NCBI GenBank assembly: GCA_000727475.1
Contig: KL647290.1
Location: 1,424,910 to 1,488,909, forward strand
DNA from: Sarcocystis neurona
Lineage: Eukaryota > Apicomplexa > Conoidasida > Eucoccidiorida > Sarcocystidae
Direction: 5' to 3'
Length of the DNA stretch: 64,000 nucleotides
The notes below the pieces were generated by a model that was not told where the DNA came from, did not search any database, and worked only from the letters and a program-made list of their open reading frames with translations. Position numbers and translations under genes: made by a program. Below, in pieces: positions 1 through 64,000 of this stretch; position 1 is the first letter of the stretch, and each line of letters opens with the position of its first letter.

Positions 1-3000
1 TACGCCCGCCGAGTGAAAGGTCTCTCGTACAGCAGCAGCACCCGCGGCAGCAGCAGCAGGAAGAGTAGCAGCGGCATCACCAGCAGCTGCAGTGGGAGGA
101 CCCTCAGCAGCATCACTTGTGAGAAAGTCTAGCAGCAGCAAAGGCTGTTGCCTTTGCGATGCGTAGCGTAGTGCTGCTGACGCGTAGTAGGAGAGCAGCA
201 GCAGAGCGACAAACAGAAGGTGCATAGGGAGAAACTGGAGCCCCAGGAAGTCAGAGAGCGTCTGGACGATAGGAGGTCGGAAACCCCACAAACTGATGCA
301 GCCGACGGTGGAAGTCGTTGTTACCGAGCGGTTTGAACGCCGTTTCTGCTGCTGCTGCTGCTCCTCCGCACCTTCTGCAGAGGGACCTGCAGCGCGTGCA
401 CCAGCGGACACCGTTGTCGCAGCAAGAGCAGGTGGAGCAGCTCCGTCTCCTCCTTCTCCTTCTCGAGCAGCAGCAGCAGCAAGACAACCACCGATGGCCG
501 CAGCAGCTGCAGAGAAGATCCTATCGCCGCTTAAACCACCACCAACATTAGTAGCCACATGCAGACCTCTTTCCTCTCGGCCCAGAGCAGCAGCGATTCG
601 AGAAGGAGGAGAAGGACCAGCAGCGAATCCCTGCGTGTCAGCATCTTCGCGCCCACCAGCACAAGCAGCAGCAGCAGCACCGGGTAAAGAGGCGCACACA
701 GCAGCTGGAAGAAGAGGAGCGGTAAGAGAGGAGTCGCCACCAGCGGTTCGAAAGAAAGAGGCGTCACGTGAAGTCCTGGCAGCAGAAACCGCTGCACGAG
801 ACAGAGAAAGGGCAGACGCCAGCCCTTTCTCTGGTGGAGCATCCCGCTGAAAAACGCATGCAGCGGGGCCTCTGTTCGACCATTCATCCCACCGCGCCCG
901 AAGGCGAGAAGCTGTTGCTTCGCTTTCTGCTGCTCCTTCCTGCAAGGTGTCACTTCCTGCTGCAGCTCTTGCTTCTTCGCTGCTGGATACGCCGCAGTAT
1001 GCAGCAAGAGCAGCAAGGTCCCGTCCTGCAGCGTCTGCGAAGGTTGCTGTTGGAGCATCTGCCGCCATGCGGACCCGTCCCGCCTCTGTTGCTGTCGACT
1101 CTCTTTCTTCTTTCAACGGCGCTGCTGCTGCTCCTTCAAAGAACAACCGCGTCGCTGCTGCTGCTGTCGCCCTGCCTGCCGCTGCTGCTTCTGCTGCAGC
1201 GACGTTTCTCACTGCTTCTGCTGCTGCTAGGAATCCTTCTCCAGCTTCTTCTTCTCCAACTGCTGTGTGTGGGGCTGCTCCGGCTGCTGCTGTGCGTGGG
1301 GTTGCTGCTGTTGGGCATGTGGTCATCTTTGCCACGGGTCCCTGACGTAGCTGAGGGCTCGACCCTGCGATAGGGCAACCAGCAACGTGCTGCTGCTGTT
1401 CCTGCTGCTCCGGCTCCAGCTGCTGCTGCTGCGGATGTGCCAGCCGCCCCTGCTGCCGCCGACGGTCCATCTCTGCGTGAAGAAGCAGCAGCAACTGCGC
1501 GAGAAGCACCAGGAAAAGGTAGTAGGCGCTACATGCGGCCACCAGAGCAGCAAGGGTACAAAGATTCTCCACACATAAAATGCGGAAGAACAGGAGGAGA
1601 CACGGTTCCGCGTGCAGTTCCAGCGTTTCCACGCCTGGCCATGGTAGCAGCACTTCCTCGGCAGCTGTTGCCTGCGTCGCTGCCGCACGAACGCCAGCAG
1701 CAGCAGCAGCAGCTGGAAGAGCAGCAGCAGCAGCTTGAGGACCACCAGCAGCAGGAGGGGCAGCAGGAGGAGGTGGAGCCGCAGCAAAGTGGGAGAGTGC
1801 GGGTGTCGCACCAGCAACAGAGACAGCAGGAGGAGAAGGAGCAGCTGGATAGGCCGTAGGAGCAGCGCGTTCTCGGAGAGCAGCAGTCGCAGCTGAAGAG
1901 TAGGGGAAGAAGTCGCTACTGTGAATCGCTGCATGCGGAGAAGCTCCGTCTGCAGCAGGCAGCAGCTGCAGCAGCAGGAGGAGGTTCTGGTGCAGCTGCG
2001 CTTTCACCAGCGCTTCTCGCTGCTCCAGGACGCCGTCCATCAGATCGTCGATTGTCCCGCCACCGGCGTGCTCCTGTGCTGCGGCAGCAGCGGGAGAAGC
2101 AGCAACAGCGGGAGAATCAGCAGCAGCGGGAAAAGAAGCAGCACCGGGAGAAGCAGCAGCACGGGGAAGAGCATCAGCAGCCCCCCTATGCGCTGCCTGA
2201 GCAGCCCCAACAACAGAAGCACGTGCTTTCACCGCAGCAGCGCGCGTGTCCCCGGCATCAGCAGAAGAGCCGTCCGTCGCATTGGCACCAGCAGCAGGAA
2301 GAAGGGACCTTTTCCCGACACTTGCAGTAGCAGCAGTCTTTCTCTGAGCTGTAGCGGCACAAGCACTACTCTCCTTCAAAGGGTCAGGACGCTGCGCAGC
2401 ACGTCTGTTCCTTGCCATTGCAGCAGCAGGCCGCCTCCGCTTTGTTGCTGCAGCAGCAAGACTGCACTGTCCAGCCAGTTGCGAAGGGCAACTCCGTCCT
2501 GCTGCAGCAGCAGCAGCAGAGAAACGCCTGTGCGCATGACTCACATTGACCTTGCTGTTGCTCAGAGGAGCGGAGAAACGCAGCCGCAGCGTATTAAAAA
2601 GCGAACTGCCTTCCTTCTTCGGCAGTAGTTGATGGGCTAGCAGCGCATCCAAAGGCAGCAGCAGCAGGCGCAGGCTGCCGAGCAGCAGCTTGCGAAGCAG
2701 GCTCGCAGCTGCTGCCGGCAGCAGGTGCGGGACAGACGCAGAACCAACACCAGGAACGCCTTCCGCTGCACCACGGGCAGAAGAAACTTCGTAAGGAGCG
2801 CCTCCGTCCTGCACCAAAACAGCAGCAGAGTCCCCGGCCTTCGAAGTGGGAGCAGCAACAGCAAAAAGGTGGTGGACCGCCTCAGAGCGTGGAAGAGCAG
2901 CTCGTGCAGAAGAAGACTCGGCCTCAGCAGCAGCGGCAGCAACCGAGCGATGACGACCCCCTGGCACTGCAGCAGTATAAACAGGAGGACGGTTCAAAGA

Positions 3001-6000
3001 GTTGGCTGCAGGGGCGACAAAGACGGAAGGAAAAGGAGAGGCGACGGGGCCGAGATGGCTTGATAACAGAGAGGCAGAAGCAGTAACACAGGCAGGACGC
3101 TGCTGCGGCAGTGGCTGGTCGGCGGGCAGCGGGAAATTGCTGGCGACCACCTTCTGTCGTTCTGGCAAAGGAAAACTGACGGCGTGCAGCAGCACTTGTG
3201 GACAGGGAGGGCCGAAGGAAGAAGACGTAGAGGGAGCACCGGCGGCGGCAGCCGCAGGTCGGTTCCACAGGAATGAAGTGCTACACTCATACGCAGCCAG
3301 AAGCACGGCAGTCGAGGACGCAGCAGAGGCATCAAGCAGCAAATTGTTCTGCTGCTGCTGTTCTCTTTCCTGCTGCTTCACCACCACCTTCCCTGTCTCC
3401 TGCGCCAGGCGCCGCGCCACTTGACCTGTCGTTTGTGTGGTCGCGACCTCACCCAGCTGCTGCTGCTCCTGGTGCTGCTGTTGCTGGTCCTGGTGCTGCT
3501 GTTGCTGGTCCTGGTGCTGCTGTCGCTGGTCCTGGTGCTGCTGTTGCTGATCCCGGTGCTGCTGTTGCTGATCCCGGTGCTGCTGTTGCTGATCCCGGTG
3601 CTGCTGTTGCTGATCCCGGTGCTGCTGTTGCTGATCCCGGTGCTGCTGTTGCTGCTGCTGCCGTTGCTGATCCTGTTGCTGCTGCGGATCCCGGTGCTGC
3701 TGCTGATCCTGGTGCTGCTGCTGAACCTGCTGTTGCTGGTGCTGCTGCGTGCGGTTGACGTGGACGTTGTACGGGAGGAGATAGGCGAGAGAGGGCGGGA
3801 GGGGCAGCAGGAGAAGCAGCGGCGGAGGAGGCAGCAGGAAGTCTGCCTCAGCAGCAGAGGCAGGGTTGCCTGTAGCAGTGAATGTTGCATGTGCCTTTAA
3901 CGGGCAGAAGGCAGAAAGAAAGAAGCAGAGGAATGGGCACGAGCTGCAGAGGCGAGAAGATAAGAACGAGGAAAACCGGCAGGAGAAGGCGAACTGCACC
4001 AAAGGAGCAGCCTGCAGTGTCGACGCAGGCAGAAACGCTGCTCTACCACGTCCCGCTGCTGCTGCTGGGCCCAGCAGCACCCCTCCTCGTCCTGCTGCCT
4101 CTGCGAGTTCCGCTGTTGCTGCGGCGCCTGCTCGCCCTGCTGCTGCTCTTCCGCGAGCTGCGGCTGCTGCTGCGCCGGAGCATTCTGTTGCCGCTGTTGA
4201 CACCGCGGGGAATCCTGGCGGTGCTCCAGGACGACGAGGAGAGCGGGTGAGGAGAAGTTCATCCTCTGCCGCTGCTGCGGGCACGTGGTGCTGCTGCTGC
4301 TGTGTTGTTGGTGCGGAGTCGCAGGCCGCACCTGCTTCTCTGCCACCGTTGCAGCTGCCTGCTGCTGCAGTCCGCGCAACAGCAGCGTCTTGCTGCGGTT
4401 CGAGAAGAGCTGCAGCACCAGCATCTGGCCGCACGCGCCAGGAGAAGAGCCTCGCTCTCTGCCGCCTCTGCTGCAGTTGCAACAGCTGAAAATTCTTCTT
4501 CTCCCTCTGCTTCCCGCGGCCCTGCTGCCGCGGCGTCTCCTTCTGACGCTGCAACACGTGATACCTACGACCCGACGGCTGCTGCTGCTGCTCCTGCTGC
4601 TCGAGCAAGGGTCCCTCCTGTGCGTGCTGCTGCTGCTGATGCGAGGGCTTCTGCTGCTGTTTTTTCTGGAGACGAGGAGGCACGGCCACAGCGTAGATTA
4701 ATGGAGGCAACTTCGTCTCGAGATGCTGCTGCCTCTCTGTCTCCCTGCCTTGCGACTCGCTCTTCTGATGTTGCTGTGTTACTGTCGTTTGCTGTTGCTC
4801 TTGCTGCTGTTCGTCGCCGCTCCTCTCCTGGAGCTGCTGCCTCTCCGGTTTCTGCTGCAGTTGCTGCAGCTTTCCTTCCTTCTCCTCCTGCTCCTCTACC
4901 ACCTCTTTCTTCTGCTGCGGCTGCTCTACCTGCTGCTCGTCCTTTTGCTGCTGCTGCTCTTCCTTCTCCTGCTGCTCTTCTTCCTTCTCCTCCCGCTGCT
5001 GTATTTCCTTCTTCTGGCGCTGCAACAGCAGCGAGGGAGGCGAGTAGTACGGCAACGCAAAGGAGCACAGACTTCGTGGGTACGTTGCAGCAGGGGAAAT
5101 GTTTGGCCGCAGGGCAAAGAAACAGAAGGTAGCGCTCGCGTCTGCAGCCCCTGACTCCGCCGCAGCAGCACCACTGCTGCTGCTCTCGTTGCTGCTGTCA
5201 TAATTGCTCCTGCTGCTGCAGCTCGTGTTGCTGCTGTCGTAACTGCTGCTGCTGCTGCTGTCGCTCCTGCTGCCGCTGCTATCGTTACCGCTGTTGCTGC
5301 TGCTGTTGCCATTGCTGTTGTCGGTGTCCCTGCGGGTGAATGGGTCTGTGGCCGTTTGAAGAAGTCGGAGAAAATTAGTTTCTTTGCATGCGAGTTTTGC
5401 TGCATTCCGCACTCCCACAAACACGAGCGCGGGAAGCTTTGCTTCTCTTTTCCGTCCTTTGTTGTACGTCGCTTCCTGCGGCGACCTCCTTCTCCTCCTA
5501 CTCTGCTGCTGCCGTTTCTCTCCCTGCGCAACGTCGAAAAACGTGGGAGCCTGCGGCTGCTCTTCGAGGCCCGCAGGAGCACAAGCAACTTCCTCCGCTG
5601 CTGCTGCCTTCTCCTCTTCTTCTCTTCTCTTCAACTCGCCAGCTGCGGCAGTTGCTGGTGTTGATACAGCATGTGCAGCTCTTCGCTGCCGTGCACACGA
5701 AAGATGAGTCGCAGCAGCGCGACATTCTCCGAGAGAAACCATAGCAGCTGGTTGCTGCTCTGCTTCGTACTGAAAAGCCAGCGCATGCTGCGCCGCGGCC
5801 GCCGGGGAACCATCTGCTTGACGCTCTGCTTCTTCTTCTTCTTCCTTGTCTGCAGCAGTAGCAGCAGCACCGGCCCCACGCGGTTTGACAGCTGCAGGAG
5901 TACGCGTGTGGGGTTGCTGCTGGGAGGTGGGGGGAGGCGGCACAGAAGCTACGACGTGCTGTTCAGCTGCGGCAGAAGATGAAAAGTCTTCCTGCTGACC

Positions 6001-9000
6001 TGCCGCGGATGCAGGAACAACAGCGGCTGCTTGCTGCCCTGCCTGTTCCTCCTGCTGCAGAGCCTCAGCAGATCGTGCTACCCCAGCATCGTATCGCGAT
6101 AGCGTAGATACAAAGTTGATGCTTTGGCCGCTGGTGCTGCTGCTCCCCCTCCTGCTCCAGCTGCTCCAGTGGCTTCTCCTCTTCCTGTGGTTCATGCTGC
6201 TATTGGTGCTGTTGCTATTGGTGCTGTTGCTACTGGTGCTGTTGCTATTGGTGCTGTTGCTATTGGTGCTGCTGTTGGTGCTGCTGCTATTGGTGCTGCT
6301 GCTATTGGTGCTGCTGCTATTGGTGCTGCTGCTATTGGTGCCGTTGTTATTGGTGCTGTTGCTGTTGCTGCTGTTGCTATTGCTGCTGTTGTTATTGCTG
6401 CTGTTGCTATTGCCGCTGTTGCTGATCTCTATGCTGCTGTCTTTGCTTCCGTCTTTGCTGCTGTCTACGGTGCTGTTGCTGCTGTCTATGCTGCTGTTGC
6501 GGCTCTTCCTGCTGCTGCTGCTGTTCTCCTCGCTGTTTCTGACTCTGTCCCTCCGGCCACCGTCTGCATCTGGTGGTTTTGCCCATGGCGGAGCGCAGCC
6601 AGCACCGGTGTTGGCGAAGTTCAGCAGCAGCATCGAATCTAGGACGCCCGGTGCTGCAGCAGCCGCAGAGGCCCCCGCGGCACCAGCAGCGGCGCCGCCA
6701 CCTCTGGCACCAGCAGCCGTACCGGCAGCAGCAGTGACAGAAGAAAGAGCAGCAGCAGCAGCAGCGCTTGAAGCAGAGGACGGGGAGAGAAGCGGGGAGA
6801 ACTCGTGAGGGAGCAGCGACGCAGCAGCAGGAGCGGCACAGGCGACAGCAGGAAAGAAGAAGGTTGACGGGTAATCGGCCGGAGACACGCTTCTTTCGAA
6901 GATATACGACGGCTTTTTTGACACCTCTGCTTCTGCCAGCTGTTGTTCTGCATGCACTTCTTCTGCACGCAGTTCTTCGGCAGCGGCACGGTCCCCGGAA
7001 GAGGAACAAAAAGGTGGAGAAGAGGACGGAGGAGGAGAAGAGGGGGATGCGGCAGGGGGCAACGAGGAAACCGAAGATGAAGAAGGGGAAGGCAAGAAGG
7101 CGGAGGACGAAAACGAAGAAGGAGAAGGCCAAGAAGAGGAAAGCGATGGGATACGGCCAGGGGCAACAGCAGACGGAGACGCAACTGGGACAATTTCATG
7201 AAGGAGGTCGTTCAGGTGCTCCTGCCAGTCGCTATCAACTTCCACTACCACCGACACCAGTTGCTTTCCTACCCACAGCACTTCCTCGCTCCGCACAGGA
7301 GAATCTCGCTCTTCTTCCGGCTGCTCCTCTTCCTCCTGCTGTTCTTCCTGCTGCTGTTTCCCCTGCTCCGGATGTTCCTGCTGAGGCTGTTCCTGCTGCT
7401 GCGTGTCCTGCTGCTGCGTGTCCTGCTGCTGCGTTTCCTGCTGCTGCTGTTCCTGCTGCTGCGTGTCCTGCTGCGGCTGTGCCTGTTGTTGCTGCTTTTT
7501 CTCCGGTCCTTCTTGCAGCTCCTCTTCACGTTCCTCGTTTCTCTTCTCTTCCGACTGCTGCTGCTGTTGTTTGATGAGCTGCCGCATGACCGTGAAGCGT
7601 CTGCATGCATTTCCCCAGGAGACGCTGCCGGTCCTGCTGCTGCCCTCCCGCAAAAAAATCGCCTCCTCCCAATCGCTGCTGCTGCACATGTCATCAGCAG
7701 AGCAGCTGCGACACCGCACCCAGTCCTCTTCGTCGAACGGCTGCAGCATTATCAATCCGGACTCCTGCTGCTGTTCTCCCTGGCCCTGCAGCTCTTGCTC
7801 CTCAAGCTGCTGGGCGTGTTCCTGTCGCTCTCTCCATTCTCTCTGCTGCTCTACGTGCTGCTGCACATGCTTCTGAAGCTGCTGGACCTGCTGGTGCTGC
7901 TCTGGTTGCTGCTGATGCTGCTGGAGTTGCTGCTGCTGCTGCTCTAGTTGCTGCTGTCCTTGCTGCTGATGCTGCTGGAGCAGCCGTAGCTTCTCTGCCA
8001 CGAGCGAGAAAAACCAGGCCTGGGGTGTACAGACACCGTGCAAGAGTGCCGATCCGCCGGTGTTTCTGTTTGCTGCTGCTTCGCCTTCTGCCCGCAGCAG
8101 CTGCTGCAGCAGCACATCCTCTTCTTCGTCTCGAAAGCTGCAGAACTCAGGAAGCAGCAGGGAGAAGTTCCAGTTAACGTGCATGTACGGGTTATTCCAC
8201 CCGCTGCTGTTGCTGTTCTGTTTGCATCGGTTGCTTCCGCTGCAGCTGTCTCCCCTTCCGCTGCTGCTGCTGCTGGTTCTGCTGCTCCGGTTGCTGTCCC
8301 TGACGCTGCTGTCATCACCGGTGCTGCTGCGGTACGTGCCTCTGGTCTCGCTGGCCCTGCAGTTGCTCACTTCGCCGTTCCTGCTGCGGTGCCTGTCGCT
8401 ATCGCTGCTGTTCAGTCGCCGGACTCGCTGCTGCTGAAGGAGACGGAGCGGGTGCAGCTCGAGCAGAGGGGAGACGAGACAGCGCTGCAGCGTGCTGCTC
8501 GTGAAAAGCAGCGCCTGGTGCAGCGGCAGGAGCCACAACCGCGAGACGTTGGCTGCAACTGCAGCAGCAGCAGCGTCAGCCGCAGCGTCAGCAGCAGCAG
8601 CGTCAGCCGCAGCGTCAGCAGCAGCAGCGTCAGCAGCAGCAGCATCAGCAGCAGCAGCAGGCGCAGTAGCAGCAGCAGCAGAAATGTCAGCTACAGAAGT
8701 GGTACTTCGAGACGCGAAGAACGAAAAGGCAGAGTCCTGTGTCATCGATGTCGACGCTGTTGCAGCTGCCACAGAAGAGGAAGCTGCTGCAGACCTCTTG
8801 CTTGAAGCAGGAGCAGCCCAAGTAGCCGTGCCGCCACCCAGAGTCGCAGCAGCAGCAGACGAAAAAGAAGAAGGGAAGGACGAGGAACTCGTAGAGATAG
8901 CAGTTGAAGGCGAGGAAGCAGGAGGTGTCTTCCCGCTGCTGAAAATCAACCACGCAGCACTGCTTTGAAAAATTTCTCCCCTCGACTGCTGCTGCTCCTC

Positions 9001-11155
9001 CTGACCTCTCCTCAGCAGCTGCAGTTCCTCTGGGGTATGTTGCTGCTGCTTCTTCTTCTGATAGGACGTCCCTTCTGTTTCCTCCTGTTCAGGCGGCTGC
9101 TGCTGCCTGTTCACTTGGTCTGTTTCCCCACCCCGACGCCGTGAATCCAATCCTTCTTCCCCTATCCTCCGCTCCTGCTGCTGCTGTTCCTCCTGTTCCT
9201 TCTGCAGCTGTTCCTGTTGCCGCTGGCTTCGCTGCTGCTGCTTCGAGCGCTGCAGCAGAGCAGTCTGAGGCTTCTGCTGCTGCTGGTTGACTACAGCCAA
9301 ATGCCGGGCCAGTTCTGTGAGAGAATCAACGAGGGAGACGAGAAAGACTAGGAAGCGACGGGAGAGCAGCACGTTGTCATGGTTGAACTGGTGCACCACC
9401 TCCGGCAGCGCAGTCGTAGGGAGACACACATGCAGCAGCACAGGCCAGTAGCACACGACAATCTCAGCACTTCTGCTGCTGCTGCTTTCTTCTTCTCCAT
9501 ATTCAGCTGCTTTCCCTTCTCCTGCGGCTGCTGACGACTGGACAACTGCTGCTGCTGATGTGGAGAGAGTTCCTGCTGCTGCTGCGTGCGGCGTTTGTTG
9601 ATAGGCGTCTCCTGCTGCTGGTGACGTTGCAGCTACTGCACCTCCTGAGGAAGTGGCTGCTCCTGCTTTTGAGAGCGCTGCCGCACGAGAGATAACGACA
9701 GCGGCGTCCCCGGCGGAGAGATGGAACGGGAGTCCAGCAGCAGCAGGATCAGCAACAGAAGACGAAGGAGCAGCAACAGCGGCAGAAGGAGAAGCAGCAG
9801 CAACAGCTGCAGGAGAAGCAGCAGAAACAGCAGCAGCAGCAGAAATGGCAGCAACAGCAGAAGCAACAGCACACGAAGAAGCAGCACCGACGGCAGAGGA
9901 AGATACTGAAGCAGCAGCATTAGCTCCGTCAGCAAACGACGGGGACCCACCCGTCCCCTCCCCTTCCTGTTCTGGATCCTGCTCTCGCTGCTGCTGCTGT
10001 CCCTGTTCCTCCTCCTCCTGCTGCAGTTGCTGCTTCCGTTGCTGCAGCTGCTCCCCCTCCTTATTCTGCGTTTGCTGCTTTTTCTGCTGCTCTTCTCCAT
10101 CGTGCACCTCCTGCCTCTGCTGCGTTCTAATCTGCTGCTGCTGTACCTCCTGCGGTACCTGCTGCTGCTGTTGTTGCTGCCGTTGCTGCTGCTGTTGCAG
10201 GGACGCATACGGGCAGAAGCGCTCATCACTTGCGAGAGCGAGAGCAGCGAGAGGATCCCGCACAGGAAAAGGAAACGCCAGCGGAGGGGCAGCAAGTGCC
10301 GGGGAGATGAGATTGTCCTTCCACCCCGAAGAGAAGGAAAATAAAAATGTCACCGGGGGGAGCTTCGCCACAGGTCTGTCTCGAACCGATGCAGCAGCTG
10401 CTCCTGCTGTTGCTGTTTCTGTAGCTGCTGTTGCTGCTGCTGCTGCTTGCTCGTTCGTTTTACTTGCAACTGCGGCTACGGCACCTGTTGCTGCCGCCGT
10501 AGGCAGAGGACCATGCGACGAGAAGGTACGGCGCATATCTGCTGCCAGGTAGGAGTAGAAGCGCTGCACCAGCGGCGTGGCGCGCAGCCAAGGAATAGGA
10601 GCCACCGGCGTGTTGACGGTTATCACCGCCAGAAATGGCAAGTCTGAGAAATCGAACGACACTGCCGCTCTTCCTCGTTCCCCTCCTCCTCCTCCTCCTG
10701 CTGCTGCAGCTGCGCCTGCTGCTGTTCCTGTTAGTGTTGCTGCGGTTGCCAGCCGTGTCGGTGGTGCAGGCAACGATGCTGCTGCCGCATGGTTGTCTTC
10801 TCCCGTCCCACTTTCGCTGCTGCCGCTGCTGCCGGTGTTGCTGGTACGCCTGCGGGGGCTGCGGGCAGTTGGCGGACGCAGACCGGCGGTACTTTCCCAC
10901 TTAGAAATCGCATGCAGCACCGCCAGCCCTCCGAAAGAGTGCCCAAGGATGATGATAGGAGAGTAGCGCTGCTGGGTTTCTGAAAAAGCAGCAGCAGCAT
11001 CCACAGTAAAAGTGTTGGACAGTTCGCAGCAGCAGCAGCAACGAAGAGGAAAACGTGCGCCAGAGCAGAGGAGCAAGACATGAGACAGAGCAGCAGCAGC
11101 AGCGTCAGCAGCAGCAGCATCACCAATCGCAGCAGCAACGGCATCAGAACCGGAA
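1..11155 (-). CDS. PGAP1: PGAP1-like GPI inositol-deacylase, giant 3-prime exon (runs off the left edge)
   Basis: PGAP1 is an ER membrane lipase that removes the acyl chain from the inositol of GPI anchors. This minus-strand frame has no stop from 11256 to base 1. It carries family landmarks in order: the serine-lipase elbow GHSFGG (10944-10927) after YSPIIIL; the segment VITVNTPVAPIPW with LVQRFYSYL (about 10650-10545), matching the family TPH..P block; LRGWKD (about 10335); VVHQFNHDNVLLSRRF with the likely catalytic His at 9381-9379; a Cys/Trp block DWVRCRSCSADDMC (about 7730-7680); and YPSTFFFPAVA (about 6865-6841). Hydrophobic segments at about 1560-1480 and 240-165 fit the C-terminal membrane region. 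Between landmarks lie long Gln, Ala, Ser, Asn and Glu tracts. Animal PGAP1 is about 900 residues; this exon alone exceeds 3650 codons. The 5-prime boundary is uncertain (acceptor near 11156 or near 10979), and small unseen introns are possible. Confidence 0.82.
3464..3654 (-). repeat. 21-bp tandem repeat encoding HRDQQQQ/HQDQQQQ
   Basis: About nine 21-bp units sit inside the PGAP1-like frame. The left units encode HQDQQQQ and the right units HRDQQQQ, so the array is split into two nearly homogeneous sub-blocks. The unit is a multiple of three, so copy-number change keeps the frame. Confidence 0.85.
6196..6420 (-). repeat. 15-bp-type tandem repeats encoding Asn/Ser/Thr
   Basis: The plus strand repeats GCTATTGGTGCTGTT-like units. 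In the PGAP1-like frame they read STNSN/STNSS and then SNSNN. Asn/Ser/Thr-rich sequence of this kind is hydrophilic and could carry N-glycosylation sites (N-S-T and N-x-S/T are frequent) if it is lumenal. Confidence 0.8.
7380..7490 (-). repeat. 15-bp tandem repeats encoding DTQQQ/EQQQQ
   Basis: Repeated TGCTGCGTGTCC-type units on the plus strand read QQQDT in the coding frame, within the PGAP1-like exon. Confidence 0.75.
8555..8670 (-). repeat. Ala/Asp tandem repeats (ADAAA)
   Basis: The plus strand shows GTCAGCAGCAGCA-type units. The coding frame reads repeated ADAAA. This is one of the places where the same CAG-family tract is read as Ala rather than Gln. Confidence 0.75.
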
Positions 11156-12286
11156 CTGACAACTGCCCCAGGAGCAGCGATGGCAGCAGCAGCGACGGCA
11201 GCACCAACAGGAGGAGAAAGTCCAGCCTCAAGTGCAGCACCAGGAGGAAAGGAACGTCACACACACCAGCACGAGAAGCAGCTCGAGGAACTGCAGCAGC
11301 CGCGGCAGCAGATGCGGCAGAAATCGTAGCAGCAGAAGAGGGCCAGCAGCGGCAAGCACAAAGCAGCAGCAGCAACAGCAGGAGAACAGCACCCGGAGGA
11401 GCAGCAGCCGCAGCAGGGAACGGAAGAGCAGCAGCAGCTGGCTTGAATTCCCCACGAGCTGCTTCCACAGCAGCAGCACCCTGCCACCCATCCCCCCTTC
11501 CCCCGCCCCAGGCGCTGGCCTCACAGTCACCTGCAGCAGTCGACAAGCAGCAGCAGCAGCGCGGTACCATCAATCGGCGCGGAAATCGTATCTACACCGC
11601 CGAGCAACTTCTCCAGCAGCAGGCACCCTTGAGGAAGCTTCTTCCTCTCTCTCTCCATATATATATATATATATACACACATGACACATACAAAGTTGTG
11701 CACTCATCTATATATCTATACCTATATACTTATATATATATATACGTACGTGTGCTGACACATACAAACTTGTATATTCATCTGTACCTATATACTTGTA
11801 CATATATATATATATATATGTGTACTGTATTGACACATACAAAATTGTATGTGCACGTGCAAGTCTCTATCTATATCCTCATATATATCTGTATATATAG
11901 ATACATATATACACGTACGTGCATGTACATATACCCACGTACGTATATAAGTATATATATATATATCGCGAAAGCAGACGTATAGGCCTGAATTATTTGT
12001 TACCTGGGTGACAGGCAAATATGTGTAGAGGTATAGAGAGAAATGTGCCTACCCACCTGCCAAATACAATTCTCCTTCCATACAGGCGAGTGGTGCACCT
12101 CAGGAATAGATAGGGTAGATATACCTTCCCCTATAACAGCAGCCATACGCGAAGATACACTTACACATATCCATACGTTTATATATATATATATGTACAT
12201 ACGTATATACAAATACATTTACATATACATATATATATATAGGGTTTCTTGGCTTCTTTAAGTGGGTCTGGTGTCCGAGTAGGTAC
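11156..12286 (-). other. Proposed PGAP1-like intron with TA-rich minisatellites
   Basis: It holds (TA)n tracts and a minisatellite of about 75 bp (11682-11905) between the two coding exons. About 240 bp of less repetitive sequence near 12000-12180 shows no supported exon. Its right end uses the proposed donor at 12286. Confidence 0.5.
11682..11905. repeat. About 75-bp minisatellite, three copies
   Basis: TGACACATACAAA recurs at 11682, 11756 and 11831, spaced 74 and 75 bp. Each copy is followed by a cATCTnTA...CTATATACTT block and a TA run. Copies are diverged and lie in a proposed intron. Confidence 0.75.
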
Positions 12287-12474
12287 GCAGGAAGAGCGAG
12301 CGAACGAGGGGGCGAAAGAGGGAGAAGAAACCGACCAGGACGAGCGGCTCCGGAGGTAGCAGCCGCAGCAGCAGCGGCAACTTTCGAACTGCTGCTGCTG
12401 GACGGAGGGGGGGAGGGCAGCTGCCGCTGGTAGGTGTCTCGCAGCTGCGCGAGGCACAGCAAAATGAAGTCCGC
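12287..12474 (-). CDS. PGAP1: PGAP1-like gene, exon between the FNEE and GHSxGG exons
   Basis: A pyrimidine-rich acceptor ending tggcag precedes base 12474. The exon opens in phase 0 with ADFILLCLAQLRDTYQRQ, which continues the preceding exon's MVERQ. Together they match the family helix that follows FNEE (a Q..Y/F-V/L-x-AI..IL.LY pattern). The rest is Pro/Ser- and Ala-rich linker. The best donor I see is at 12286 (gtacct), giving 62 codons plus 2 bases; that phase fits an acceptor at 11156. Weaker donors exist upstream, so the 3-prime end is a proposal. Confidence 0.65.
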
Positions 12475-12582
12475 CTGCCACAGCAGTAGTAGCACAAAAA
12501 AAGACAAATATTGCAGCTTCCCAGAGACTCCCCACACAACAAATGACCCATGAAGCTAATACTGGCTTCTCTGTATACATAC

Positions 12583-12613
<31 letters not shown>

Positions 12614-13667
12614 AAGTATAGGCCCATATATATATACAGAGCACGTATGTATTCCTTTCGTGCACGTCGCGCAGGACACACAAGTACGACATTACGCAAG
12701 CGTCTTCCTCATATTTGAACCTATTCACATATACATGTGTACATATATATACATATATATATATATATATTTGTACACATATACATATGTATGTATTTGT
12801 ACACACACATATACATACATATGTGCATATATACAAATATGTGTGTATACACACGTAAACATCCATACGCATATATATATATACACGCATCTATACTAAT
12901 ATATGTATCCTGCAACACATGCGTGTGTCTCTGGGTGTTAATTAATATGTAAACATGAACGCTAATGTGTAGACCCCTAGTGCAGCGGGCAGCAGGAGGT
13001 CCTCTGATATCATGTAGCTGGCGCAGGTTGAAAGACAGTAGATACTATCAGCTTCCCTTCCTTCTCTTTCTGTCTCACTTCTTATTTTTATTCATCTTCT
13101 CGTTTCTTTCTTCTCTCCGTTGTCTCGGGGCAGACCGCTAGCCGTCCGCTGCTGCTCCTGCTTCTTCTACCGCTGGGCTACTGTTGCTGTTGCTGCTGCT
13201 GTCTCTGCTGCTGTTCTGCGACCAGGGCTGCTGACGCTGTTTCTGCTGCTGCTTCTTCGCTGCTTCTGGTTCTGCTGCCTGCTGCTGCTTCTCCTGTTTT
13301 TGCTGCTCCTGCTGCTTCTTCTCTCTTTGTTGCTCCTCGTCGTGCTTCTGTCTCTGCTGCTGCCGCTTCCCTTCTTTCTGCTGCTCCTACTTTTGCTGCT
13401 CCCGCTGCTGCTGACGCTGCTTCTTCTGCTGCGGTTTCTTGCGTTTTTGCTGCTCCTGCTGCTGCGTCTTCTGTTTCTGCTGCACCGGCTGCTGCTTCTT
13501 CTGTCCGTGCTGCTCCTGCTGCTGCTGACGCTGCTCACTCTGCTGCTGCGGGTTCTGCTCATTCTGCTGCAGCTGTCGCTGCCGCTTCTGCCGCTGCTGC
13601 TTCTGTTTTTGCTGCTGCTGCTGCTGTGCCTCTGCCTCTGCTGCTGCTGCTATTTTTGCTGCGGTAC
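12475..13667 (-). other. Proposed PGAP1-like intron with AT minisatellite and CTG tract
   Basis: On the plus strand 12580-12960 is TA/CA-rich microsatellite and 13140-13660 is nearly continuous CTG/TTC triplets. Readings of the CTG block give poly-Leu on plus and Ser/Arg or Gln on minus without any PGAP1-like segment, so I treat it as intron. The flanking exons join in phase 0 across it. Confidence 0.55.
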
Positions 13668-14727
13668 CTGTCGCTCGACCATGCGTGGGTGAAGAGCAGA
13701 CGGTTCCTCGTTGAAGTCTGCGGCGTAGACGTGCACTTCGACTGTTGCTGCAGCTGCCCTTCGCAGACCCTTTCTCCTTTCTCTTCCCCTTTTTCTCCTC
13801 GTTTTTTTTCCTCTCCGTCGCTGTTCTCTTCTCGCAGCGCTGCTTCCTGTTGTACTGCCGCCTCCGTCTCCTCCTTTTGCAGCTTCCGTTGCTGCTGTCC
13901 CCTCCGCGTCTGCTGCTGCCTCTCCGCCTGCTGCTGCTGCTTTCTTAAACCGCCTCTCTTCGGTAGTATCGACGCTCTCTGCGTCATCTTCTTCATTTCC
14001 TCCTCCCTCTCCTTCTTCTGCGTCTCTTCCTCCTCCTTCTCCAGCTGCCGTTTCTTCTTCTTTTCCTTCCTGCTGCTGCTGTTCTTGCAGAAGAGAGGAA
14101 TCGAACTGCAGGATCCTCTCAATCTCCCTTATTGCTGCAGCAGCCTGCGGCCACGCCTCCGCCAGGCTTCCCAGCTGTGCGTCGGTAAAAAATAACACGG
14201 CAGGCCTTTCACCATCTGGTAAAAAATCTCCTTTCCTTTCCCTCTTCTGCTGTCCCTCCTCCTCGTCCTCTTCCCCTGCGTTCTCCTCGTTCTCCTCCTC
14301 GGCCTCTTCTGCCACTGCTGTTGCTGCTGCCCTTCCCTCCGCAGCACTTTCCCCGTCCCTCCACCCGCCCTCCTGCTGCTGCTTCTTCTTCTGCTGCTGT
14401 CGGCGCTGCTGCTGCTGCTGTGCTGCTGCGACAGCGAGTTGCCGCACCACTTCCACGAGGCTGCCTGCCTGCGCGTACGATCCCCTGTGTCCATGGACAA
14501 ATAACAGAGGAACACGTATGCGATGACTTCCTCTCTTTTCTTCTTCTTCTTCCCTGCCTTCGCCTTTTTCCTTTCCTTCATCTTCTTCTCGACCGTTTCG
14601 TACAGCTGCTCCTGCTGCTCCTCCTTCTCCTGCTGCTGCTGTCACATCTGCGCTCTCCTCCTCGTGCGGCCCCACCGGGAACAAACGCCGCAGCTTGTAG
14701 AACGCAGGGGCTGCACGCATAACACAT
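13668..14727 (-). CDS. PGAP1: PGAP1-like gene, 5-prime catalytic-domain exon
   Basis: The acceptor tttttccctgtgtag ends at 14728 and the donor CAG/gtacc lies at 13667. The exon reads CVMRAAPAFYKLRRLFPV near its start, like the conserved C-x-M...P-x-Y segment that follows the N-terminal membrane anchor of PGAP1. RVPLLFVHGHRGSYAQ follows at about 14516-14470, matching the VLFIPGNAGSYKQ strand-turn of the lipase fold. Near the 3-prime end VHVYAADFNEEPSALH matches the FDFFxVxFNEExxAL block. Between the last two lies an insertion of roughly 230 residues rich in Glu, Gln, Ala and Lys, where known homologues have only a few residues. The exon is 353 codons with phase-0 exit, joining cleanly to ADFILL. 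The N-terminal anchor exon must lie upstream and was not found with confidence. Confidence 0.8.
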
Positions 14728-17321
14728 CTACACAGGGAAAAATATACGAGCCACAGCTACCCACAGAAATGTATATATATTACATATATACGTATACCCG
14801 CGTCATAAGCGAAGAAAACTGTGTATGTATACGTGTGTGTGTGTGTGTGTTTGTCTCTCTCTCTCTCTATGTATCTTTCTATCTCTCTCTATTTATCGAT
14901 CTATCTATCTCTCTATCTACCTACATATATATATATACACGTATATACACATATGTACACCTACGTGTACACAAGTGCATATATATATATATATATATGT
15001 ATATTTAGGTAGGATTAGATACGTGGAAACATACATATATATGTGTGGACAGGGGTAAATACCCATAATATGCTTCTCCCTCTCTCTATATATGAACAAG
15101 TAGTTCAGGGACGAACAAATGTTTCCACCGAAGCCCGTGTCAAATGCAGGGGTATGAGATGGGCAGGTGTTGGTCAACATTCTTCTCCGTAGTCACACAT
15201 ATATACACATGCGGGAAATATATATATATATATGAATTTACAACATATGCATGCATGGGTATATGATAGAGGAAGTAAATCAGATGTGTGGGACGGCTGC
15301 TGCGCATGCACGAGATTCTGAGGGAGACGCACGTCATTCTGCCGTGTAATTGCAGCTATTCAAGTGGTTTGGCGGGTATTCTGACCTACCTACCCACACC
15401 GATTTACATATATGTGAGAATATATAAATACACGTAAATACTGACAAACCAAAGTAACCATATATAGAAAGATAAACATACAAGTACATATATATATACA
15501 CGTCGAAACGCGGGCGCACACATACTCATACATATATATCTATAGCAGTATACACAAGTGTAAACACACACATATATATATAGCTGTCACTACTCGGTAC
15601 ATATATATATATATGAATACGTATGTACGACCAAATAAACGTTCGTAGATAAAAAATAGAGGAGAAGGTTCGTATACGCACACGTGCGTACCCACAAATT
15701 TCTATACAGCAATCTCTACAATATTCATATATAGAGAGAGAGGCAAACTTATAGACACATATGTGTACACGTAAATATATATATGTGAGCAGAGAGGAGG
15801 GAAAGGAGAAGTTTCGTAGTGATGTTTTGCTGGGATGCGTTTTCGAGCATGCAGACGCTCCACCCTTTCCCTCTGATGAATTTCTTCACACGGGCACCGC
15901 GTCTCTCTTCACACACGCGTGCTGCCAATGCTGCAGCAGCAAAAGTGGCATGCGTAGAGAGACGCCTGTGTGGCCGCCTCTTCTTCTCCTTCTCTGCCCT
16001 TCCCCTTTCCCCCCACCTTCCCCCCCTGCTGCCCCTTCGTTTTCCCTTTTTCTATTGCCACGTAGAGGTACTGCGCGCGTCAAAATACAGAAATCACAAA
16101 GGGAAGAAAATACCGAAATCTGCGGAGCAACGCATGCAAATAAACGGACGCACAGAGAGTTGTTTCGCCAGTCCCTGCTTCTCCCCCTTCGATCGTCTGC
16201 AGCAACTTCTGCACACCTCACCTGCCCACACGGGGCTGTTCTACGTATACATAGAGAAGTGGAGAGAGACAAATAAATATATACATGTATATCCACTCAT
16301 ACACACATATATATGTGGAGGCACACATATACACGAATATGTTTCTCCTCACATATATATAGATAGATAGATATACGTATATATAAAGAGAGACGGAGAG
16401 ACATACATATACGTATGGTTCTACTCTTACATATATACGTATAAATATCGGGAGACAAACATACATAGCTTTCTATATATGCATATATATGTGTATATGG
16501 ATATACAGAGATACACACATGCATAGATATACTTATCTGTATTCGCATACATATATACATAGAGAGAGAGAGAGAATATGCACGCAGCTATGATATAGAG
16601 AGATAGACACATATATACATATATATACATATATATATATACATGCATATATCTATGCTTATACGTATACCTATACGCATGCGTACATATATATATATAT
16701 GTCGAGAGTCGTTTTTACCATATACATGTATATATATGTATACACATCTATATTTATAAGGTTGCGTTGAGAGAGAGAGAGAGACGGGGAGAGGACGAGA
16801 GTAGACGTGCACTGCTGCTGGAATGCTGCTGCTGCTGCTGTGCTGCTGTGCTGCTGTGCTGCTGTGCTGCTGGCTGCTTCTCTTGTTCTCGCCTTTGCTG
16901 TCGCTTCTGCTGTTGCCACACGAGCTGCTCTCTCTCTCTCGAAATCCCCCCATACACAAAAAAATACATGCAAGCGTACACTACTATATTCACACCTGCC
17001 TGTACACTCCCACATATCATTTATACATCCATACAGAAGCATATATATATATATATCCGTATCTACCAGTATTTCTCTCTCTCCCTATATATATATATCT
17101 ATGTGAAATCTACATATCTACAGATACATATACACATGTGTGTTTCTCCATCTCTCTTTCTCTCTCTCTCTATATATATATATGAAATACCTCCTGTATA
17201 AATGTGTATACAGTACCCTGTGTCTATATGTATACACACACGTATATATATACCTATATTTATCTCTCTATCTGTACCTATATATATATATAATGTGCGT
17301 AGGACTCCGCAAGTGTAATAT
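14728..17321. other. AT-rich microsatellite region with one non-repetitive island
   Basis: 14760-15800 and 16260-17320 are TA/CA/GA microsatellites, including (GT)n at about 14831-14851, CT runs and GAGA runs. The island 15819-16250 is normal-complexity sequence open on both strands. Neither reading shows a domain or paired splice sites I trust. The missing 5-prime exon of the PGAP1-like gene should lie here or beyond. A short CTG block at 16810-16880 is embedded. Confidence 0.5.
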
Positions 17322-18900
17322 ATGAAGGCTGCGGCTAGCGCGTGGTGTGGCTACCGCGTGGGGGTGGGGATGCTGCTGTTGACTGTCCTGGTGGCCGTGT
17401 TGCATCGGCTGCTGCACGCGCTGCTGTTAACTACTTCGCTTGCTGCTGTCCCTGCGTTTTCGCTGTCGCTCCTGCTGCTGCGGGACGATGTTGCAGCTGC
17501 TCCTGCTGGGGCTGCTGACTCTGCTCTCGTCCTTGCTGCTCCTGCTGCTGCTCGGCTGCTGCTGCTGCTCGGCTGCTGCTGCTGGTGTTGGCTGGCTGTC
17601 TAGGTTCCTGCTACTCTTGCTGCTGCAGACGCCTCCGCGAGTGGCGTCGTGGGTGAACTTCTGAAAAAGCTTGACGTGGCTCTTCTGCACCTGTGCTGCT
17701 GCTGCATGCTTTGTTGCTACTTATTCGCAGCTACACTTTGCTGCTGCTTGTTTGCTGCTGCCGCTGCCTGCTTGTTGCTGGTGCTGCGTTTTTGCTGCTG
17801 CTACTGCTGCTGCTGCGTCTGTGCTGTTGCCGCTGCAAGCCCGCCGCTGCAAGCCCGCCGCTGCAAGTGCGCCGCTGCTGCTTCAGCTGCTGCTGAAGCT
17901 TCTGCCTCTGGTGCTCCTGCTGCTGCTGTACGTGGGTCTGTGCTGCTTGAGTTCCGGCTGTCGCTGCAGCTTTTGGCTCTGCTGTTGTCTAACCATCGGA
18001 AGCGGGAAGCGGCACGACAACCTCGCGGAATGCTGGGCGGACGCGATCTTTCCGTTCTTCTTCTTCTTCTGCAGGGCTGCTGTCGCTCGGAAAGAGGCCA
18101 GGAAGGAAAGCAGCTGTCAGCAATACAGCAGCAAGCAGCATCAAATAGAAAAACAATATACGGCCCACCCAATACAGCAGCACCTTTCCTCCTGTTCTCC
18201 ACTTCCAGCGCTTTCTGCTGCTGCCGCTGCCCCGTCTGCCGTCCCTCCTGCTGCTGCTGCTGCTGCAATGACTCCTGCTGCTCTCCCTGCTGCTGCTGTT
18301 GCAGTTCCTCCTCCTGAGGTTGCTGCTGCTGTCGCTGCTGCTGCGGCAACTGCTACTGTTCCTGTAGCAGTCCGTGCTGCTGCTTCTTCTTCTGCGGGAC
18401 GGATCCCCGCGTTCTCTACGGTGCTGCAGAAGAGGAACGCTGGTGCTGCTGTGCCGCAGCTGGTCTTCTGCGGCCGCTGCTGCTACTGCTGTTCCTTCCA
18501 TCCTTCCACGTGAGGTCTTCTCTCCGCTTCAGCTGCTGCTTCTGATGCAGACGCTGCCGCTTCAGCAGCAAAAACTGCCATCCGCTCTCCTGAAGAAGAA
18601 AAGGAAAACGGACAGGTAGAGGAAGGAACAGCAGCTGCTTTTCTTGCCTTTCGCACACCAGCAGCGTGCGTTGACGCTCCTTCTCTCTGTTGCTGCTGCT
18701 GCGGCTCTCCTCCCCTTCCTCTCTGCTGCAGCTCCTGTGCAAGACGGTGAACTGCTGCTGCGGCTGCTGACGAAAGGTGCTGCTCCTGCTGCTGCTGCTG
18801 CTATCAGACGTGGCCCTGCGGCAGCAGTCGCCTTCGCCGCGGCATCGTCGTCGACGTTGCTGTTCACAGGCGAAACGACGCTACTTTAAGCAGCTTCTGA
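17322..18900 (+). CDS. Possible Ala-rich protein gene, exon structure unresolved
   Basis: I do not recognise this gene. An ATG at 17322 opens a hydrophobic stretch (MLLLTVLVAVLHRLLHALLL) that could be a signal or anchor. Further on, plus-strand frames give Ala/Ser/Val/Pro-rich and charged segments, for example IRSPEEEKENGQ near 18588-18615 and PVQDGELLLRLLTKG near 18740-18780, both with plausible acceptors. The sequence is CTG-dense and several frames are open on both strands. A minus-strand frame at 18501-17989 also carries a good membrane segment (LLYWVGRILFFYLMLLAAVL at 18180-18121). Strand is therefore uncertain. The plus strand is preferred because two segments combine non-repetitive charged residues with AG/GT flanks. 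Confidence 0.3.
18533..18615 (+). CDS. Candidate exon of the 17.3-18.9 kb gene
   Basis: The acceptor cttctctccgcttcag ends at 18532 and the donor CAG/gtagag begins at 18616. The frame gives AASDADAAASAAKTAIRS followed by PEEEKENGQ (2 bases plus 27 codons). It is hydrophilic, free of Leu/Cys runs, and flanked by good splice signals. No family is recognised. Confidence 0.4.
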
Positions 18901-19330
18901 ATTTCCTGGTGTCGCTACGCTGCTGCTGCGTCCTCTGAAAGTCCTGCTGCTGCTGCTGCTGCTCGACGCTGTTGCCGCTACCACCGGTGCTGAGCGTGCT
19001 GTGTTCATGCTGCTTTGTCGTTGCTGCTATTATACCCGCTGCTTCTGTTGCAGCTGCTGCGCCTCCTTCTGCGACTGCTGGGCTGCCAGTGCTTCCCCTG
19101 TGACTTCCACGACTGCTGCTGCTGTCGCCGGTGCTGCTGCTGTTGCTGGGGACGGTGCCTAGCTGCTGATATTATTGTTGCTGCCGTTCGTGCTCCACTT
19201 CTCTTCCTTCTCCCACTGTGTGCTGCTCCTGCTGCGTAGGGCACTTTAAAAGCGCTCCTTTCTCTGTTCTTTGCGGAAATCAACAGCACCTGACTTTTCC
19301 GCTTCCTCAGAAAGAGATTCTCCATGCTTT
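18901..19330. other. CTG-rich tract, nothing resolved
   Basis: Triplet-rich sequence is open in several frames. A minus-strand ATG at 19325 starts a basic 106-residue reading (MENLFLRKRKSQVLLIS...), but it quickly becomes Gln/Arg repeat and has no recognised domain. Confidence 0.3.
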
Positions 19331-22300
19331 TATTTAAATCGAGTCTCTTCGACTTCCATCAGATCCAAATTGACTTTCGCTTCTTCGCTGTGCTGCGGTT
19401 GCAAATACTTCTTTGTTGACGGGGGCTGGTCTTCTCGCTGCTGTTGCTGCGTAGAGGAGGAGAAGAGTGACGTTATCTGGAGAATAATAACGCCCTTCTT
19501 TTGCGTCTGGGTCCCATGCAGAGAAGAACTATACGGATGTTTGTTTAGATAGATTTGTGGACGGTTTAGCTGCTGGAACCTCCATATTTCTGCCCGCAGT
19601 TTTTCGTACGTGTGTGTGGGAGGATACGTTTGTTCGTAGAATTACACACGTGCGGAGCCGCACACACATACGTATATGCACTTTTTCCCGCTGTTGCGGC
19701 ACAGTCCTGGATTTTAAAGCGGTCACTGACGCCGGTCATCAAGAATCGGTGTGTTCATCCAGCTCACGTTTCACAGAATAAAGAATGGAAGGCGATACAT
19801 AGAAGATTGCTACTGTTACTACTACTGCTACTACCACTACTACTACCACTACGTGTTGCAAGTGGTAGTAGATGGCCCCGTCGTAAGATGGGCGCAGCAA
19901 CCACGACATGCAGCACAGGACCATCCGAAAAGGAGACAAAAGAAGAAAAGTCGCGACGCATTGAAGATGGGGATACTCATATCAAGGAATCACTTCAACG
20001 GAGCGTAGTTCTCTTGTACCTGCCGTCCGCACCGCAAAGAAACTTGAGGCCCGGGACTGTGCGTTACTCAGTCATGCTCGTCCACCGAACGACAGCAGTG
20101 CTGTTGCCAACTACAAAGAAATACTTAATAACCACACTTTTGCGCAATATCGCAAGAAATGTCAAGTGGGAAGGACTTCAGAACTGCAGCAGCCTGTGGT
20201 CGTCGAATACTTGCGGCCTGGACATGGTGGTTGCATGAGCTGCGAGGCCCCCGCCGGAGGTGGGACGGCACGGCACGCAAGCTTCTGTTGGAGCACGCGG
20301 ATGAGGACCTTGAGCGCGTTGGTGTGAATACTTCTCAAATGCATTTCGTCCGTTTGACTAATTCAGTGTGTGTGGAAAGTTGAGGAGAAGCACCTTCGGG
20401 CAACTAACGACGCCGACGGATGTGCGAGCTTCCACCGTTATTACTCCGGAAGAGCGCCACACGCATCACGGGAAAGAGGAAAAAGGAGTGAGTTTCCCGC
20501 CGCAGAAATGGGGAGTTTTGTCGAAGAAGAAGATACAAGTAACACTACTTCGTCCGGACGGAGGAAATCAGAGAGGGACAGAGACGTGAAGCAAGTAGAC
20601 ACCGCCGCGGGAGGTGGGGCCGCCCCCGTTAGCCGTGCGACTTCCAGGACGACCTTGAGCTATCCAGATGCAACTGTTGAATGTCATAATATAGGGTTTA
20701 GGGTTTTGGGTTCAGGTTTAGAGTTCAATCGAAAGCCACGTGTCTAGTCACACCAGTTGCAATATTAGGAGAGTGCGGCGGAGAAGCCTTTTACGGCCGT
20801 AAGAGGCGCAAGTCGGACATCAAAACTGGGAGGGAGGGAGGAGAGTCCCGGCCACCCAGTCTCCACCATACGCACACGATTATAGCGTATGCATATGTCT
20901 GTTTTCCTTTGAACTGACGTAAGCTTAAACAAATGCGTAGGCGTGCAAATGCTGTCTGGGGTGTACACCAAGTCCATTGATACCGAACAAACACTTTACG
21001 CCTATATAGCTGTACGTCTACATAAGTCTTGTCGCTACACGAACGGAAAAGCGAGAGAGAACAGCTCGATGCGAGAAGTGGGAAGACAAAGAAGAGGAGA
21101 TCATGGGACGGATTCGACTGAGCGCCTCTCGTCGGTTACTACGTGAATGCACACCTCCTTATATATACAGACGCGAGCCGTAGTAGTAGTAGTAGTAGCA
21201 GCAGTAGTAGTAGCAGCGGTAGTAAAAGGTGTATCAGTAATAATACTAGAAGTGGCATTGCACAGAGGGCAACTAGTAGCATTAGTAGTTTTGAAATCGT
21301 AAAAGAAGTAGCACCAATAGCAGTAGTGGTTGTAAAAAGCAATAATTACTGGCCGCGGCACATTACGCCTGCGTATACTCCTGTGTGCGTACACGTTTGC
21401 ATACCGTGTTGGACATGAAGTATCCACGTAGATGTGATCGTAACAAAATCGGGGATTTTCGTATTACGCGTATGTATAGTTGCAAGCAATTGCGAAACGT
21501 TTGTTGTACTCAATTCTTTTGATAAGAGCTTGGCATACGCGCTCACGATGATCTAGAAGGGGAGCTTCGCTTTCTTCGCGACTTGAGAATGGCACGTCTC
21601 CCCTTTGCTTCACCCATCGACACAATGACGTACTTGAACACTGCCTGTAATATATATATATATGAATATATATATATGTACGTAACCACACGTACGCACA
21701 TATCTGCTAATGTATAGTTTTCTATTCAAGTTTACTTTACATGTTATTATCTGTTGCTACAGTGCGTATATTTGTACATGTATACACACACGCGCAGATC
21801 CATAGTGAAGTATACCTTTGTCGCAAGGTGCAAGTACATTTCTCTACTTTCGTGTGCGTAAATATAGATACTTACGCTCGCCCATCTACGTAAGCGTTTA
21901 TACATATATATACACATATATATATATATATACACACGAGGGTACACGAGTTTGCGCACCAGTGTACCAGAACACGTACGTATAACTCCCTTCTTCAGTT
22001 GCACCACATGACTACCTCCGATATTTTTACATATCCCTTTTCGTTCCAGTTACTCCTCATGAAGTCCCCTTGATATAGCAATTATTCATGTAAATCGCCG
22101 GCTACACGCGTGAGAAGCATGGACGAGACTACTATGAACGGGGGTGCCCGTTCATAAAATAAATGTTCCCGATTTTTTGACTTTTTGCGGGTTCCTCCTT
22201 TGTGCGTAAAAATTCACATCTTCGCTCCAGTACATTTGAACGAGCCTCCGCATCAAAGCACTAGGTTTCTTTCTCCTCTGCGCTCCTTCAATGAGGCATG

Positions 22301-22600
22301 GCTGCCGCCTTTCTTCTGATGGTTCAATACACGCAGTCTGCTCTGTGCTCTACGACCGATCCACAGCAGGTCTGTAAGGATGTGGCGCCCCTCTCTTCCA
22401 AATATATCTAGCGAATGCTAATACGCCGCTAATACGCCCACCTTCCTTGTGTTGTGCCTCATGTAGATTTTCCTTTGCAACGCAAACTCCCTTTCTTTCA
22501 AGCATAGCTAGTGGATGCTAAGACGGCCACCTTCGTTGCTTCGTGTCCCACCTTACGTAGAATTTCCTCAGCAACGGAATCTCTCCTCGTACCCCCTGCG
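19331..22600. other. Gene-poor DNA with scattered short repeats
   Basis: It contains an (ACT)n-like tract at 19812-19850, a telomere-like run at 20693-20722, a (GTA)n/(GCA)n tract at 21180-21223, and TA runs near 21650 and 21900. Open frames are short and without domains. Near 22390-22560 there are two related stretches around TAGCnnnTGnTAAnnCG and CCACCTTCnTTG, a diverged direct repeat of roughly 100 bp. Confidence 0.4.
20693..20722 (+). repeat. Interstitial telomere-like repeat (AGGGTTT heptamers)
   Basis: About four degenerate copies occur in tandem: AGGGTTT, AGGGTTTT, GGGTTC, AGGTTTA. TTTAGGG is the telomere heptamer of coccidia, and interstitial copies are known from Eimeria repeat-rich segments. 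The array is too short and too internal to be a chromosome end. Confidence 0.8.
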
Positions 22601-22639
22601 CCTTCGCGACGACTGATTCTTTGAAGTTTCCTAAATCAT

Positions 22640-22870
22640 TTGTGCCTCCAGTGTCTATGTGCTGTTCCGGTATTAAAATCTATCTCCTGCTGGTGCGGCA
22701 GGTCAGGACAAACGAGCCCTGGTGCTGCTGCACGTGGTTCCGCTGCACCTGTTTTTGCTGCTGCTGTTGCAGTCGCTGTTATCATCCTCGTGCTTCTGAT
22801 GTACGGCCGCCGGTACGGTGCTGGACACCTACGCACTCGTGTGTACCACACACAAACACATCTGCACTAA
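22640..22870 (+). CDS. Candidate exon with a membrane segment
   Basis: The frame gives QTSPGAAARGSAAPVF followed by AAAVAVAVIILVLLMYGRRY, a clean transmembrane stretch with a basic flank, then a stop at 22868. A possible acceptor ends at 22701 (tgcggcag). Just downstream (about 22980-23080) another plus frame reads VVAFGIAIATLLVAAVGAVP, also membrane-like. These may be parts of one small membrane protein gene. No family is recognised and upstream exons were not found. Confidence 0.3.
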   Translation: MCLQCLCAVPVLKSISCWCGRSGQTSPGAAARGSAAPVFAAAVAVAVIILVLLMYGRRYGAGHLRTRVYHTQTHLH

Positions 22871-25748
22871 TATATGCATCTGCCTCTCCGCTGACGCCGC
22901 CGCTTTTGCTGCTATATCCAAGTTCGTTGCTGCGGGGAGCCGTGGTGTTGCGAATGATGTTATTGTCGTCCTGCGGCCGTTGTTGCGTTTGGTATTGCTA
23001 TTGCAACTTTGCTTGTGGCTGCTGTTGGTGCAGTTCCTCTCAATAACCACGCCGCACAGAAGTTCACGATTGAGTTGTGAGATATACGACAATTATCCCG
23101 TTCCAGGGTTATTCTCGCAGTAGCGTGGGTGCGTACTGATTGAAAATCTACTCACTCGTGTCACCAAGTCTCTCTGTGAAAGAGAAACGTCGTTAGATAC
23201 GTCCCCTTGTCAACTGCAGCTCTGCGTATTCAGCAAAAGACCACGAGCGTGTCTTTCCACGGCCTCAAGTGACCGCTGCCGCAGTTGTATCCTCCCTCTG
23301 CAGAAGAAATAAACTTGGAACAACTCTCCGCACCGTTGTTGCCTCATCTCTATGGAACGGATAACTTATACTCTGGAGGGAAGCCATATGTGAAACCCTA
23401 CGTAGAGGCGTGTCCGCACGTGCGCCTACCCTGCGCCCGATCTTCATCTCAGGACAACACTGCAAGATTTGCTGTCTTTTCTTCTCGTGTGTGAAGTTAA
23501 CATGCACATATACGTTTGTCTAATAGTGCTCCACTCGTAACCGTACGATATATTTACCTCCCCTCTATACATGAAATACTTGTGTATCTCAGTATATATG
23601 TGGGCGCCTTTGTGTGCGTGTTGAGTCAGATCGCACGTGTTCGTGTATATGTGCCACTACGATCGACACCGCTAAAACCGTACAACGTGGGGTGTACGTA
23701 CACCCGGATGACACGAGTGCGAAGTGACGCCAGGCTGGAAGACAGAGGCTCTGCTAACTCTCTCCTGTTAAAAAACTCCAGTGCGTCCTTATGCGTTGCG
23801 TCCACATACAAGTATAAATTTAGATCCGTGCGGGTACGGCGAGGCTTCTCCGATTCCAAATGGCATGCGTACGCCGCAATAGTATATGCAGACGCCTTTG
23901 ACTGCTCACTACTGCGAAAAACACACCTATCACATATTTGTGTAGAGAGAGAGAGATTTGCGGAAGACGAACAGAGATTTATAGATGACAACGTCTAGAT
24001 CCACACTTGTGTAAATAAGTATATAATCACAATCGCACACGTTTATGAAAGAACTGCTGTGAAACGTAAACAGGCAATAACACTCCTGACTGTCCCCGGG
24101 TTGCTGACGCGGACGCTGCTGCTGCTGCGGTGCTGCTTCTACCGCAGCTCCTGCTGCTATAAGCGTCGCCCCATTATCTTCTGCTGCTGTTCTTTCAATG
24201 TCGGGTTGTCAACGCGTTCCTCTCCTGCTCCTGCTTTGTTCGTGCGCCTGCTCCTGCTTCTGTCTCGTTGTTGTGCGGCTGCTGCTCTTATTGCAGCCGG
24301 CGCTGCTGTTCTTGCGCCGGCGTCTTCCCCGTTAGTGCGCCTGCCGTCCTGTGTGCGGCTGTTGCAGCCCCCGCACGAGATGCTGCTGCCGCAGCATCCG
24401 CAGCATCTGAGCCAATGCCAGCACCGCCAAATGTGGCAGCAGAACACTCTTGGCACCAGGGAGAACAGAAAGAGAAGTAGCAGCACCACACGACGATTTT
24501 GTGTTGGAGTCACTTTCGCAGACGGGTATATCTACAGTATCTCTCTGGCCCCTTGCCTCTCTTTGTCGCCGCTCCCTCTCTCTTCTTCTTCTTCTTCCTC
24601 TTCATCGTCCTGCAACAGCAGGGGCAGCACATCGGTTCATGTGGCGAGCACACAAAGCAGTACTACAGGGACGGCAACGGGATGCAGTTTGAGTCTGAGG
24701 AGTTGCTACAGTAGCTTCGCGTGACGAATACGGCAGCAGCGAAGGAAAGTGGAGGAAGCGCGTACTCAAACGCAGACCCGACGTCCCGTCGAGAATTCCC
24801 CTGCAGCAATTTCTTTTGCAGACAGGCACTTCGCTCAGACGAACAAAAAAACGAACACCGAGAAGCGGTCGCGCCGCTGCGACGCACACCGCGCCGCCGC
24901 GACTCTACTCACACGCAGTCTGTCTTTACCTGCCGTGCACAAAAGTAACGTCTTTGCGCACCTTATAAAAAGGGAAGGTGGTTCAATTCAGACGTCTGTG
25001 TATACGTGCGTCACGTGTGGGTGTTACGAGATTTAAAGAGCCACTAATATCTCCTGCTTATGCTCCATCCCATTTGCTGCCGCCTCTTCCTTTCTCTCCT
25101 CCGACGAAGCAGCCACCGGTCCGTGCACGTCGAGACCATTTTCCTATAAGATCTATTTGAAAAATCTATATATCCATTTGTATATATATATATATGCGTG
25201 TACACTTACTTCTCTATGCACCGGCGCAGACGCGGGGACATACACATATGCGCGTACTTGCATAAAGAAAGCTTAATTTCTTCTCTGTCGCCGGCTCCAG
25301 AAGACGCAGCTTCAGCCCTCTCTTTTCTCTGAAAATCTACGTCTAGACAGGAAGATACGGAGAGTCGGAACCCTCGAGAGAGAGGGCCACGAGAAGAAAA
25401 TGAAAACACGCAGAGAGACGGAGACAGAGAGGCCGAAGCGGTGATGAAAAGTGTCTGTTTGAATGTGTAGAGATAGAGAGACAGAAGGAGAAAAAGGCAG
25501 GCAGTTCTACACGTAGACATAGGCTTTCACACTGAAATATATATATATACAACAAGGCAAAGGTGCAGATGCAGGGATATGAGCAGAAATACACATATAC
25601 AGGTGACGTTTTATCAGACATAGAGGAAAAGAGACAGACCATTCTACGTGTAGAAATGGGCTTTCACACGCATATATATATATATATATGTAGAGGTAAA
25701 GACGCAGACGCAGCGATATGAGTAGAAGCATCAATATGTAGGTGACGT
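22871..25748. other. Unresolved DNA with a CTG-rich block and TA tracts
   Basis: 24090-24480 is CTG-rich and open in several frames (poly-Leu/Cys on plus, mixed on minus). 23691-23704 holds one copy of a palindrome found elsewhere in the window. 25170-25740 is TA/GA-rich, directly past the stop of the BRCT gene. No gene is supported. Confidence 0.35.
23691..23704. promoter_or_regulatory. GGTGTACGTACACC palindrome, isolated copy
   Basis: Perfect 14-bp palindrome followed by CGG, as in the other copies at 33.2-33.6 and 40.0 kb. A transcription-factor site (for example ApiAP2) is an inference only. Confidence 0.45.
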
Positions 25749-27968
25749 CTAAGTGTTGGTGGAGGTCACATGCAGACTCACTTCAAACAAATATTTCTCA
25801 AAGTCTCCTTCTTCTAGATGAGGCGGCGGATGCAGCTGCACGAGTTGCGACGGCCCCAGTTCAAAGTTTTCACTCTCTGCTGTCATATTTCCTTCATCTT
25901 CATGGAACAGCCAATCTTCTTCTTGTTCCTCTTCCTCTTCTTTAGTTCCCTTCTCTTCTTCTTCCAGTTCTTCGTCTTTGACGCGGTTTATTTCTGGCGC
26001 AGCAGCTGCTTGCTTCTTCATTTCTCCTTCGCCAGCTGCCATCTGAGCAGCTGTTCGTGTCTCCCCGCTGCTGTGGTCAGTGCTGCTTCTCGCTGCCGCA
26101 CTCTTCCCATCTTCTGCTGGTCGCCTTTCTGCTGCTGCCTTTGGTTCTGCTGTTCCTGTTGCTGCTTCTCTTCCTACAGCTGCTTCTCTTGATGCAGCGC
26201 CCCCAGCCCTTGTTGCTCCTGCTGCTGCTGTTGCTCCACCTTCTCCTCCTGCTTGATCTTCTTCACAAGAGAACTGCTGTTCTTCTGGTTCAAAAGAGCC
26301 CATCGCCCTTGCTTCTGCTGCGTCTCTTTCTTTTCTAATGATCTGCGCGGCTGCGCCTCGTCTCCTCCTCCCTTCGCCGGCAAATAAACACGTATCTTGG
26401 CTTTGCTGCGTGCTCTCTACATTTCCTGCTTCCTCTGCTGCAGCTTCTTCTTCTTGCTGCTTGTGCGGCTGCCCGATGTCAAACGGCTGCTCCTCCATCT
26501 CTTCATCGTATCTGCAAATGCTTGCTGCATGCACCGCCACATAGCGGCTGCTGTTCTTTTCTACATCGCTTTCCTCCTGCGACGTCATAGCCGTCCTCTC
26601 CTGCCTTTGCATCACTACCCCATTGCTACCCTTGCTACTGCTGCTGCTGTTGCTCCCCCTATTGCAGCTGTTGTTGGTGGTGTCGCTGCTGCTGCTGGGG
26701 TTGATACTCCTGCTGTTGCTATTGCTGCTGCTATTTTTACTTTGGCTGCTGCTCTTGTTGTTGCTGCGGATCTGCTTGCTGTTGCCCCTGCCGCTAAGCG
26801 AGTTCTGCGAGTGAGTAGACAAGCTGCTGCGAGTGCTGTTTCTCGTGGTACTCGACGCGTCGGACACGCTCTGGCTGCTCTCGCTCCGGTTGCTGTTCCG
26901 CATGTCCTCGCCCGAATCTTCATCAAAGAAACTGCTACTGCTCTTGTTGCTGCTGCTGCTACACCTATTGCTGCTGCTGCTGCTCCTCTTGTTGCTGTCG
27001 CTCTTGTTGCTGCTCTCGTCGTGATAATCGCTGTTGTTGCTCCTGCTGCTGTCACTGTTGTTCGTGCTGCTGCTATTATTCTTGGTGCTGCTGCTGCTGT
27101 TAGCGCGGCTGCTCCTATCGCTGCTAGTGGCTGCCTTCAGGGAAGTTTCTCCTGCATGCAATCGCCTCGTGCAACTGAGGGGCATTCGTCGTTTTCCGCA
27201 TTGCAAAGAGACGCAGGTGCGTCTTTTCTCTTTCTCTTCAAAATTCGAATTATATACAGCAGCAGCAACGGTTTCTCCTGCTTCCCTCCAGGATGCAAGA
27301 GTAGACAACGGCTCAGCTGCTGCTGCTGCTGACTCCTCTTCGGCTGCTGGTGGTGTTGGGGCTGTCGCTGTTGCTGCTGCTACTTCTGTTTTCTCTTCCG
27401 CCGCTGCCTCTGTTGCTACACTGATGGCTGCTTTCTTTCTTGCAGTGCCAGCAGCCCCAGCGGCCGTCAGCGCAGCATCGCAAGCTACCTCTGGCACGGG
27501 TGTGAGAGGAGACTGCTGCTGTTCCTCCTGCTGCTGCTGCTGTTTCTCTGTGAAGGACTGATTTGTTTCTTCTTTCCCTTCCCTCTGTGGGCTGCTGCTG
27601 TTGCTCTCCAGGCGACTCTTGGCTGGAGCAGCAAAAGTCGCCGCAGCAGCTGCTGCAATTTGCTGTGCATGCGGATGCGCATGCAACGAGGGGTCCACAT
27701 ACGTCCACGTCCGCAGGCATTCCACGACCCACAGGGGAGTCACGACTTCAAGTTTATCAAATTTTGAGGACTCTGCTTCACTTCTTTTCTCGCTCCCCTG
27801 GTCCTGCTGCTCCTTTCCCTGATGTTGGTTCTTCCCCTGCAGTTCCGGCTGCTGCGCAGCTGCGTCGATGCTGTTGCAGCGCAGGGGACTGAAGTGTTCC
27901 GGGCAAATTAGAACTGCGCGCTGATGCTCCTTCACGTCTTCCGTCACCGCTCCTCCACTCAACGTTAT
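25749..27968 (-). CDS. FCP1-type BRCT-domain protein, last exon
   Basis: The acceptor cctcttttgtag precedes 27968 and the exon starts in phase 0 with ITLSGGAVTEDVKEH, then AVLICPEHFSP. After about 60 low-complexity residues comes FDKLEVVTPLWVVECLRTW followed by TYVDPSLH. This is the last strand and WxxxC/S helix of a BRCT domain, closest from memory to the FCP1 CTD-phosphatase BRCT (VVNPDWLWSCLERWDKVEE). The remaining about 600 residues are Gln, Ala, Ser/Asn and Glu rich, ending with an acidic segment (EEEEKGTKEEEEEQEEDWLF) and a stop at 25749. The acidic tail with aromatic residues resembles the acidic tails of FCP1 proteins that contact TFIIF, but that is weak. 740 codons including stop. 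Confidence 0.65.
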   Translation of the reverse strand: MTLSGGAVTEDVKEHQRAVLICPEHFSPLRCNSIDAAAQQPELQGKNQHQGKEQQDQGSEKRSEAESSKFDKLEVVTPLWVVECLRTWTYVDPSLHAHPHAQQIAAAAAATFAAPAKSRLESNSSSPQREGKEETNQSFTEKQQQQQEEQQQSPLTPVPEVACDAALTAAGAAGTARKKAAISVATEAAAEEKTEVAAATATAPTPPAAEEESAAAAAEPLSTLASWREAGETVAAAVYNSNFEEKEKRRTCVSLQCGKRRMPLSCTRRLHAGETSLKAATSSDRSSRANSSSSTKNNSSSTNNSDSSRSNNSDYHDESSNKSDSNKRSSSSSNRCSSSSNKSSSSFFDEDSGEDMRNSNRSESSQSVSDASSTTRNSTRSSLSTHSQNSLSGRGNSKQIRSNNKSSSQSKNSSSNSNSRSINPSSSSDTTNNSCNRGSNSSSSSKGSNGVVMQRQERTAMTSQEESDVEKNSSRYVAVHAASICRYDEEMEEQPFDIGQPHKQQEEEAAAEEAGNVESTQQSQDTCLFAGEGRRRRGAAAQIIRKERDAAEARAMGSFEPEEQQFSCEEDQAGGEGGATAAAGATRAGGAASREAAVGREAATGTAEPKAAAERRPAEDGKSAAARSSTDHSSGETRTAAQMAAGEGEMKKQAAAAPEINRVKDEELEEEEKGTKEEEEEQEEDWLFHEDEGNMTAESENFELGPSQLVQLHPPPHLEEGDFEKYLFEVSLHVTSTNT

Positions 27969-28898
27969 CTACAAAAGAGGTATCACCAAGAGCAGACCAT
28001 ATATATATATATATATGCGTATGTAAGTGTATATATGTATATGTATACCTTTACACATATACACTGTCCTGATAGATAGATACACATCGACACAGAAGCA
28101 GATATACACATATATATATACACGTAAGTAGGTGTATATATATCTATATATATATGTATACAGGTGTATGTATGTATATGTATTTACGTAGAAACACTGC
28201 CCAAATAGACAGACACACAAGCAAACAGAAACAGAGAGATACACGTAGGGTGGTGATGTGTTTTTCACTATATCCTTTTGTATGGAGACACACACATGGA
28301 TATGTAAATAGTTGCAGGATATATAAAGAGAAATACACACATGTGCATATACTTCTCCACCCGTATTTATGTAGGCGCATACACAAAAGCAACAGAACTT
28401 TTGCGCTGAGGCTGCTGCCGGTCATATGAGATGAAGGCTTCTGTCGTATACAAACACTCCTCCTACACAGATCAGGAAGCACCACGCCTCGGGCACCACG
28501 TGTACGTATATATGTAGAGCTTTGCATACAACCACTACACCTAATATATCCATATATATACATATATACACATGTAACGGCATACCTATCAACTACATAT
28601 ATATATATATATATATATATGGTTGCCTAGAGCAGCACACTTACACATATACATATGTATATATATTTATTTGTACTGCGGCATCCTATTTGTTGTATAC
28701 CTACATATAGATATATGCAGCAGAACAGTTTATCCGTCTATACACATGTATGTGTAGGGTTGTGCATATGTATATATATATATATGTAGCAGCAGATGCC
28801 TTGGTCATGATCGAAAAGAAGAGAGAGATCCCTGCGTGCCGCAGAGGAGGCAGAAGATGCTGCTGTTAAAGACGGGGCTTTTCTTTTCGTTTCCTCAC
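27969..28898 (-). other. Intron of the BRCT gene, TA/GA microsatellites
   Basis: Donor CTG/gtgagg at 28898 and acceptor at 27969, both phase 0. The content is TA/CA/GA-rich microsatellite apart from a short ordinary stretch near 28380-28510. Nothing coding is seen. Confidence 0.6.
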
Positions 28899-29177
28899 CA
28901 GCTGCATGAGGACGGTGCGCGTCAAGGCAGCAGGAGCGGCTGCTGCAGGCAGGCTGTGTGTCACTGCTGCTGCTCCTCCTCCTGCTGCTGCTCCTCGTCC
29001 TCGTGCTGCAGCTTGTGTCGTCCCCGCGGCAGCAGAGGAGTCCTGCCGCTGGTGGAAGGCAGGCGTGAAGAAGCGGCGCGGCAGCAGCAGCTTCGCTTCG
29101 GAAAAGGGAGACGAGACAGAGACGCGGTGCGCATGTGTGGGGAAATGTCGGTGCTCGAACGGGAGCGGAGCCGGCCA
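28899..29177 (-). CDS. FCP1-type BRCT-domain protein, internal exon
   Basis: An acceptor after a pyrimidine-rich stretch (ctctgctgctgcag) and the donor ATGCAGCTG/gtgagg enclose 93 codons, phase 0 in and out. The reading starts WPAPLPFEHRHFPTHAHR, passes KLLLPRRFFTPAFHQRQ and an Ala/Gly-rich linker, and ends TRTVLMQL. That end joins directly to ITLSGGAVTED of the next exon to make an uninterrupted BRCT-like helix and strand. The other two minus frames contain an early stop or Cys/Ser-rich sequence. Phase agreement at both ends is the main support. Confidence 0.6.
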
Positions 29178-29339
29178 CTGCAGCAGCAGAGAAGTGGACC
29201 CCTTTCATACAACAAACATGCTGTCCAGCAGATGCGCATGCACCTCTGCTGCATGTACACTTGGCGTCAAAAAAAAGCCAAGTGTACGGGCGTGTGCAGC
29301 ATATGAAGATGTGTACACGTATTCACACCCACATATACA

Positions 29340-29790
29340 CAAAACTATAGGGCTCCTAAAATGTATACATATAATATCTACAGATATAGATACACGTATA
29401 GACAGGGAGATATATATACACGAGAGTAGGAGGCTCCTACAAAACGTATGTATGTACATGTGTACGTATGTACGTCTGCATATATATATATATATACAAG
29501 AATAGAGGACTCCTGTATCCACATATACACATACATACATACATAAGAATATAGGGCTCCTATATCAAATGTATATATGTATAAAGAGAGAGACACACAC
29601 GCATACGCTGGTATGTAGAACTCCTATAAAAAGATATATATACACACATGTATATATACGAGATTAGAAGGCTCCTATAAAACGTGTGTATTCGTATATA
29701 TATATATATATGTGTATGTCTCCCACTCTCTCTATATATATACACATACACAAGAATGTAGAACTCTTATAAAAACATACATACACACAT
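29340..29790 (+). repeat. Degenerate minisatellite array, orientation A
   Basis: Copies of a core like AGAATnTAGGRCTCCTATA recur at about 29350, 29429, 29504, 29551, 29612, 29668 and 29759, spaced 45-90 bp by TA/CA sequence. Confidence 0.7.
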
Positions 29791-30189
29791 ACATATGTTA
29801 GATGTATTTGGTGGGCAGGAAGACAGTTGTTGTATATACACGTGAGTCCGGTGCCTATTTTATGAGAAACCCGCAGCAGACAGCGAGCTGGCGAGAGAAA
29901 TTGACGAAGCACTTTCCCCCCATCTCTTAATAACCTCTCTTCCCGTCTTTCTGTATTTGCTAGAATCGCATGAACATATCTCACCTGTCTCATGCGCCTC
30001 TTTTTCTGTCCACACATATATATATGGACACGGACGTATATATATACATACATATATGGACATATTTCATGAGCAGACCTCCCCCTCTGCGCGGGTGTGC
30101 ATGCATCCCCTACGCACTACCCGACTACGCCGGTGCACCAGCCCTCTACTTTTGTCTTTATGTATTTCATATGCATATATATATATACA

Positions 30190-30620
30190 CGTCTGCATAG
30201 GTATCCTATATTCTCTTGTGTGTGTACATATATATTGACGTTCTGATGAGTCTTATAGTCTCTGGTATATGTTTACATGTATATGTACGTCTTTACAGGT
30301 CCCCTACACATACATATATACCGGTCCATGAACCCTATCGTATGGTATATGTATGTATACATATATATATGTGTCTACGTTTTCGAAGGTTCCGTGTATT
30401 CTTGCATATCTCACCTTCACGCGGGTCTTATATTCTGGTATGTGTGTACATATGTAGACGTGTTTATAGGTTCCCTATACTCTTGCATATGTACACATAT
30501 ACATATATGTATATACTTATTTACGTCATTGTGAGTCCGTCCTATATTCTAGTTAAGTGTGTACACATATACGCAGACTAGAGGGGAGTCCTCTATTCTT
30601 GTGTACTTGTACGCATATAC
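30190..30620 (-). repeat. Degenerate minisatellite array, orientation B (inverted)
   Basis: The same core appears reverse-complemented (for example GGAGTCCTCTATTCTTGTGT at 30586) with copies near 30205, 30250, 30395, 30425, 30470, 30540 and 30586. Confidence 0.65.
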
Positions 30621-31180
30621 ATTTATATATATGAGTGTGTAGGTTTTAGTCGCAGGCAAACGGTCAGCAATATCCAGGAGGGGTGCAACGCACGAGGGAA
30701 AGTATTTATCCGTGTGAATCACTGCAGAGAAGACTCCATCCGTTATATCTGTCTACATATTCTAAATGATACGTCTACACAGAAAGAGAACAGCAGGTCG
30801 TCGACCCGTGGCCGGAGCTGCTTTCTTTCTGTCCACACGTCTGCATATCTCTTCCTGTGCCTCTCAGTGTATACACATCGACTTGACTTAATTTAGCAAG
30901 GGGCAGCACATAGTAGGAAACTATGCGGATGTATACGTGTCAGGACCCGCATGTATATGCATGGGTAATATATGCATATCTGTATATATATATTTACGTG
31001 AATGTTTATACATATGTCGATTCTATCCGCGTGTACACAAGTAAAGACACGTGTGTATACCCAGACGTGTAGTACGCACTCGAGTCTGTATACATATATG
31101 CATAGGACTGGACGTGTGTGTATATGCATATATGAATACATGCATTTTTACCTATGTGTATGGGCGGATATATAAATTCA

Positions 31181-31352
31181 AGTATGTACAACAATATCAA
31201 TGGTACTTATCTGGGCCTAAATATATGTGTGATAGCACATATATATATAAATGCACGAATGTTAATATATGTACTGGATATATATGGGCATATATATATA
31301 TACAAGTATGTACATTAATGTCAATGGTATTTATCTGGGCCTATATAGAAAT
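31181..31352. repeat. 124-bp offset direct repeat
   Basis: AGTATGTAC followed by a TCAATGGTAnTTATCTGGG block is found at 31181 and again at 31305, with TA-rich sequence between. Confidence 0.8.
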
Positions 31353-31550
31353 ATATATATGTGTATATGACTGCACGTTTGTATACAAATGTACGGACAT
31401 GGAGAAGTGTTTATAATTCTCTGCAGCGCAGCTACACCGGGTCTGGCCAGAAGGCAGCAGCGCGTCGCTGAAAGACGCACGAGCAGCGCCCGCGTGATAT
31501 GTGAAAGCGAAGCAGCCGGAAAAAAGAGGAAAGTGTGGGCGTTTGGACAT
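31341..31550 (-). CDS. Candidate exon in the BRCT-gene intron
   Basis: The acceptor cgtctttcag ends at about 31471, after which the frame reads DALLPSGQTRCSCAAEN then YKHFSMSVHLYTNVQ before running into TA-repeat. The frame is also open upstream of the acceptor. A neighbouring minus frame at 31776-31680 (FEVKDVLQHVLACEG) has a usable donor. No domain is recognised; either could be part of the BRCT gene or chance. Confidence 0.2.
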   Translation of the reverse strand: MSKRPHFPLFSGCFAFTYHAGAARASFSDALLPSGQTRCSCAAENYKHFSMSVHLYTNVQSYTHIYISI

Positions 31551-31985
31551 GTATGCTGCCGCTACTGCTCAAGAAGAAAAAAAAGGAGAAGAGGAAAAGC
31601 GAGAACGATAAAAGGCACGACGGAAAAGCAGCTGTCCCGTCCTTCTCACACGAAAGTACGCGCACAAGTGGCAGGGCCGCAGGAGATACGCAGGTGTCTC
31701 TTCTCACATTACCCTCGCATGCCAGCACATGTTGAAGCACGTCTTTTACCTCAAAAACTATCAAATAAATACACACACACTCACATACACACGTGCCAAA
31801 AATATCTGTACGTATTCATATATGCGACTTCCACACCTCACTACTATACTGTGTGTACACGTATATACATACGTACATATATATATACATATATATGTGT
31901 ACACCTTACTTCCAAACCTGTCTACCAGACTGTATGTATACATATATACATATATATGGATATACATGTATACGTACAGTCTAGT

Positions 31986-32035
31986 CCTGTTTTCGAGTAT
32001 GTACATATATATATATGTACATACACGAAAACAGG
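31986..32035. repeat. 50-bp near-perfect inverted repeat
   Basis: CCTGTTTTCG...CGAAAACAGG arms of 25 bp with a single mismatch meet at a central TATATA. As DNA it can form a cruciform; as RNA, a long hairpin. Confidence 0.85.
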
Positions 32036-32215
32036 GCTTGTCTTTTACACAAAATTGTACATACATATATTTATGTACACCAGACTTCCACACCTGTCTA
32101 TTACGCTGAAAACACGTATACACATACATATGCATATATATATATATGTACAGGGGACATCCAGCGCTGTGTGTATGTGGAGAGAGATGTAAAAAAGGGG
32201 AAGGAGTGGTGTCTG

Positions 32216-32256
32216 CGTGTGTGCGTGTGTGTGTGTGTGTGTGTGGGTGTGGGTGT
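32216..32256. repeat. (GT)n microsatellite
   Basis: An almost pure GT run ends in GGGTGTGGGTGTA. Confidence 0.8.
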
Positions 32257-32699
32257 AGATAGGCACACCAAGATAGATAAGTGAATTTATTTTTGTACAA
32301 GTGTACCCTTCCTGCGCATGTATGTATATCTACATATTTCCATAAAGAGGGAATGACATTTTGATGAATAGAAAGAATATATTCGAGCACACTCACGTAG
32401 GTCTACTACGCAAAAGAAAAATCTCCTGGAATATATACGCACAAGATCAGAGACAGAAAGAAGAGAGCGACGGGTTGGCGTCTGGCGCAGCAACGACGGA
32501 CGTGGAAAAGACCGCGAAGGGAGTGAAAAAGGAAGTCGTACAAAACAGGCAGAAGAACTGCCACTCGACTTGCGCAAATACGCAGGCAAAAAGTCTCTAA
32601 TATATAAAGGAGCAGAGCTTTGCGTTGTCTGACACGTGAGGGGGGTGTGGGAACACGTATGATACACACAGGACATGTGTATATACATATATATATATA

Positions 32700-33040
32700 T
32701 ATACGTGTATATATTTCTCTCATATATAAGTGCAGTACATACATATATACACACGTATATGAATCTCTCATGTAGATGCGCAATACAGCTATACATACAT
32801 ATATATATGTGTGTGTACAGACTATATAGATGTACACGTGTATACATGTATACTGATATCGTAGATATACACACGTAATCCACGTATACCTATATACGTG
32901 TATACCTACCTCTCACGTATACATATATACATAGGCATATACATGCATATTTATTTCTCACATGTACACGCGCGATACACGCATACATAAATGTATATTT
33001 ACCTCTCATATATACGCAACATATATATACGTATATACAC
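32700..33040. repeat. Degenerate minisatellite around CTCTCATNTA
   Basis: CTCTCA(T/C)(A/G)TA blocks followed by TACATACATATA-like sequence recur near 32716, 32766, 32910, 32955 and 33003. Confidence 0.55.
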
Positions 33041-33158
33041 GTGTATATCTGGAGATAGATATGCCTGTGTGAATGTTGTTGTCACACTTGGCGCGTAATC
33101 TCTCGAAAAAGTCGTTCGAAGAGAAGGAGAAGGTGGGGACAGTCTCTTTCGCTCTTGA

Positions 33159-33172
33159 GGTGTACGTACACC
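33159..33172. promoter_or_regulatory. GGTGTACGTACACC palindrome, copy 1 of the cluster
   Basis: Perfect 14-bp palindrome in the context TGAG...CGAA. Confidence 0.5.
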
Positions 33173-33381
33173 CGAAAACAAGCCTCCTGTCACCGGCGAC
33201 ACGGCGGGGAAGAAAAGCGGTTTTCTCGGCTGCGCTACGCGTGCGCATATACAGAGAAGTATGCTTTTACATTCGAAAAACTTCACATATATATATAATA
33301 TATGTATGTATATGCACACAGTTGGGGGCACACACGTGGAGCTAACAAGGGAGGCGCAGGCACGTCACGCAAGCGTTTCCT

Positions 33382-33395
33382 GGTGTACGTACACC
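33382..33395. promoter_or_regulatory. GGTGTACGTACACC palindrome, copy 2 of the cluster
   Basis: Perfect copy 223 bp from the first, followed by CGGAG. Confidence 0.5.
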
Positions 33396-33559
33396 CGGAG
33401 AAACTCGCCGGTGCATACGCAGAGAGACTGCTGAGAGCGTGCTGCAAAACTTCACGAGGTCCGAAGGCGAAGGTGCCGAAAAAAAGACGGACGTAACGGA
33501 TGTGTGGTAGGCGGCATGTCCGCAGGAAGTGCACAACTTCTCTCCGACACGTCCTCTGA

Positions 33560-33573
33560 GGTGTACGTACACC
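33560..33573. promoter_or_regulatory. GGTGTACGTACACC palindrome, copy 3 of the cluster
   Basis: Perfect copy 178 bp from the second, in the context TGAG...TGAA. Confidence 0.5.
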
Positions 33574-34779
33574 TGAAAGACGGCAGCTGCCGCCTTCTTA
33601 AAACTCGCGGAGTCGCCGCGCCAGCGCTCTTCTGGCCTACCGATGACGTTTTGGCTGCTTCGCTCAGATACTGGGGAAGCAGAATCCATCCTCGCGACGC
33701 CAGAGTAAACAAAATCTTTAACGTTGGTCTCTGCGCAATAAAAACAAAATTCGAAGCGCATCTCTCGCTATTAATAAATGACCGAGGATACGCGTATAAA
33801 TATATATATATACACGTACTTATAGGCAGATGTGTATCCTTACATATGCTTATATGTGACATATATATACATACATAAAAGCGCATCTTACAGTAAGTGA
33901 CGGCATATATACGTACATATGTATATATACCTGTATACATATATATATATATATATACAGATATATATATATATGGATATTTACCTATTTTTGTCGTCTA
34001 TATGCATATATATACGCTCATAATTCTTCACATATATATATATATATATATATGGTGTGGCCGTCTATTGATTCGCAGTCAACCTCAGTGAGACCATCCG
34101 TCTCAACGCATGTAACATATCCATGTGTAACACCTACATGTACACATATGTATATATACATATATATATTTATACATGTACACACACATATGTATATATA
34201 TACACATGTACACATGCATATACATATATATATATATATATAAGCTTGCTTCCTCTGGCCATCTGCATTCCTCTCCACGAGTCCGCATCCGTATACGCAT
34301 ATACTTGTACATCTCTATGTATACAGGTGTGTCAAAATATGTAATATATACAGACGTTACATCCAAACGTACGTATATATATATATATATCTTCCCGCTT
34401 CCTCCTTGTGGCCTTCTGCCACTGTGTAGAGCTCCGCATCTACCCACATATATACATACACATATCATATACGTCTGTTTATATTTTTGTCTGAAGTACG
34501 CAAAGTTTACGGTGTTAAAAGTGGGAAGAGGGAGATCTGCGCAGAAAAAAAAAGAAAGACTGCGCCAGCAGCGTCGCAAGCAGCATTTTCTATGAGACCC
34601 CCTACGCTGCAGAAGCAGATGGGGTCCAATTTCATATCGAGGTTTGTTGAGCCGAGATCTGCAGCTGGTCACGTGTACTCCTGTATGCGTATTAAAGAGA
34701 GGAGAAGACGTGTGTAGTTGTCTCCTGCAGAAATGTGTCATACGAATCTATGCGTGCACGTTTGTGCGAGAGGACCTGC

Positions 34780-35100
34780 AGGCCCGTCAACTCCGCAGCC
34801 CGAGCGTCGGCGACACCGCTGGCAGCAGCAGCAGCAGCAGCGGCAGAAAAGCAACAGCAGCAGCAAAGGAAAACCCCAGGAAGTAAGCAGCAGCGCGGCC
34901 AGCAGTCGACGAAGGTGGTAGCAGTAGTGGTAGGAGTGGCCAGTAGTAGAGGAAGGAGCAGCAGCAGCAGCGCCTGAGCAGCAGCGGCAGCAGCTTCAGA
35001 GCGCCGCCACACCGCGGCAGGCAGAGAAGCCAGTTGTCGCAGAAGGAGGAGCGGCCGCAGAGCAACAGCAGCAACAGCAGCGGAGAGAGGAGAAGGGAAA
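34780..35100. repeat. CAG/AGC-rich block
   Basis: The plus strand is rich in CAG, AGC and GAG triplets. It lies just 3-prime (minus strand) of the donor at 35149, so it is taken as intron. Readings are poly-Leu on minus and Gln/Ser/Ala on plus. Confidence 0.55.
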
Positions 35101-35149
35101 GGAGGCGGAGAAGAACAGCGGCGACGGGGCTAGAAGAAGAAAAATTTAC

Positions 35150-35410
35150 TTCTTGGTCAGGCGGGACAATGAGATGGGTCAACGTCGAGAAGTCAGAGAC
35201 GTGCTGCTCAAAAACAGCAGACACCCGCGGCTGCTGCGGCTGCTTTCTTTTCTTCCGCCGTAGCAGCCTCATGCAGAAGAGAGCAAGTGCGTTGGGACGC
35301 GAGACCCCAGGCAGGACGCCGCTGCAAGAGAAAAAAAGCCGCTGCCTTCCTTCCCCTGCTGCAGCTCCACCTGCTGCCGGCACCGCCGCCACGCGCTTCC
35401 CAGACGGCAA
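35150..35410 (-). CDS. FCP1-type BRCT-domain protein, exon with the BRCT amino-terminal half
   Basis: The acceptor gtacgagtcgtcgcag precedes 35410 and the donor GACCAAGAA/gtaaat lies at 35149; 87 codons, phase 0 in and out. The reading is LPSGKRVAAVPAAGG..., then RLFFSCSGVLPGVSRP, a helix (ALALFCMRLLRRKKRK), and RVSAVFEQHVSDFSTLTHLIV. SGVLP followed by an alpha helix and THLIV is the strand1-helix1-strand3 order of FCP1-type BRCT domains (FSGLHP...ATHLIAA). The final part of that domain is in the exon at 25749-27968. I did not find the DxDxT/V catalytic motif of FCP1 phosphatases in the window, so this may be a BRCT protein without phosphatase activity, or its catalytic exons were missed. Confidence 0.6.
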
Positions 35411-36801
35411 CTGCGACGACTCGTACAATCAACCAACCACAGCAGCCATACATAGACGCATATTTATATACGGAGAGAGAAACAGAGAAACAGAGATAGA
35501 GAAAGACACACACATATACATATATGTATACACGCATGTATGTTTGCACATATATATATATATATATATATATGTGTATATATGTAGACATATATACATA
35601 TATATATATATATATGTATAGCTATAGAACGTACATACGCTTAGGGGTAGAGAGAGGGAGAATGAGAGAGATAGAGAGAAAAACACACATAAACATGTAT
35701 GTATATATTAATATATATGCGTGTGTATATCTGGACATACACATAGATATATATATGGGTGTGCAATATACATACGTTTAGACGTTGAAAGATAGAGAGA
35801 CAGACAAAGAGAGATTGTCACATAGAAACACACATATATGCATGCATGCATACACGTATACGTACGTGCGTACATATACACATATATATATATATATATG
35901 TGTGCACACTTGCACGTGTCGAAAGTGTACATAGAGGCACGTTTACGTAAGTATATATATATATATATCTACGTAGGAAGTAAGACAACACAGAGAGAGA
36001 AAAACATATATATATATATGTGTATGCGTATGTATTTGCGTGTGTACATATATGCATACACGTATATGTATACACATGTACGTAGAGACATACTGGCCAC
36101 CTACGTGGATCTTGACGTGTGGGCAGCTATATAAACGCATTTGTATTGGGAAGGCCAAGTGTACACAAAGTTAGAAAAAGAGAGAAAGAGGAAGAGAGAC
36201 ACACACACAGAGAGAAGGAGGAGGAGAGATACACAGAGAGAGAGACAGAGAGAGGAAGGGAGAGACAGGGAGAGGAAGAGGAAGAGAGACAGAGAGAGAC
36301 AGGGAGACAGGGAGGAAGGGAGACACACACAGAGAAGGAGGAGGAGAGATACACAGAGAGAGGGACAGAGAGAAACAGAGAGAGAAACAGAGAGAGAGAC
36401 AGAGAGGGAGACGGGGACAGACACAGCGAGGGAGACAGAGAGGGAGACAGAGCGGGGGAGACAGAGGGAGAGAGACAGAGAGAGAGACACAACGAGGATG
36501 AGCGAGACATAGAGAGACAGGGAGAGAGAGACAGCTACAGAAGAAGAGAGAGAGAGAGAAAGACAAGTATAAGCAGGTGCCGGTATATACGTAGATGCTC
36601 TACAGTTGGATGTGCGTATGCAAAATATGACTGAGGGAGACACAGCTCGAGTAAAACGTCCTCTCTCTGCAGCAGTCGACGTTATCTGCGACAGTGTATT
36701 GCACTCTTTGTCTCCTTCTCTGGAGAAGCGTTTATCTTCACGAAGGGGAGGACGCAACCTGGATAGCCAGAGAGACAGACACAAGAAGTCTTTGCCGCGA
36801 G
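35411..36801. other. Region between the BRCT exon and the stop of the next minus-strand gene
   Basis: 35460-36110 is TA/GA/CA microsatellite, 36171-36570 a purine tract, and 36570-36800 ordinary sequence with a weak minus-strand acceptor near 36760. No exon is supported. If the BRCT gene has further 5-prime exons they must lie here or within the next gene's span. Confidence 0.4.
36171..36570 (+). repeat. 400-bp polypurine tract (GAGA/GACA)
   Basis: The plus strand is almost entirely A and G, with CA dinucleotides in ACACACAC and GACAG units. Units of 20-60 bp recur (ACACAGAGA, GGAGGAGAGATAC, GAGGGAGACAGAG). Strong strand asymmetry of this kind can form triplex DNA. Confidence 0.85.
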
Positions 36802-39800
36802 CTAAAACACAGCAGCAGAAGCAGAAACCGAAATAGCAGCAGCAGCAGGAGGATGAAGGGAAGAGCGCAGCGGCAGACAGATACAGCAGAGGGGTCCCCT
36901 GCCGCCAGTGAATTCCTCTGGAAGGGTTGCGTATCTCACTCTTCTGGCTGCGCGCGTTTCTTCGTCTGCTGGCTGCTGCTTCGATGTCCCGCCCGAAGGT
37001 AGCGCCTTCAACACGCCGCACGCAGACGCGTGCCTACTGCTGCTGTTGCCGATCTTTCCGCCAGTGCCGCTGCTGCTTCTTTCTTTTGCATTGCTGCTGC
37101 CCCGCTTTTCTTCGCCGCTGCCGCGGTTCTCGTCGCTGCTGCTGCAGCTGCTGCTTCCATTGCTCTGCGGTCGCTGCTGCAGCAACGCATTCCTGCTTCT
37201 CTTCCCACCTGCTGCAGCGGCTGAGGAACTCCGTTGCTGTTCCTCTCCCGTCGTTCGCGGACGCTTCCTCTGCTGCTGTTCCTTCTCTTCAGAAGTCGCG
37301 GCAGCAGGAGCAGCAGCAGCGGACGATCTTCTTCCTGCTTCTCTCCCCCACGTTGCTGCGCCGTTGTCGCTGCTGCATTGCCTCTTGTCTTTGCTAGTAC
37401 TGCTGCTGCTGCTTCTTGCAAGACACTCTCTGGCACTTCTTCTGCAGCTATCCGCATTACCACCCCAGCTGCGGCTCCTATCCCTTTTGCTGCTGTTCCT
37501 CCCCCCCGCGCTACTGCTGCTGCCGCGACTTCCTGTCGGGTTGCTGCTGCCACTGCCCCGGGTGCTGGTGCTGCTATTGCCGCCGCCACCGCCAACGTTG
37601 CTCGACTTGCCAGCGCGGCCGCTGCACCGGCTGCTGCTATTTCTGCGTTGGCTGCTGCGGCGGCGGTTGTCGCTGCTTCTCTTGCTACTGCAAAGCGAGT
37701 CTTTTTGTAGTTGCTGTCCTGGAGCATTCGAATCTCGTCTGCTGGTGCTGCTATTGTTCTTCCTCGTCTTCGCCCAGCGAGATGCAACATTGCTGCTGCT
37801 TCGGTTTCTCGAATATTTCTGCTGCTGCTGAGACAGCTGCTGCGGGTGCTTCCTCTTTGTGGCGCTCCTACTGCTGCTCTCCTCGAGAACCGCTGCGACC
37901 TTCACACTGCTGCTGCTGTTGCGCTGCCCCGGAGGCCTGCCTCTCCCCCTTCGTGTCGGGCCGCCATCCGTTCTTTCCTGCTGCTTCTGCTGCTGCTCTC
38001 TCTGTCGCTCCTCAGTCTCCTGCTTCCCTTTCTGTTTCTCTTGCTCCACGTTTTCCTGCTTCTGTCCCTCCTGCTGCTGTCTCTGCTGGTGCTGTTGCTT
38101 CTGCGGCTGCGGCATCTGCTTCTGGGACTTCTGTTGTTGCGGCTTCTGCTGTTGCGACTTCTGCTGCTGCTGCTTCTGCGGTTGTGGCTTCTGCGACAGC
38201 GACTTCTGCTGCTGCTGCTCCTCGTCCACCGGTCCCTGAGGCGACTCGATCGTAGTGCGCTTTCCACACACGTAGATATTCGTGCTGTAGCGACTGCTGC
38301 TTTGATCTGCGAAGCCAATCCGCTGCAGCAGCCCCTGCTGCGCCCTGGGTAGATACAACGCCGCTGCAACACCTGCTGTCGCATCTCCTTCTGCCGTATG
38401 TGATGCGGGCGGGTCTCCCGCTGCTGCTGCTGCTTTGCTTCCTGCTAGTGCTGCTGTGGACTTTCTTCCTGTTGCGGCTGCTGAATCTCCGGCTGCTGCA
38501 GCAAAACCACTCCTATCTCCCTGTATTTTTGAAGCTCTTCCATATCCGTCTGCTGCTGCTGCAAGTCCTGCTGCGCCCGCGGCTCCTCCGCTGCGGCCGA
38601 CGCTGCTGCTGCTGCCGTTGGTCAAACTGCTCTCAAAATTCTGACCGCAGCTCCTTTGGCTGCCTCCGCCGCTGATGGAGGAGCTGCTGCTGCTACTCCC
38701 GCTTTGATTGTTGCTTCCTGCGCTGCTGCTACAGCGGCTTCTCCCCCTCTTGCTTCCGGAGCTGCTGTTGCTGTTCTTTTGTTCGGTGCTGCTACCGGAG
38801 ATGCCGCTGCTCATAAGAGAATTGCCATCGGTCGCAGAGCTGCTGCTGTGGTGGTTGCTTACAACGCCCGCACGTGATCCCTTGCCACCACGCGGAGGAC
38901 GCTGCGCAGCCGCAGCAGCAGCGATGACTTCGTTGGCGTTAATTCGACCGGCAGCAGCACCATCCGACGTTGTCGCTGCAGATCCACCAGCACCGCTGAT
39001 GAACTCTTGCTGGGCAGCAGCAACCTGCTGCAGCCCGCCATCGCCCCGACCTGCCTGCTTCCTTCCCTTTCCACGATTTTGCTGCTGTTGCTGCTGCTGA
39101 AAGCGTGGCTGCTGCGCCTTCTGCGGCCGCGGCTTCAGCTCTTCGGTCGCTGTTGCTGCTGCTGCGCATGCGCTGGTACTGGGCGGCGCAGAGTCTGCCC
39201 GAGATCCAGAGGCAGCAGCAGTTGACGTGGGCGATCTCCCACGCTGCGCCGCTACTGCTCCTGCTGCAGCCTTTGCTGCTACTTCTACTGCTGCTGCTGC
39301 GTCTGCTGTTGCTGCTGAGGCGTTCTCTGCAAGTGCTGGTGCTGCTTCTTCTGGGGCTTGCACTGGCGTTTTTGTGACTGCTGTTGCTGCTGTGGACTTT
39401 CCTTTTCCTGATGTCGCTGCGACTCTTTTTCCTGCTACTCCCCTTTTTGTCGCCGCTTCTTTTGCTGCTGGTGCTGCTGCACGCCCTGCTGGGTCTCTTA
39501 TTCGTCGCGGCCCCGTCCCTGCTCCTTCTCCTCCGCCACCTGCTGCATCATCTGCTGCCTGTTGCTCTCCCCCCCCTTCCGCGTCGCCTCCTCTTTTTCC
39601 TTTCCTTCCTCCTGCTGTTGCTGCCTTCGCAGTTCGACCTGGCGCTGATGCCGCTGCGGGGCTGACTGCCGCTGCCCGCGCTGCTGCCGATGAACCTGCT
39701 GCTGCTCTGGCAGGATCTACTGGTGTTTTGCCTGCTTCTACTGCCGCCGAAGCGGCTGCTGCTTCTGCTGGAGCGGCTGCTGCCGCATTTTTCGACGAAA

Positions 39801-39855
39801 TGGAGGAGCACCAGCGGGCCCGGATCTCCTGCAACACGCCGGCGAGGAGTTCCTG
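36802..39855 (-). CDS. Basic Gln/Ala/Ser-rich protein, last exon
   Basis: I do not recognise this protein. The acceptor cactcgcggtcgcag precedes 39855 and the frame stays open for 1017 codons to a TAG at 36802. It begins QELLAGVLQEIRARWCSS, then Ala-rich and Lys/Arg/Gly-rich sequence. A non-repetitive island GLLQRIGFADQSSSRYSTNI then YVCGKRTTIESPQGP lies at about 38335-38235, followed by Gln/Lys, Ser/Arg and Arg/Gly repeats. The tail VRYATLPEEFTGGRGPLCC then ICLPLRSSLHPP is again ordinary. Composition (Ser/Arg, Arg/Gly, Lys) suggests a nuclear or RNA-associated protein, but that is inference. The frame avoids long Leu/Cys runs, whereas the overlapping plus-strand frames are mostly poly-Leu or Cys. 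Confidence 0.6.
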   Translation of the reverse strand, partial: QELLAGVLQEIRARWCSSISSKNAAAAAPAEAAAASAAVEAGKTPVDPARAAAGSSAAARAAAVSPAAASAPGRTAKAATAGGRKGKRGGDAEGGGEQQAADDAAGGGGEGAGTGPRRIRDPAGRAAAPAAKEAATKRGVAGKRVAATSGKGKSTAATAVTKTPVQAPEEAAPALAENASAATADAAAAVEVAAKAAAGAVAAQRGRSPTSTAAASGSRADSAPPSTSACAAAATATEELKPRPQKAQQPRFQQQQQQQNRGKGRKQAGRGDGGLQQVAAAQQEFISGAGGSAATTSDGAAAGRINANEVIAAAAAAQRPPRGGKGSRAGVVSNHHSSSSATDGNSLMSSGISGSSTEQKNSNSSSGSKRGRSRCSSSAGSNNQSGSSSSSSSISGGGSQRSCGQNFESSLTNGSSSSVGRSGGAAGAAGLAAAADGYGRASKIQGDRSGFAAAAGDSAAATGRKSTAALAGSKAAAAAGDPPASHTAEGDATAGVAAALYLPRAQQGLLQRIGFADQSSSRYSTNIYVCGKRTTIESPQGPVDEEQQQQKSLSQKPQPQKQQQQKSQQQKPQQQKSQKQMPQPQKQQHQQRQQQEGQKQENVEQEKQKGKQETEERQREQQQKQQERTDGGPTRRGRGRPPGQRNSSSSVKVAAVLEESSSRSATKRKHPQQLSQQQQKYSRNRSSSNVASRWAKTRKNNSSTSRRDSNAPGQQLQKDSLCSSKRSSDNRRRSSQRRNSSSRCSGRAGKSSNVGGGGGNSSTSTRGSGSSNPTGSRGSSSSAGGRNSSKRDRSRSWGGNADSCRRSARECLARSSSSSTSKDKRQCSSDNGAATWGREAGRRSSAAAAPAAATSEEKEQQQRKRPRTTGEEQQRSSSAAAAGGKRSRNALLQQRPQSNGSSSCSSSDENRGSGEEKRGSSNAKERSSSGTGGKIGNSSSRHASACGVLKALPSGGTSKQQPADEETRAARRVRYATLPEEFTGGRGPLCCICLPLRSSLHPPAAAAISVSASAAVF

Positions 39856-39981
39856 CTGCGACCGCGAGTGGAGCCCTAGGCCTTCACTATAGCGGGCAGG
39901 CGGGAAGCTGAGAAGTGCGGCTCCCGAAATCTGAGATCAACCGCCCCAAGCGCGCACCGGCAGACAGCGACAACCATCTGA

Positions 39982-39995
39982 GGTGTACGTACACC
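39982..39995. promoter_or_regulatory. GGTGTACGTACACC palindrome
   Basis: Perfect copy in the context TGAG...CGAA, the same flanks as the copy at 33159. Confidence 0.5.
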
Positions 39996-40027
39996 CGAAT
40001 GTCGCAGAGTCGAGAACGGTTGTCACG

Positions 40028-40041
40028 TGTGTACGTACACC
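40028..40041. promoter_or_regulatory. GGTGTACGTACACC palindrome, one mismatch
   Basis: TGTGTACGTACACC, 46 bp from the previous copy; the inner 12 bases are a perfect palindrome. Confidence 0.45.
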
Positions 40042-41877
40042 CCCGTAGAGATCCTGTGCAGGATCTGTACAGGGGTAAAACTCTCGACACAGCTCTTGTG
40101 GCAACAATAACAGGAAACTACGAGACTTCCTAGACGCAATTGTCAAAAAGAACAGAAGAGTGAGAATTACTAAACCTCTTGGATGGAAGCATAGTAAAAT
40201 CAACAAAACGAGTGAAACACACGCAGATGTGCAAAGAAATATCATCTGAGAGAAGAAGAGACACGGTCACGGCCCTTCCTCCCCGACACGTATAGCGAGA
40301 TAACACGTGAGAAGACACCCATCACAACAAGCGAAAGTAGATCTTCTTCCTTCTGACGAGACGCTTGAAACAAAAGGAGGAAAAGGCGCCAAAAGTGTTT
40401 GCCCTGTGTCTCACACTCTCGTGCGTAGGCCTAGATATATTTTCGTCTTTTCCTCTATACATAGATGCATATACCTATGCTTTCACACTATCAAGGCACG
40501 CATACACACGTGTACTCCAGGAACCACGTACACACATACACACACGCATACACACACATATATGTAGGCATATATATTTGCTGACAATTTAGAAAAGAAG
40601 ACTGCTGCGGTCTACGTACATTTGTGTACAACTCCAAATATGCGGATGGAGGACACTCACATGCGTCTTTCTCTCTGTCTCTCTGTCTCTGTCTCTGTGT
40701 GCTTCTATCTGTCTTGCTGTTTTCGTCGCTCTGACCCCTTCTGCCTCTCCCTCTGTCTCTCTACACGTGTGCGTCTACGTGGACCAGGGATGGCAAGGAA
40801 GATATATTTCCTCACATTCTAAAAGTGTGAAGAAAAACCTCCCGACTCATATTTTACACGTACATATATATACATGTAGACACACCATTCCGACCGGTAT
40901 TGTACATATATATACATATATGCATATATAAAGAGAGAGAGAGAGAGACAGCGTACCGACTGCTATTTTACATTTTATATATATATACGTACGTGAATAC
41001 GGGACGTTCGAGAAACAACCACGCCAGTGTCGTTAGAAAAGACTCTTTCAGACTGAGCGCGTCTTCTCTCACAGTAGTCTCTGACACAAAAGGATGTACA
41101 GACACATATACATGTATATTTCCACGTGTATACTTTTATGAGCACCCGGATATACGAAATTATACGGACTGGCTGTTGAAAAAGGGAAATCATCTCCGTC
41201 GCTAGCATCCAAGATGAAGAGAAAAAAGCTACAAAGAACAGGTGCTGTGTGTTGCCCAGTACTCACCCATAACAGAGACACTCTGTGTGTATGTTTTGTA
41301 TATGTGCGTGTGTATGTGTGTGTGTGTGTGTGTCTATATTTGTATACGCACGAATAAATATATTTATAGGTGAATAGATAGACAGATTCAAAGATACATA
41401 TAGGTGGATATATATAAGTATACACGAACCTAGGTAAATAGATAGATACGCACAAATCTATATAGGGATATAGATAGATAGATATACGGAAGTAAATACT
41501 GATAGATAATGGTAGAAATATAGAGACAGATAGAGATATACGGACGAACATCGGTAAGTAGATACAGGCAGATAAACATGTAGCTAAATAAATATAGATG
41601 TGGATAGATAGATACATGTGTACCTGGTGATCTGTGTATGGTTGACGCAGCTCTTTCTTCATGGACAAACATCCGTAAATATATATAGATATACATATGT
41701 ACGCACAAGTGAGGAAAGACAACGGCAGCCCGCGAAAGAAGACTTTTATCTCTCTCGACGGTTCTTGGTGCGGAAAAGGAGGAAAAGCACGAGATCACTT
41801 GTGAGCCTCCCTCAACTGTTGGTGATGATGAGTCACAAAAGATCCTCCTTTTCTTTTGCAACAGAGCAGCAGTGTAC

Positions 41878-41972
41878 CTCTTGGAGCTTCACTTCGCGCA
41901 CCGCCGGAGCGAGCAGCGCATCTCCTGCCTTCAGGACCGCTGCCACTTCCGGGTACGCCTGACTGGCAAAAT
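41878..41972 (-). CDS. Upstream exon of the Gln/Ala/Ser-rich protein
   Basis: The acceptor tgattttgtcttgtag and the donor CAAGAG/gtacac enclose 2 bases plus 31 codons reading FASQAYPEVAAVLKAGDALL then APAVREVKLQE. It is an ordinary amphipathic sequence and exits in phase 0, matching the phase-0 start of the exon at 39855 (QELLAGVLQEI). The joined sequence would be a continuous helix-prone stretch. No family is recognised. Confidence 0.5.
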
Positions 41973-43064
41973 CTACAAGACAAAATCATACACAGGAGGA
42001 AACCCGGGGCGTTCTTTTTTTGCACACACGGAGATAGAGGGAAAAAGAAAAAGAGGAGAGCGGGGGAGATGACCGGAACCAAGAAGACGACCGCGATGCA
42101 GAGGGCAAGAGAGACATACGTGGCAGAGGGAAGGAAACAGAGAGACAGACCGGCGCAGAAAAAGAGGAACAGGAAGACGGAAAGGAGGAAAAGGTGTGAA
42201 GAAGAAAACGAGGGCGGAAGAGAAACGGAGAGAGGAAAGGAAAGAAAAAGAGACGAGAAGATACAGACAGAGAGATGCCCACTGATACATTCACGAGTGT
42301 ACGTATGGATTTAGAGAGATAAAAGAAGCGGAGGAGGGAAAAGTGTTCCCCGTAAATGGGGTACTTCGACGTTGTCGTCCCGCTACCAGGTGTCTGCATA
42401 CACATCCTCGCTCTTCAAAGTCTGATGGAAATGACAGTTGCAACGTCTACGTCTAGAAGTGTGAGAGACAAGAAAGTAAACAAAAATATGCGTAATCGTG
42501 TGTGTGAGTGTGTATGTGTGTATGTATAAGCGTGGACTTGGAAACGAAGAGAAACACACAAAACAAGAAAGACCCAAAAAAAAAGACAGTTCATACGTGT
42601 GTGTGTGTGTAGATGGGATGGGTGTTATGACACTAATTGGAAAGGAGATTGCAGAGCTATATTTTGCAGCTGCGAATGCGTAGGTATATGCATATAAACC
42701 TGGACAACGTTTTACGCGGAAGAAAAACTCGTGACAGTTGCTGGTAACGACGTGAGTTTCTTACATGTATTTTGTTGAGGCGAAAATTAGTCGCGGAGAA
42801 AGCGGGAGGAAAAACGTCGGCAACTGGCCAATCAAAACACTTTTTTCTACGTGCTGCACGTATAGACAGTAGCTGGTGACTACAGGAGTGTTACGTGCTT
42901 CTGTGGGCAGCATAGCGAAAGAAGTGGAAAGATATACGTAGGTAAGTCCACGCGAAGGAACAGTACCTGCGTGTATATAGAGAGAGGAGTTAGAAAAGAT
43001 AATTTATATATCGGAGAAAGACAACAGAGGGGGACCGGGATATGTTTCAGTTAATACAGTTCAC
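41973..43064. other. Intron or intergenic, purine-rich on the plus strand
   Basis: 42040-42340 is AG-rich on plus. The long plus-strand reading through it is a product of that composition. Nothing coding is supported. Confidence 0.35.
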
Positions 43065-43112
43065 CTGCAGAGCACGAGAATTACCAGGCCTTGTGTAATA
43101 GCGGAAATTATA
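43065..43112 (-). CDS. Candidate 48-bp exon
   Basis: The acceptor cttttctttaag and the donor CTGCAG/gtgaac enclose 16 codons (YNFRYYTRPGNSRALQ) with phase 0 at both ends. Splice signals are good; the short length makes chance possible. It could belong to the gene at 36802-41972, but a phase change to the exon at 41972 would need another exon between. Confidence 0.35.
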
Positions 43113-43264
43113 CTTAAAGAAAAGACGGCGTCATCGAAGAGACGTAGGGAGGAAGAAGAATCGCATACAAAGGAGCAAAGATACACAGGAAGAAAACTGG
43201 CACCAGAAGCGCTTGGGAGGAAAGAAGAATTCAGAGGAAGGTGAGACACAAAAGAAATCTATTC

Positions 43265-43373
43265 TTAATGAAAGCCAAATCTTTCCTCTCCAAAAAAGTA
43301 GCAAGCTTCTGGGAGGACGCCCGCACCCACGCCTCCGTAAAATTCAAGTTGCCCGTAGACGTTTCTCCAACAG
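43265..43373 (-). CDS. Candidate exon upstream on the same strand
   Basis: The acceptor ctgtgttgcag precedes 43373 and the frame reads VGETSTGNLNFTEAWVRASS then QKLATFLERKDLAFIK before a stop. The donor is not clear. Protein-like composition is the main support. Confidence 0.3.
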
Positions 43374-43379
43374 CTGCAA

Positions 43380-46300
43380 CACAGATGTATACATCGACGT
43401 TGTTCTACTAGATATACGTATACAACTGCTAACACGCATATTTCTATCTCTCTCTCTCTGTATATGTATACACATTTTTTACTTATTTGTGTGCAGCTTT
43501 ATACGAATATCCAAACGTATTTTCGTTCCTTCCGAGCACAGGAGCAGATACTCATATATTTCCCCCCAATTTCTTCTTCCTTTCTCACTCTCTCTCTCTC
43601 CGATATCGTACGTATTCGCAGACGAGTGGCACCAGGTACGGAGGTAGACACAAATATATTTCTCTCTCCGTGTATATGAGTACACATGTGTATCGTTTAT
43701 CACACTTGCGTACATCTGCATCGATTCAAACGGCGGTGAGTCAACGACAATTTGCGCGTTGCAGGTGCGAAGCGCTGAAGCAGTCTGCAACCGGTGCAGT
43801 GTCCTCTACGTGCACAGAGATTCCCACAAAGAGAGATGAGTGGTTACCGGTTTGATCCAGGAAATTTCAGTAAGGAACATTCTTGTGCTTCGTACTCACA
43901 TATACACAAACGAAAACTGCGTAGGTTTTTTGTCTTCGTGCACGCTTGTGCGACACAAACGTCGTGTGCTGAGCACCTGTAGATATTCAGGCAGAAGAGA
44001 GTGGACGTTTACAAATAGTGTTTTCTGTCCTTTCCATATGTCAAGGTATGGGGAGGGAGAGAGACCGGGAAAGAGGCACGTGTACCGATATTTAGTCCGT
44101 TCTGTACCAGGAGATAGTTTTGAACCATTGCGGAATGCGTACATCCCAGACTGCCGCGCGGGCAAACAGTCGCTTGAGCGCGGTACGCGGATGGAGAGAA
44201 AAGGAGTTCCTGTGTTGTGTATGTGCGGAGGCGTGGGAGTGCCGAAGCCAAGTGTCGCTCTAGTAAAGCCGTCGGATAGCCAGAGGTGTACAGGTACACA
44301 GGCGTAGTCAAAGCACTTTCACCAAAACGCACATTCGTGTGTACATGTGCTGCAAATTTATTGACATGCAGGATACCCTTGTGACCGCGTAGGACGCAGA
44401 AAAGATAGTTGCACAGTTTCAGCTGTCCCTCTGCAAGTACTCCTGCTTTTACATATATATATATATATGAATATATGAGCTCTATACAAGGTAAGATGTG
44501 TGTAGAACACGGATATGGAGATGAACAGGCGTACCTACGTACGCCGATGAGACCGCATATGTACCCCCCACACGGGAAAAGATATACGTGTGCGTGCACG
44601 TGTATACGTGTAGATCCGTCCGTAGTTGCTGATATACTTAGACGCGAACGCGACGTTACCCGCGAGAAGTTCCTTTGTACAGAGTCCTCGCTCAACAGCG
44701 GAAGCAAGCAGTCCGGCCGCCGTCTGCTTCATCTTAGGAACCGCGGTACAAATCTACGTGGGAAAATTGCCCGCGTCGTTAAAGAGGATCAATTTCCAAG
44801 CAAAGACGGCCGGACGTCAGTGGAACTGACGAACTGATTTTCTTCATTGCTGGAAGTCCACTGGGGTGGATAATTGTGGATGACGAAGACGAACACGAGA
44901 GAACCAAGAATACCGCACCAAACTCCGTCCGAGACAGCAAGTGGATAAAGGGGCCACAGTGAAGTGTGAGATACTAAAAAAGTGTTTCTTGTCGCACGAC
45001 GGAGTGACCAGACTCACGACACACGCAATTATATGTATAGCGGTCCGAGAAAAAAACATTATCCGCCCGTGGCACTTTGGATTGAATGACACCTTAGGAG
45101 GATGGGAATGTGGTTCAGTAAAACGCCGGAATGCGGATCCAAAGAGGCGCTTTGCAGCTGATGCGTCAGAACGTACAGAGACACAGCTGGCTGTCCAGTT
45201 CCGGCGGAAACATAAAGCTTCGCTTTCGTGCAAGAGGCAAATTTTGATAGGGAACTGTGGAGAAACTAATTGTGTGCATGGGCCCATGTATAAGTGGCAT
45301 CTTAGCAAAGGAAGTGCATTCACAAGGAGTGGGACTGTGTAGGCAAGACACGAATCGCACACAGACGAAAACAAGATTTTCTGCCCGCAGTGGGGGAGTG
45401 AACTGCGACAGCAGAGGCGAATCTATCGCGCAGGTATGCGCCGAAAAGAAAAATAGCGCCGTGCAGGTGGAAATCTGCTCGTGATTGGTGAGTGTTGCAC
45501 TGTACGTTGGCTAATGCCATCCATCCTTGAGGGGGAGTGCAATCGCAGAGGACAGCAGCATTGTATGCGCATGAACGCCGTGGCCAGAAGAAGCACAATG
45601 ATGGAAGTTTTCCTGTGTCTACGGTTGGGATAAGGAGCCGATGTAGAGAATGCACAGAAGGTAACCAAACAACTATCATGCCGCAGCAGTAGGGCGGGGC
45701 GGGATTGAGTATCTCCTCCGCGTAAGTGACACACATTCACGTTTCAAGGTATGTATGAATTGAATTTCAGAATGGAAGTACGAACGGCAGATCAGAGCAG
45801 CGAAGTTGCAGGAGAGAAACCACGGCCGCAGACGCGCAGCGCGTGCGCACGGAGTGCCCGGTTAACCGTCTGGTGAATAGAAACAAGGTGCTCGTCATCT
45901 GCCCCCAAAATAAAATCCATTGTTGAGGTGACAAAGCTCGAGCCAAATATGGTTGCTGTTATGCTAGGTGTGATTCTTCTAGTCGTTTCCAGGTCACAGG
46001 CAACTGTCGAATTACCGATGGGAGGGGGGCGTTTGAAGACACCGCAACACCACTGTCGTGTGGGAGTACAAAGGCGGTACGCGTCGATTCTTCCTTGTAT
46101 CAGCGACGTACACATTTGAATCCGTTTCCTCACCTCATGCAAGGTGGAGTGTACTGGGGCGGGTAGATTGCCTGAAAGCGTCCTACCGATGGCAGATCGG
46201 TCGAGAACATGTTTTTTTCTAACGGTGTAGAGGGCGAATGGATGTGCGCGACACCCACCGCACACTTCTGGAGACCCAGAAGCGTTTATTGCTACTAATC

Positions 46301-46662
46301 GGTGTATCTTGCTGTTTCCACTGTTTCACTACGTCACTCTGAAGTGGTTTGTCCCAAGGTGACGACTGGAGCGTGGATTCCGCTTAACTGGGGCCAGCAT
46401 AAGAAGATAGTCTCCACTACTGCCGGCAACAAAGTAAACGCAGCGAAAACGAGTAACAGTTCAAAAGACTAGCGCACTTCAACGCGTCGTCAGACGCTCG
46501 TGTGCCCATACGTATATTCACTTCCACACAGACAGGAATAGTGGCCCTACAATCACAAAGGAGGTTAATAACAAATCAGACTGTGGAAACGAGGGGAATG
46601 GCGAAAAGGAAAAGGGTACACTGCGACGGAAGGTACTAATGACGCGAGGTGAAGATACAGAG
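43380..46662. other. Repeat-poor DNA, coding content unresolved
   Basis: Several open frames of 130-176 codons overlap on both strands (for example minus 45374-44844, minus 46265-45792, plus 44941-45342). None shows a domain, and overlapping frames look equally protein-like. Short plus and minus segments have usable splice sites (plus from 43780, CEALKQSATGAVSSTC; minus from 44732, KQTAAGLLASAVERGLC). Without transcript data I cannot choose. Confidence 0.3.
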
Positions 46663-47105
46663 GGGAGGAAAACCAGTCGATTATGGAAAAGACAAGGCCG
46701 CAGTAGAGTTTCTTCACAAAGGGGCGGTGTAAATATACAATGACGACCGCTAGAGATGTGAAACACTGTGCCGGACGCACACAAAACGGAACGGTTCTCA
46801 CATATATACATATATATAAAGGAGAAAAACCAGTCGACGATGGAGGACACAAAGCCCGTCACGGTTTATTTACGAAAAGGCGGTGTAACCACACAACAAC
46901 GAAAGCAAGAGTTGCGATGTATTGTCCCAAACGCACACGAAACGAACACCGCTCATCTTCATATATATATATACATAAAAGCAGAAAAACCAGCCGATCA
47001 TGGGAAGACAAAGCCGGGGTACAGTTTCTTCACGAAGAGGCGGTGTAACGACACAAAAACGAACGCTAGAGGTGTGATCCATCGTCGCGCACGCACATAA
47101 GACGG
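46663..47105. repeat. About 158-bp tandem repeat, three copies
   Basis: AAAACCAGTCGAnnATGG-type starts recur at about 46663, 46821 and 46980. Each is followed by ACAAAGCCnG, TTTnTTCACnAA, a GGCGGTGTAA block and a CGCACACnAnACGGAACG block. Divergence is about 20 percent by eye. A TATATA run sits between copies. Confidence 0.8.
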
Positions 47106-48162
47106 AACGCTTATCACAAAAAGGTGTCTCTAACGTAGTGACTCTGCTGAATACCTGCACACGTCGGTCTACATTAAGACGTATATACAGCTGCCTGGTG
47201 AACGCGCACTTCTATGTTGAGCACGTACAAAATTTACCCGCTTTCCAGACCCTCTTTCTATCGTGCCAGCAGTCCGCGAGTACGCCCTACATGTAAGAGT
47301 GGCGCTGCATCCAATAGTATACTCAGGGAATGGATACAGGTGGAAGAGCCATTCGGCACTAGTTGCGAAGCGCTGTACAGGATACTCCGTAGGCACCGTA
47401 GTAGCTAAAAAGCGGCAGTGACTGCCGCGGTAGCAGTAGTAATATGAATAGCAATTGGAGCAGTTGCACTCCCAGAGCTAGTAGGATAAATCGGGGATTG
47501 GTAACTGGGTTAAGCACTGATGTGAATATCAGTGTCAAGATAGTATATGGGAGCGGAGTGACCTAATGATAGTAGCATTATGTGTAGTGGTGAATCCAGT
47601 AGAGAGGACGTGTAGATTGATTCCTGTGCACCCAGTTGTGTCATGTACAGCATTGTGTAGAAGAGGTGCGGTGGGTCGGTTCAAGAAATGTGGGCTACAG
47701 TTGAACACCATGATGTTCAGTTATGACCAAGGTGGTGGACCACAACGATGCAAGTGCAGCTGGATCTGAAGGACAAGGCATTGGCAAATGCAGTAGTTGT
47801 TGTGGGAGAAGGCGTACGAGAATTAGTGAAGCTGGACACGCGAATCGCCACAAGAACAGCAACGCTCGTGAAGGCAGCAGTTGTTTTAACCTGCTAGCTG
47901 TAATGCACTGCCCTTTCGCTATTTTTTGTATCTCGAGATGGAGGACGACTCGAACAGAATACGAGGTTGTTTGCATAGTATTTTTCAGTATTGTTCTTAG
48001 TGAATATCAACACCACGGCCTGTAACAAAAAGGATACTTCTCCCTACTTTTCCTCCACTCTTTTGCTGCGTAAGCTCGTGCCCCTACATTTTGCCGTCGA
48101 ACTGAAGGTAGAACTGCGAGTTTACTCCACTTTCACATCAGCCTCACAAGGAGAAACTCCGA
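47106..48162. other. Unresolved region with one small protein-like frame
   Basis: A plus ATG at 47748 opens 49 codons (QVQLDLKDKALANAVVVVGE then GVRELVKLDTRIATR) that look like an amphipathic helix. Upstream in the same frame, from about 47420, the sequence reads AVTAAVAVVI, IAIGAVALPELVG and similar pieces interrupted by stops, as in a decayed coding stretch. Confidence 0.3.
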
Positions 48163-48346
48163 ATGAGTAGTCACCACAGCCGATTATGTAGATCATTCCA
48201 CTTCACATATATTCCTGCCTCCCGTTCGTTATATGGAGGAAACATGGAAGGTCCACTGCTGCGAAAGATGAGGCTCCTTAGCATCCATCCTCTATCCGTC
48301 AATGGTCGTCTGTCTCCGGAAAATCCGCGTGTGCGTTGGGGACCAC
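48163..48346 (+). CDS. Candidate first exon (ATG to donor)
   Basis: An ATG at 48163 and the donor GACCAC/gtaagc at 48347 enclose 61 codons plus one base: SSHHSRLCRSFHFTYIPASR then SLYGGNMEGPLLRKMRLL and ENPRVRWGP. No family is recognised. Phase 1 exit fits the microexon at 48507. Confidence 0.35.
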
Positions 48347-48506
48347 GTAAGCCTCTTGGGCTTTTCCATGCATAACAGTAGCTGGAAATCCGTACTCCCC
48401 ACGAGCACTTTGCCGACATCGATTCGAAAGAAATATTTACCAACTCAGTGACACCTATGTGGAAATAACACGGCGGTGTCTTATGTAAACCCTGACTGCC
48501 CTGCAG

Positions 48507-48523
48507 ATGAAGTCGCCCGTGTG
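48507..48523 (+). CDS. Candidate 17-bp microexon
   Basis: ctgactgccctgcag precedes and GTGTG/gtaagc follows. Joined in phase to the previous exon it adds HEVARV and exits in phase 0. Both splice signals are strong, but an exon this short is easily a coincidence. Confidence 0.25.
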
Positions 48524-48957
48524 GTAAGCGAAAACTCCTCCCCGTCATACATTCCACATATGCAAGAACTATCGTGCAAACACGTGCAAAAACACAAGTG
48601 TGCAGTGTGTGTAGTTATTTCTGTGTGTGCATTTGTGGCCGACCACGCAGTTGGAACTACGGTGGAATAGTTGTGAACACACTTCTGAATATATGCGTGG
48701 ACAGCGTATGCATTCAATTTTATGTGTGCATGTTCCCGCATATCCCCTGTGAAGGAGAACACAGTTTGCACTACTTGCACTAACCCCAGTAAACCTTCGC
48801 AGTCATGTGCGTGTGCGTACGTATATGTGTATATGTACGTATACCTATGAAGTAGACATGGTTGAGTGTATGGCTTTACATGTTTCCCTCAGAAAGACTC
48901 TAGCATATATATGTATATATATATATATATCCGCGTATACCTCTTTCTATCCGACAG

Positions 48958-49061
48958 CAGTTCGTACGCATTTGATCGACATCATACCAGAAGACGTCGC
49001 TCCTGGAGACGGTGTTGCACGATTGTGTATGAGTGTACGCCTGCTTGAGCGCTGCTACTGA
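48958..49061 (+). CDS. Candidate terminal exon
   Basis: The acceptor ctatccgacag leads into VRTHLIDIIPEDVAPGDGVA then RLCMSVRLLERCY and a stop. The composition is clearly protein-like, and it is preceded by a TA tract typical of introns here. No family is recognised. Confidence 0.35.
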
Positions 49062-49354
49062 CGGATGAAGGCAGGTGGGCATGTTGGTATACGTGCTTAG
49101 GTATATGTGCATTTACGTGTACGCGCGAGGCGTTGCGCTCGCGATCGTGTCTACGCGTGTTTTTAGATGGTCTGCTGGCGACTGTATTTACAAAGGAAGA
49201 GCACAGGAAGTCTATCTATCACAGGGTGCGAGGCACGCAAAGCGACAGATCAGTCACTGCACCCATACGAGGTACACGGGTGTGTATCTATGTACATGTC
49301 TATCTCGTTTATCCATACAAATATATATGTACATGTGTAAGTGTTCCCACGCAG

Positions 49355-49437
49355 GAGTTGCTTGCGATAGAATTGAGTATTTGGGCGGAAGCAGTTATTC
49401 CATTGCGCTGGTCGAACCTGTGGTGGTGGCAGCGTAA
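49355..49437 (+). CDS. Candidate terminal exon
   Basis: The acceptor gtgttcccacgcag leads into GVACDRIEYLGGSSYSIALV then EPVVVAA and a stop (2 bases plus 27 codons). No family is recognised. Confidence 0.3.
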
Positions 49438-49532
49438 TAATAGCGTGCATGAAATTAGTAAACACATATATACATATATGCGTATATATGTAGAAATAAA
49501 GAAACACACGGTGCACACACGCACAGGGCAAG

Positions 49533-49986
49533 ACTTATACGTATTTGCGTCTGTCAAACGCCTATGAACACTTGTAACTTCTTAAGCAAAGACATCTCGC
49601 ATACTTTCTCATACTTTCTCTTCCGCGTGTAAAGCCACGACATGCCTGCCTATGTGATTTAATTGTGTGGTTCCCTTCGTCGATGATTCACAGGGCTTTG
49701 CACGACTGGGAAATCTGGAAATTGACTGGACACTATACTGATGCCGCCTGGCTCGCAAGGCAATACTTATACGTATTTGCGTCTGTCAAACGCCTACGAA
49801 CACTTGTAACTTCTTAAGCAAAGACATCTCGCATACTTTCTCATACTTTCTCTTCCGCGTGTAAAGCCACGACATGCCTGCCTATGTGATTTAATTGTGT
49901 GGTTCCCTTCGTCGACGATTCACAGGGTTCTGCACGACTGGGAAATCTGGAAATTGACTGGACACTATACTGATGCCGCCTGGCTC
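49533..49986 (+). repeat. Tandem duplication, 232-bp offset, nearly identical copies
   Basis: 49533-49754 and 49765-49986 match over 222 bp with only a few substitutions. Each copy ends with a possible acceptor (GATTCACAG) and a frame LHDWEIWKLTGHYTDAAWL. In the left copy the frame runs on into the second copy; in the right copy it continues to RGRN and a GT. The near identity implies a recent event. Confidence 0.9.
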
Positions 49987-50522
49987 CGCGGGCGAAACGT
50001 GACAGGTGTTGGCACACGAACACGCGCAAAACGTTTTAAGCGCTTAATGACTGACGTCACGTATCCTGTGTGTAAGGGCCGAAGCATTTCTCTGGAGCAA
50101 GTTGCGACATATCTGTGTGAGAAAATCCGAATTTCTTATGTGTGGCACGTTAAAGGTTACCCTGTACTGCTTTTGCGGACTCTCATACCAAGATATTCAT
50201 GTGTAGACAAAGAAGCAAGGGCATCTGGACACTATTACGTATGAACACGCGTTTGTATACACACAGTGTATTCCGCATTCTGCATATTCCATGCTTGCAC
50301 TCGCTTTGCAAGGGCACTATCTCGTATCACTGTTTTGCTGCTACTCACCACAGCAGCCTTCTACTTTGCGCATCATTTCATTGTGCAGCTGTGTCCTTCG
50401 GTATGTGCAACCGCAAGCGAATGGCGTGGCTTTAAGGTGCACATGCCCTGCACTTGTACAGACGGTGGCTGCGCGATCGTACCCTTCACCAGGTAGTTCG
50501 TAACCTGCATGTACAAATCTAG

Positions 50523-50630
50523 AAAAGTACCGCGCAAGGCAGCCTGAAATCATGTTTGCTGTTGTCGCTGCATCACAGCAAGCTTCTGAACAGCCCGAAA
50601 GCAAATACAGTTTGAGACGAGACATAGCAG
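50523..50630 (+). CDS. Candidate exon
   Basis: The acceptor tgcatgtacaaatctag and the donor ATAGCAG/gtgatc enclose KYRARQPEIMFAVVAASQQA then SEQPESKYSLRRDIA. The frame is hydrophilic with an ordinary composition. The phase (needs 1 base in, leaves 1 out) is symmetric, so the exon could be skipped without a frameshift. No family is recognised. Confidence 0.4.
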
Positions 50631-51801
50631 GTGATCCTGCGCATTAATGTACATGTTATTCACGCTGCATTCCCACGTTTACGAACCTATGAATATGTGA
50701 TTGTAGTACCTCCAAGCATAAACTTCGCACGGTTGTGGTGCGTCTTTGATTTGGGTGCCCACATGCAAAGAATCACGCCGATATGACACCGCGGAGAATT
50801 GTCCATTTGACCGGCTGCACGCAGCCGATCAACTCGGTGCTCAAACGCGGTACAATGGGTTGGAAAAGTCAGTTCGCATGGAGCACAGGAAATGTGTGCA
50901 GAGCGAATACCTGCATAACTCTTATCTCGGAACCACCTGATAAGGAAGTGCGAATTTGCTGAGGTATTAAGTGCGTGATACTCCTGACCGTTCACATACA
51001 AGACGGCGAAATATGCTTAACTGCGACGACACCATAGATTGTGTGGAACTCCGGAGTGCACGTAAACTAGACGACGGTCCTCATCTTTCACGCATATGAG
51101 AGGACACTACAACCTCTCTCGTGGACTGTTCCCGTATGTTCGAAACGCAATAGTAATCCTGCTGGCTTCCCATTCATTCATCCTTGCGAAATATTACAAA
51201 TATCCTGCGAAGCGGCACCTGCTCCCATTTAGACCCATCTGCTTTTGCAGGCACAGCTAGAAGCTGCCAACTACTTTTACACACACACACACACACATAC
51301 CTTTGTGTATATATGTATATGCGCACATATCTATATATATGTATACAGGGGTATATGTGGACTTGTTGTTAGTTAGTTCACAGCGGCTCTCAACGACAAG
51401 CCATCCTGTGAGAAGACCACACATTTTTTGCGAGTGGAATTCTGCGCCCTGCCGTTGGTGAAGCGTAATCACGGCTGCACTGAGTACTTCCACCGGAGAA
51501 GGAAAACTGGGGTTTGCGCCCTCTTACTCAAAGAGCCTCTCGTCGCTTACCCTGACTCATAATATAGTCCGCGGTGAATGTTGCACATGTAGTGTTCAGG
51601 TCAACTGCCTTTGCTAAGGCAATTGACCTACTCCTAATGCCGGCAAGTGAAACCACTTGCATTGTGCGTTGGAGGTACACCAGATGCACAGTTAAATTTT
51701 CCCACCGACTTTACGAAGATATTTAGTTGTCTGTATAATCTTCGGCTACGTTCGTGTGCATATATCTTGACGACTGCCACTATATGTACATTCCTATCTA
51801 G
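50631..51801. other. Nothing resolved
   Basis: Ordinary-complexity DNA with a (CA)n run near 51280 and TA sequence near 51320-51345. Open frames are short. Confidence 0.35.
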
Positions 51802-51862
51802 GCATCCATGCGTATGAGTGCCTACATGGCGATAAACATCTTGTGGCTGTATCTGTTGAAAG
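51802..51862 (+). CDS. Candidate short exon
   Basis: The acceptor gtacattcctatctag and the donor GTTGAAAG/gtaact enclose 61 bases reading IHAYECLHGDKHLVAVSVE. Signals are good; the gene is unknown. Confidence 0.3.
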
Positions 51863-52418
51863 GTAACTGCCACAAAAGTAGCCTCTCTCCGGAAGGTAAC
51901 GTAGATTATGTGCGCAGTCACCTCGCCGTACATACGCAAGTGTACAGTTATATATTATCACCGGGATTTGCACGTATGCGTACTGGTTTCCGAAGGATCT
52001 TCCGTTATATGGATTACTACTTATATTAGTAATCCATATATACATTTAAATACGTGCGCACGCGTGTACGCATCGTGCAACAAGGAGTTACACCAGTGCG
52101 TACGCATTCACGTGGATATGTGTTTACATCAAGTACGTGAATGCTAAACCGACGTTCATGCGCGCATATATAGATATATATACATATATATATATATAAA
52201 TGTACGTGAGTTGGAACGCCGTCTGGTGGGCTGGCGGGGGGCGACTTTATGAGGGAGACGCTTCGATTGGTGTATCACTTGGAACATCTGGACCCTTATT
52301 CATGACAAAGTGTCCTTTACATATTCACTAGAGAGAGTTTCTAATGTGCTTGCGCCTTTTTGCTCCGCGTCAAGCTACAAGTAACACGGTCCACGGAAGC
52401 TTAGGAGTGATACAACAG
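51863..52418. other. Nothing resolved
   Basis: TA-rich near 52165-52200; otherwise ordinary sequence without supported exons. It probably includes the upstream intron of the gene that follows. Confidence 0.35.
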
Positions 52419-52649
52419 ATGAGTATCGACTGGTGTTGCGTAGGAAGGCACTTATTTTCGCTGACCCTCTCCGTGGGACACATGTCCTCCTCCGCAGTAC
52501 AAAGCCTCAAAGACGAATCTCGATTCACACTGAAGAGCTCTTTACTTTCCCGTGTGCACAGCGCCACGAGGATACGAACATCGAGGACTGCGGGCGGGGG
52601 ACGGCGTCGCTTTTTCCGGGCTCGGGGTGGCACCGGGCAGACTCGTACG
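52419..52649 (+). CDS. Two-exon gene model, first visible exon
   Basis: The acceptor agtgatacaacag and the donor TCGTACG/gttgaa enclose 2 bases, 76 codons and 1 base. The reading is EYRLVLRRKALIFADPLRG then THVLLRSTKPQRRISIHTEE and LFTFPCAQRHEDTNIEDCG. Overlapping plus and minus frames are open too, but this one pairs in phase with the next exon. I do not recognise the protein; upstream exons are expected because it enters in mid-codon. Confidence 0.45.
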
Positions 52650-52827
52650 GTTGAAACTTCCGTCTCTACACTTGAAAACCCCCAAATACTTACGACAAAT
52701 AACACCCACAGTGGTTAGCACACTTTGCAAAAATAGCTCTGCCTACTGAGACCTTTAAAATGTCCGTGGACACGCGTGTGGACCTTCTTATTGTGGACTG
52801 CATAATGTCGCCGGAGCCGCTGCACAG

Positions 52828-53135
52828 CGAGCGACCCGGCGGTGCGCCGCCTCAATAATGCGCGCCACCGGAGCTACCAGCTGACTCAAGAGAAGCACAC
52901 CCACGCCTTCATAGGACGGCAGGAACCGTGGAAGGCTGAGCTAGTGGGTGTTCACTACTTTGCGTTCGCCCCACCTGGCTATGTACGGGTCGTACCTCTT
53001 ATTCTTTTCCACGGTCAAAAGCCGGCCGTTTCTTCCCTGTATATGGCTTGCTCCGTAGCTCGCTCTCAACTGCGGAGGGGCGGCTACGTGCGAGTCACAC
53101 GGTATACTGCCCATTCCGGGCGACGAGGCGCGTAG
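52828..53135 (+). CDS. Two-exon gene model, terminal exon
   Basis: The acceptor gagccgctgcacag follows a 178-bp intron. The exon reads SDPAVRRLNNARHRSYQLT then FIGRQEPWKAELVGVHYFAF, APPGYVRVVPLILFHGQ and a stop at 53133. It needs one base from the previous exon, which is what that exon leaves. Basic and aromatic residues are frequent. No family is recognised. Confidence 0.45.
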
Positions 53136-53297
53136 CGCTGCTCCTGGTAAAAGTGTGTTTAGGTCAAAGATCTTCAAATGTAGTTTGCTTATAAGGTCTA
53201 ATACACTCCTCGAGAGGTAGGAGTATTTGTGGCACTTGTTAACTGAGGACAAGCCATTGCACTCGGCGGTATGACGTTGCGAATTTCCGCGTCTTGT

Positions 53298-53341
53298 GAA
53301 GGTATTACGAAGGTATTATGAAGGTACTATGAAGGTATTGT
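53298..53341 (+). repeat. 11-bp tandem repeat, four copies
   Basis: GAAGGTATTAC-type units, each with at most two changes. Confidence 0.9.
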
Positions 53342-53743
53342 GCAAGTGTTCAGTAATAAAGCAAGCACTTCTGGCACCTGTGGTAACGGTTCAAGTGGGC
53401 GCAGAAGTTAGGAAACCTGTCTGTCGTCGCACGCTGTGTGTGCTGGGATATGACGACCTTAACAAGAAATAGCAACCAAAGCGTAGATGCTCCACGTCCG
53501 CAAACCCGACTGCAGGAAGCCTCCTTAGGCATGTGACATACGCGGTATGTAGTACAACCACTTTCATTTAGCGCCATTCCATGCTGTAGTGCACGTAGAG
53601 TGAATATTCAGTCGTGGTGACCAGAAAGTCAACCGAAGAAGAGGACGAGAAGGCGGCCAGAGAGGTGGAGTGTGTAGTAGTACGGCGCATGGGAAGCCTG
53701 CTTTGTCAAAAAAGTTGAAGAGATTCTTCTCCCTTCAAAGAAA

Positions 53744-54056
53744 ATGCAGACACCTTCAGGCGACGACACCTCCATCCTTCGGAGCGACGCTCCTGAGGAA
53801 CCTCCAGCGCAGAAATCCATAGAAGAAACAGTGGAAGCTATGCCAGAAGGTTCAACCGCTAAAGAGGAGGAGCAGCATGTAAGTGAGATGGCAGAAGAAC
53901 AAGACCAAGGGCAGAAAGAAGGGAAAGAGCAGACCACCGCGCTACCACGTAGAGAGAGAAGCGTGATGTTTGCCGACACGCCGCAAGCAGCAACTGAGTT
54001 TTTGAAGAAGGAACCCTCGAGACTTCCCTCCCTGCGAGAAACCCGCGTCGTCACAG
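53744..54056 (+). CDS. Five-exon gene, exon 1 (ATG): acidic Glu/Gln-rich start
   Basis: An ATG at 53744 in an A-rich context opens 104 codons plus one base up to the donor GTCACAG/gtgaga. The reading is QTPSGDDTSILRSDAPEEPP, then an acidic Glu/Gln-rich stretch (STAKEEEQHVSEMAEEQDQG) and RSVMFADTPQAATEFLKKEP then SRLPSLRETRVVT. No signal peptide and no membrane segment are present, so a cytosolic or cortical protein is likely. It exits after one base, which fits the two-base entry of the exon at 55089. I do not recognise the family. Confidence 0.6.
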
Positions 54057-55088
54057 GTGAGAGAGACCAGCATCGCGTGCAACAAGAAATTGATGGAAAT
54101 GCGGGAAAAAGACGGTCATGAACTTTAGTACACTCCCACAAGGAACTTTATAGTGTACTGCGGCCAGAAGTATTGTCCGATAAGTAGTGAACAAGTGGAG
54201 GGGGAGGCTGCGGTTCGTCCGGAACCTGTATTCGGTGCTGGAGTATCTCAGGAGGACAACAGAGCGTAGGCTCAGTCGGCTCTCAATGAAGCGGATAGAA
54301 GGTTTGAAAATCTTACCACTGCTGTCGTGAGGATATGCGTTTCTAAATTCAGCTGAAGTCACTTGCCTCCTGCCGAGTGACGGACTCTGTCGTGGCTTCA
54401 GCAAAACTTCGAGACTGTGTTTCGTGGGTGGAAGAAAGAATGCGCCAACTACCGTATGCTAGCTTCACTGTCTTCCAAAGCTGCTCAATGCACTACGTAC
54501 CTTCTATTTGAGTCTTTGCGGCTTTGTCGTTCAAGCGTGGAGACATTCACGCTGTTGCGATAGCCCACACGGCGTCTTCTAATGACCTTCTAGTTCTGTG
54601 GAGGTAAACTTCGGGTGTCGGGCCAAGTAGTTCTGTGTAGGCAAGAATAAGTTTGCAACACGAGGATATGCTTCACCGATCTTGCTAAAAAGGGCAGGCA
54701 CTCTGTGAAGGGACCTTGATTAATAAGCAGGAGAGTCCGCTATTTAGGGGAAGTAGGTCCACGTTAGATCCATTAAAGAGGAAAGCACGAAATCCTTCTA
54801 TATTGAGGACAATACAACAACGCACCTCCGAAGGCATTAGCTCGCCCTGCGGTAATTACGCGTCACGAACAGTAACTGCCTCCAATTTTGTATCGCGCGG
54901 GAGAGTTTCTTTATCAAGTGGATATTCGTTTGCTGGAAGAGGTGGGAAAAGTGCGATTCATTTATGAAGTATGGGTTCGTGTAGCATGCTTCTTGAGACT
55001 TTTGCGATGAACACAAACGAGCACACGAACACGTTATTGTTGTGCGCTTGGTGTGACTTTGTTTGGAATTTTCCTTGCCTTCTTGCAG
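54057..55088 (+). other. Intron of the five-exon gene
   Basis: Begins gtgaga and ends ttgccttcttgcag. About 1 kb of ordinary sequence; no repeat tracts or supported exons. Confidence 0.5.
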
Positions 55089-55501
55089 CGACACCGCAGC
55101 GCAGCGGCACTTTTAGCTTGTTACGAAAGCTCACGACCGAGCTTTTTTCAGTTCCCTTCGGTTTCTTTCAAAGCCGTGCAGAGGTTCGCACTTGGGGAGA
55201 GGAGCAGCTGATTGACCCTTCCGTGCAACCAAGGTGTCCCTCCACGGCGCACTATGGCTGGGGATCTCTACCTAATTACCCAAAAAGCTCACTTTTCTTT
55301 CTACAGCCAAGAGACCCTGGCAGAAGACCACCACAGTTCTACTCACTAGCACCCAAGGGGGGCTACCGGCCTGCGCCTGGGGTTCCTGTTCTGCAATTCG
55401 TTCCAACTCCCGTAGAGATCCCGCAAGTCACTCCATTGGAAACCCCCGGTTACAACTGGAAAGATCTCAAAGAATACCGAATGGATACCGTTCCCTATGT
55501 G
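55089..55501 (+). CDS. Five-exon gene, exon 2: Pro/Val-rich body
   Basis: The acceptor ttccttgccttcttgcag and the donor CCCTATGTG/gtaaga enclose 2 bases plus 137 codons. The reading starts TPQRSGTFSLLRKLTTELF, includes WGEEQLIDPSVQPRCPSTAH and PQFYSLAPKGGYRPAPGVPV, and ends in a Val/Pro run: LQFVPTPVEIPQVTPLETPG then YNWKDLKEYRMDTVPYV. Val-Pro-x-Pro-Val-Glu-x-Pro patterns recall the alveolin/articulin proteins of the coccidian inner membrane complex, but the canonical repeat is absent, so this is only a suggestion. This is the best-supported exon of the repeat-poor half. Confidence 0.6.
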
Positions 55502-55584
55502 GTAAGAGGATTAATCCATCGTCTGAGGGTAACACGTTTTTGTAAGGGGTAGAGGTGTAACAAATGTACTCCGCGTGAATGCAG

Positions 55585-55689
55585 CGCCTCATTTTGTTAT
55601 GTGGATTGTACACTTACTTCTCGGCAAAAAGGAGAAGCACGAAGGGGGCTACCTTAAGAGTATACTGCTTGGATTTAGTTATGCACCTG
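55585..55689 (+). CDS. Possible cassette exon of the five-exon gene
   Basis: The acceptor gaatgcag and a strong donor CACCTG/gtaagt enclose exactly 35 codons in phase 0 (RLILLCGLYTYFSAKRRSTK then GATLRVYCLDLVMHL). Including it keeps the frame, but the intron before it would be only 83 bp and the hydrophobic reading differs from its neighbours. It may be an alternative exon or chance. Confidence 0.25.
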
Positions 55690-55955
55690 GTAAGTGGTCA
55701 TGTAGGTACCCTTCTCGCTACGCAGACGAAGGGTGAGAGAGCTGTAGCTGAGAAACAAACTGGATGGGCACGGCCAGATAGAGCGTGCGTAGAGCGGTCG
55801 ATATCTTCTTGCTCGACACAGCTGTATGTAAACATGGGAAGGGGGATATGTACTGTTATGTATATACAGCAAGAAGAATGGAGGAGCTTTAAGTGTATGG
55901 AGGTCTACTGCTGGTTAGCGGATATCAACACCTTTTGGTTCTTCTAGCACCACAG

Positions 55956-56012
55956 GAGCCGTGGGCTGAAGTAATTGTGCCTCTGGTTCCTCACCGACTT
56001 CTCATCGACTGG
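55956..56012 (+). CDS. Five-exon gene, exon 3
   Basis: The acceptor ttcttctagcaccacag and the donor GACTGG/gtaaac enclose 19 codons in phase 0: EPWAEVIVPLVPHRLLIDW. It follows ...DTVPYV naturally and keeps the Val/Pro character. An alternative acceptor 8 bp upstream would shift the frame relative to exon 2. Confidence 0.45.
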
Positions 56013-56131
56013 GTAAACAACTACCAGAAGCTGTCAACGTGTGCACACGGGGGAGAACAGGAGAATAGTGATTTACAGACTTTGCGGTTGAATCGCTGAA
56101 GTGGGTTTCTTCTTTAAACAAAACGCGGCAG

Positions 56132-56212
56132 AATGCTGCGGAAACATACCCCAACAGTAATGTTGAAAATGCGGACGGGCCTGAAGCCACTCGCATAGCC
56201 GTACGTGCTTGC
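56132..56212 (+). CDS. Five-exon gene, exon 4
   Basis: The acceptor aaaacgcggcag and the strong donor GCTTGC/gtaagt enclose 27 codons, phase 0 in and out: NAAETYPNSNVENADGPEAT then RIAVRAC. Confidence 0.45.
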
Positions 56213-56999
56213 GTAAGTGACTGCCTCTCGCTGTCTAGTGCTTGAAAGCAGGTGGGCTCCCAAGTGATGGACGGGTCTATGCAGACATCGACGTGTATCG
56301 AGGGATACGTATCGAGGGTTCTTTAGGAATGCACAAGTAGAAATGGATACAGCGTTGGTCGCTTTCATGAGCATATAAAAGTGGCTGGTTGCTGCACGCT
56401 TTCACCGTAGTAAGGTGTCTAAACTGTCTCAACCACAGAAGCTTGTGACCCGAGTAGATCTGTCTCTCTCCCTCTCACTCTCTACACATGGATGCATACA
56501 TAAAAGTGTGGGTCAGTACGCAAGTAGGACATACGACGCGTGTCGTGGAGTTAGCTGATAATCGTCCTCGTGGTTGACGCCGCATTGCTGAACAATCACC
56601 ACAGCACTACGAACACAGCTTCACTACTAAGGTACATGACGCTCGTCACAGTCCACCGGACGTCGCTCTGTATGAGAATCACGTGGCGCCTTTCGTCTCC
56701 GCCAGCCTGCAAAAGTGTAGAACTTCTTCGGCAACGCATATGTCCCTAATGCGTAGTTATATTACTGTATATGTATGGCGTGTGGCGTTATCTGTCCGTT
56801 TGTGTACTGCATACGACGACGTTCTATATATCTAGCTGAGTACTGAAACCATGCATATGCATCCAGCTATCTGGTGCTGTGCGACGTGAGCCGTGTGTAT
56901 CTATTTAGGCTCCATATACACACCTGCCTGCAGAATCTGTGTAGCAGCACGCGTTGTGCCCATTTATACGTTGACGTCTCTTGTGTTGCGTGTCTGCAG

Positions 57000-57158
57000 A
57001 ATGCGCGTATGACACCCGGGGATCCGAGCGGCATGTACGTAGGAGGAAACCATCTAGTTGCATACCCCTACGGAGTTCCTGCGGTTGAGGAAAATGAAGC
57101 AAACTCATTTATCAGTGCGATTCCAGAGACGTGCAAGTGCAACTTCTTGTGCTGGTGA
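57000..57158 (+). CDS. Five-exon gene, terminal exon with Cys-rich tail
   Basis: The acceptor cttgtgttgcgtgtctgcag is followed in phase 0 by NARMTPGDPSGMYVGGNHLV then AYPYGVPAVEENEANSFISA and a tail ETCKCNFLCW before TGA. The clustered cysteines at the extreme C-terminus would suit palmitoylation and membrane attachment, as in several pellicle proteins (inference). The full model is about 340 residues. Confidence 0.5.
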   Translation, partial: NARMTPGDPSGMYVGGNHLVAYPYGVPAVEENEANSFISAIPETCKCNFLCW

Positions 57159-59411
57159 AAACGCAGGATTACAGGGAAATTCATAGACCCAACGAGTGAC
57201 GTGAAGTTGTTTGGTAGAAGTAATAAGACCCGTAAGGCAAGTCGAATGAGGAGGTTGCCCTAGACTTACCGCTGGGGGAACTGAAATCACTCTCGTGTAA
57301 TGATTGTCAGCTGGACTCGCACTAGTACATATTATACGATCCAGTTACACAATGGCCTTCTAGTCAGCGACTTGTACTTTTTTAGAAGATTTGCACGACG
57401 AAGCAGTCAGCACGTCGCACGCGGAGCCAAGACAAATAACCGACAGTATCACGTCACTCGCACCTGGGCACCCCACTCTCTACGGATAGCCCAGCTATCT
57501 GTGGTCACACGGACACGCGTATGTATGGGTTTCGCCACGTCACCTTTCACGACTCCTCTGAGGCAGCATTGTATGCCCGTATTGCTACTCTCAGCGTATC
57601 GCTGCGTGGTGTCTGCCGCGGTGACAGCGCAGACACAGAATTCTTGTCCAGTGCGTCTGCCCCAACGTATTCTTGTTTTCTGTTGTGGTGCGGCACAGCG
57701 ACTGCTTGTATTGTACTGCGTTTGAAGTAAGTGACGGTGACAGGACTGTTCGTTGCAGGGGCGACATCGTTTGTGCGTCACAGACTCCGGCGATTCACCG
57801 CCCACCTACGCAGTGCAATTTTTTCGAACAGGTCACCGAGTCTTGTGGAATTTATGCTTCACTATCAGAGTGTGTGTACACGCAGGCGTCAAATTGCAAA
57901 AGAAAAGTTACCCCTACTTATTTCTCTATCAAGAAAAAAGATATTTAGGTTATGTTTTCAGGCGTCGTAGTGACGTACGTAAGAATCTCGGTTCGGTGCT
58001 TTGCACGCCGCAGGACAAACACGCCCGTGCCCCAGAAGATGCGTAGGAGAGGGGGGAATATGACCCATAATCTACTATTTGGTGCCTTCTGCATCACGAA
58101 TTCAATCACAACGCGCGTCACGGTCTTCTGCACTAACGAACAGAATTGCACTGCGTATTTTTCGCAGTTTGCGTCATACTTTGAACGAATCGAGCAGGTA
58201 GCTTATTCATTCATTTCTCTGTACTTTGACAAAATTAGACTTAATTCCTTTCAACTTGTAATGCGGACCAGCAGTTCTATTTGGCTGAAGTGTTCGTGGA
58301 GAACACTTTGTGCGGACTAGCAGTTCTATTTGGCTTAAGTGTTCGTGGAGAACACTTTGGGTTACGTACAATGCTGTACTTTTCCTCACAAACCTCACTG
58401 ACATAGGTACTCTTGCCTTCGTAACGCGGGAGCGGACAAGGCAGCTTTTAATCTTTCCCTGTAAAGTGGTAACACCATTCTGGATATCGTGACTGAAGTG
58501 ACACTTGCCATCAACACAATATCAACAGTGCTACTACTGCCGTTCCAACGAGCACCATTCCTACGACGCGTAATGTCACGCGTAGGTTGCGTCGAGAGAA
58601 CATCCCTCCCGGGCGAACCTGTGCTAGTCCTAGCCGTCGGTTCTTCGCCTTCTGTAACGTGATGCAATCATCAGCGTGGGACGTCTGTTTCTGACATGAG
58701 GGTCTATGTGTGATTCACGGCGACTGAAGAGACAGGATTGCCTTTCTTCGAAGTCAGTGAAGGGTACTGTTGTGGCACGTCACCAATGTAAAATTATCAC
58801 ACTGGTATCCAGATAACTCGATACCTGTAAATCGATTGTAACTCCACTACATATAGTACCAGAATGGTAAAATGGACATACACCTATTATAATTGTCGCA
58901 TATGTTTATCTCTGCATGACAACCTAGGGTAGCTGAATGTAGGACACGAGCACAAATTGGAGCCAGGTGCATAGTTCTGTAAGCATGTGAATGGAATAGC
59001 TGGCACGCACCCAAAAAATTAAGAGGAAGTCAACGGAAATAGGGTGCGTGATATCTCCGGCCTGTGTAGCTGCGTATACACGTTTTCCTCGTCTGTGTGT
59101 GTATCCATACATATAAGTATACATATATATAAATGTGTATATATATATGTGTATATATATAATTATATATACACAACAATTATTGTGGATATGTCAGGAC
59201 GTTGATAAAAAGGGCGCCACCCACCCCATGCACTCGACGAACGACTGCGCAGTACTGCTCTGTGTAGCCCCGGTAGCCACACAGCGGCTACCGAGTGTGA
59301 GAGTCAAGAGTGTGGGAGCGGTGCTCCTCTGTGTGTGTACCTGTAGAAAAAAAAATGAATGACATTTTCAAATAATACCTGTGCGTATATATGTGTTTAT
59401 ATGCACTTACA
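57159..59411. other. Repeat-poor DNA, coding content unresolved
   Basis: 57300-57950 and 57950-58320 are open in three or more frames on both strands. A segment from 57756 after the acceptor ctgttcgttgcag gives GDIVCASQTPAIHRPPTQC then SECVYTQASNCKRK, Cys-rich, to a stop at 57946; another frame from the same acceptor is also open. A tandem duplication lies at 58262-58359. 59100-59170 is TA-rich. Confidence 0.3.
58262..58359 (+). repeat. 49-bp tandem duplication, two copies
   Basis: TGCGGACYAGCAGTTCTATT starts both copies (58262 and 58311); only two or three differences in 49 bp. Each copy contains the inverted pair AGTGTTC/GAACACTT. Confidence 0.9.
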
Positions 59412-59576
59412 TCAAGGCAATGAAATGCCACTATAGGCATAGACAGATCTGTGTATATGGACATCTCTCGACACATGTAGATGCATCCGTACACGTTTGT
59501 GCATATACACAGTCACGCCAGGATACTTAGAGATGCCTTCTGGTAGCGGAAGCTGTGCTTCGATGCACTCAAGAAG
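59412..59576 (-). CDS. Minus-strand gene model, terminal exon
   Basis: The acceptor gatgcgggatttcag leads in phase 0 into LLECIEAQLPLPEGISKYPG then VTVYMHKRVRMHLHVSRDV and a stop at 59412. It accepts the phase-0 exit of the exon at 59855. An alternative donor exists after YPG (gtgact). No family is recognised. Confidence 0.35.
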   Translation of the reverse strand, partial: LLECIEAQLPLPEGISKYPGVTVYMHKRVRMHLHVSRDVHIHRSVYAYSGISLP

Positions 59577-59854
59577 CTGAAATCCCGCATCTACAGTAGT
59601 GGATACATGAATTTTTCTCAAAAGGAGAGAACATCCTGTGCAAGCTTCTTTTGACGACGTGTTCACAAGAACGTACAGACAGGTACGGACGCACGTGTAT
59701 GTATGTATGTATATGTATGTGTACATGTACGCATATAAATACAGAAATTTTTGCGGACCTATATCTGGCTGTGTGTACGTCCGCTTCAAGCCCGTTTAGC
59801 TTATTCATGATGCGGACGAGATGAGCGTCCGCTGGCACACGACGCACTGATCAC

Positions 59855-60109
59855 CTGTATCAGTAGCCGGCAGAATACTCGTTCGTTCACTTCAAAAATT
59901 GAACGATCACCATCACACATGAGAGTCTGTCGATCTCTCTGCAATCTAATTCTTGTGTACATTGGTGGCAGTGGCATTTTTCGTTGGTAGTTGAGACATC
60001 CTGAACGAGGTACATCCTCGTAACAAAGCAACATGCCACGAGTCTGTCCATACGACCGAATACAAAGTTGTCCTCCGCGTTCAGTGCTGCTCTTCTGTAT
60101 GGTCCCCAT
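59855..60109 (-). CDS. Minus-strand gene model, ATG exon
   Basis: An ATG at 60109 opens 85 codons to the donor CTGATACAG/gtgatc: GTIQKSSTERGGQLCIRSYG, then GMLLCYEDVPRSGCLNYQRK, MPLPPMYTRIRLQRDRQTLM and CDGDRSIFEVNERVFCRLLI. The composition is even, with several Cys and Arg. The frame is open upstream of the ATG as well, so a longer exon is possible. The protein is not recognised. Confidence 0.4.
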
Positions 60110-60244
60110 CTCGCACACAAATAAGTGTACATGCATACATGTGTGCGTACAGGAAAATATGTGCGTACGTGCCTAGGTGTTCAGCTTCCTTCAAATCAAC
60201 AAGTGTTGTCTATGTACGTCCACACGTGTGTGTCTTCTTAGCCT

Positions 60245-60316
60245 CCAGTATTGGTAAAAAGAACTTCCGGAACAGTACGTCCAATATTGGTAAAAAGGAC
60301 TTCCGGAACATTACGT
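60245..60316 (+). repeat. 36-bp tandem duplication (12 residues per copy)
   Basis: CCARTATTGGTAAAAAG begins both copies at 60245 and 60281. In the plus frame they read SIGKKNFRNSTS and NIGKKDFRNIT; a multiple of three keeps the frame. Confidence 0.85.
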
Positions 60317-60458
60317 GCCCTGCTGTACGGAAGACTCGTCTTGTTTCCTTCTCCTCAAGCTCGTTAATGAATTGTTTCTTCCGTTTGACGCACAAGTACA
60401 TTCATGTATAAATATCCAGACTCGTGCTGTGGACCATCCCTCTTGCTCCACGTTCACG

Positions 60459-60480
60459 CACACACACACACACACACACA
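60459..60480. repeat. (CA)11 microsatellite
   Basis: Pure CA run of 22 bases. Confidence 0.95.
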
Positions 60481-60710
60481 TAGAGCACACACGTATGAAT
60501 ATATATATATATATTATATAGAGAGCGAAGAAAAAAAAAACGCAGAGGTTTCCTTGTTCTGCGTTGTGTCTGTCTTCCTGTAAGGATATTTATACGCGCC
60601 ACATTAAATACATCGTTCTCTTGAGATATACACGTGTACGTTTGCACACCAATATGTGTATGCATCCTGTTGGACATCCGCGTCCTGCCTTCATACTGAT
60701 TCCTTTCTAG

Positions 60711-60952
60711 GACGTGTCGCTGCCCCGAGCTTATCGCCACGAGTAACTCTGTGCTGCTGCACGCAGCAGCTGTTGACGCATCTCAAGTGCAGGCCTTGAC
60801 TGCATACAAGGGCGCACAGGCCATTCCTAGTGGATTTTACCTGCCTCACCTGCAAAAAAGATCTATGAGGAACTCAATCAAAACGCGTTTCATTCGCAGT
60901 GTTGCATGGGGGGAATACACTAGCGGGTTCCAGAATATGGCAGTGCAACAAC
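60711..60952 (+). CDS. Candidate exon
   Basis: The acceptor ctgattcctttctag and a possible donor CAAC/gtaggc enclose 1 base, 80 codons and 1 base: TCRCPELIATSNSVLLHAAA, VDASQVQALTAYKGAQAIPS, GFYLPHLQKRSMRNSIKTRF and AWGEYTSGFQNM. The composition is strongly protein-like. Following exons were not resolved: two frames at 61130-61321 and 61211-61412 are both open. No family is recognised. Confidence 0.4.
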
Positions 60953-61627
60953 GTAGGCACCGTACATAAGTGTACACACGTAAATATACATTCTTGGAGA
61001 AAGTAATTCTTTGTGGGCTCGGGCAAAAACTAGGCAAAGAAGTATGGAATTACTTAGCTTGAACGTGGACATTTACATAGGCATACTTAAAATACGTGTG
61101 CATATATGTATATATATCTATATATATATATGTCCGTCAATGCATACAGCGCACAAACTCGTAGTTCCATCTGCAATAATAGTACACCTAACACTGTGAA
61201 GGTGAACAACGCTCAGAGTGCATTCTGCTGTTGGAGTGCCCTGCTGGCAGAAGGAAATGATACATATTCCGGACGAGACGATAAACCTGTTTACATGGAT
61301 TGGGACTTCGTGCTCCATTAATAAAAAGCCCTACATTCGACTGGAACTCTGCCGGCTTTACTGCTTCGCACCTGCCATGGCAACATTCGTGTCCCTGCAT
61401 CTTAGGGAATAGCGGCCCATGCAGTGGACCTGTGGTGAGGAATCGCTTGGATATGTGGGTACACATTTTTCGAGTTTGATTTCCGCAGAACGTCGGTTTT
61501 CCTCCCTCAACTCTGTAGGGAAATAAATCTGATACTTATTCTGGCAGTAGCAGCTGTCAACATTTGTGTCGTATTTCTCTCTTGTGCTTCCTTGATCTTC
61601 TCTGCAAGTTCCGTTTTGTGAAAAACT
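60953..61627. other. Unresolved, two competing plus frames
   Basis: ATG at 61130 (63 codons, ends VYMDWDFVLH) and a frame from an acceptor at 61210 (IPDETINLFTWIGTSCS, ends SLHLRE) overlap in different frames. Neither pairs in phase with the preceding candidate exon. Confidence 0.3.
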
Positions 61628-62800
61628 TTACTCGTAGTCGTCGCTCGTAGAAGGCATTTCAGAAGGCCTCGTTTGATTTTCGCCTTTTCGTCCTACTCTG
61701 GTCCCGGGTGTTAATCTTGTGTCGCTTGTTTTCTTCGTGCCGTGTTTTCTCTCTGGTGCCTTTCTATCTGCCCTATTTCCTGGGTTCTGCGCTTCCGACT
61801 TTTCCCGTCCCCCGGTGCAGCCGGTGTCTTTATCATATCTCTCACTCAATATGTCAAGGTTTGTAAGCCCTGCACACTTTTGTTTGTTTGCCTAATCGCT
61901 GGGAGATTCATCCATGTTGCGTACGAGTGTACGTTACGTGGATAACGCGTGCGTGGTTCCTACTGCGTCTTACGCCGTAGCTCTCAGAGTAGCCCTTATT
62001 TCAAAGTGTGTCCCTCGCAGTGGGCCGTATAATCCATTCTAGAATGTTGTCTACTTTTTCCAACAGCTTGATAGGCTAATAAAAGTGTACACACATGTCT
62101 TGCCTACCGTATTCTTCCGCTCTGCTCGCAGCATAGCATTGGCGTTCTCGCCTGCGCGGCTTGCTCTCTTACTGCGTGTGTAGCCTAATTGACCTCAACG
62201 CACATCCAAACCATGTTTCGGTCTTTTTTTTTAACATTCGCCTAAACCCTCTCTTCTTCATGCTTTCTTCATTTTGCCCATGTAGTGCAAAAGAAACGCT
62301 AACCTTCTTTTCTCCCCCCCCGAACAGCGCTTCTCGGCGTGGTACTCTGGAACTGCTCCATGCGTATCCACCCCCCAGACGTGTCTTCATGGCCTCTCCG
62401 GATTCCTTTCTCTGTAGCGCGTCGTACGGATTCCTTTCTCTGTAGCGCGCCCTGATGCCTCTTCACGCTTTTTCTACTTTCACTTCGTTTCTCTACTTTT
62501 CTTTTTTCAACTCTCGCCCCCTGTAAGTTTCCTCCCCTCGATTTACTCTCGTCGCCGCAGATCACGTGCTGGTATTCTTTTTGTTGTTGTTGTTGTTTCC
62601 CCTCCTCCTCTCCATTTTGACCTTTTTCCTACGTTTTCTCAAATTGCCGGACTTTTCTTGTCTCCGTACGATCCTGAGTGTGTCTTTTGACTCGCCGTAT
62701 TCCTCTCCTCCACGATAGGCTCTCACTGCGTGAGCACCCACGTTCCCCGTGATGCGAGTCGGTGCGAAACCGCACAGGAGAACATCTTTGCGTATCTGTG
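61628..62800 (-). CDS. Possible minus-strand gene for a highly charged protein
   Basis: The minus strand is purine-rich and gives successive charged readings in different frames: DVLLCGFAPTRITGNVGAHA then RRQEKSGNLRKRRKKVKM (about 62800-62600), SKSRGGNLQGARVEKRKVEK (about 62545-62430) and SEAQNPGNRADRKAPERKHG up to PSTSDDYE and a stop at 61628. Frame changes would need introns I cannot place. The composition could also arise from the strand-biased base content, so this is weak. Confidence 0.2.
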
Positions 62801-63478
62801 CGCACACATGGACCTGTATGCATTTAGGCGTGTACACACACATAAATATATCTACATGTGTGCACGGATGTGAATTTTTCACACATATATGTTTGTGTGT
62901 GTGCGCATATGATTGAAAGGAGGCATAAGTCCCTGCGTGTAGTCGGTGCTTTGACGTGCCCTCTCCACACACGTGTGCAGCCGTGAACATACTCGAACGT
63001 GTAGACCACACATTTAGCGACTAACCAAGCTCACTATTCACTCGCACAAAATACAAGTAAACGTTTTGGCAGCTACCTGTTATTCGTGTATATATATATA
63101 TATATCCTGCGTATCTGTGATCGTGTACGCAAGTACACATATATATATATATGTATATGTAAAGGTACACTGTCATTCGCAATGTTGTAATAACACACGT
63201 GTGCAATTACCAAATGCCTAGAAAGTCCTCACCTCTACAGGACTGCACCTATCATTATCTCATTTGACGCAATGCACATGTGTGTGTGGATATACGAATA
63301 CTCCTTCTCAGTGGGAGAGGCAGCTGGAGAGTTGCCGTGCTGCGGCTGCGTGCTTGCTATCCGACGTCTAGCGTTTCCTTCCCGTGCGCATCGCCGGTGC
63401 AAAACAGAGCACCTCACACAAAAATGTTCACAGCCCCCCCTTGAAACTCAATCACCTACGTAGAAATATGCCCCATAG
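62801..63478. other. Mostly non-coding, CA/TA microsatellites
   Basis: TA runs near 63090 and 63140. A plus-strand segment after the acceptor tactccttctcag (63287) gives three competing readings; none is chosen. Confidence 0.35.
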
Positions 63479-63686
63479 GCAGACTTACAATCGTCTCACC
63501 GCCACCATTCCTCCGCACCTGCGACGCCGCGCTACTTGTACGCACACACGAGTGATGCAGTGTCTTGCTTCTTGCGAATGCGCAACGCCCGTGCCTCGCT
63601 GAGCGTGAACGATTACTGCAGGCGGGCGGTGCGCGGCTCCCAGCTGACGAAAGACGTGCCTGCGTCCACGCGTATGGGTTCTGTGT
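63479..63686 (+). CDS. Right-edge gene model, penultimate exon
   Basis: The acceptor gaaatatgccccatag and the donor TCTGTGT/gtaagt enclose 69 codons plus one base: ADLQSSHRHHSSAPATPRYL, YAHTSDAVSCFLRMRNARAS, LSVNDYCRRAVRGSQLTKDV and PASTRMGSV. The composition is even and the GC content is higher than the flanks. The one-base exit matches the next exon. No family is recognised. Confidence 0.5.
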
Positions 63687-63885
63687 GTAAGTATGTATGT
63701 ATATATGTATGTATACATGCATGTATATATGCGTGTGTGTATGTAGGGGTGCACGTGTGTTCTGGGCGTATGTGTGTCTACACGCATGTTGGTATTGGCC
63801 TGATAAGAGAAGACACTTCCCGCTCCCGAGCACATAAATGCGTCGCTTCCTCTACACATACAGACGTGTACAAATGCGTCCTCAG

Positions 63886-63986
63886 GCGCCTACGTTGAAG
63901 GGCAACAACCCAGCGGGGATGTGTCTGTAGGTGGCTCAACCGCGGCCGAACTCCTCCCCCTCGGTCTGCGTCCTCTCTGTGCTTGA
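63886..63986 (+). CDS. Right-edge gene model, terminal exon
   Basis: The acceptor caaatgcgtcctcag follows a 199-bp TA/GT-rich intron. The exon needs one base and reads AYVEGQQPSGDVSVGGSTAA then ELLPLGLRPLCA to a stop at 63984. Phase agreement and the short repeat-filled intron support the pair. Confidence 0.5.
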
Positions 63987-64000
63987 ATGTGCGCGCGTGC

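Follow-up and report, generated by a model that had tools for sequence, protein, structure and literature searches.

Within the window (the whole stretch of 64,000 nucleotides that was analysed) we found what is probably a gene for PGAP1 (GPI inositol-deacylase) from a coccidian-like apicomplexan. It would have three or more exons, ending in an unbroken, repeat-stretched coding exon of 16 kb. The blocks of the lipase core match PGAP1 in order. The predicted product is a PGAP1-family GPI inositol-deacylase, and this becomes visible only when the upstream exons are included.

Extent of the open frame

The minus-strand frame running from position 11256 down to base 1 comprises 3,752 codons with no stop, as claimed in the original prediction. 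It continues past the window on the same contig (C3) to a stop at C3:1420161-1420163 (L003:5251-5253), giving a total of 5,334 codons. That a gene finder would miss this ORF, as had been expected, follows from where the window ends: the stop lies 4.7 kb further on. Over the same 16 kb the other five frames have 63-120 stops apiece and a longest open run of 363 codons, and the maximum open run in 40 Markov simulations per order (1, 2 and 5) was 822 codons. Dinucleotide shuffling of the frame in 27 pieces of at most 200 codons gave an expectation of about 128 in-frame stops in total; the shuffled frequency of zero stops was at most 2.5% in 24/27 pieces and 6.5-10.5% in 3/27. A chance open frame in repeat DNA was rejected, since 5,334 codons stay open in this frame and every other one holds 63-120 stops. 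The frame has a coding-like character throughout, and inside the window its G+C content is 58-62%. Giant frames are not rare in this genome, given that six unmasked frames of 1,000-3,672 codons were present in one other 200-kb stretch. The gene thus looks real, yet its size looks unexceptional for this genome.

Putative exon structure

The exons and related features are as follows ("/" marks a splice boundary).

18085-18186, minus strand: candidate N-terminal transmembrane segment KVLLYWVGRILFFYLMLLAAVLLTAAFLPGLFPS, from hydropathy and position, inside the open stretch 17992-18528; TM1 counterpart if the gene is PGAP1
13668-14727, minus strand: putative exon 2, donor CGACAG/GTACC, Pfam PGAP1 match
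Within 13668-14727, minus strand: exon 2 blocks CVMRAAP (loop 1), VPLLFVHGHRGSYAQ (resembling PVLFxPGNAGSYKQ) and YAADFNEEPSALH (resembling FxVxFNEExxA)
12336-12474, minus strand: putative exon 3, acceptor TGTGGCAG/GCGGAC, 3' end placed from phase
Within 12336-12474, minus strand: exon 3 content ADFILLCLAQLRDTYQRQ..., counterpart of KFVHECIKTILKLY
10980-11256, minus strand: upstream open part of the frame, probably intron and non-coding, from acceptor sequence and phase
1-10979, minus strand: putative exon 4, part in the window, with lipase core, repeat-rich inserts and first hydrophobic segments; extends outside to C3:1420161

Exon 4 probably starts at 10979 rather than at 11256, because a pyrimidine-rich sequence there (TTTTTCAG/AAACCC) would serve as acceptor. 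Position 11256 is no gene boundary and marks only the previous stop of the frame. The interval 10980-11256 contains a run of five Cys, and from codon 93 on there are no Cys runs of five or more. The DFNEE and QADF blocks, which lie on either side of a putative intron, are 18 residues apart here and 18 in macaque PGAP1. Exon 4 has 5,242 residues, and exons 2-4 together would encode about 5,640, to which an unmapped N-terminal part has to be added; the earlier figure of more than 4000 residues understated the size. The candidate N-terminal segment, in a putative exon, had no PGAP1 match in Pfam.

Probable PGAP1 identity

The unedited exon 2 (window:13664-14726) matched Pfam PGAP1 with 27.1 bits (cut-off 24.3, E = 4.4×10−6), and PGAP1 was the sole Pfam family matching it at E≤10. 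The original prediction had assigned the interval 1-11256 to PGAP1 and proposed a profile search of the translated frame. This identity is supported, with PGAP1 above the cut-off, when exons 2 and 3 are added, whereas the window frame by itself (3,752 residues) matched no Pfam family at E≤1; its first 319 codons (window:10300-11256) gave no PGAP1 match and only weak generic hydrolases below cut-off. Standard annotation can miss the gene for this reason: the window translation is silent in Pfam at E≤1, and the lipase part stands out as PGAP1 once it is joined to exons 2 and 3 and stripped of low-complexity sequence.

Composites joining exons 2-3 to the opening 600 residues of exon 4, from which low complexity had been removed automatically, matched PF07819 with 49.3 and 55.7 bits (E = 7.3×10−13 and 7.8×10−15) at two settings, and the same blocks reversed gave no matches. 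Three filter settings were made and the two looser ones scanned; an earlier filter left only 57 residues. Aligned by hhalign with human and Chaetomium PGAP1, hand-picked blocks reached a probability of 97.7 (E = 1.4×10−12) and filtered blocks 97.6 (E = 3.1×10−12), against 0.3 for the reversed filtered blocks.

It is very improbable that the gene belongs to another alpha/beta hydrolase family (SERAC1/DUF676-like, monoglyceride-lipase-like or ABHD) and resembles PGAP1 by chance. Abhydrolase_6 did exceed its cut-off of 26.3 on 3/4 composites (28.5-30.9 bits; 20.6 on the fourth), DUF676/SERAC1 (PF05057) came near its cut-off of 20.3 without reaching it on any of the four (15.9-20.2 bits), and the best PDB matches of the composite were monoglyceride lipases (E = 0.05). 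However, PGAP1 was far ahead on the four composites (49-60 bits versus 21-31 for Abhydrolase_6 and 16-20 for DUF676), exon 2 alone matches PGAP1 only, and SERAC1-like and ABHD-like frames are located elsewhere, namely frames on C30 and C15 which we take from their translations to be of these two kinds. A real PGAP1 elsewhere in the genome was considered and rejected, since the two PF07819 matches at E≤0.001 were read, by inspection, as ABHD-like and SERAC1-like. When the composite was searched against the 123-Mb assembly, 8/8 matches were at the PGAP1 candidate locus; further copies were likewise rejected, all off-locus matches among those listed of 193 being repeat-tract cross-matches.

The composite had 16 PDB matches at E≤10, none of them a PGAP1 chain, though PGAP1 structures were in the set, and the window frame gave low-complexity or chance PDB matches. 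Chaetomium PGAP1 as a direct query had no matches in this genome, in a search run without a positive control. No orthologues were found at E≤0.01 among the 8,000 and 2,167 protein database candidates scored within the chosen length ranges, which does not imply absence; a further protein search returned 1,057, and among the matches listed (120) the named ones were vertebrate PGAP1, with P0033 nameless. A RAP1 match (E = 0.0013, below cut-off) and a TBP match were discarded as mostly low-complexity sequence. NCBIfam gave one weak match, and neither it nor the Rfam and tRNA searches gave anything useful. In favour of PGAP1, the genome also encodes a C13 peptidase, a member of the family to which the GPI transamidase subunit belongs.

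Candidate catalytic residues and cysteines

The following landmarks were located in the frame.

10927-10944, minus strand: nucleophile elbow GHSFGG, Ser codon 10938-10936, aligned by both MAFFT and hhalign
10315-10317, minus strand: candidate catalytic Asp in SSGWKD, placed by hhalign opposite PGAP1 SVAGGFRD / SIAGGGLD
9379-9381, minus strand: candidate catalytic His in QFNHDNVLL, placed by MAFFT opposite the PGAP1 DH histidine, beyond the hhalign-aligned range
Frame residues 1174-1200, minus strand: Cys/Trp-rich block, from the translation

The elbow at 10944-10927, the NTPVAP block, the HDN histidine near 9381 (codon 9381-9379) and the Cys/Trp block had all been pointed out before and are present; the motif given as LRGWKD actually reads SSGWKD. 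For the catalytic Asp position MAFFT aligned a different D than hhalign, which chose GWKD. The catalytic Asp and His of Chaetomium PGAP1 (cPGAP1) are Asp407 and His443, and their counterparts here are candidates only. The GHSFGG Ser, candidate Asp and candidate His come in the PGAP1 order and are followed by 8-9 hydrophobic segments; if all inserts are kept, the three would span about 520 residues here versus 116 in Chaetomium. The animal PGAP1 order that had been proposed holds for the lipase landmarks; the hydrophobic segments agree just in number and downstream position, with no match to the jelly-roll or TM profiles.

The cPGAP1 disulfide Cys177-Cys449 is described as conserved, and C177S as almost eliminating activity (PMC10761859). 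Both references carry this Cys449 six residues downstream of their catalytic His; by eye, the corresponding position here is a Ser (codon 9363-9361). Other Cys occur near this Ser, two reference sequences having been compared. The alignment of the loop-1 Cys is partly by construction, because all three MAFFT rows began at that Cys. The apparent loss of a conserved cysteine and the extreme insert load would both suit a decaying or non-functional PGAP1 relic, but 16 kb without a stop, intact motif blocks, triad candidates in place and no second copy among the matches listed make this highly unlikely.

Hydrophobic segments and jelly-roll profiles

Hydropathy was scanned in 19-residue windows (mean ≥1.7, Ala-rich windows dropped).

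1468-1605, minus strand: 46-residue hydrophobic region, one or two putative TM helices
169-252, minus strand: hydrophobic segment, one putative TM helix
Frame residues 3757-3809, 4097-4142, 4687-4721 and 4923-4955, minus strand: further hydrophobic regions, outside the window in L003

The later hydrophobic segments noted originally do exist, although most of them lie beyond base 1. After the lipase part there are six hydrophobic regions, read as 8-9 helices, in addition to the one candidate N-terminal segment. PGAP1 has ten transmembrane helices, nine of them after the lipase part, compared with 8-9 by hydropathy alone here. The scan also flags residues 599-617 inside the lipase part, which were left out of the count. 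The PGAP1_TMD profile (PF25140) and the jelly-roll profiles PGAP1_2nd and PGAP1_3rd (PF25141, PF24660) were unmatched in the genome, pieces and composites tried; for the jelly-roll part this says little, because human and Chaetomium PGAP1 align there at only 5.8 bits. Past about frame residue 630 no profile tried gave any PGAP1 placement, as would be expected if two adjacent genes were read as one and PGAP1 ended before the end of the frame. We regard this as improbable, given that the six hydrophobic regions, with the 8-9 helices that PGAP1 needs, follow the lipase core in the same frame with no stop.

Repeats and composition

Low complexity makes up 58% of exon 4. The 20 CTG tracts of at least four units are read as Ala in 17 cases, Leu in 3 and Cys in none. 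Homopolymer runs in the 5,242 residues are short (one Q run of 7; maxima of 6 for A, 6 for S and 5 for L) and there are no N runs of five or more. The putative intron 2 opens with a G+C-rich CAG/GCT repeat of about 500 nt (13148-13651), and repeat-rich sequence is therefore no mark of an exon. This stretch is open in another frame for 185 and 82 codons. The remaining putative intron sequence of the gene has 41-50% G+C and many stops.

These observations bear on whether many of the repeat-rich stretches are in-frame introns of a PGAP1 gene whose protein is far shorter than 5,600 residues. The repeat in putative intron 2, the open but probably intronic interval 10980-11256 and the three pieces in which zero stops were not so rare on shuffling, which are compatible with short in-frame introns, could all be accommodated. 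This reading is nevertheless unlikely: the other putative intron sequence differs from the frame in G+C and stops, zero stops were rare on shuffling in the other 24 pieces, and the Ala phase is kept in 17/20 CTG tracts, which spliced-out tracts need not do. Under the preferred reading of a single repeat-stretched coding exon, CAG/GCT repeats would have expanded in frame and then been scrambled by point changes, leaving Ala/Ser/Gln-rich filling between conserved blocks that stayed intact; the protein would thereby have grown to about 5,640 residues, not counting the N-terminal part. That all inserts are translated and kept, giving a GPI deacylase of the ER membrane that exceeds 5,600 residues, with its triad spread over about 520 residues of a lipase domain through which disordered loops run and with the conserved inter-domain disulfide lost or rewired, is a tentative proposal about which we are somewhat doubtful. 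Judged from the family, the protein would sit in the ER membrane, where a Ser-His-Asp triad in the luminal lipase domain would strip the inositol acyl chain from new GPI-anchored proteins, and the deacylated proteins would then be able to exit the ER. The locus bears on the extent to which coding repeats can stretch a conserved housekeeping enzyme.

Comparison with known systems

With PGAP1/Bst1 (human; cPGAP1, PDB 8K9Q/8K9R/8K9T) the gene shares the order of lipase blocks, the GHSxGG Ser, a candidate loop-1 Cys, the Asp and His candidates and hydrophobic segments downstream of the lipase part. It differs in that the gaps between neighbouring blocks are longer than in the PGAP1 references for 6/7 pairs, that a Ser apparently stands where the references carry the partner Cys, and that the jelly-roll and TM profiles are unmatched. 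At about 5,640 or more residues the protein would be around six times the usual length, macaque PGAP1 having 922 residues; cPGAP1 is given as 1,183 residues (PMC10761859).

Among coccidia, Toxoplasma TGGT1_310350, which extends to at least residue 1,358 (PMC8017268), and Neospora NCLIV_054430 (PMC6803445) are named as PGAP1 family members; the likeness to them is one of family name. One account describes coccidia as able to carry out GPI inositol de-acylation, Plasmodium falciparum and Babesia bovis as unable, and Cryptosporidium as having lost the step (PMC4851813), and a second paper includes a Plasmodium hydrolase among PGAP1-like proteins (PMC9464883). These two accounts leave the picture unsettled, which makes it important to have correct gene models for PGAP1.

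The Ala/Gln/Ser-rich inserts from coding CAG/GCT repeats, with Leu rare, resemble those of Eimeria HAAR proteins, Ala, Gln and Ser-rich CAG/GCT inserts being reported to litter even well-conserved Eimeria genes (PMC4287421, PMC9131526, PMC8785600). HAARs are defined as runs in which one residue (A, S, Q, L or N) is repeated at least seven times, and such runs of at least seven were counted in the Eimeria tenella survey (PMC9131526), whereas the tracts here are interrupted, with one run of at least seven (A, Q, S, L and C counted) in exon 4. Both PGAP1 in coccidia and Eimeria genes littered with repeats have been published before, and the present locus is an extreme new case.

Proposed identification of the gene as PGAP1

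The proposed gene for PGAP1 (GPI inositol-deacylase) was delimited on the minus strand, by splice signals read from the sequence, as follows:

13668-14727, minus strand: exon 2, with a pyrimidine-rich acceptor and the donor CGACAG/GTACC
12336-12474, minus strand: exon 3, short; its donor G/GTCGGT is not strong and was chosen for fitting the phase
from 10979, minus strand: exon 4, the big exon, after the acceptor TTTTTCAG

The big exon probably starts at 10979, and position 11256, where the original prediction had begun it, probably falls inside an intron, since the acceptor before 10979 indicates a later start. The unedited translation of exon 2 cleared the Pfam cut-off for PGAP1 (27.1 vs 24.3 bits) and hand-picked composites (joined blocks from exons 2-4) scored 58.0 and 59.9 bits. 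Because hand-picking can flatter a score, the search was repeated after entropy filtering of exons 2 and 3 together with the first 600 residues of exon 4, which gave 49.3 and 55.7 bits at the two looser of three settings (the strictest kept 117 residues, and a first filter 57); the same blocks reversed gave no match. Abhydrolase_6 and DUF676 scored well below PGAP1. The expectation that a profile search would recognize PGAP1 was thus correct for exon 2 and the composites but not for the frame in the window alone, which matched no Pfam family at E<=1 and whose first 319 codons alone matched only Hydrolase_4 and Ser_hydrolase, both under the cut-off.

In hhalign comparisons with human and Chaetomium PGAP1, the probability was 97.7 for the hand-picked blocks, 97.6 for the filtered blocks and 0.3 for the reversed control. 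The aligned region begins at the GxxGSYxQ block, takes in DFNEE, GHSFGG and NTP, and ends at the aspartate of GWKD. PGAP1 chains were not among the matches of a single-sequence PDB search with a composite, and Chaetomium PGAP1 as query against the assembly did not find the proposed gene. All matches (8/8) of the composite in the assembly were at the proposed locus; DNA matches elsewhere, among the matches listed, were cross-hits of repeat tracts. At E<=0.001 the genome had two PF07819 matches, both to other alpha/beta hydrolases outside the window: L006 4466-5479 (minus), presumably SERAC1-like, and L005 4193-6139 (plus), presumably ABHD-like, as named by eye.

Active site and remainder of the protein

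Chaetomium PGAP1 is described as having a triad of Ser327, Asp407 and His443 and a conserved disulfide, Cys177-Cys449 (PMC10761859). The catalytic serine (GHSFGG) is clear in the frame; hhalign supports the candidate aspartate of SSGWKD, which the MAFFT alignment does not, and the candidate histidine of FNHDN is supported by MAFFT alone. Exon 2 has a cysteine at its start, in the position expected for Cys177, but this match is to some extent built in, as every row of the MAFFT alignment was begun there. Six residues past the histidine (9361-9363, minus) a serine is seen by eye vs cysteine in both references (n=2), and a putative Cys-to-Ser change at the disulfide position is, given two references, a lead and not a result.

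PGAP1 has nine helices after the lipase part. Here about 2,600 largely low-complexity residues with Cys/Trp and hydrophobic patches follow that part, and then six hydrophobic regions, interpreted as 8-9 helices. The Pfam jelly-roll and TM models of PGAP1 gave no match, but human and Chaetomium PGAP1 themselves barely align there (5.8 and 7.4 bits). The predicted topology is consistent with PGAP1, not proven. In the open stretch 17992-18528, a strongly hydrophobic segment may represent the N-terminal membrane anchor.

Coding signal and inserts

Translation confirmed a stop-free minus-strand frame of 3,752 codons from 11256 to base 1; its stop lies 4.7 kb beyond the window edge in the same contig, for a full length of 5,334 codons. 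Over the same interval the five remaining frames contain 90, 120, 63, 82 and 84 stops, with open runs of at most 363 codons, and the longest run in Markov simulations (40 at each of three orders) was at most 822 codons. Piecewise dinucleotide shuffles predicted about 128 in-frame stops, and zero stops occurred at a frequency of <=2.5% in 24/27 pieces and 6.5-10.5% in 3/27. By these comparisons the frame is coding-like along its whole length, although by stop counts alone it may contain in-frame introns of about 100 codons. Repeat phase is a second sign of coding, independent of stops: with counting begun at codon 93 of the frame, perfect CTG tracts of at least 4 units were read as Ala in 17/20, Leu in 3/20 and Cys in 0/20, and CAG tracts as Gln in 14/32, Ala in 9/32 and Ser in 9/32, counts given no probability because adjacent tracts are non-independent. 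This agrees with Eimeria tenella repeats, described in PMC9131526 as A, Q and S, seldom L.

Macaque PGAP1 has the same DFNEE-to-QADF spacing (18 residues, here across the proposed intron), whereas the other six of the seven neighbouring block pairs are closer together in macaque (here vs macaque: 71 vs 49, 262 vs 38, 46 vs 23, 114 vs 33, 96 vs 42 and 316 vs 39). The repeat-rich stretches could instead be spliced out as in-frame introns of a PGAP1 gene. A CAG/GCT array of about 500 nt (13148-13651) opens the predicted intron 2, with another frame open through it. The introns of this gene thus hold repeat-rich sequence too, and this lowers the odds for a single unbroken big exon. We nevertheless consider such splicing unlikely. 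The sequence makes it quite probable that this is a PGAP1 gene of at least three exons, the last a single unbroken, repeat-bloated one; that every insert is translated and kept, giving a giant protein, is a more tentative proposal.

Genome context

The 123-Mb assembly consists of 74 contigs. One of its frames, 848 codons long, encodes a C13 peptidase; the catalytic subunit of the GPI transamidase belongs to this family. In one contiguous 200 kb of the 123 Mb (C1:5000001-5200000, stretches L021-L040), six unmasked frames of at least 1,000 codons were counted (3,672, 2,601, 2,227, 1,993, 1,915 and 1,000), with six further entries that arose from a masked stretch excluded. They are Ala-rich and 20-49% low complexity, vs 58% in the PGAP1 frame, the longest among the frames examined. 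Frames of giant size and rich in repeats are thus no rarity in the 200 kb sampled, and they may be characteristic of the genome as a whole.

Other features of the window were:

49524-49986: two 231-nt direct repeats, head to tail, 97% identical
46669-47108: tandem array, 160-nt unit, 2.8 copies, 73% matches
36802-39936, minus strand: Ala/Ser-rich open frame of 1,044 codons with a weak, sub-cut-off TFIIA match, probably due to low complexity
25749-27968, minus strand: open frame of 739 codons with no Pfam match at E<=0.1, its start presumably BRCT-like, by eye

Comparison with known systems

The name PGAP1 and the reality of the frame were borne out; the predicted size was too small, given that exons 2-4 as delimited would encode about 5,640 residues (5,634 with a shorter version of exon 3). 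The proposed PGAP1 is real, correctly named, extreme by size and ordinary by kind. Toxoplasma TGGT1_310350 (PMC8017268) and Neospora NCLIV_054430 (PMC6803445) are already named PGAP1 family proteins and GPI inositol acylation and de-acylation are ascribed to coccidia (PMC4851813); among the literature passages covered on PGAP1 with Toxoplasma or Eimeria, none describes a giant PGAP1. At 123 Mb the assembly is roughly double the sizes reported for Eimeria tenella and E. praecox (53 and 64 Mb), and its CAG coding repeats are Eimeria-like. Published work states that even well-conserved Eimeria genes are littered with HAARs, Ala/Gln/Ser-rich homopolymeric-type repeats (PMC9131526), and that 57% of E. 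tenella genes contain them (PMC4287421). Runs of at least 7 identical residues occur once in 5,242 residues of the proposed PGAP1, and this rarity suggests that, judged by run length, its repeats are more scrambled than classic Eimeria HAARs.
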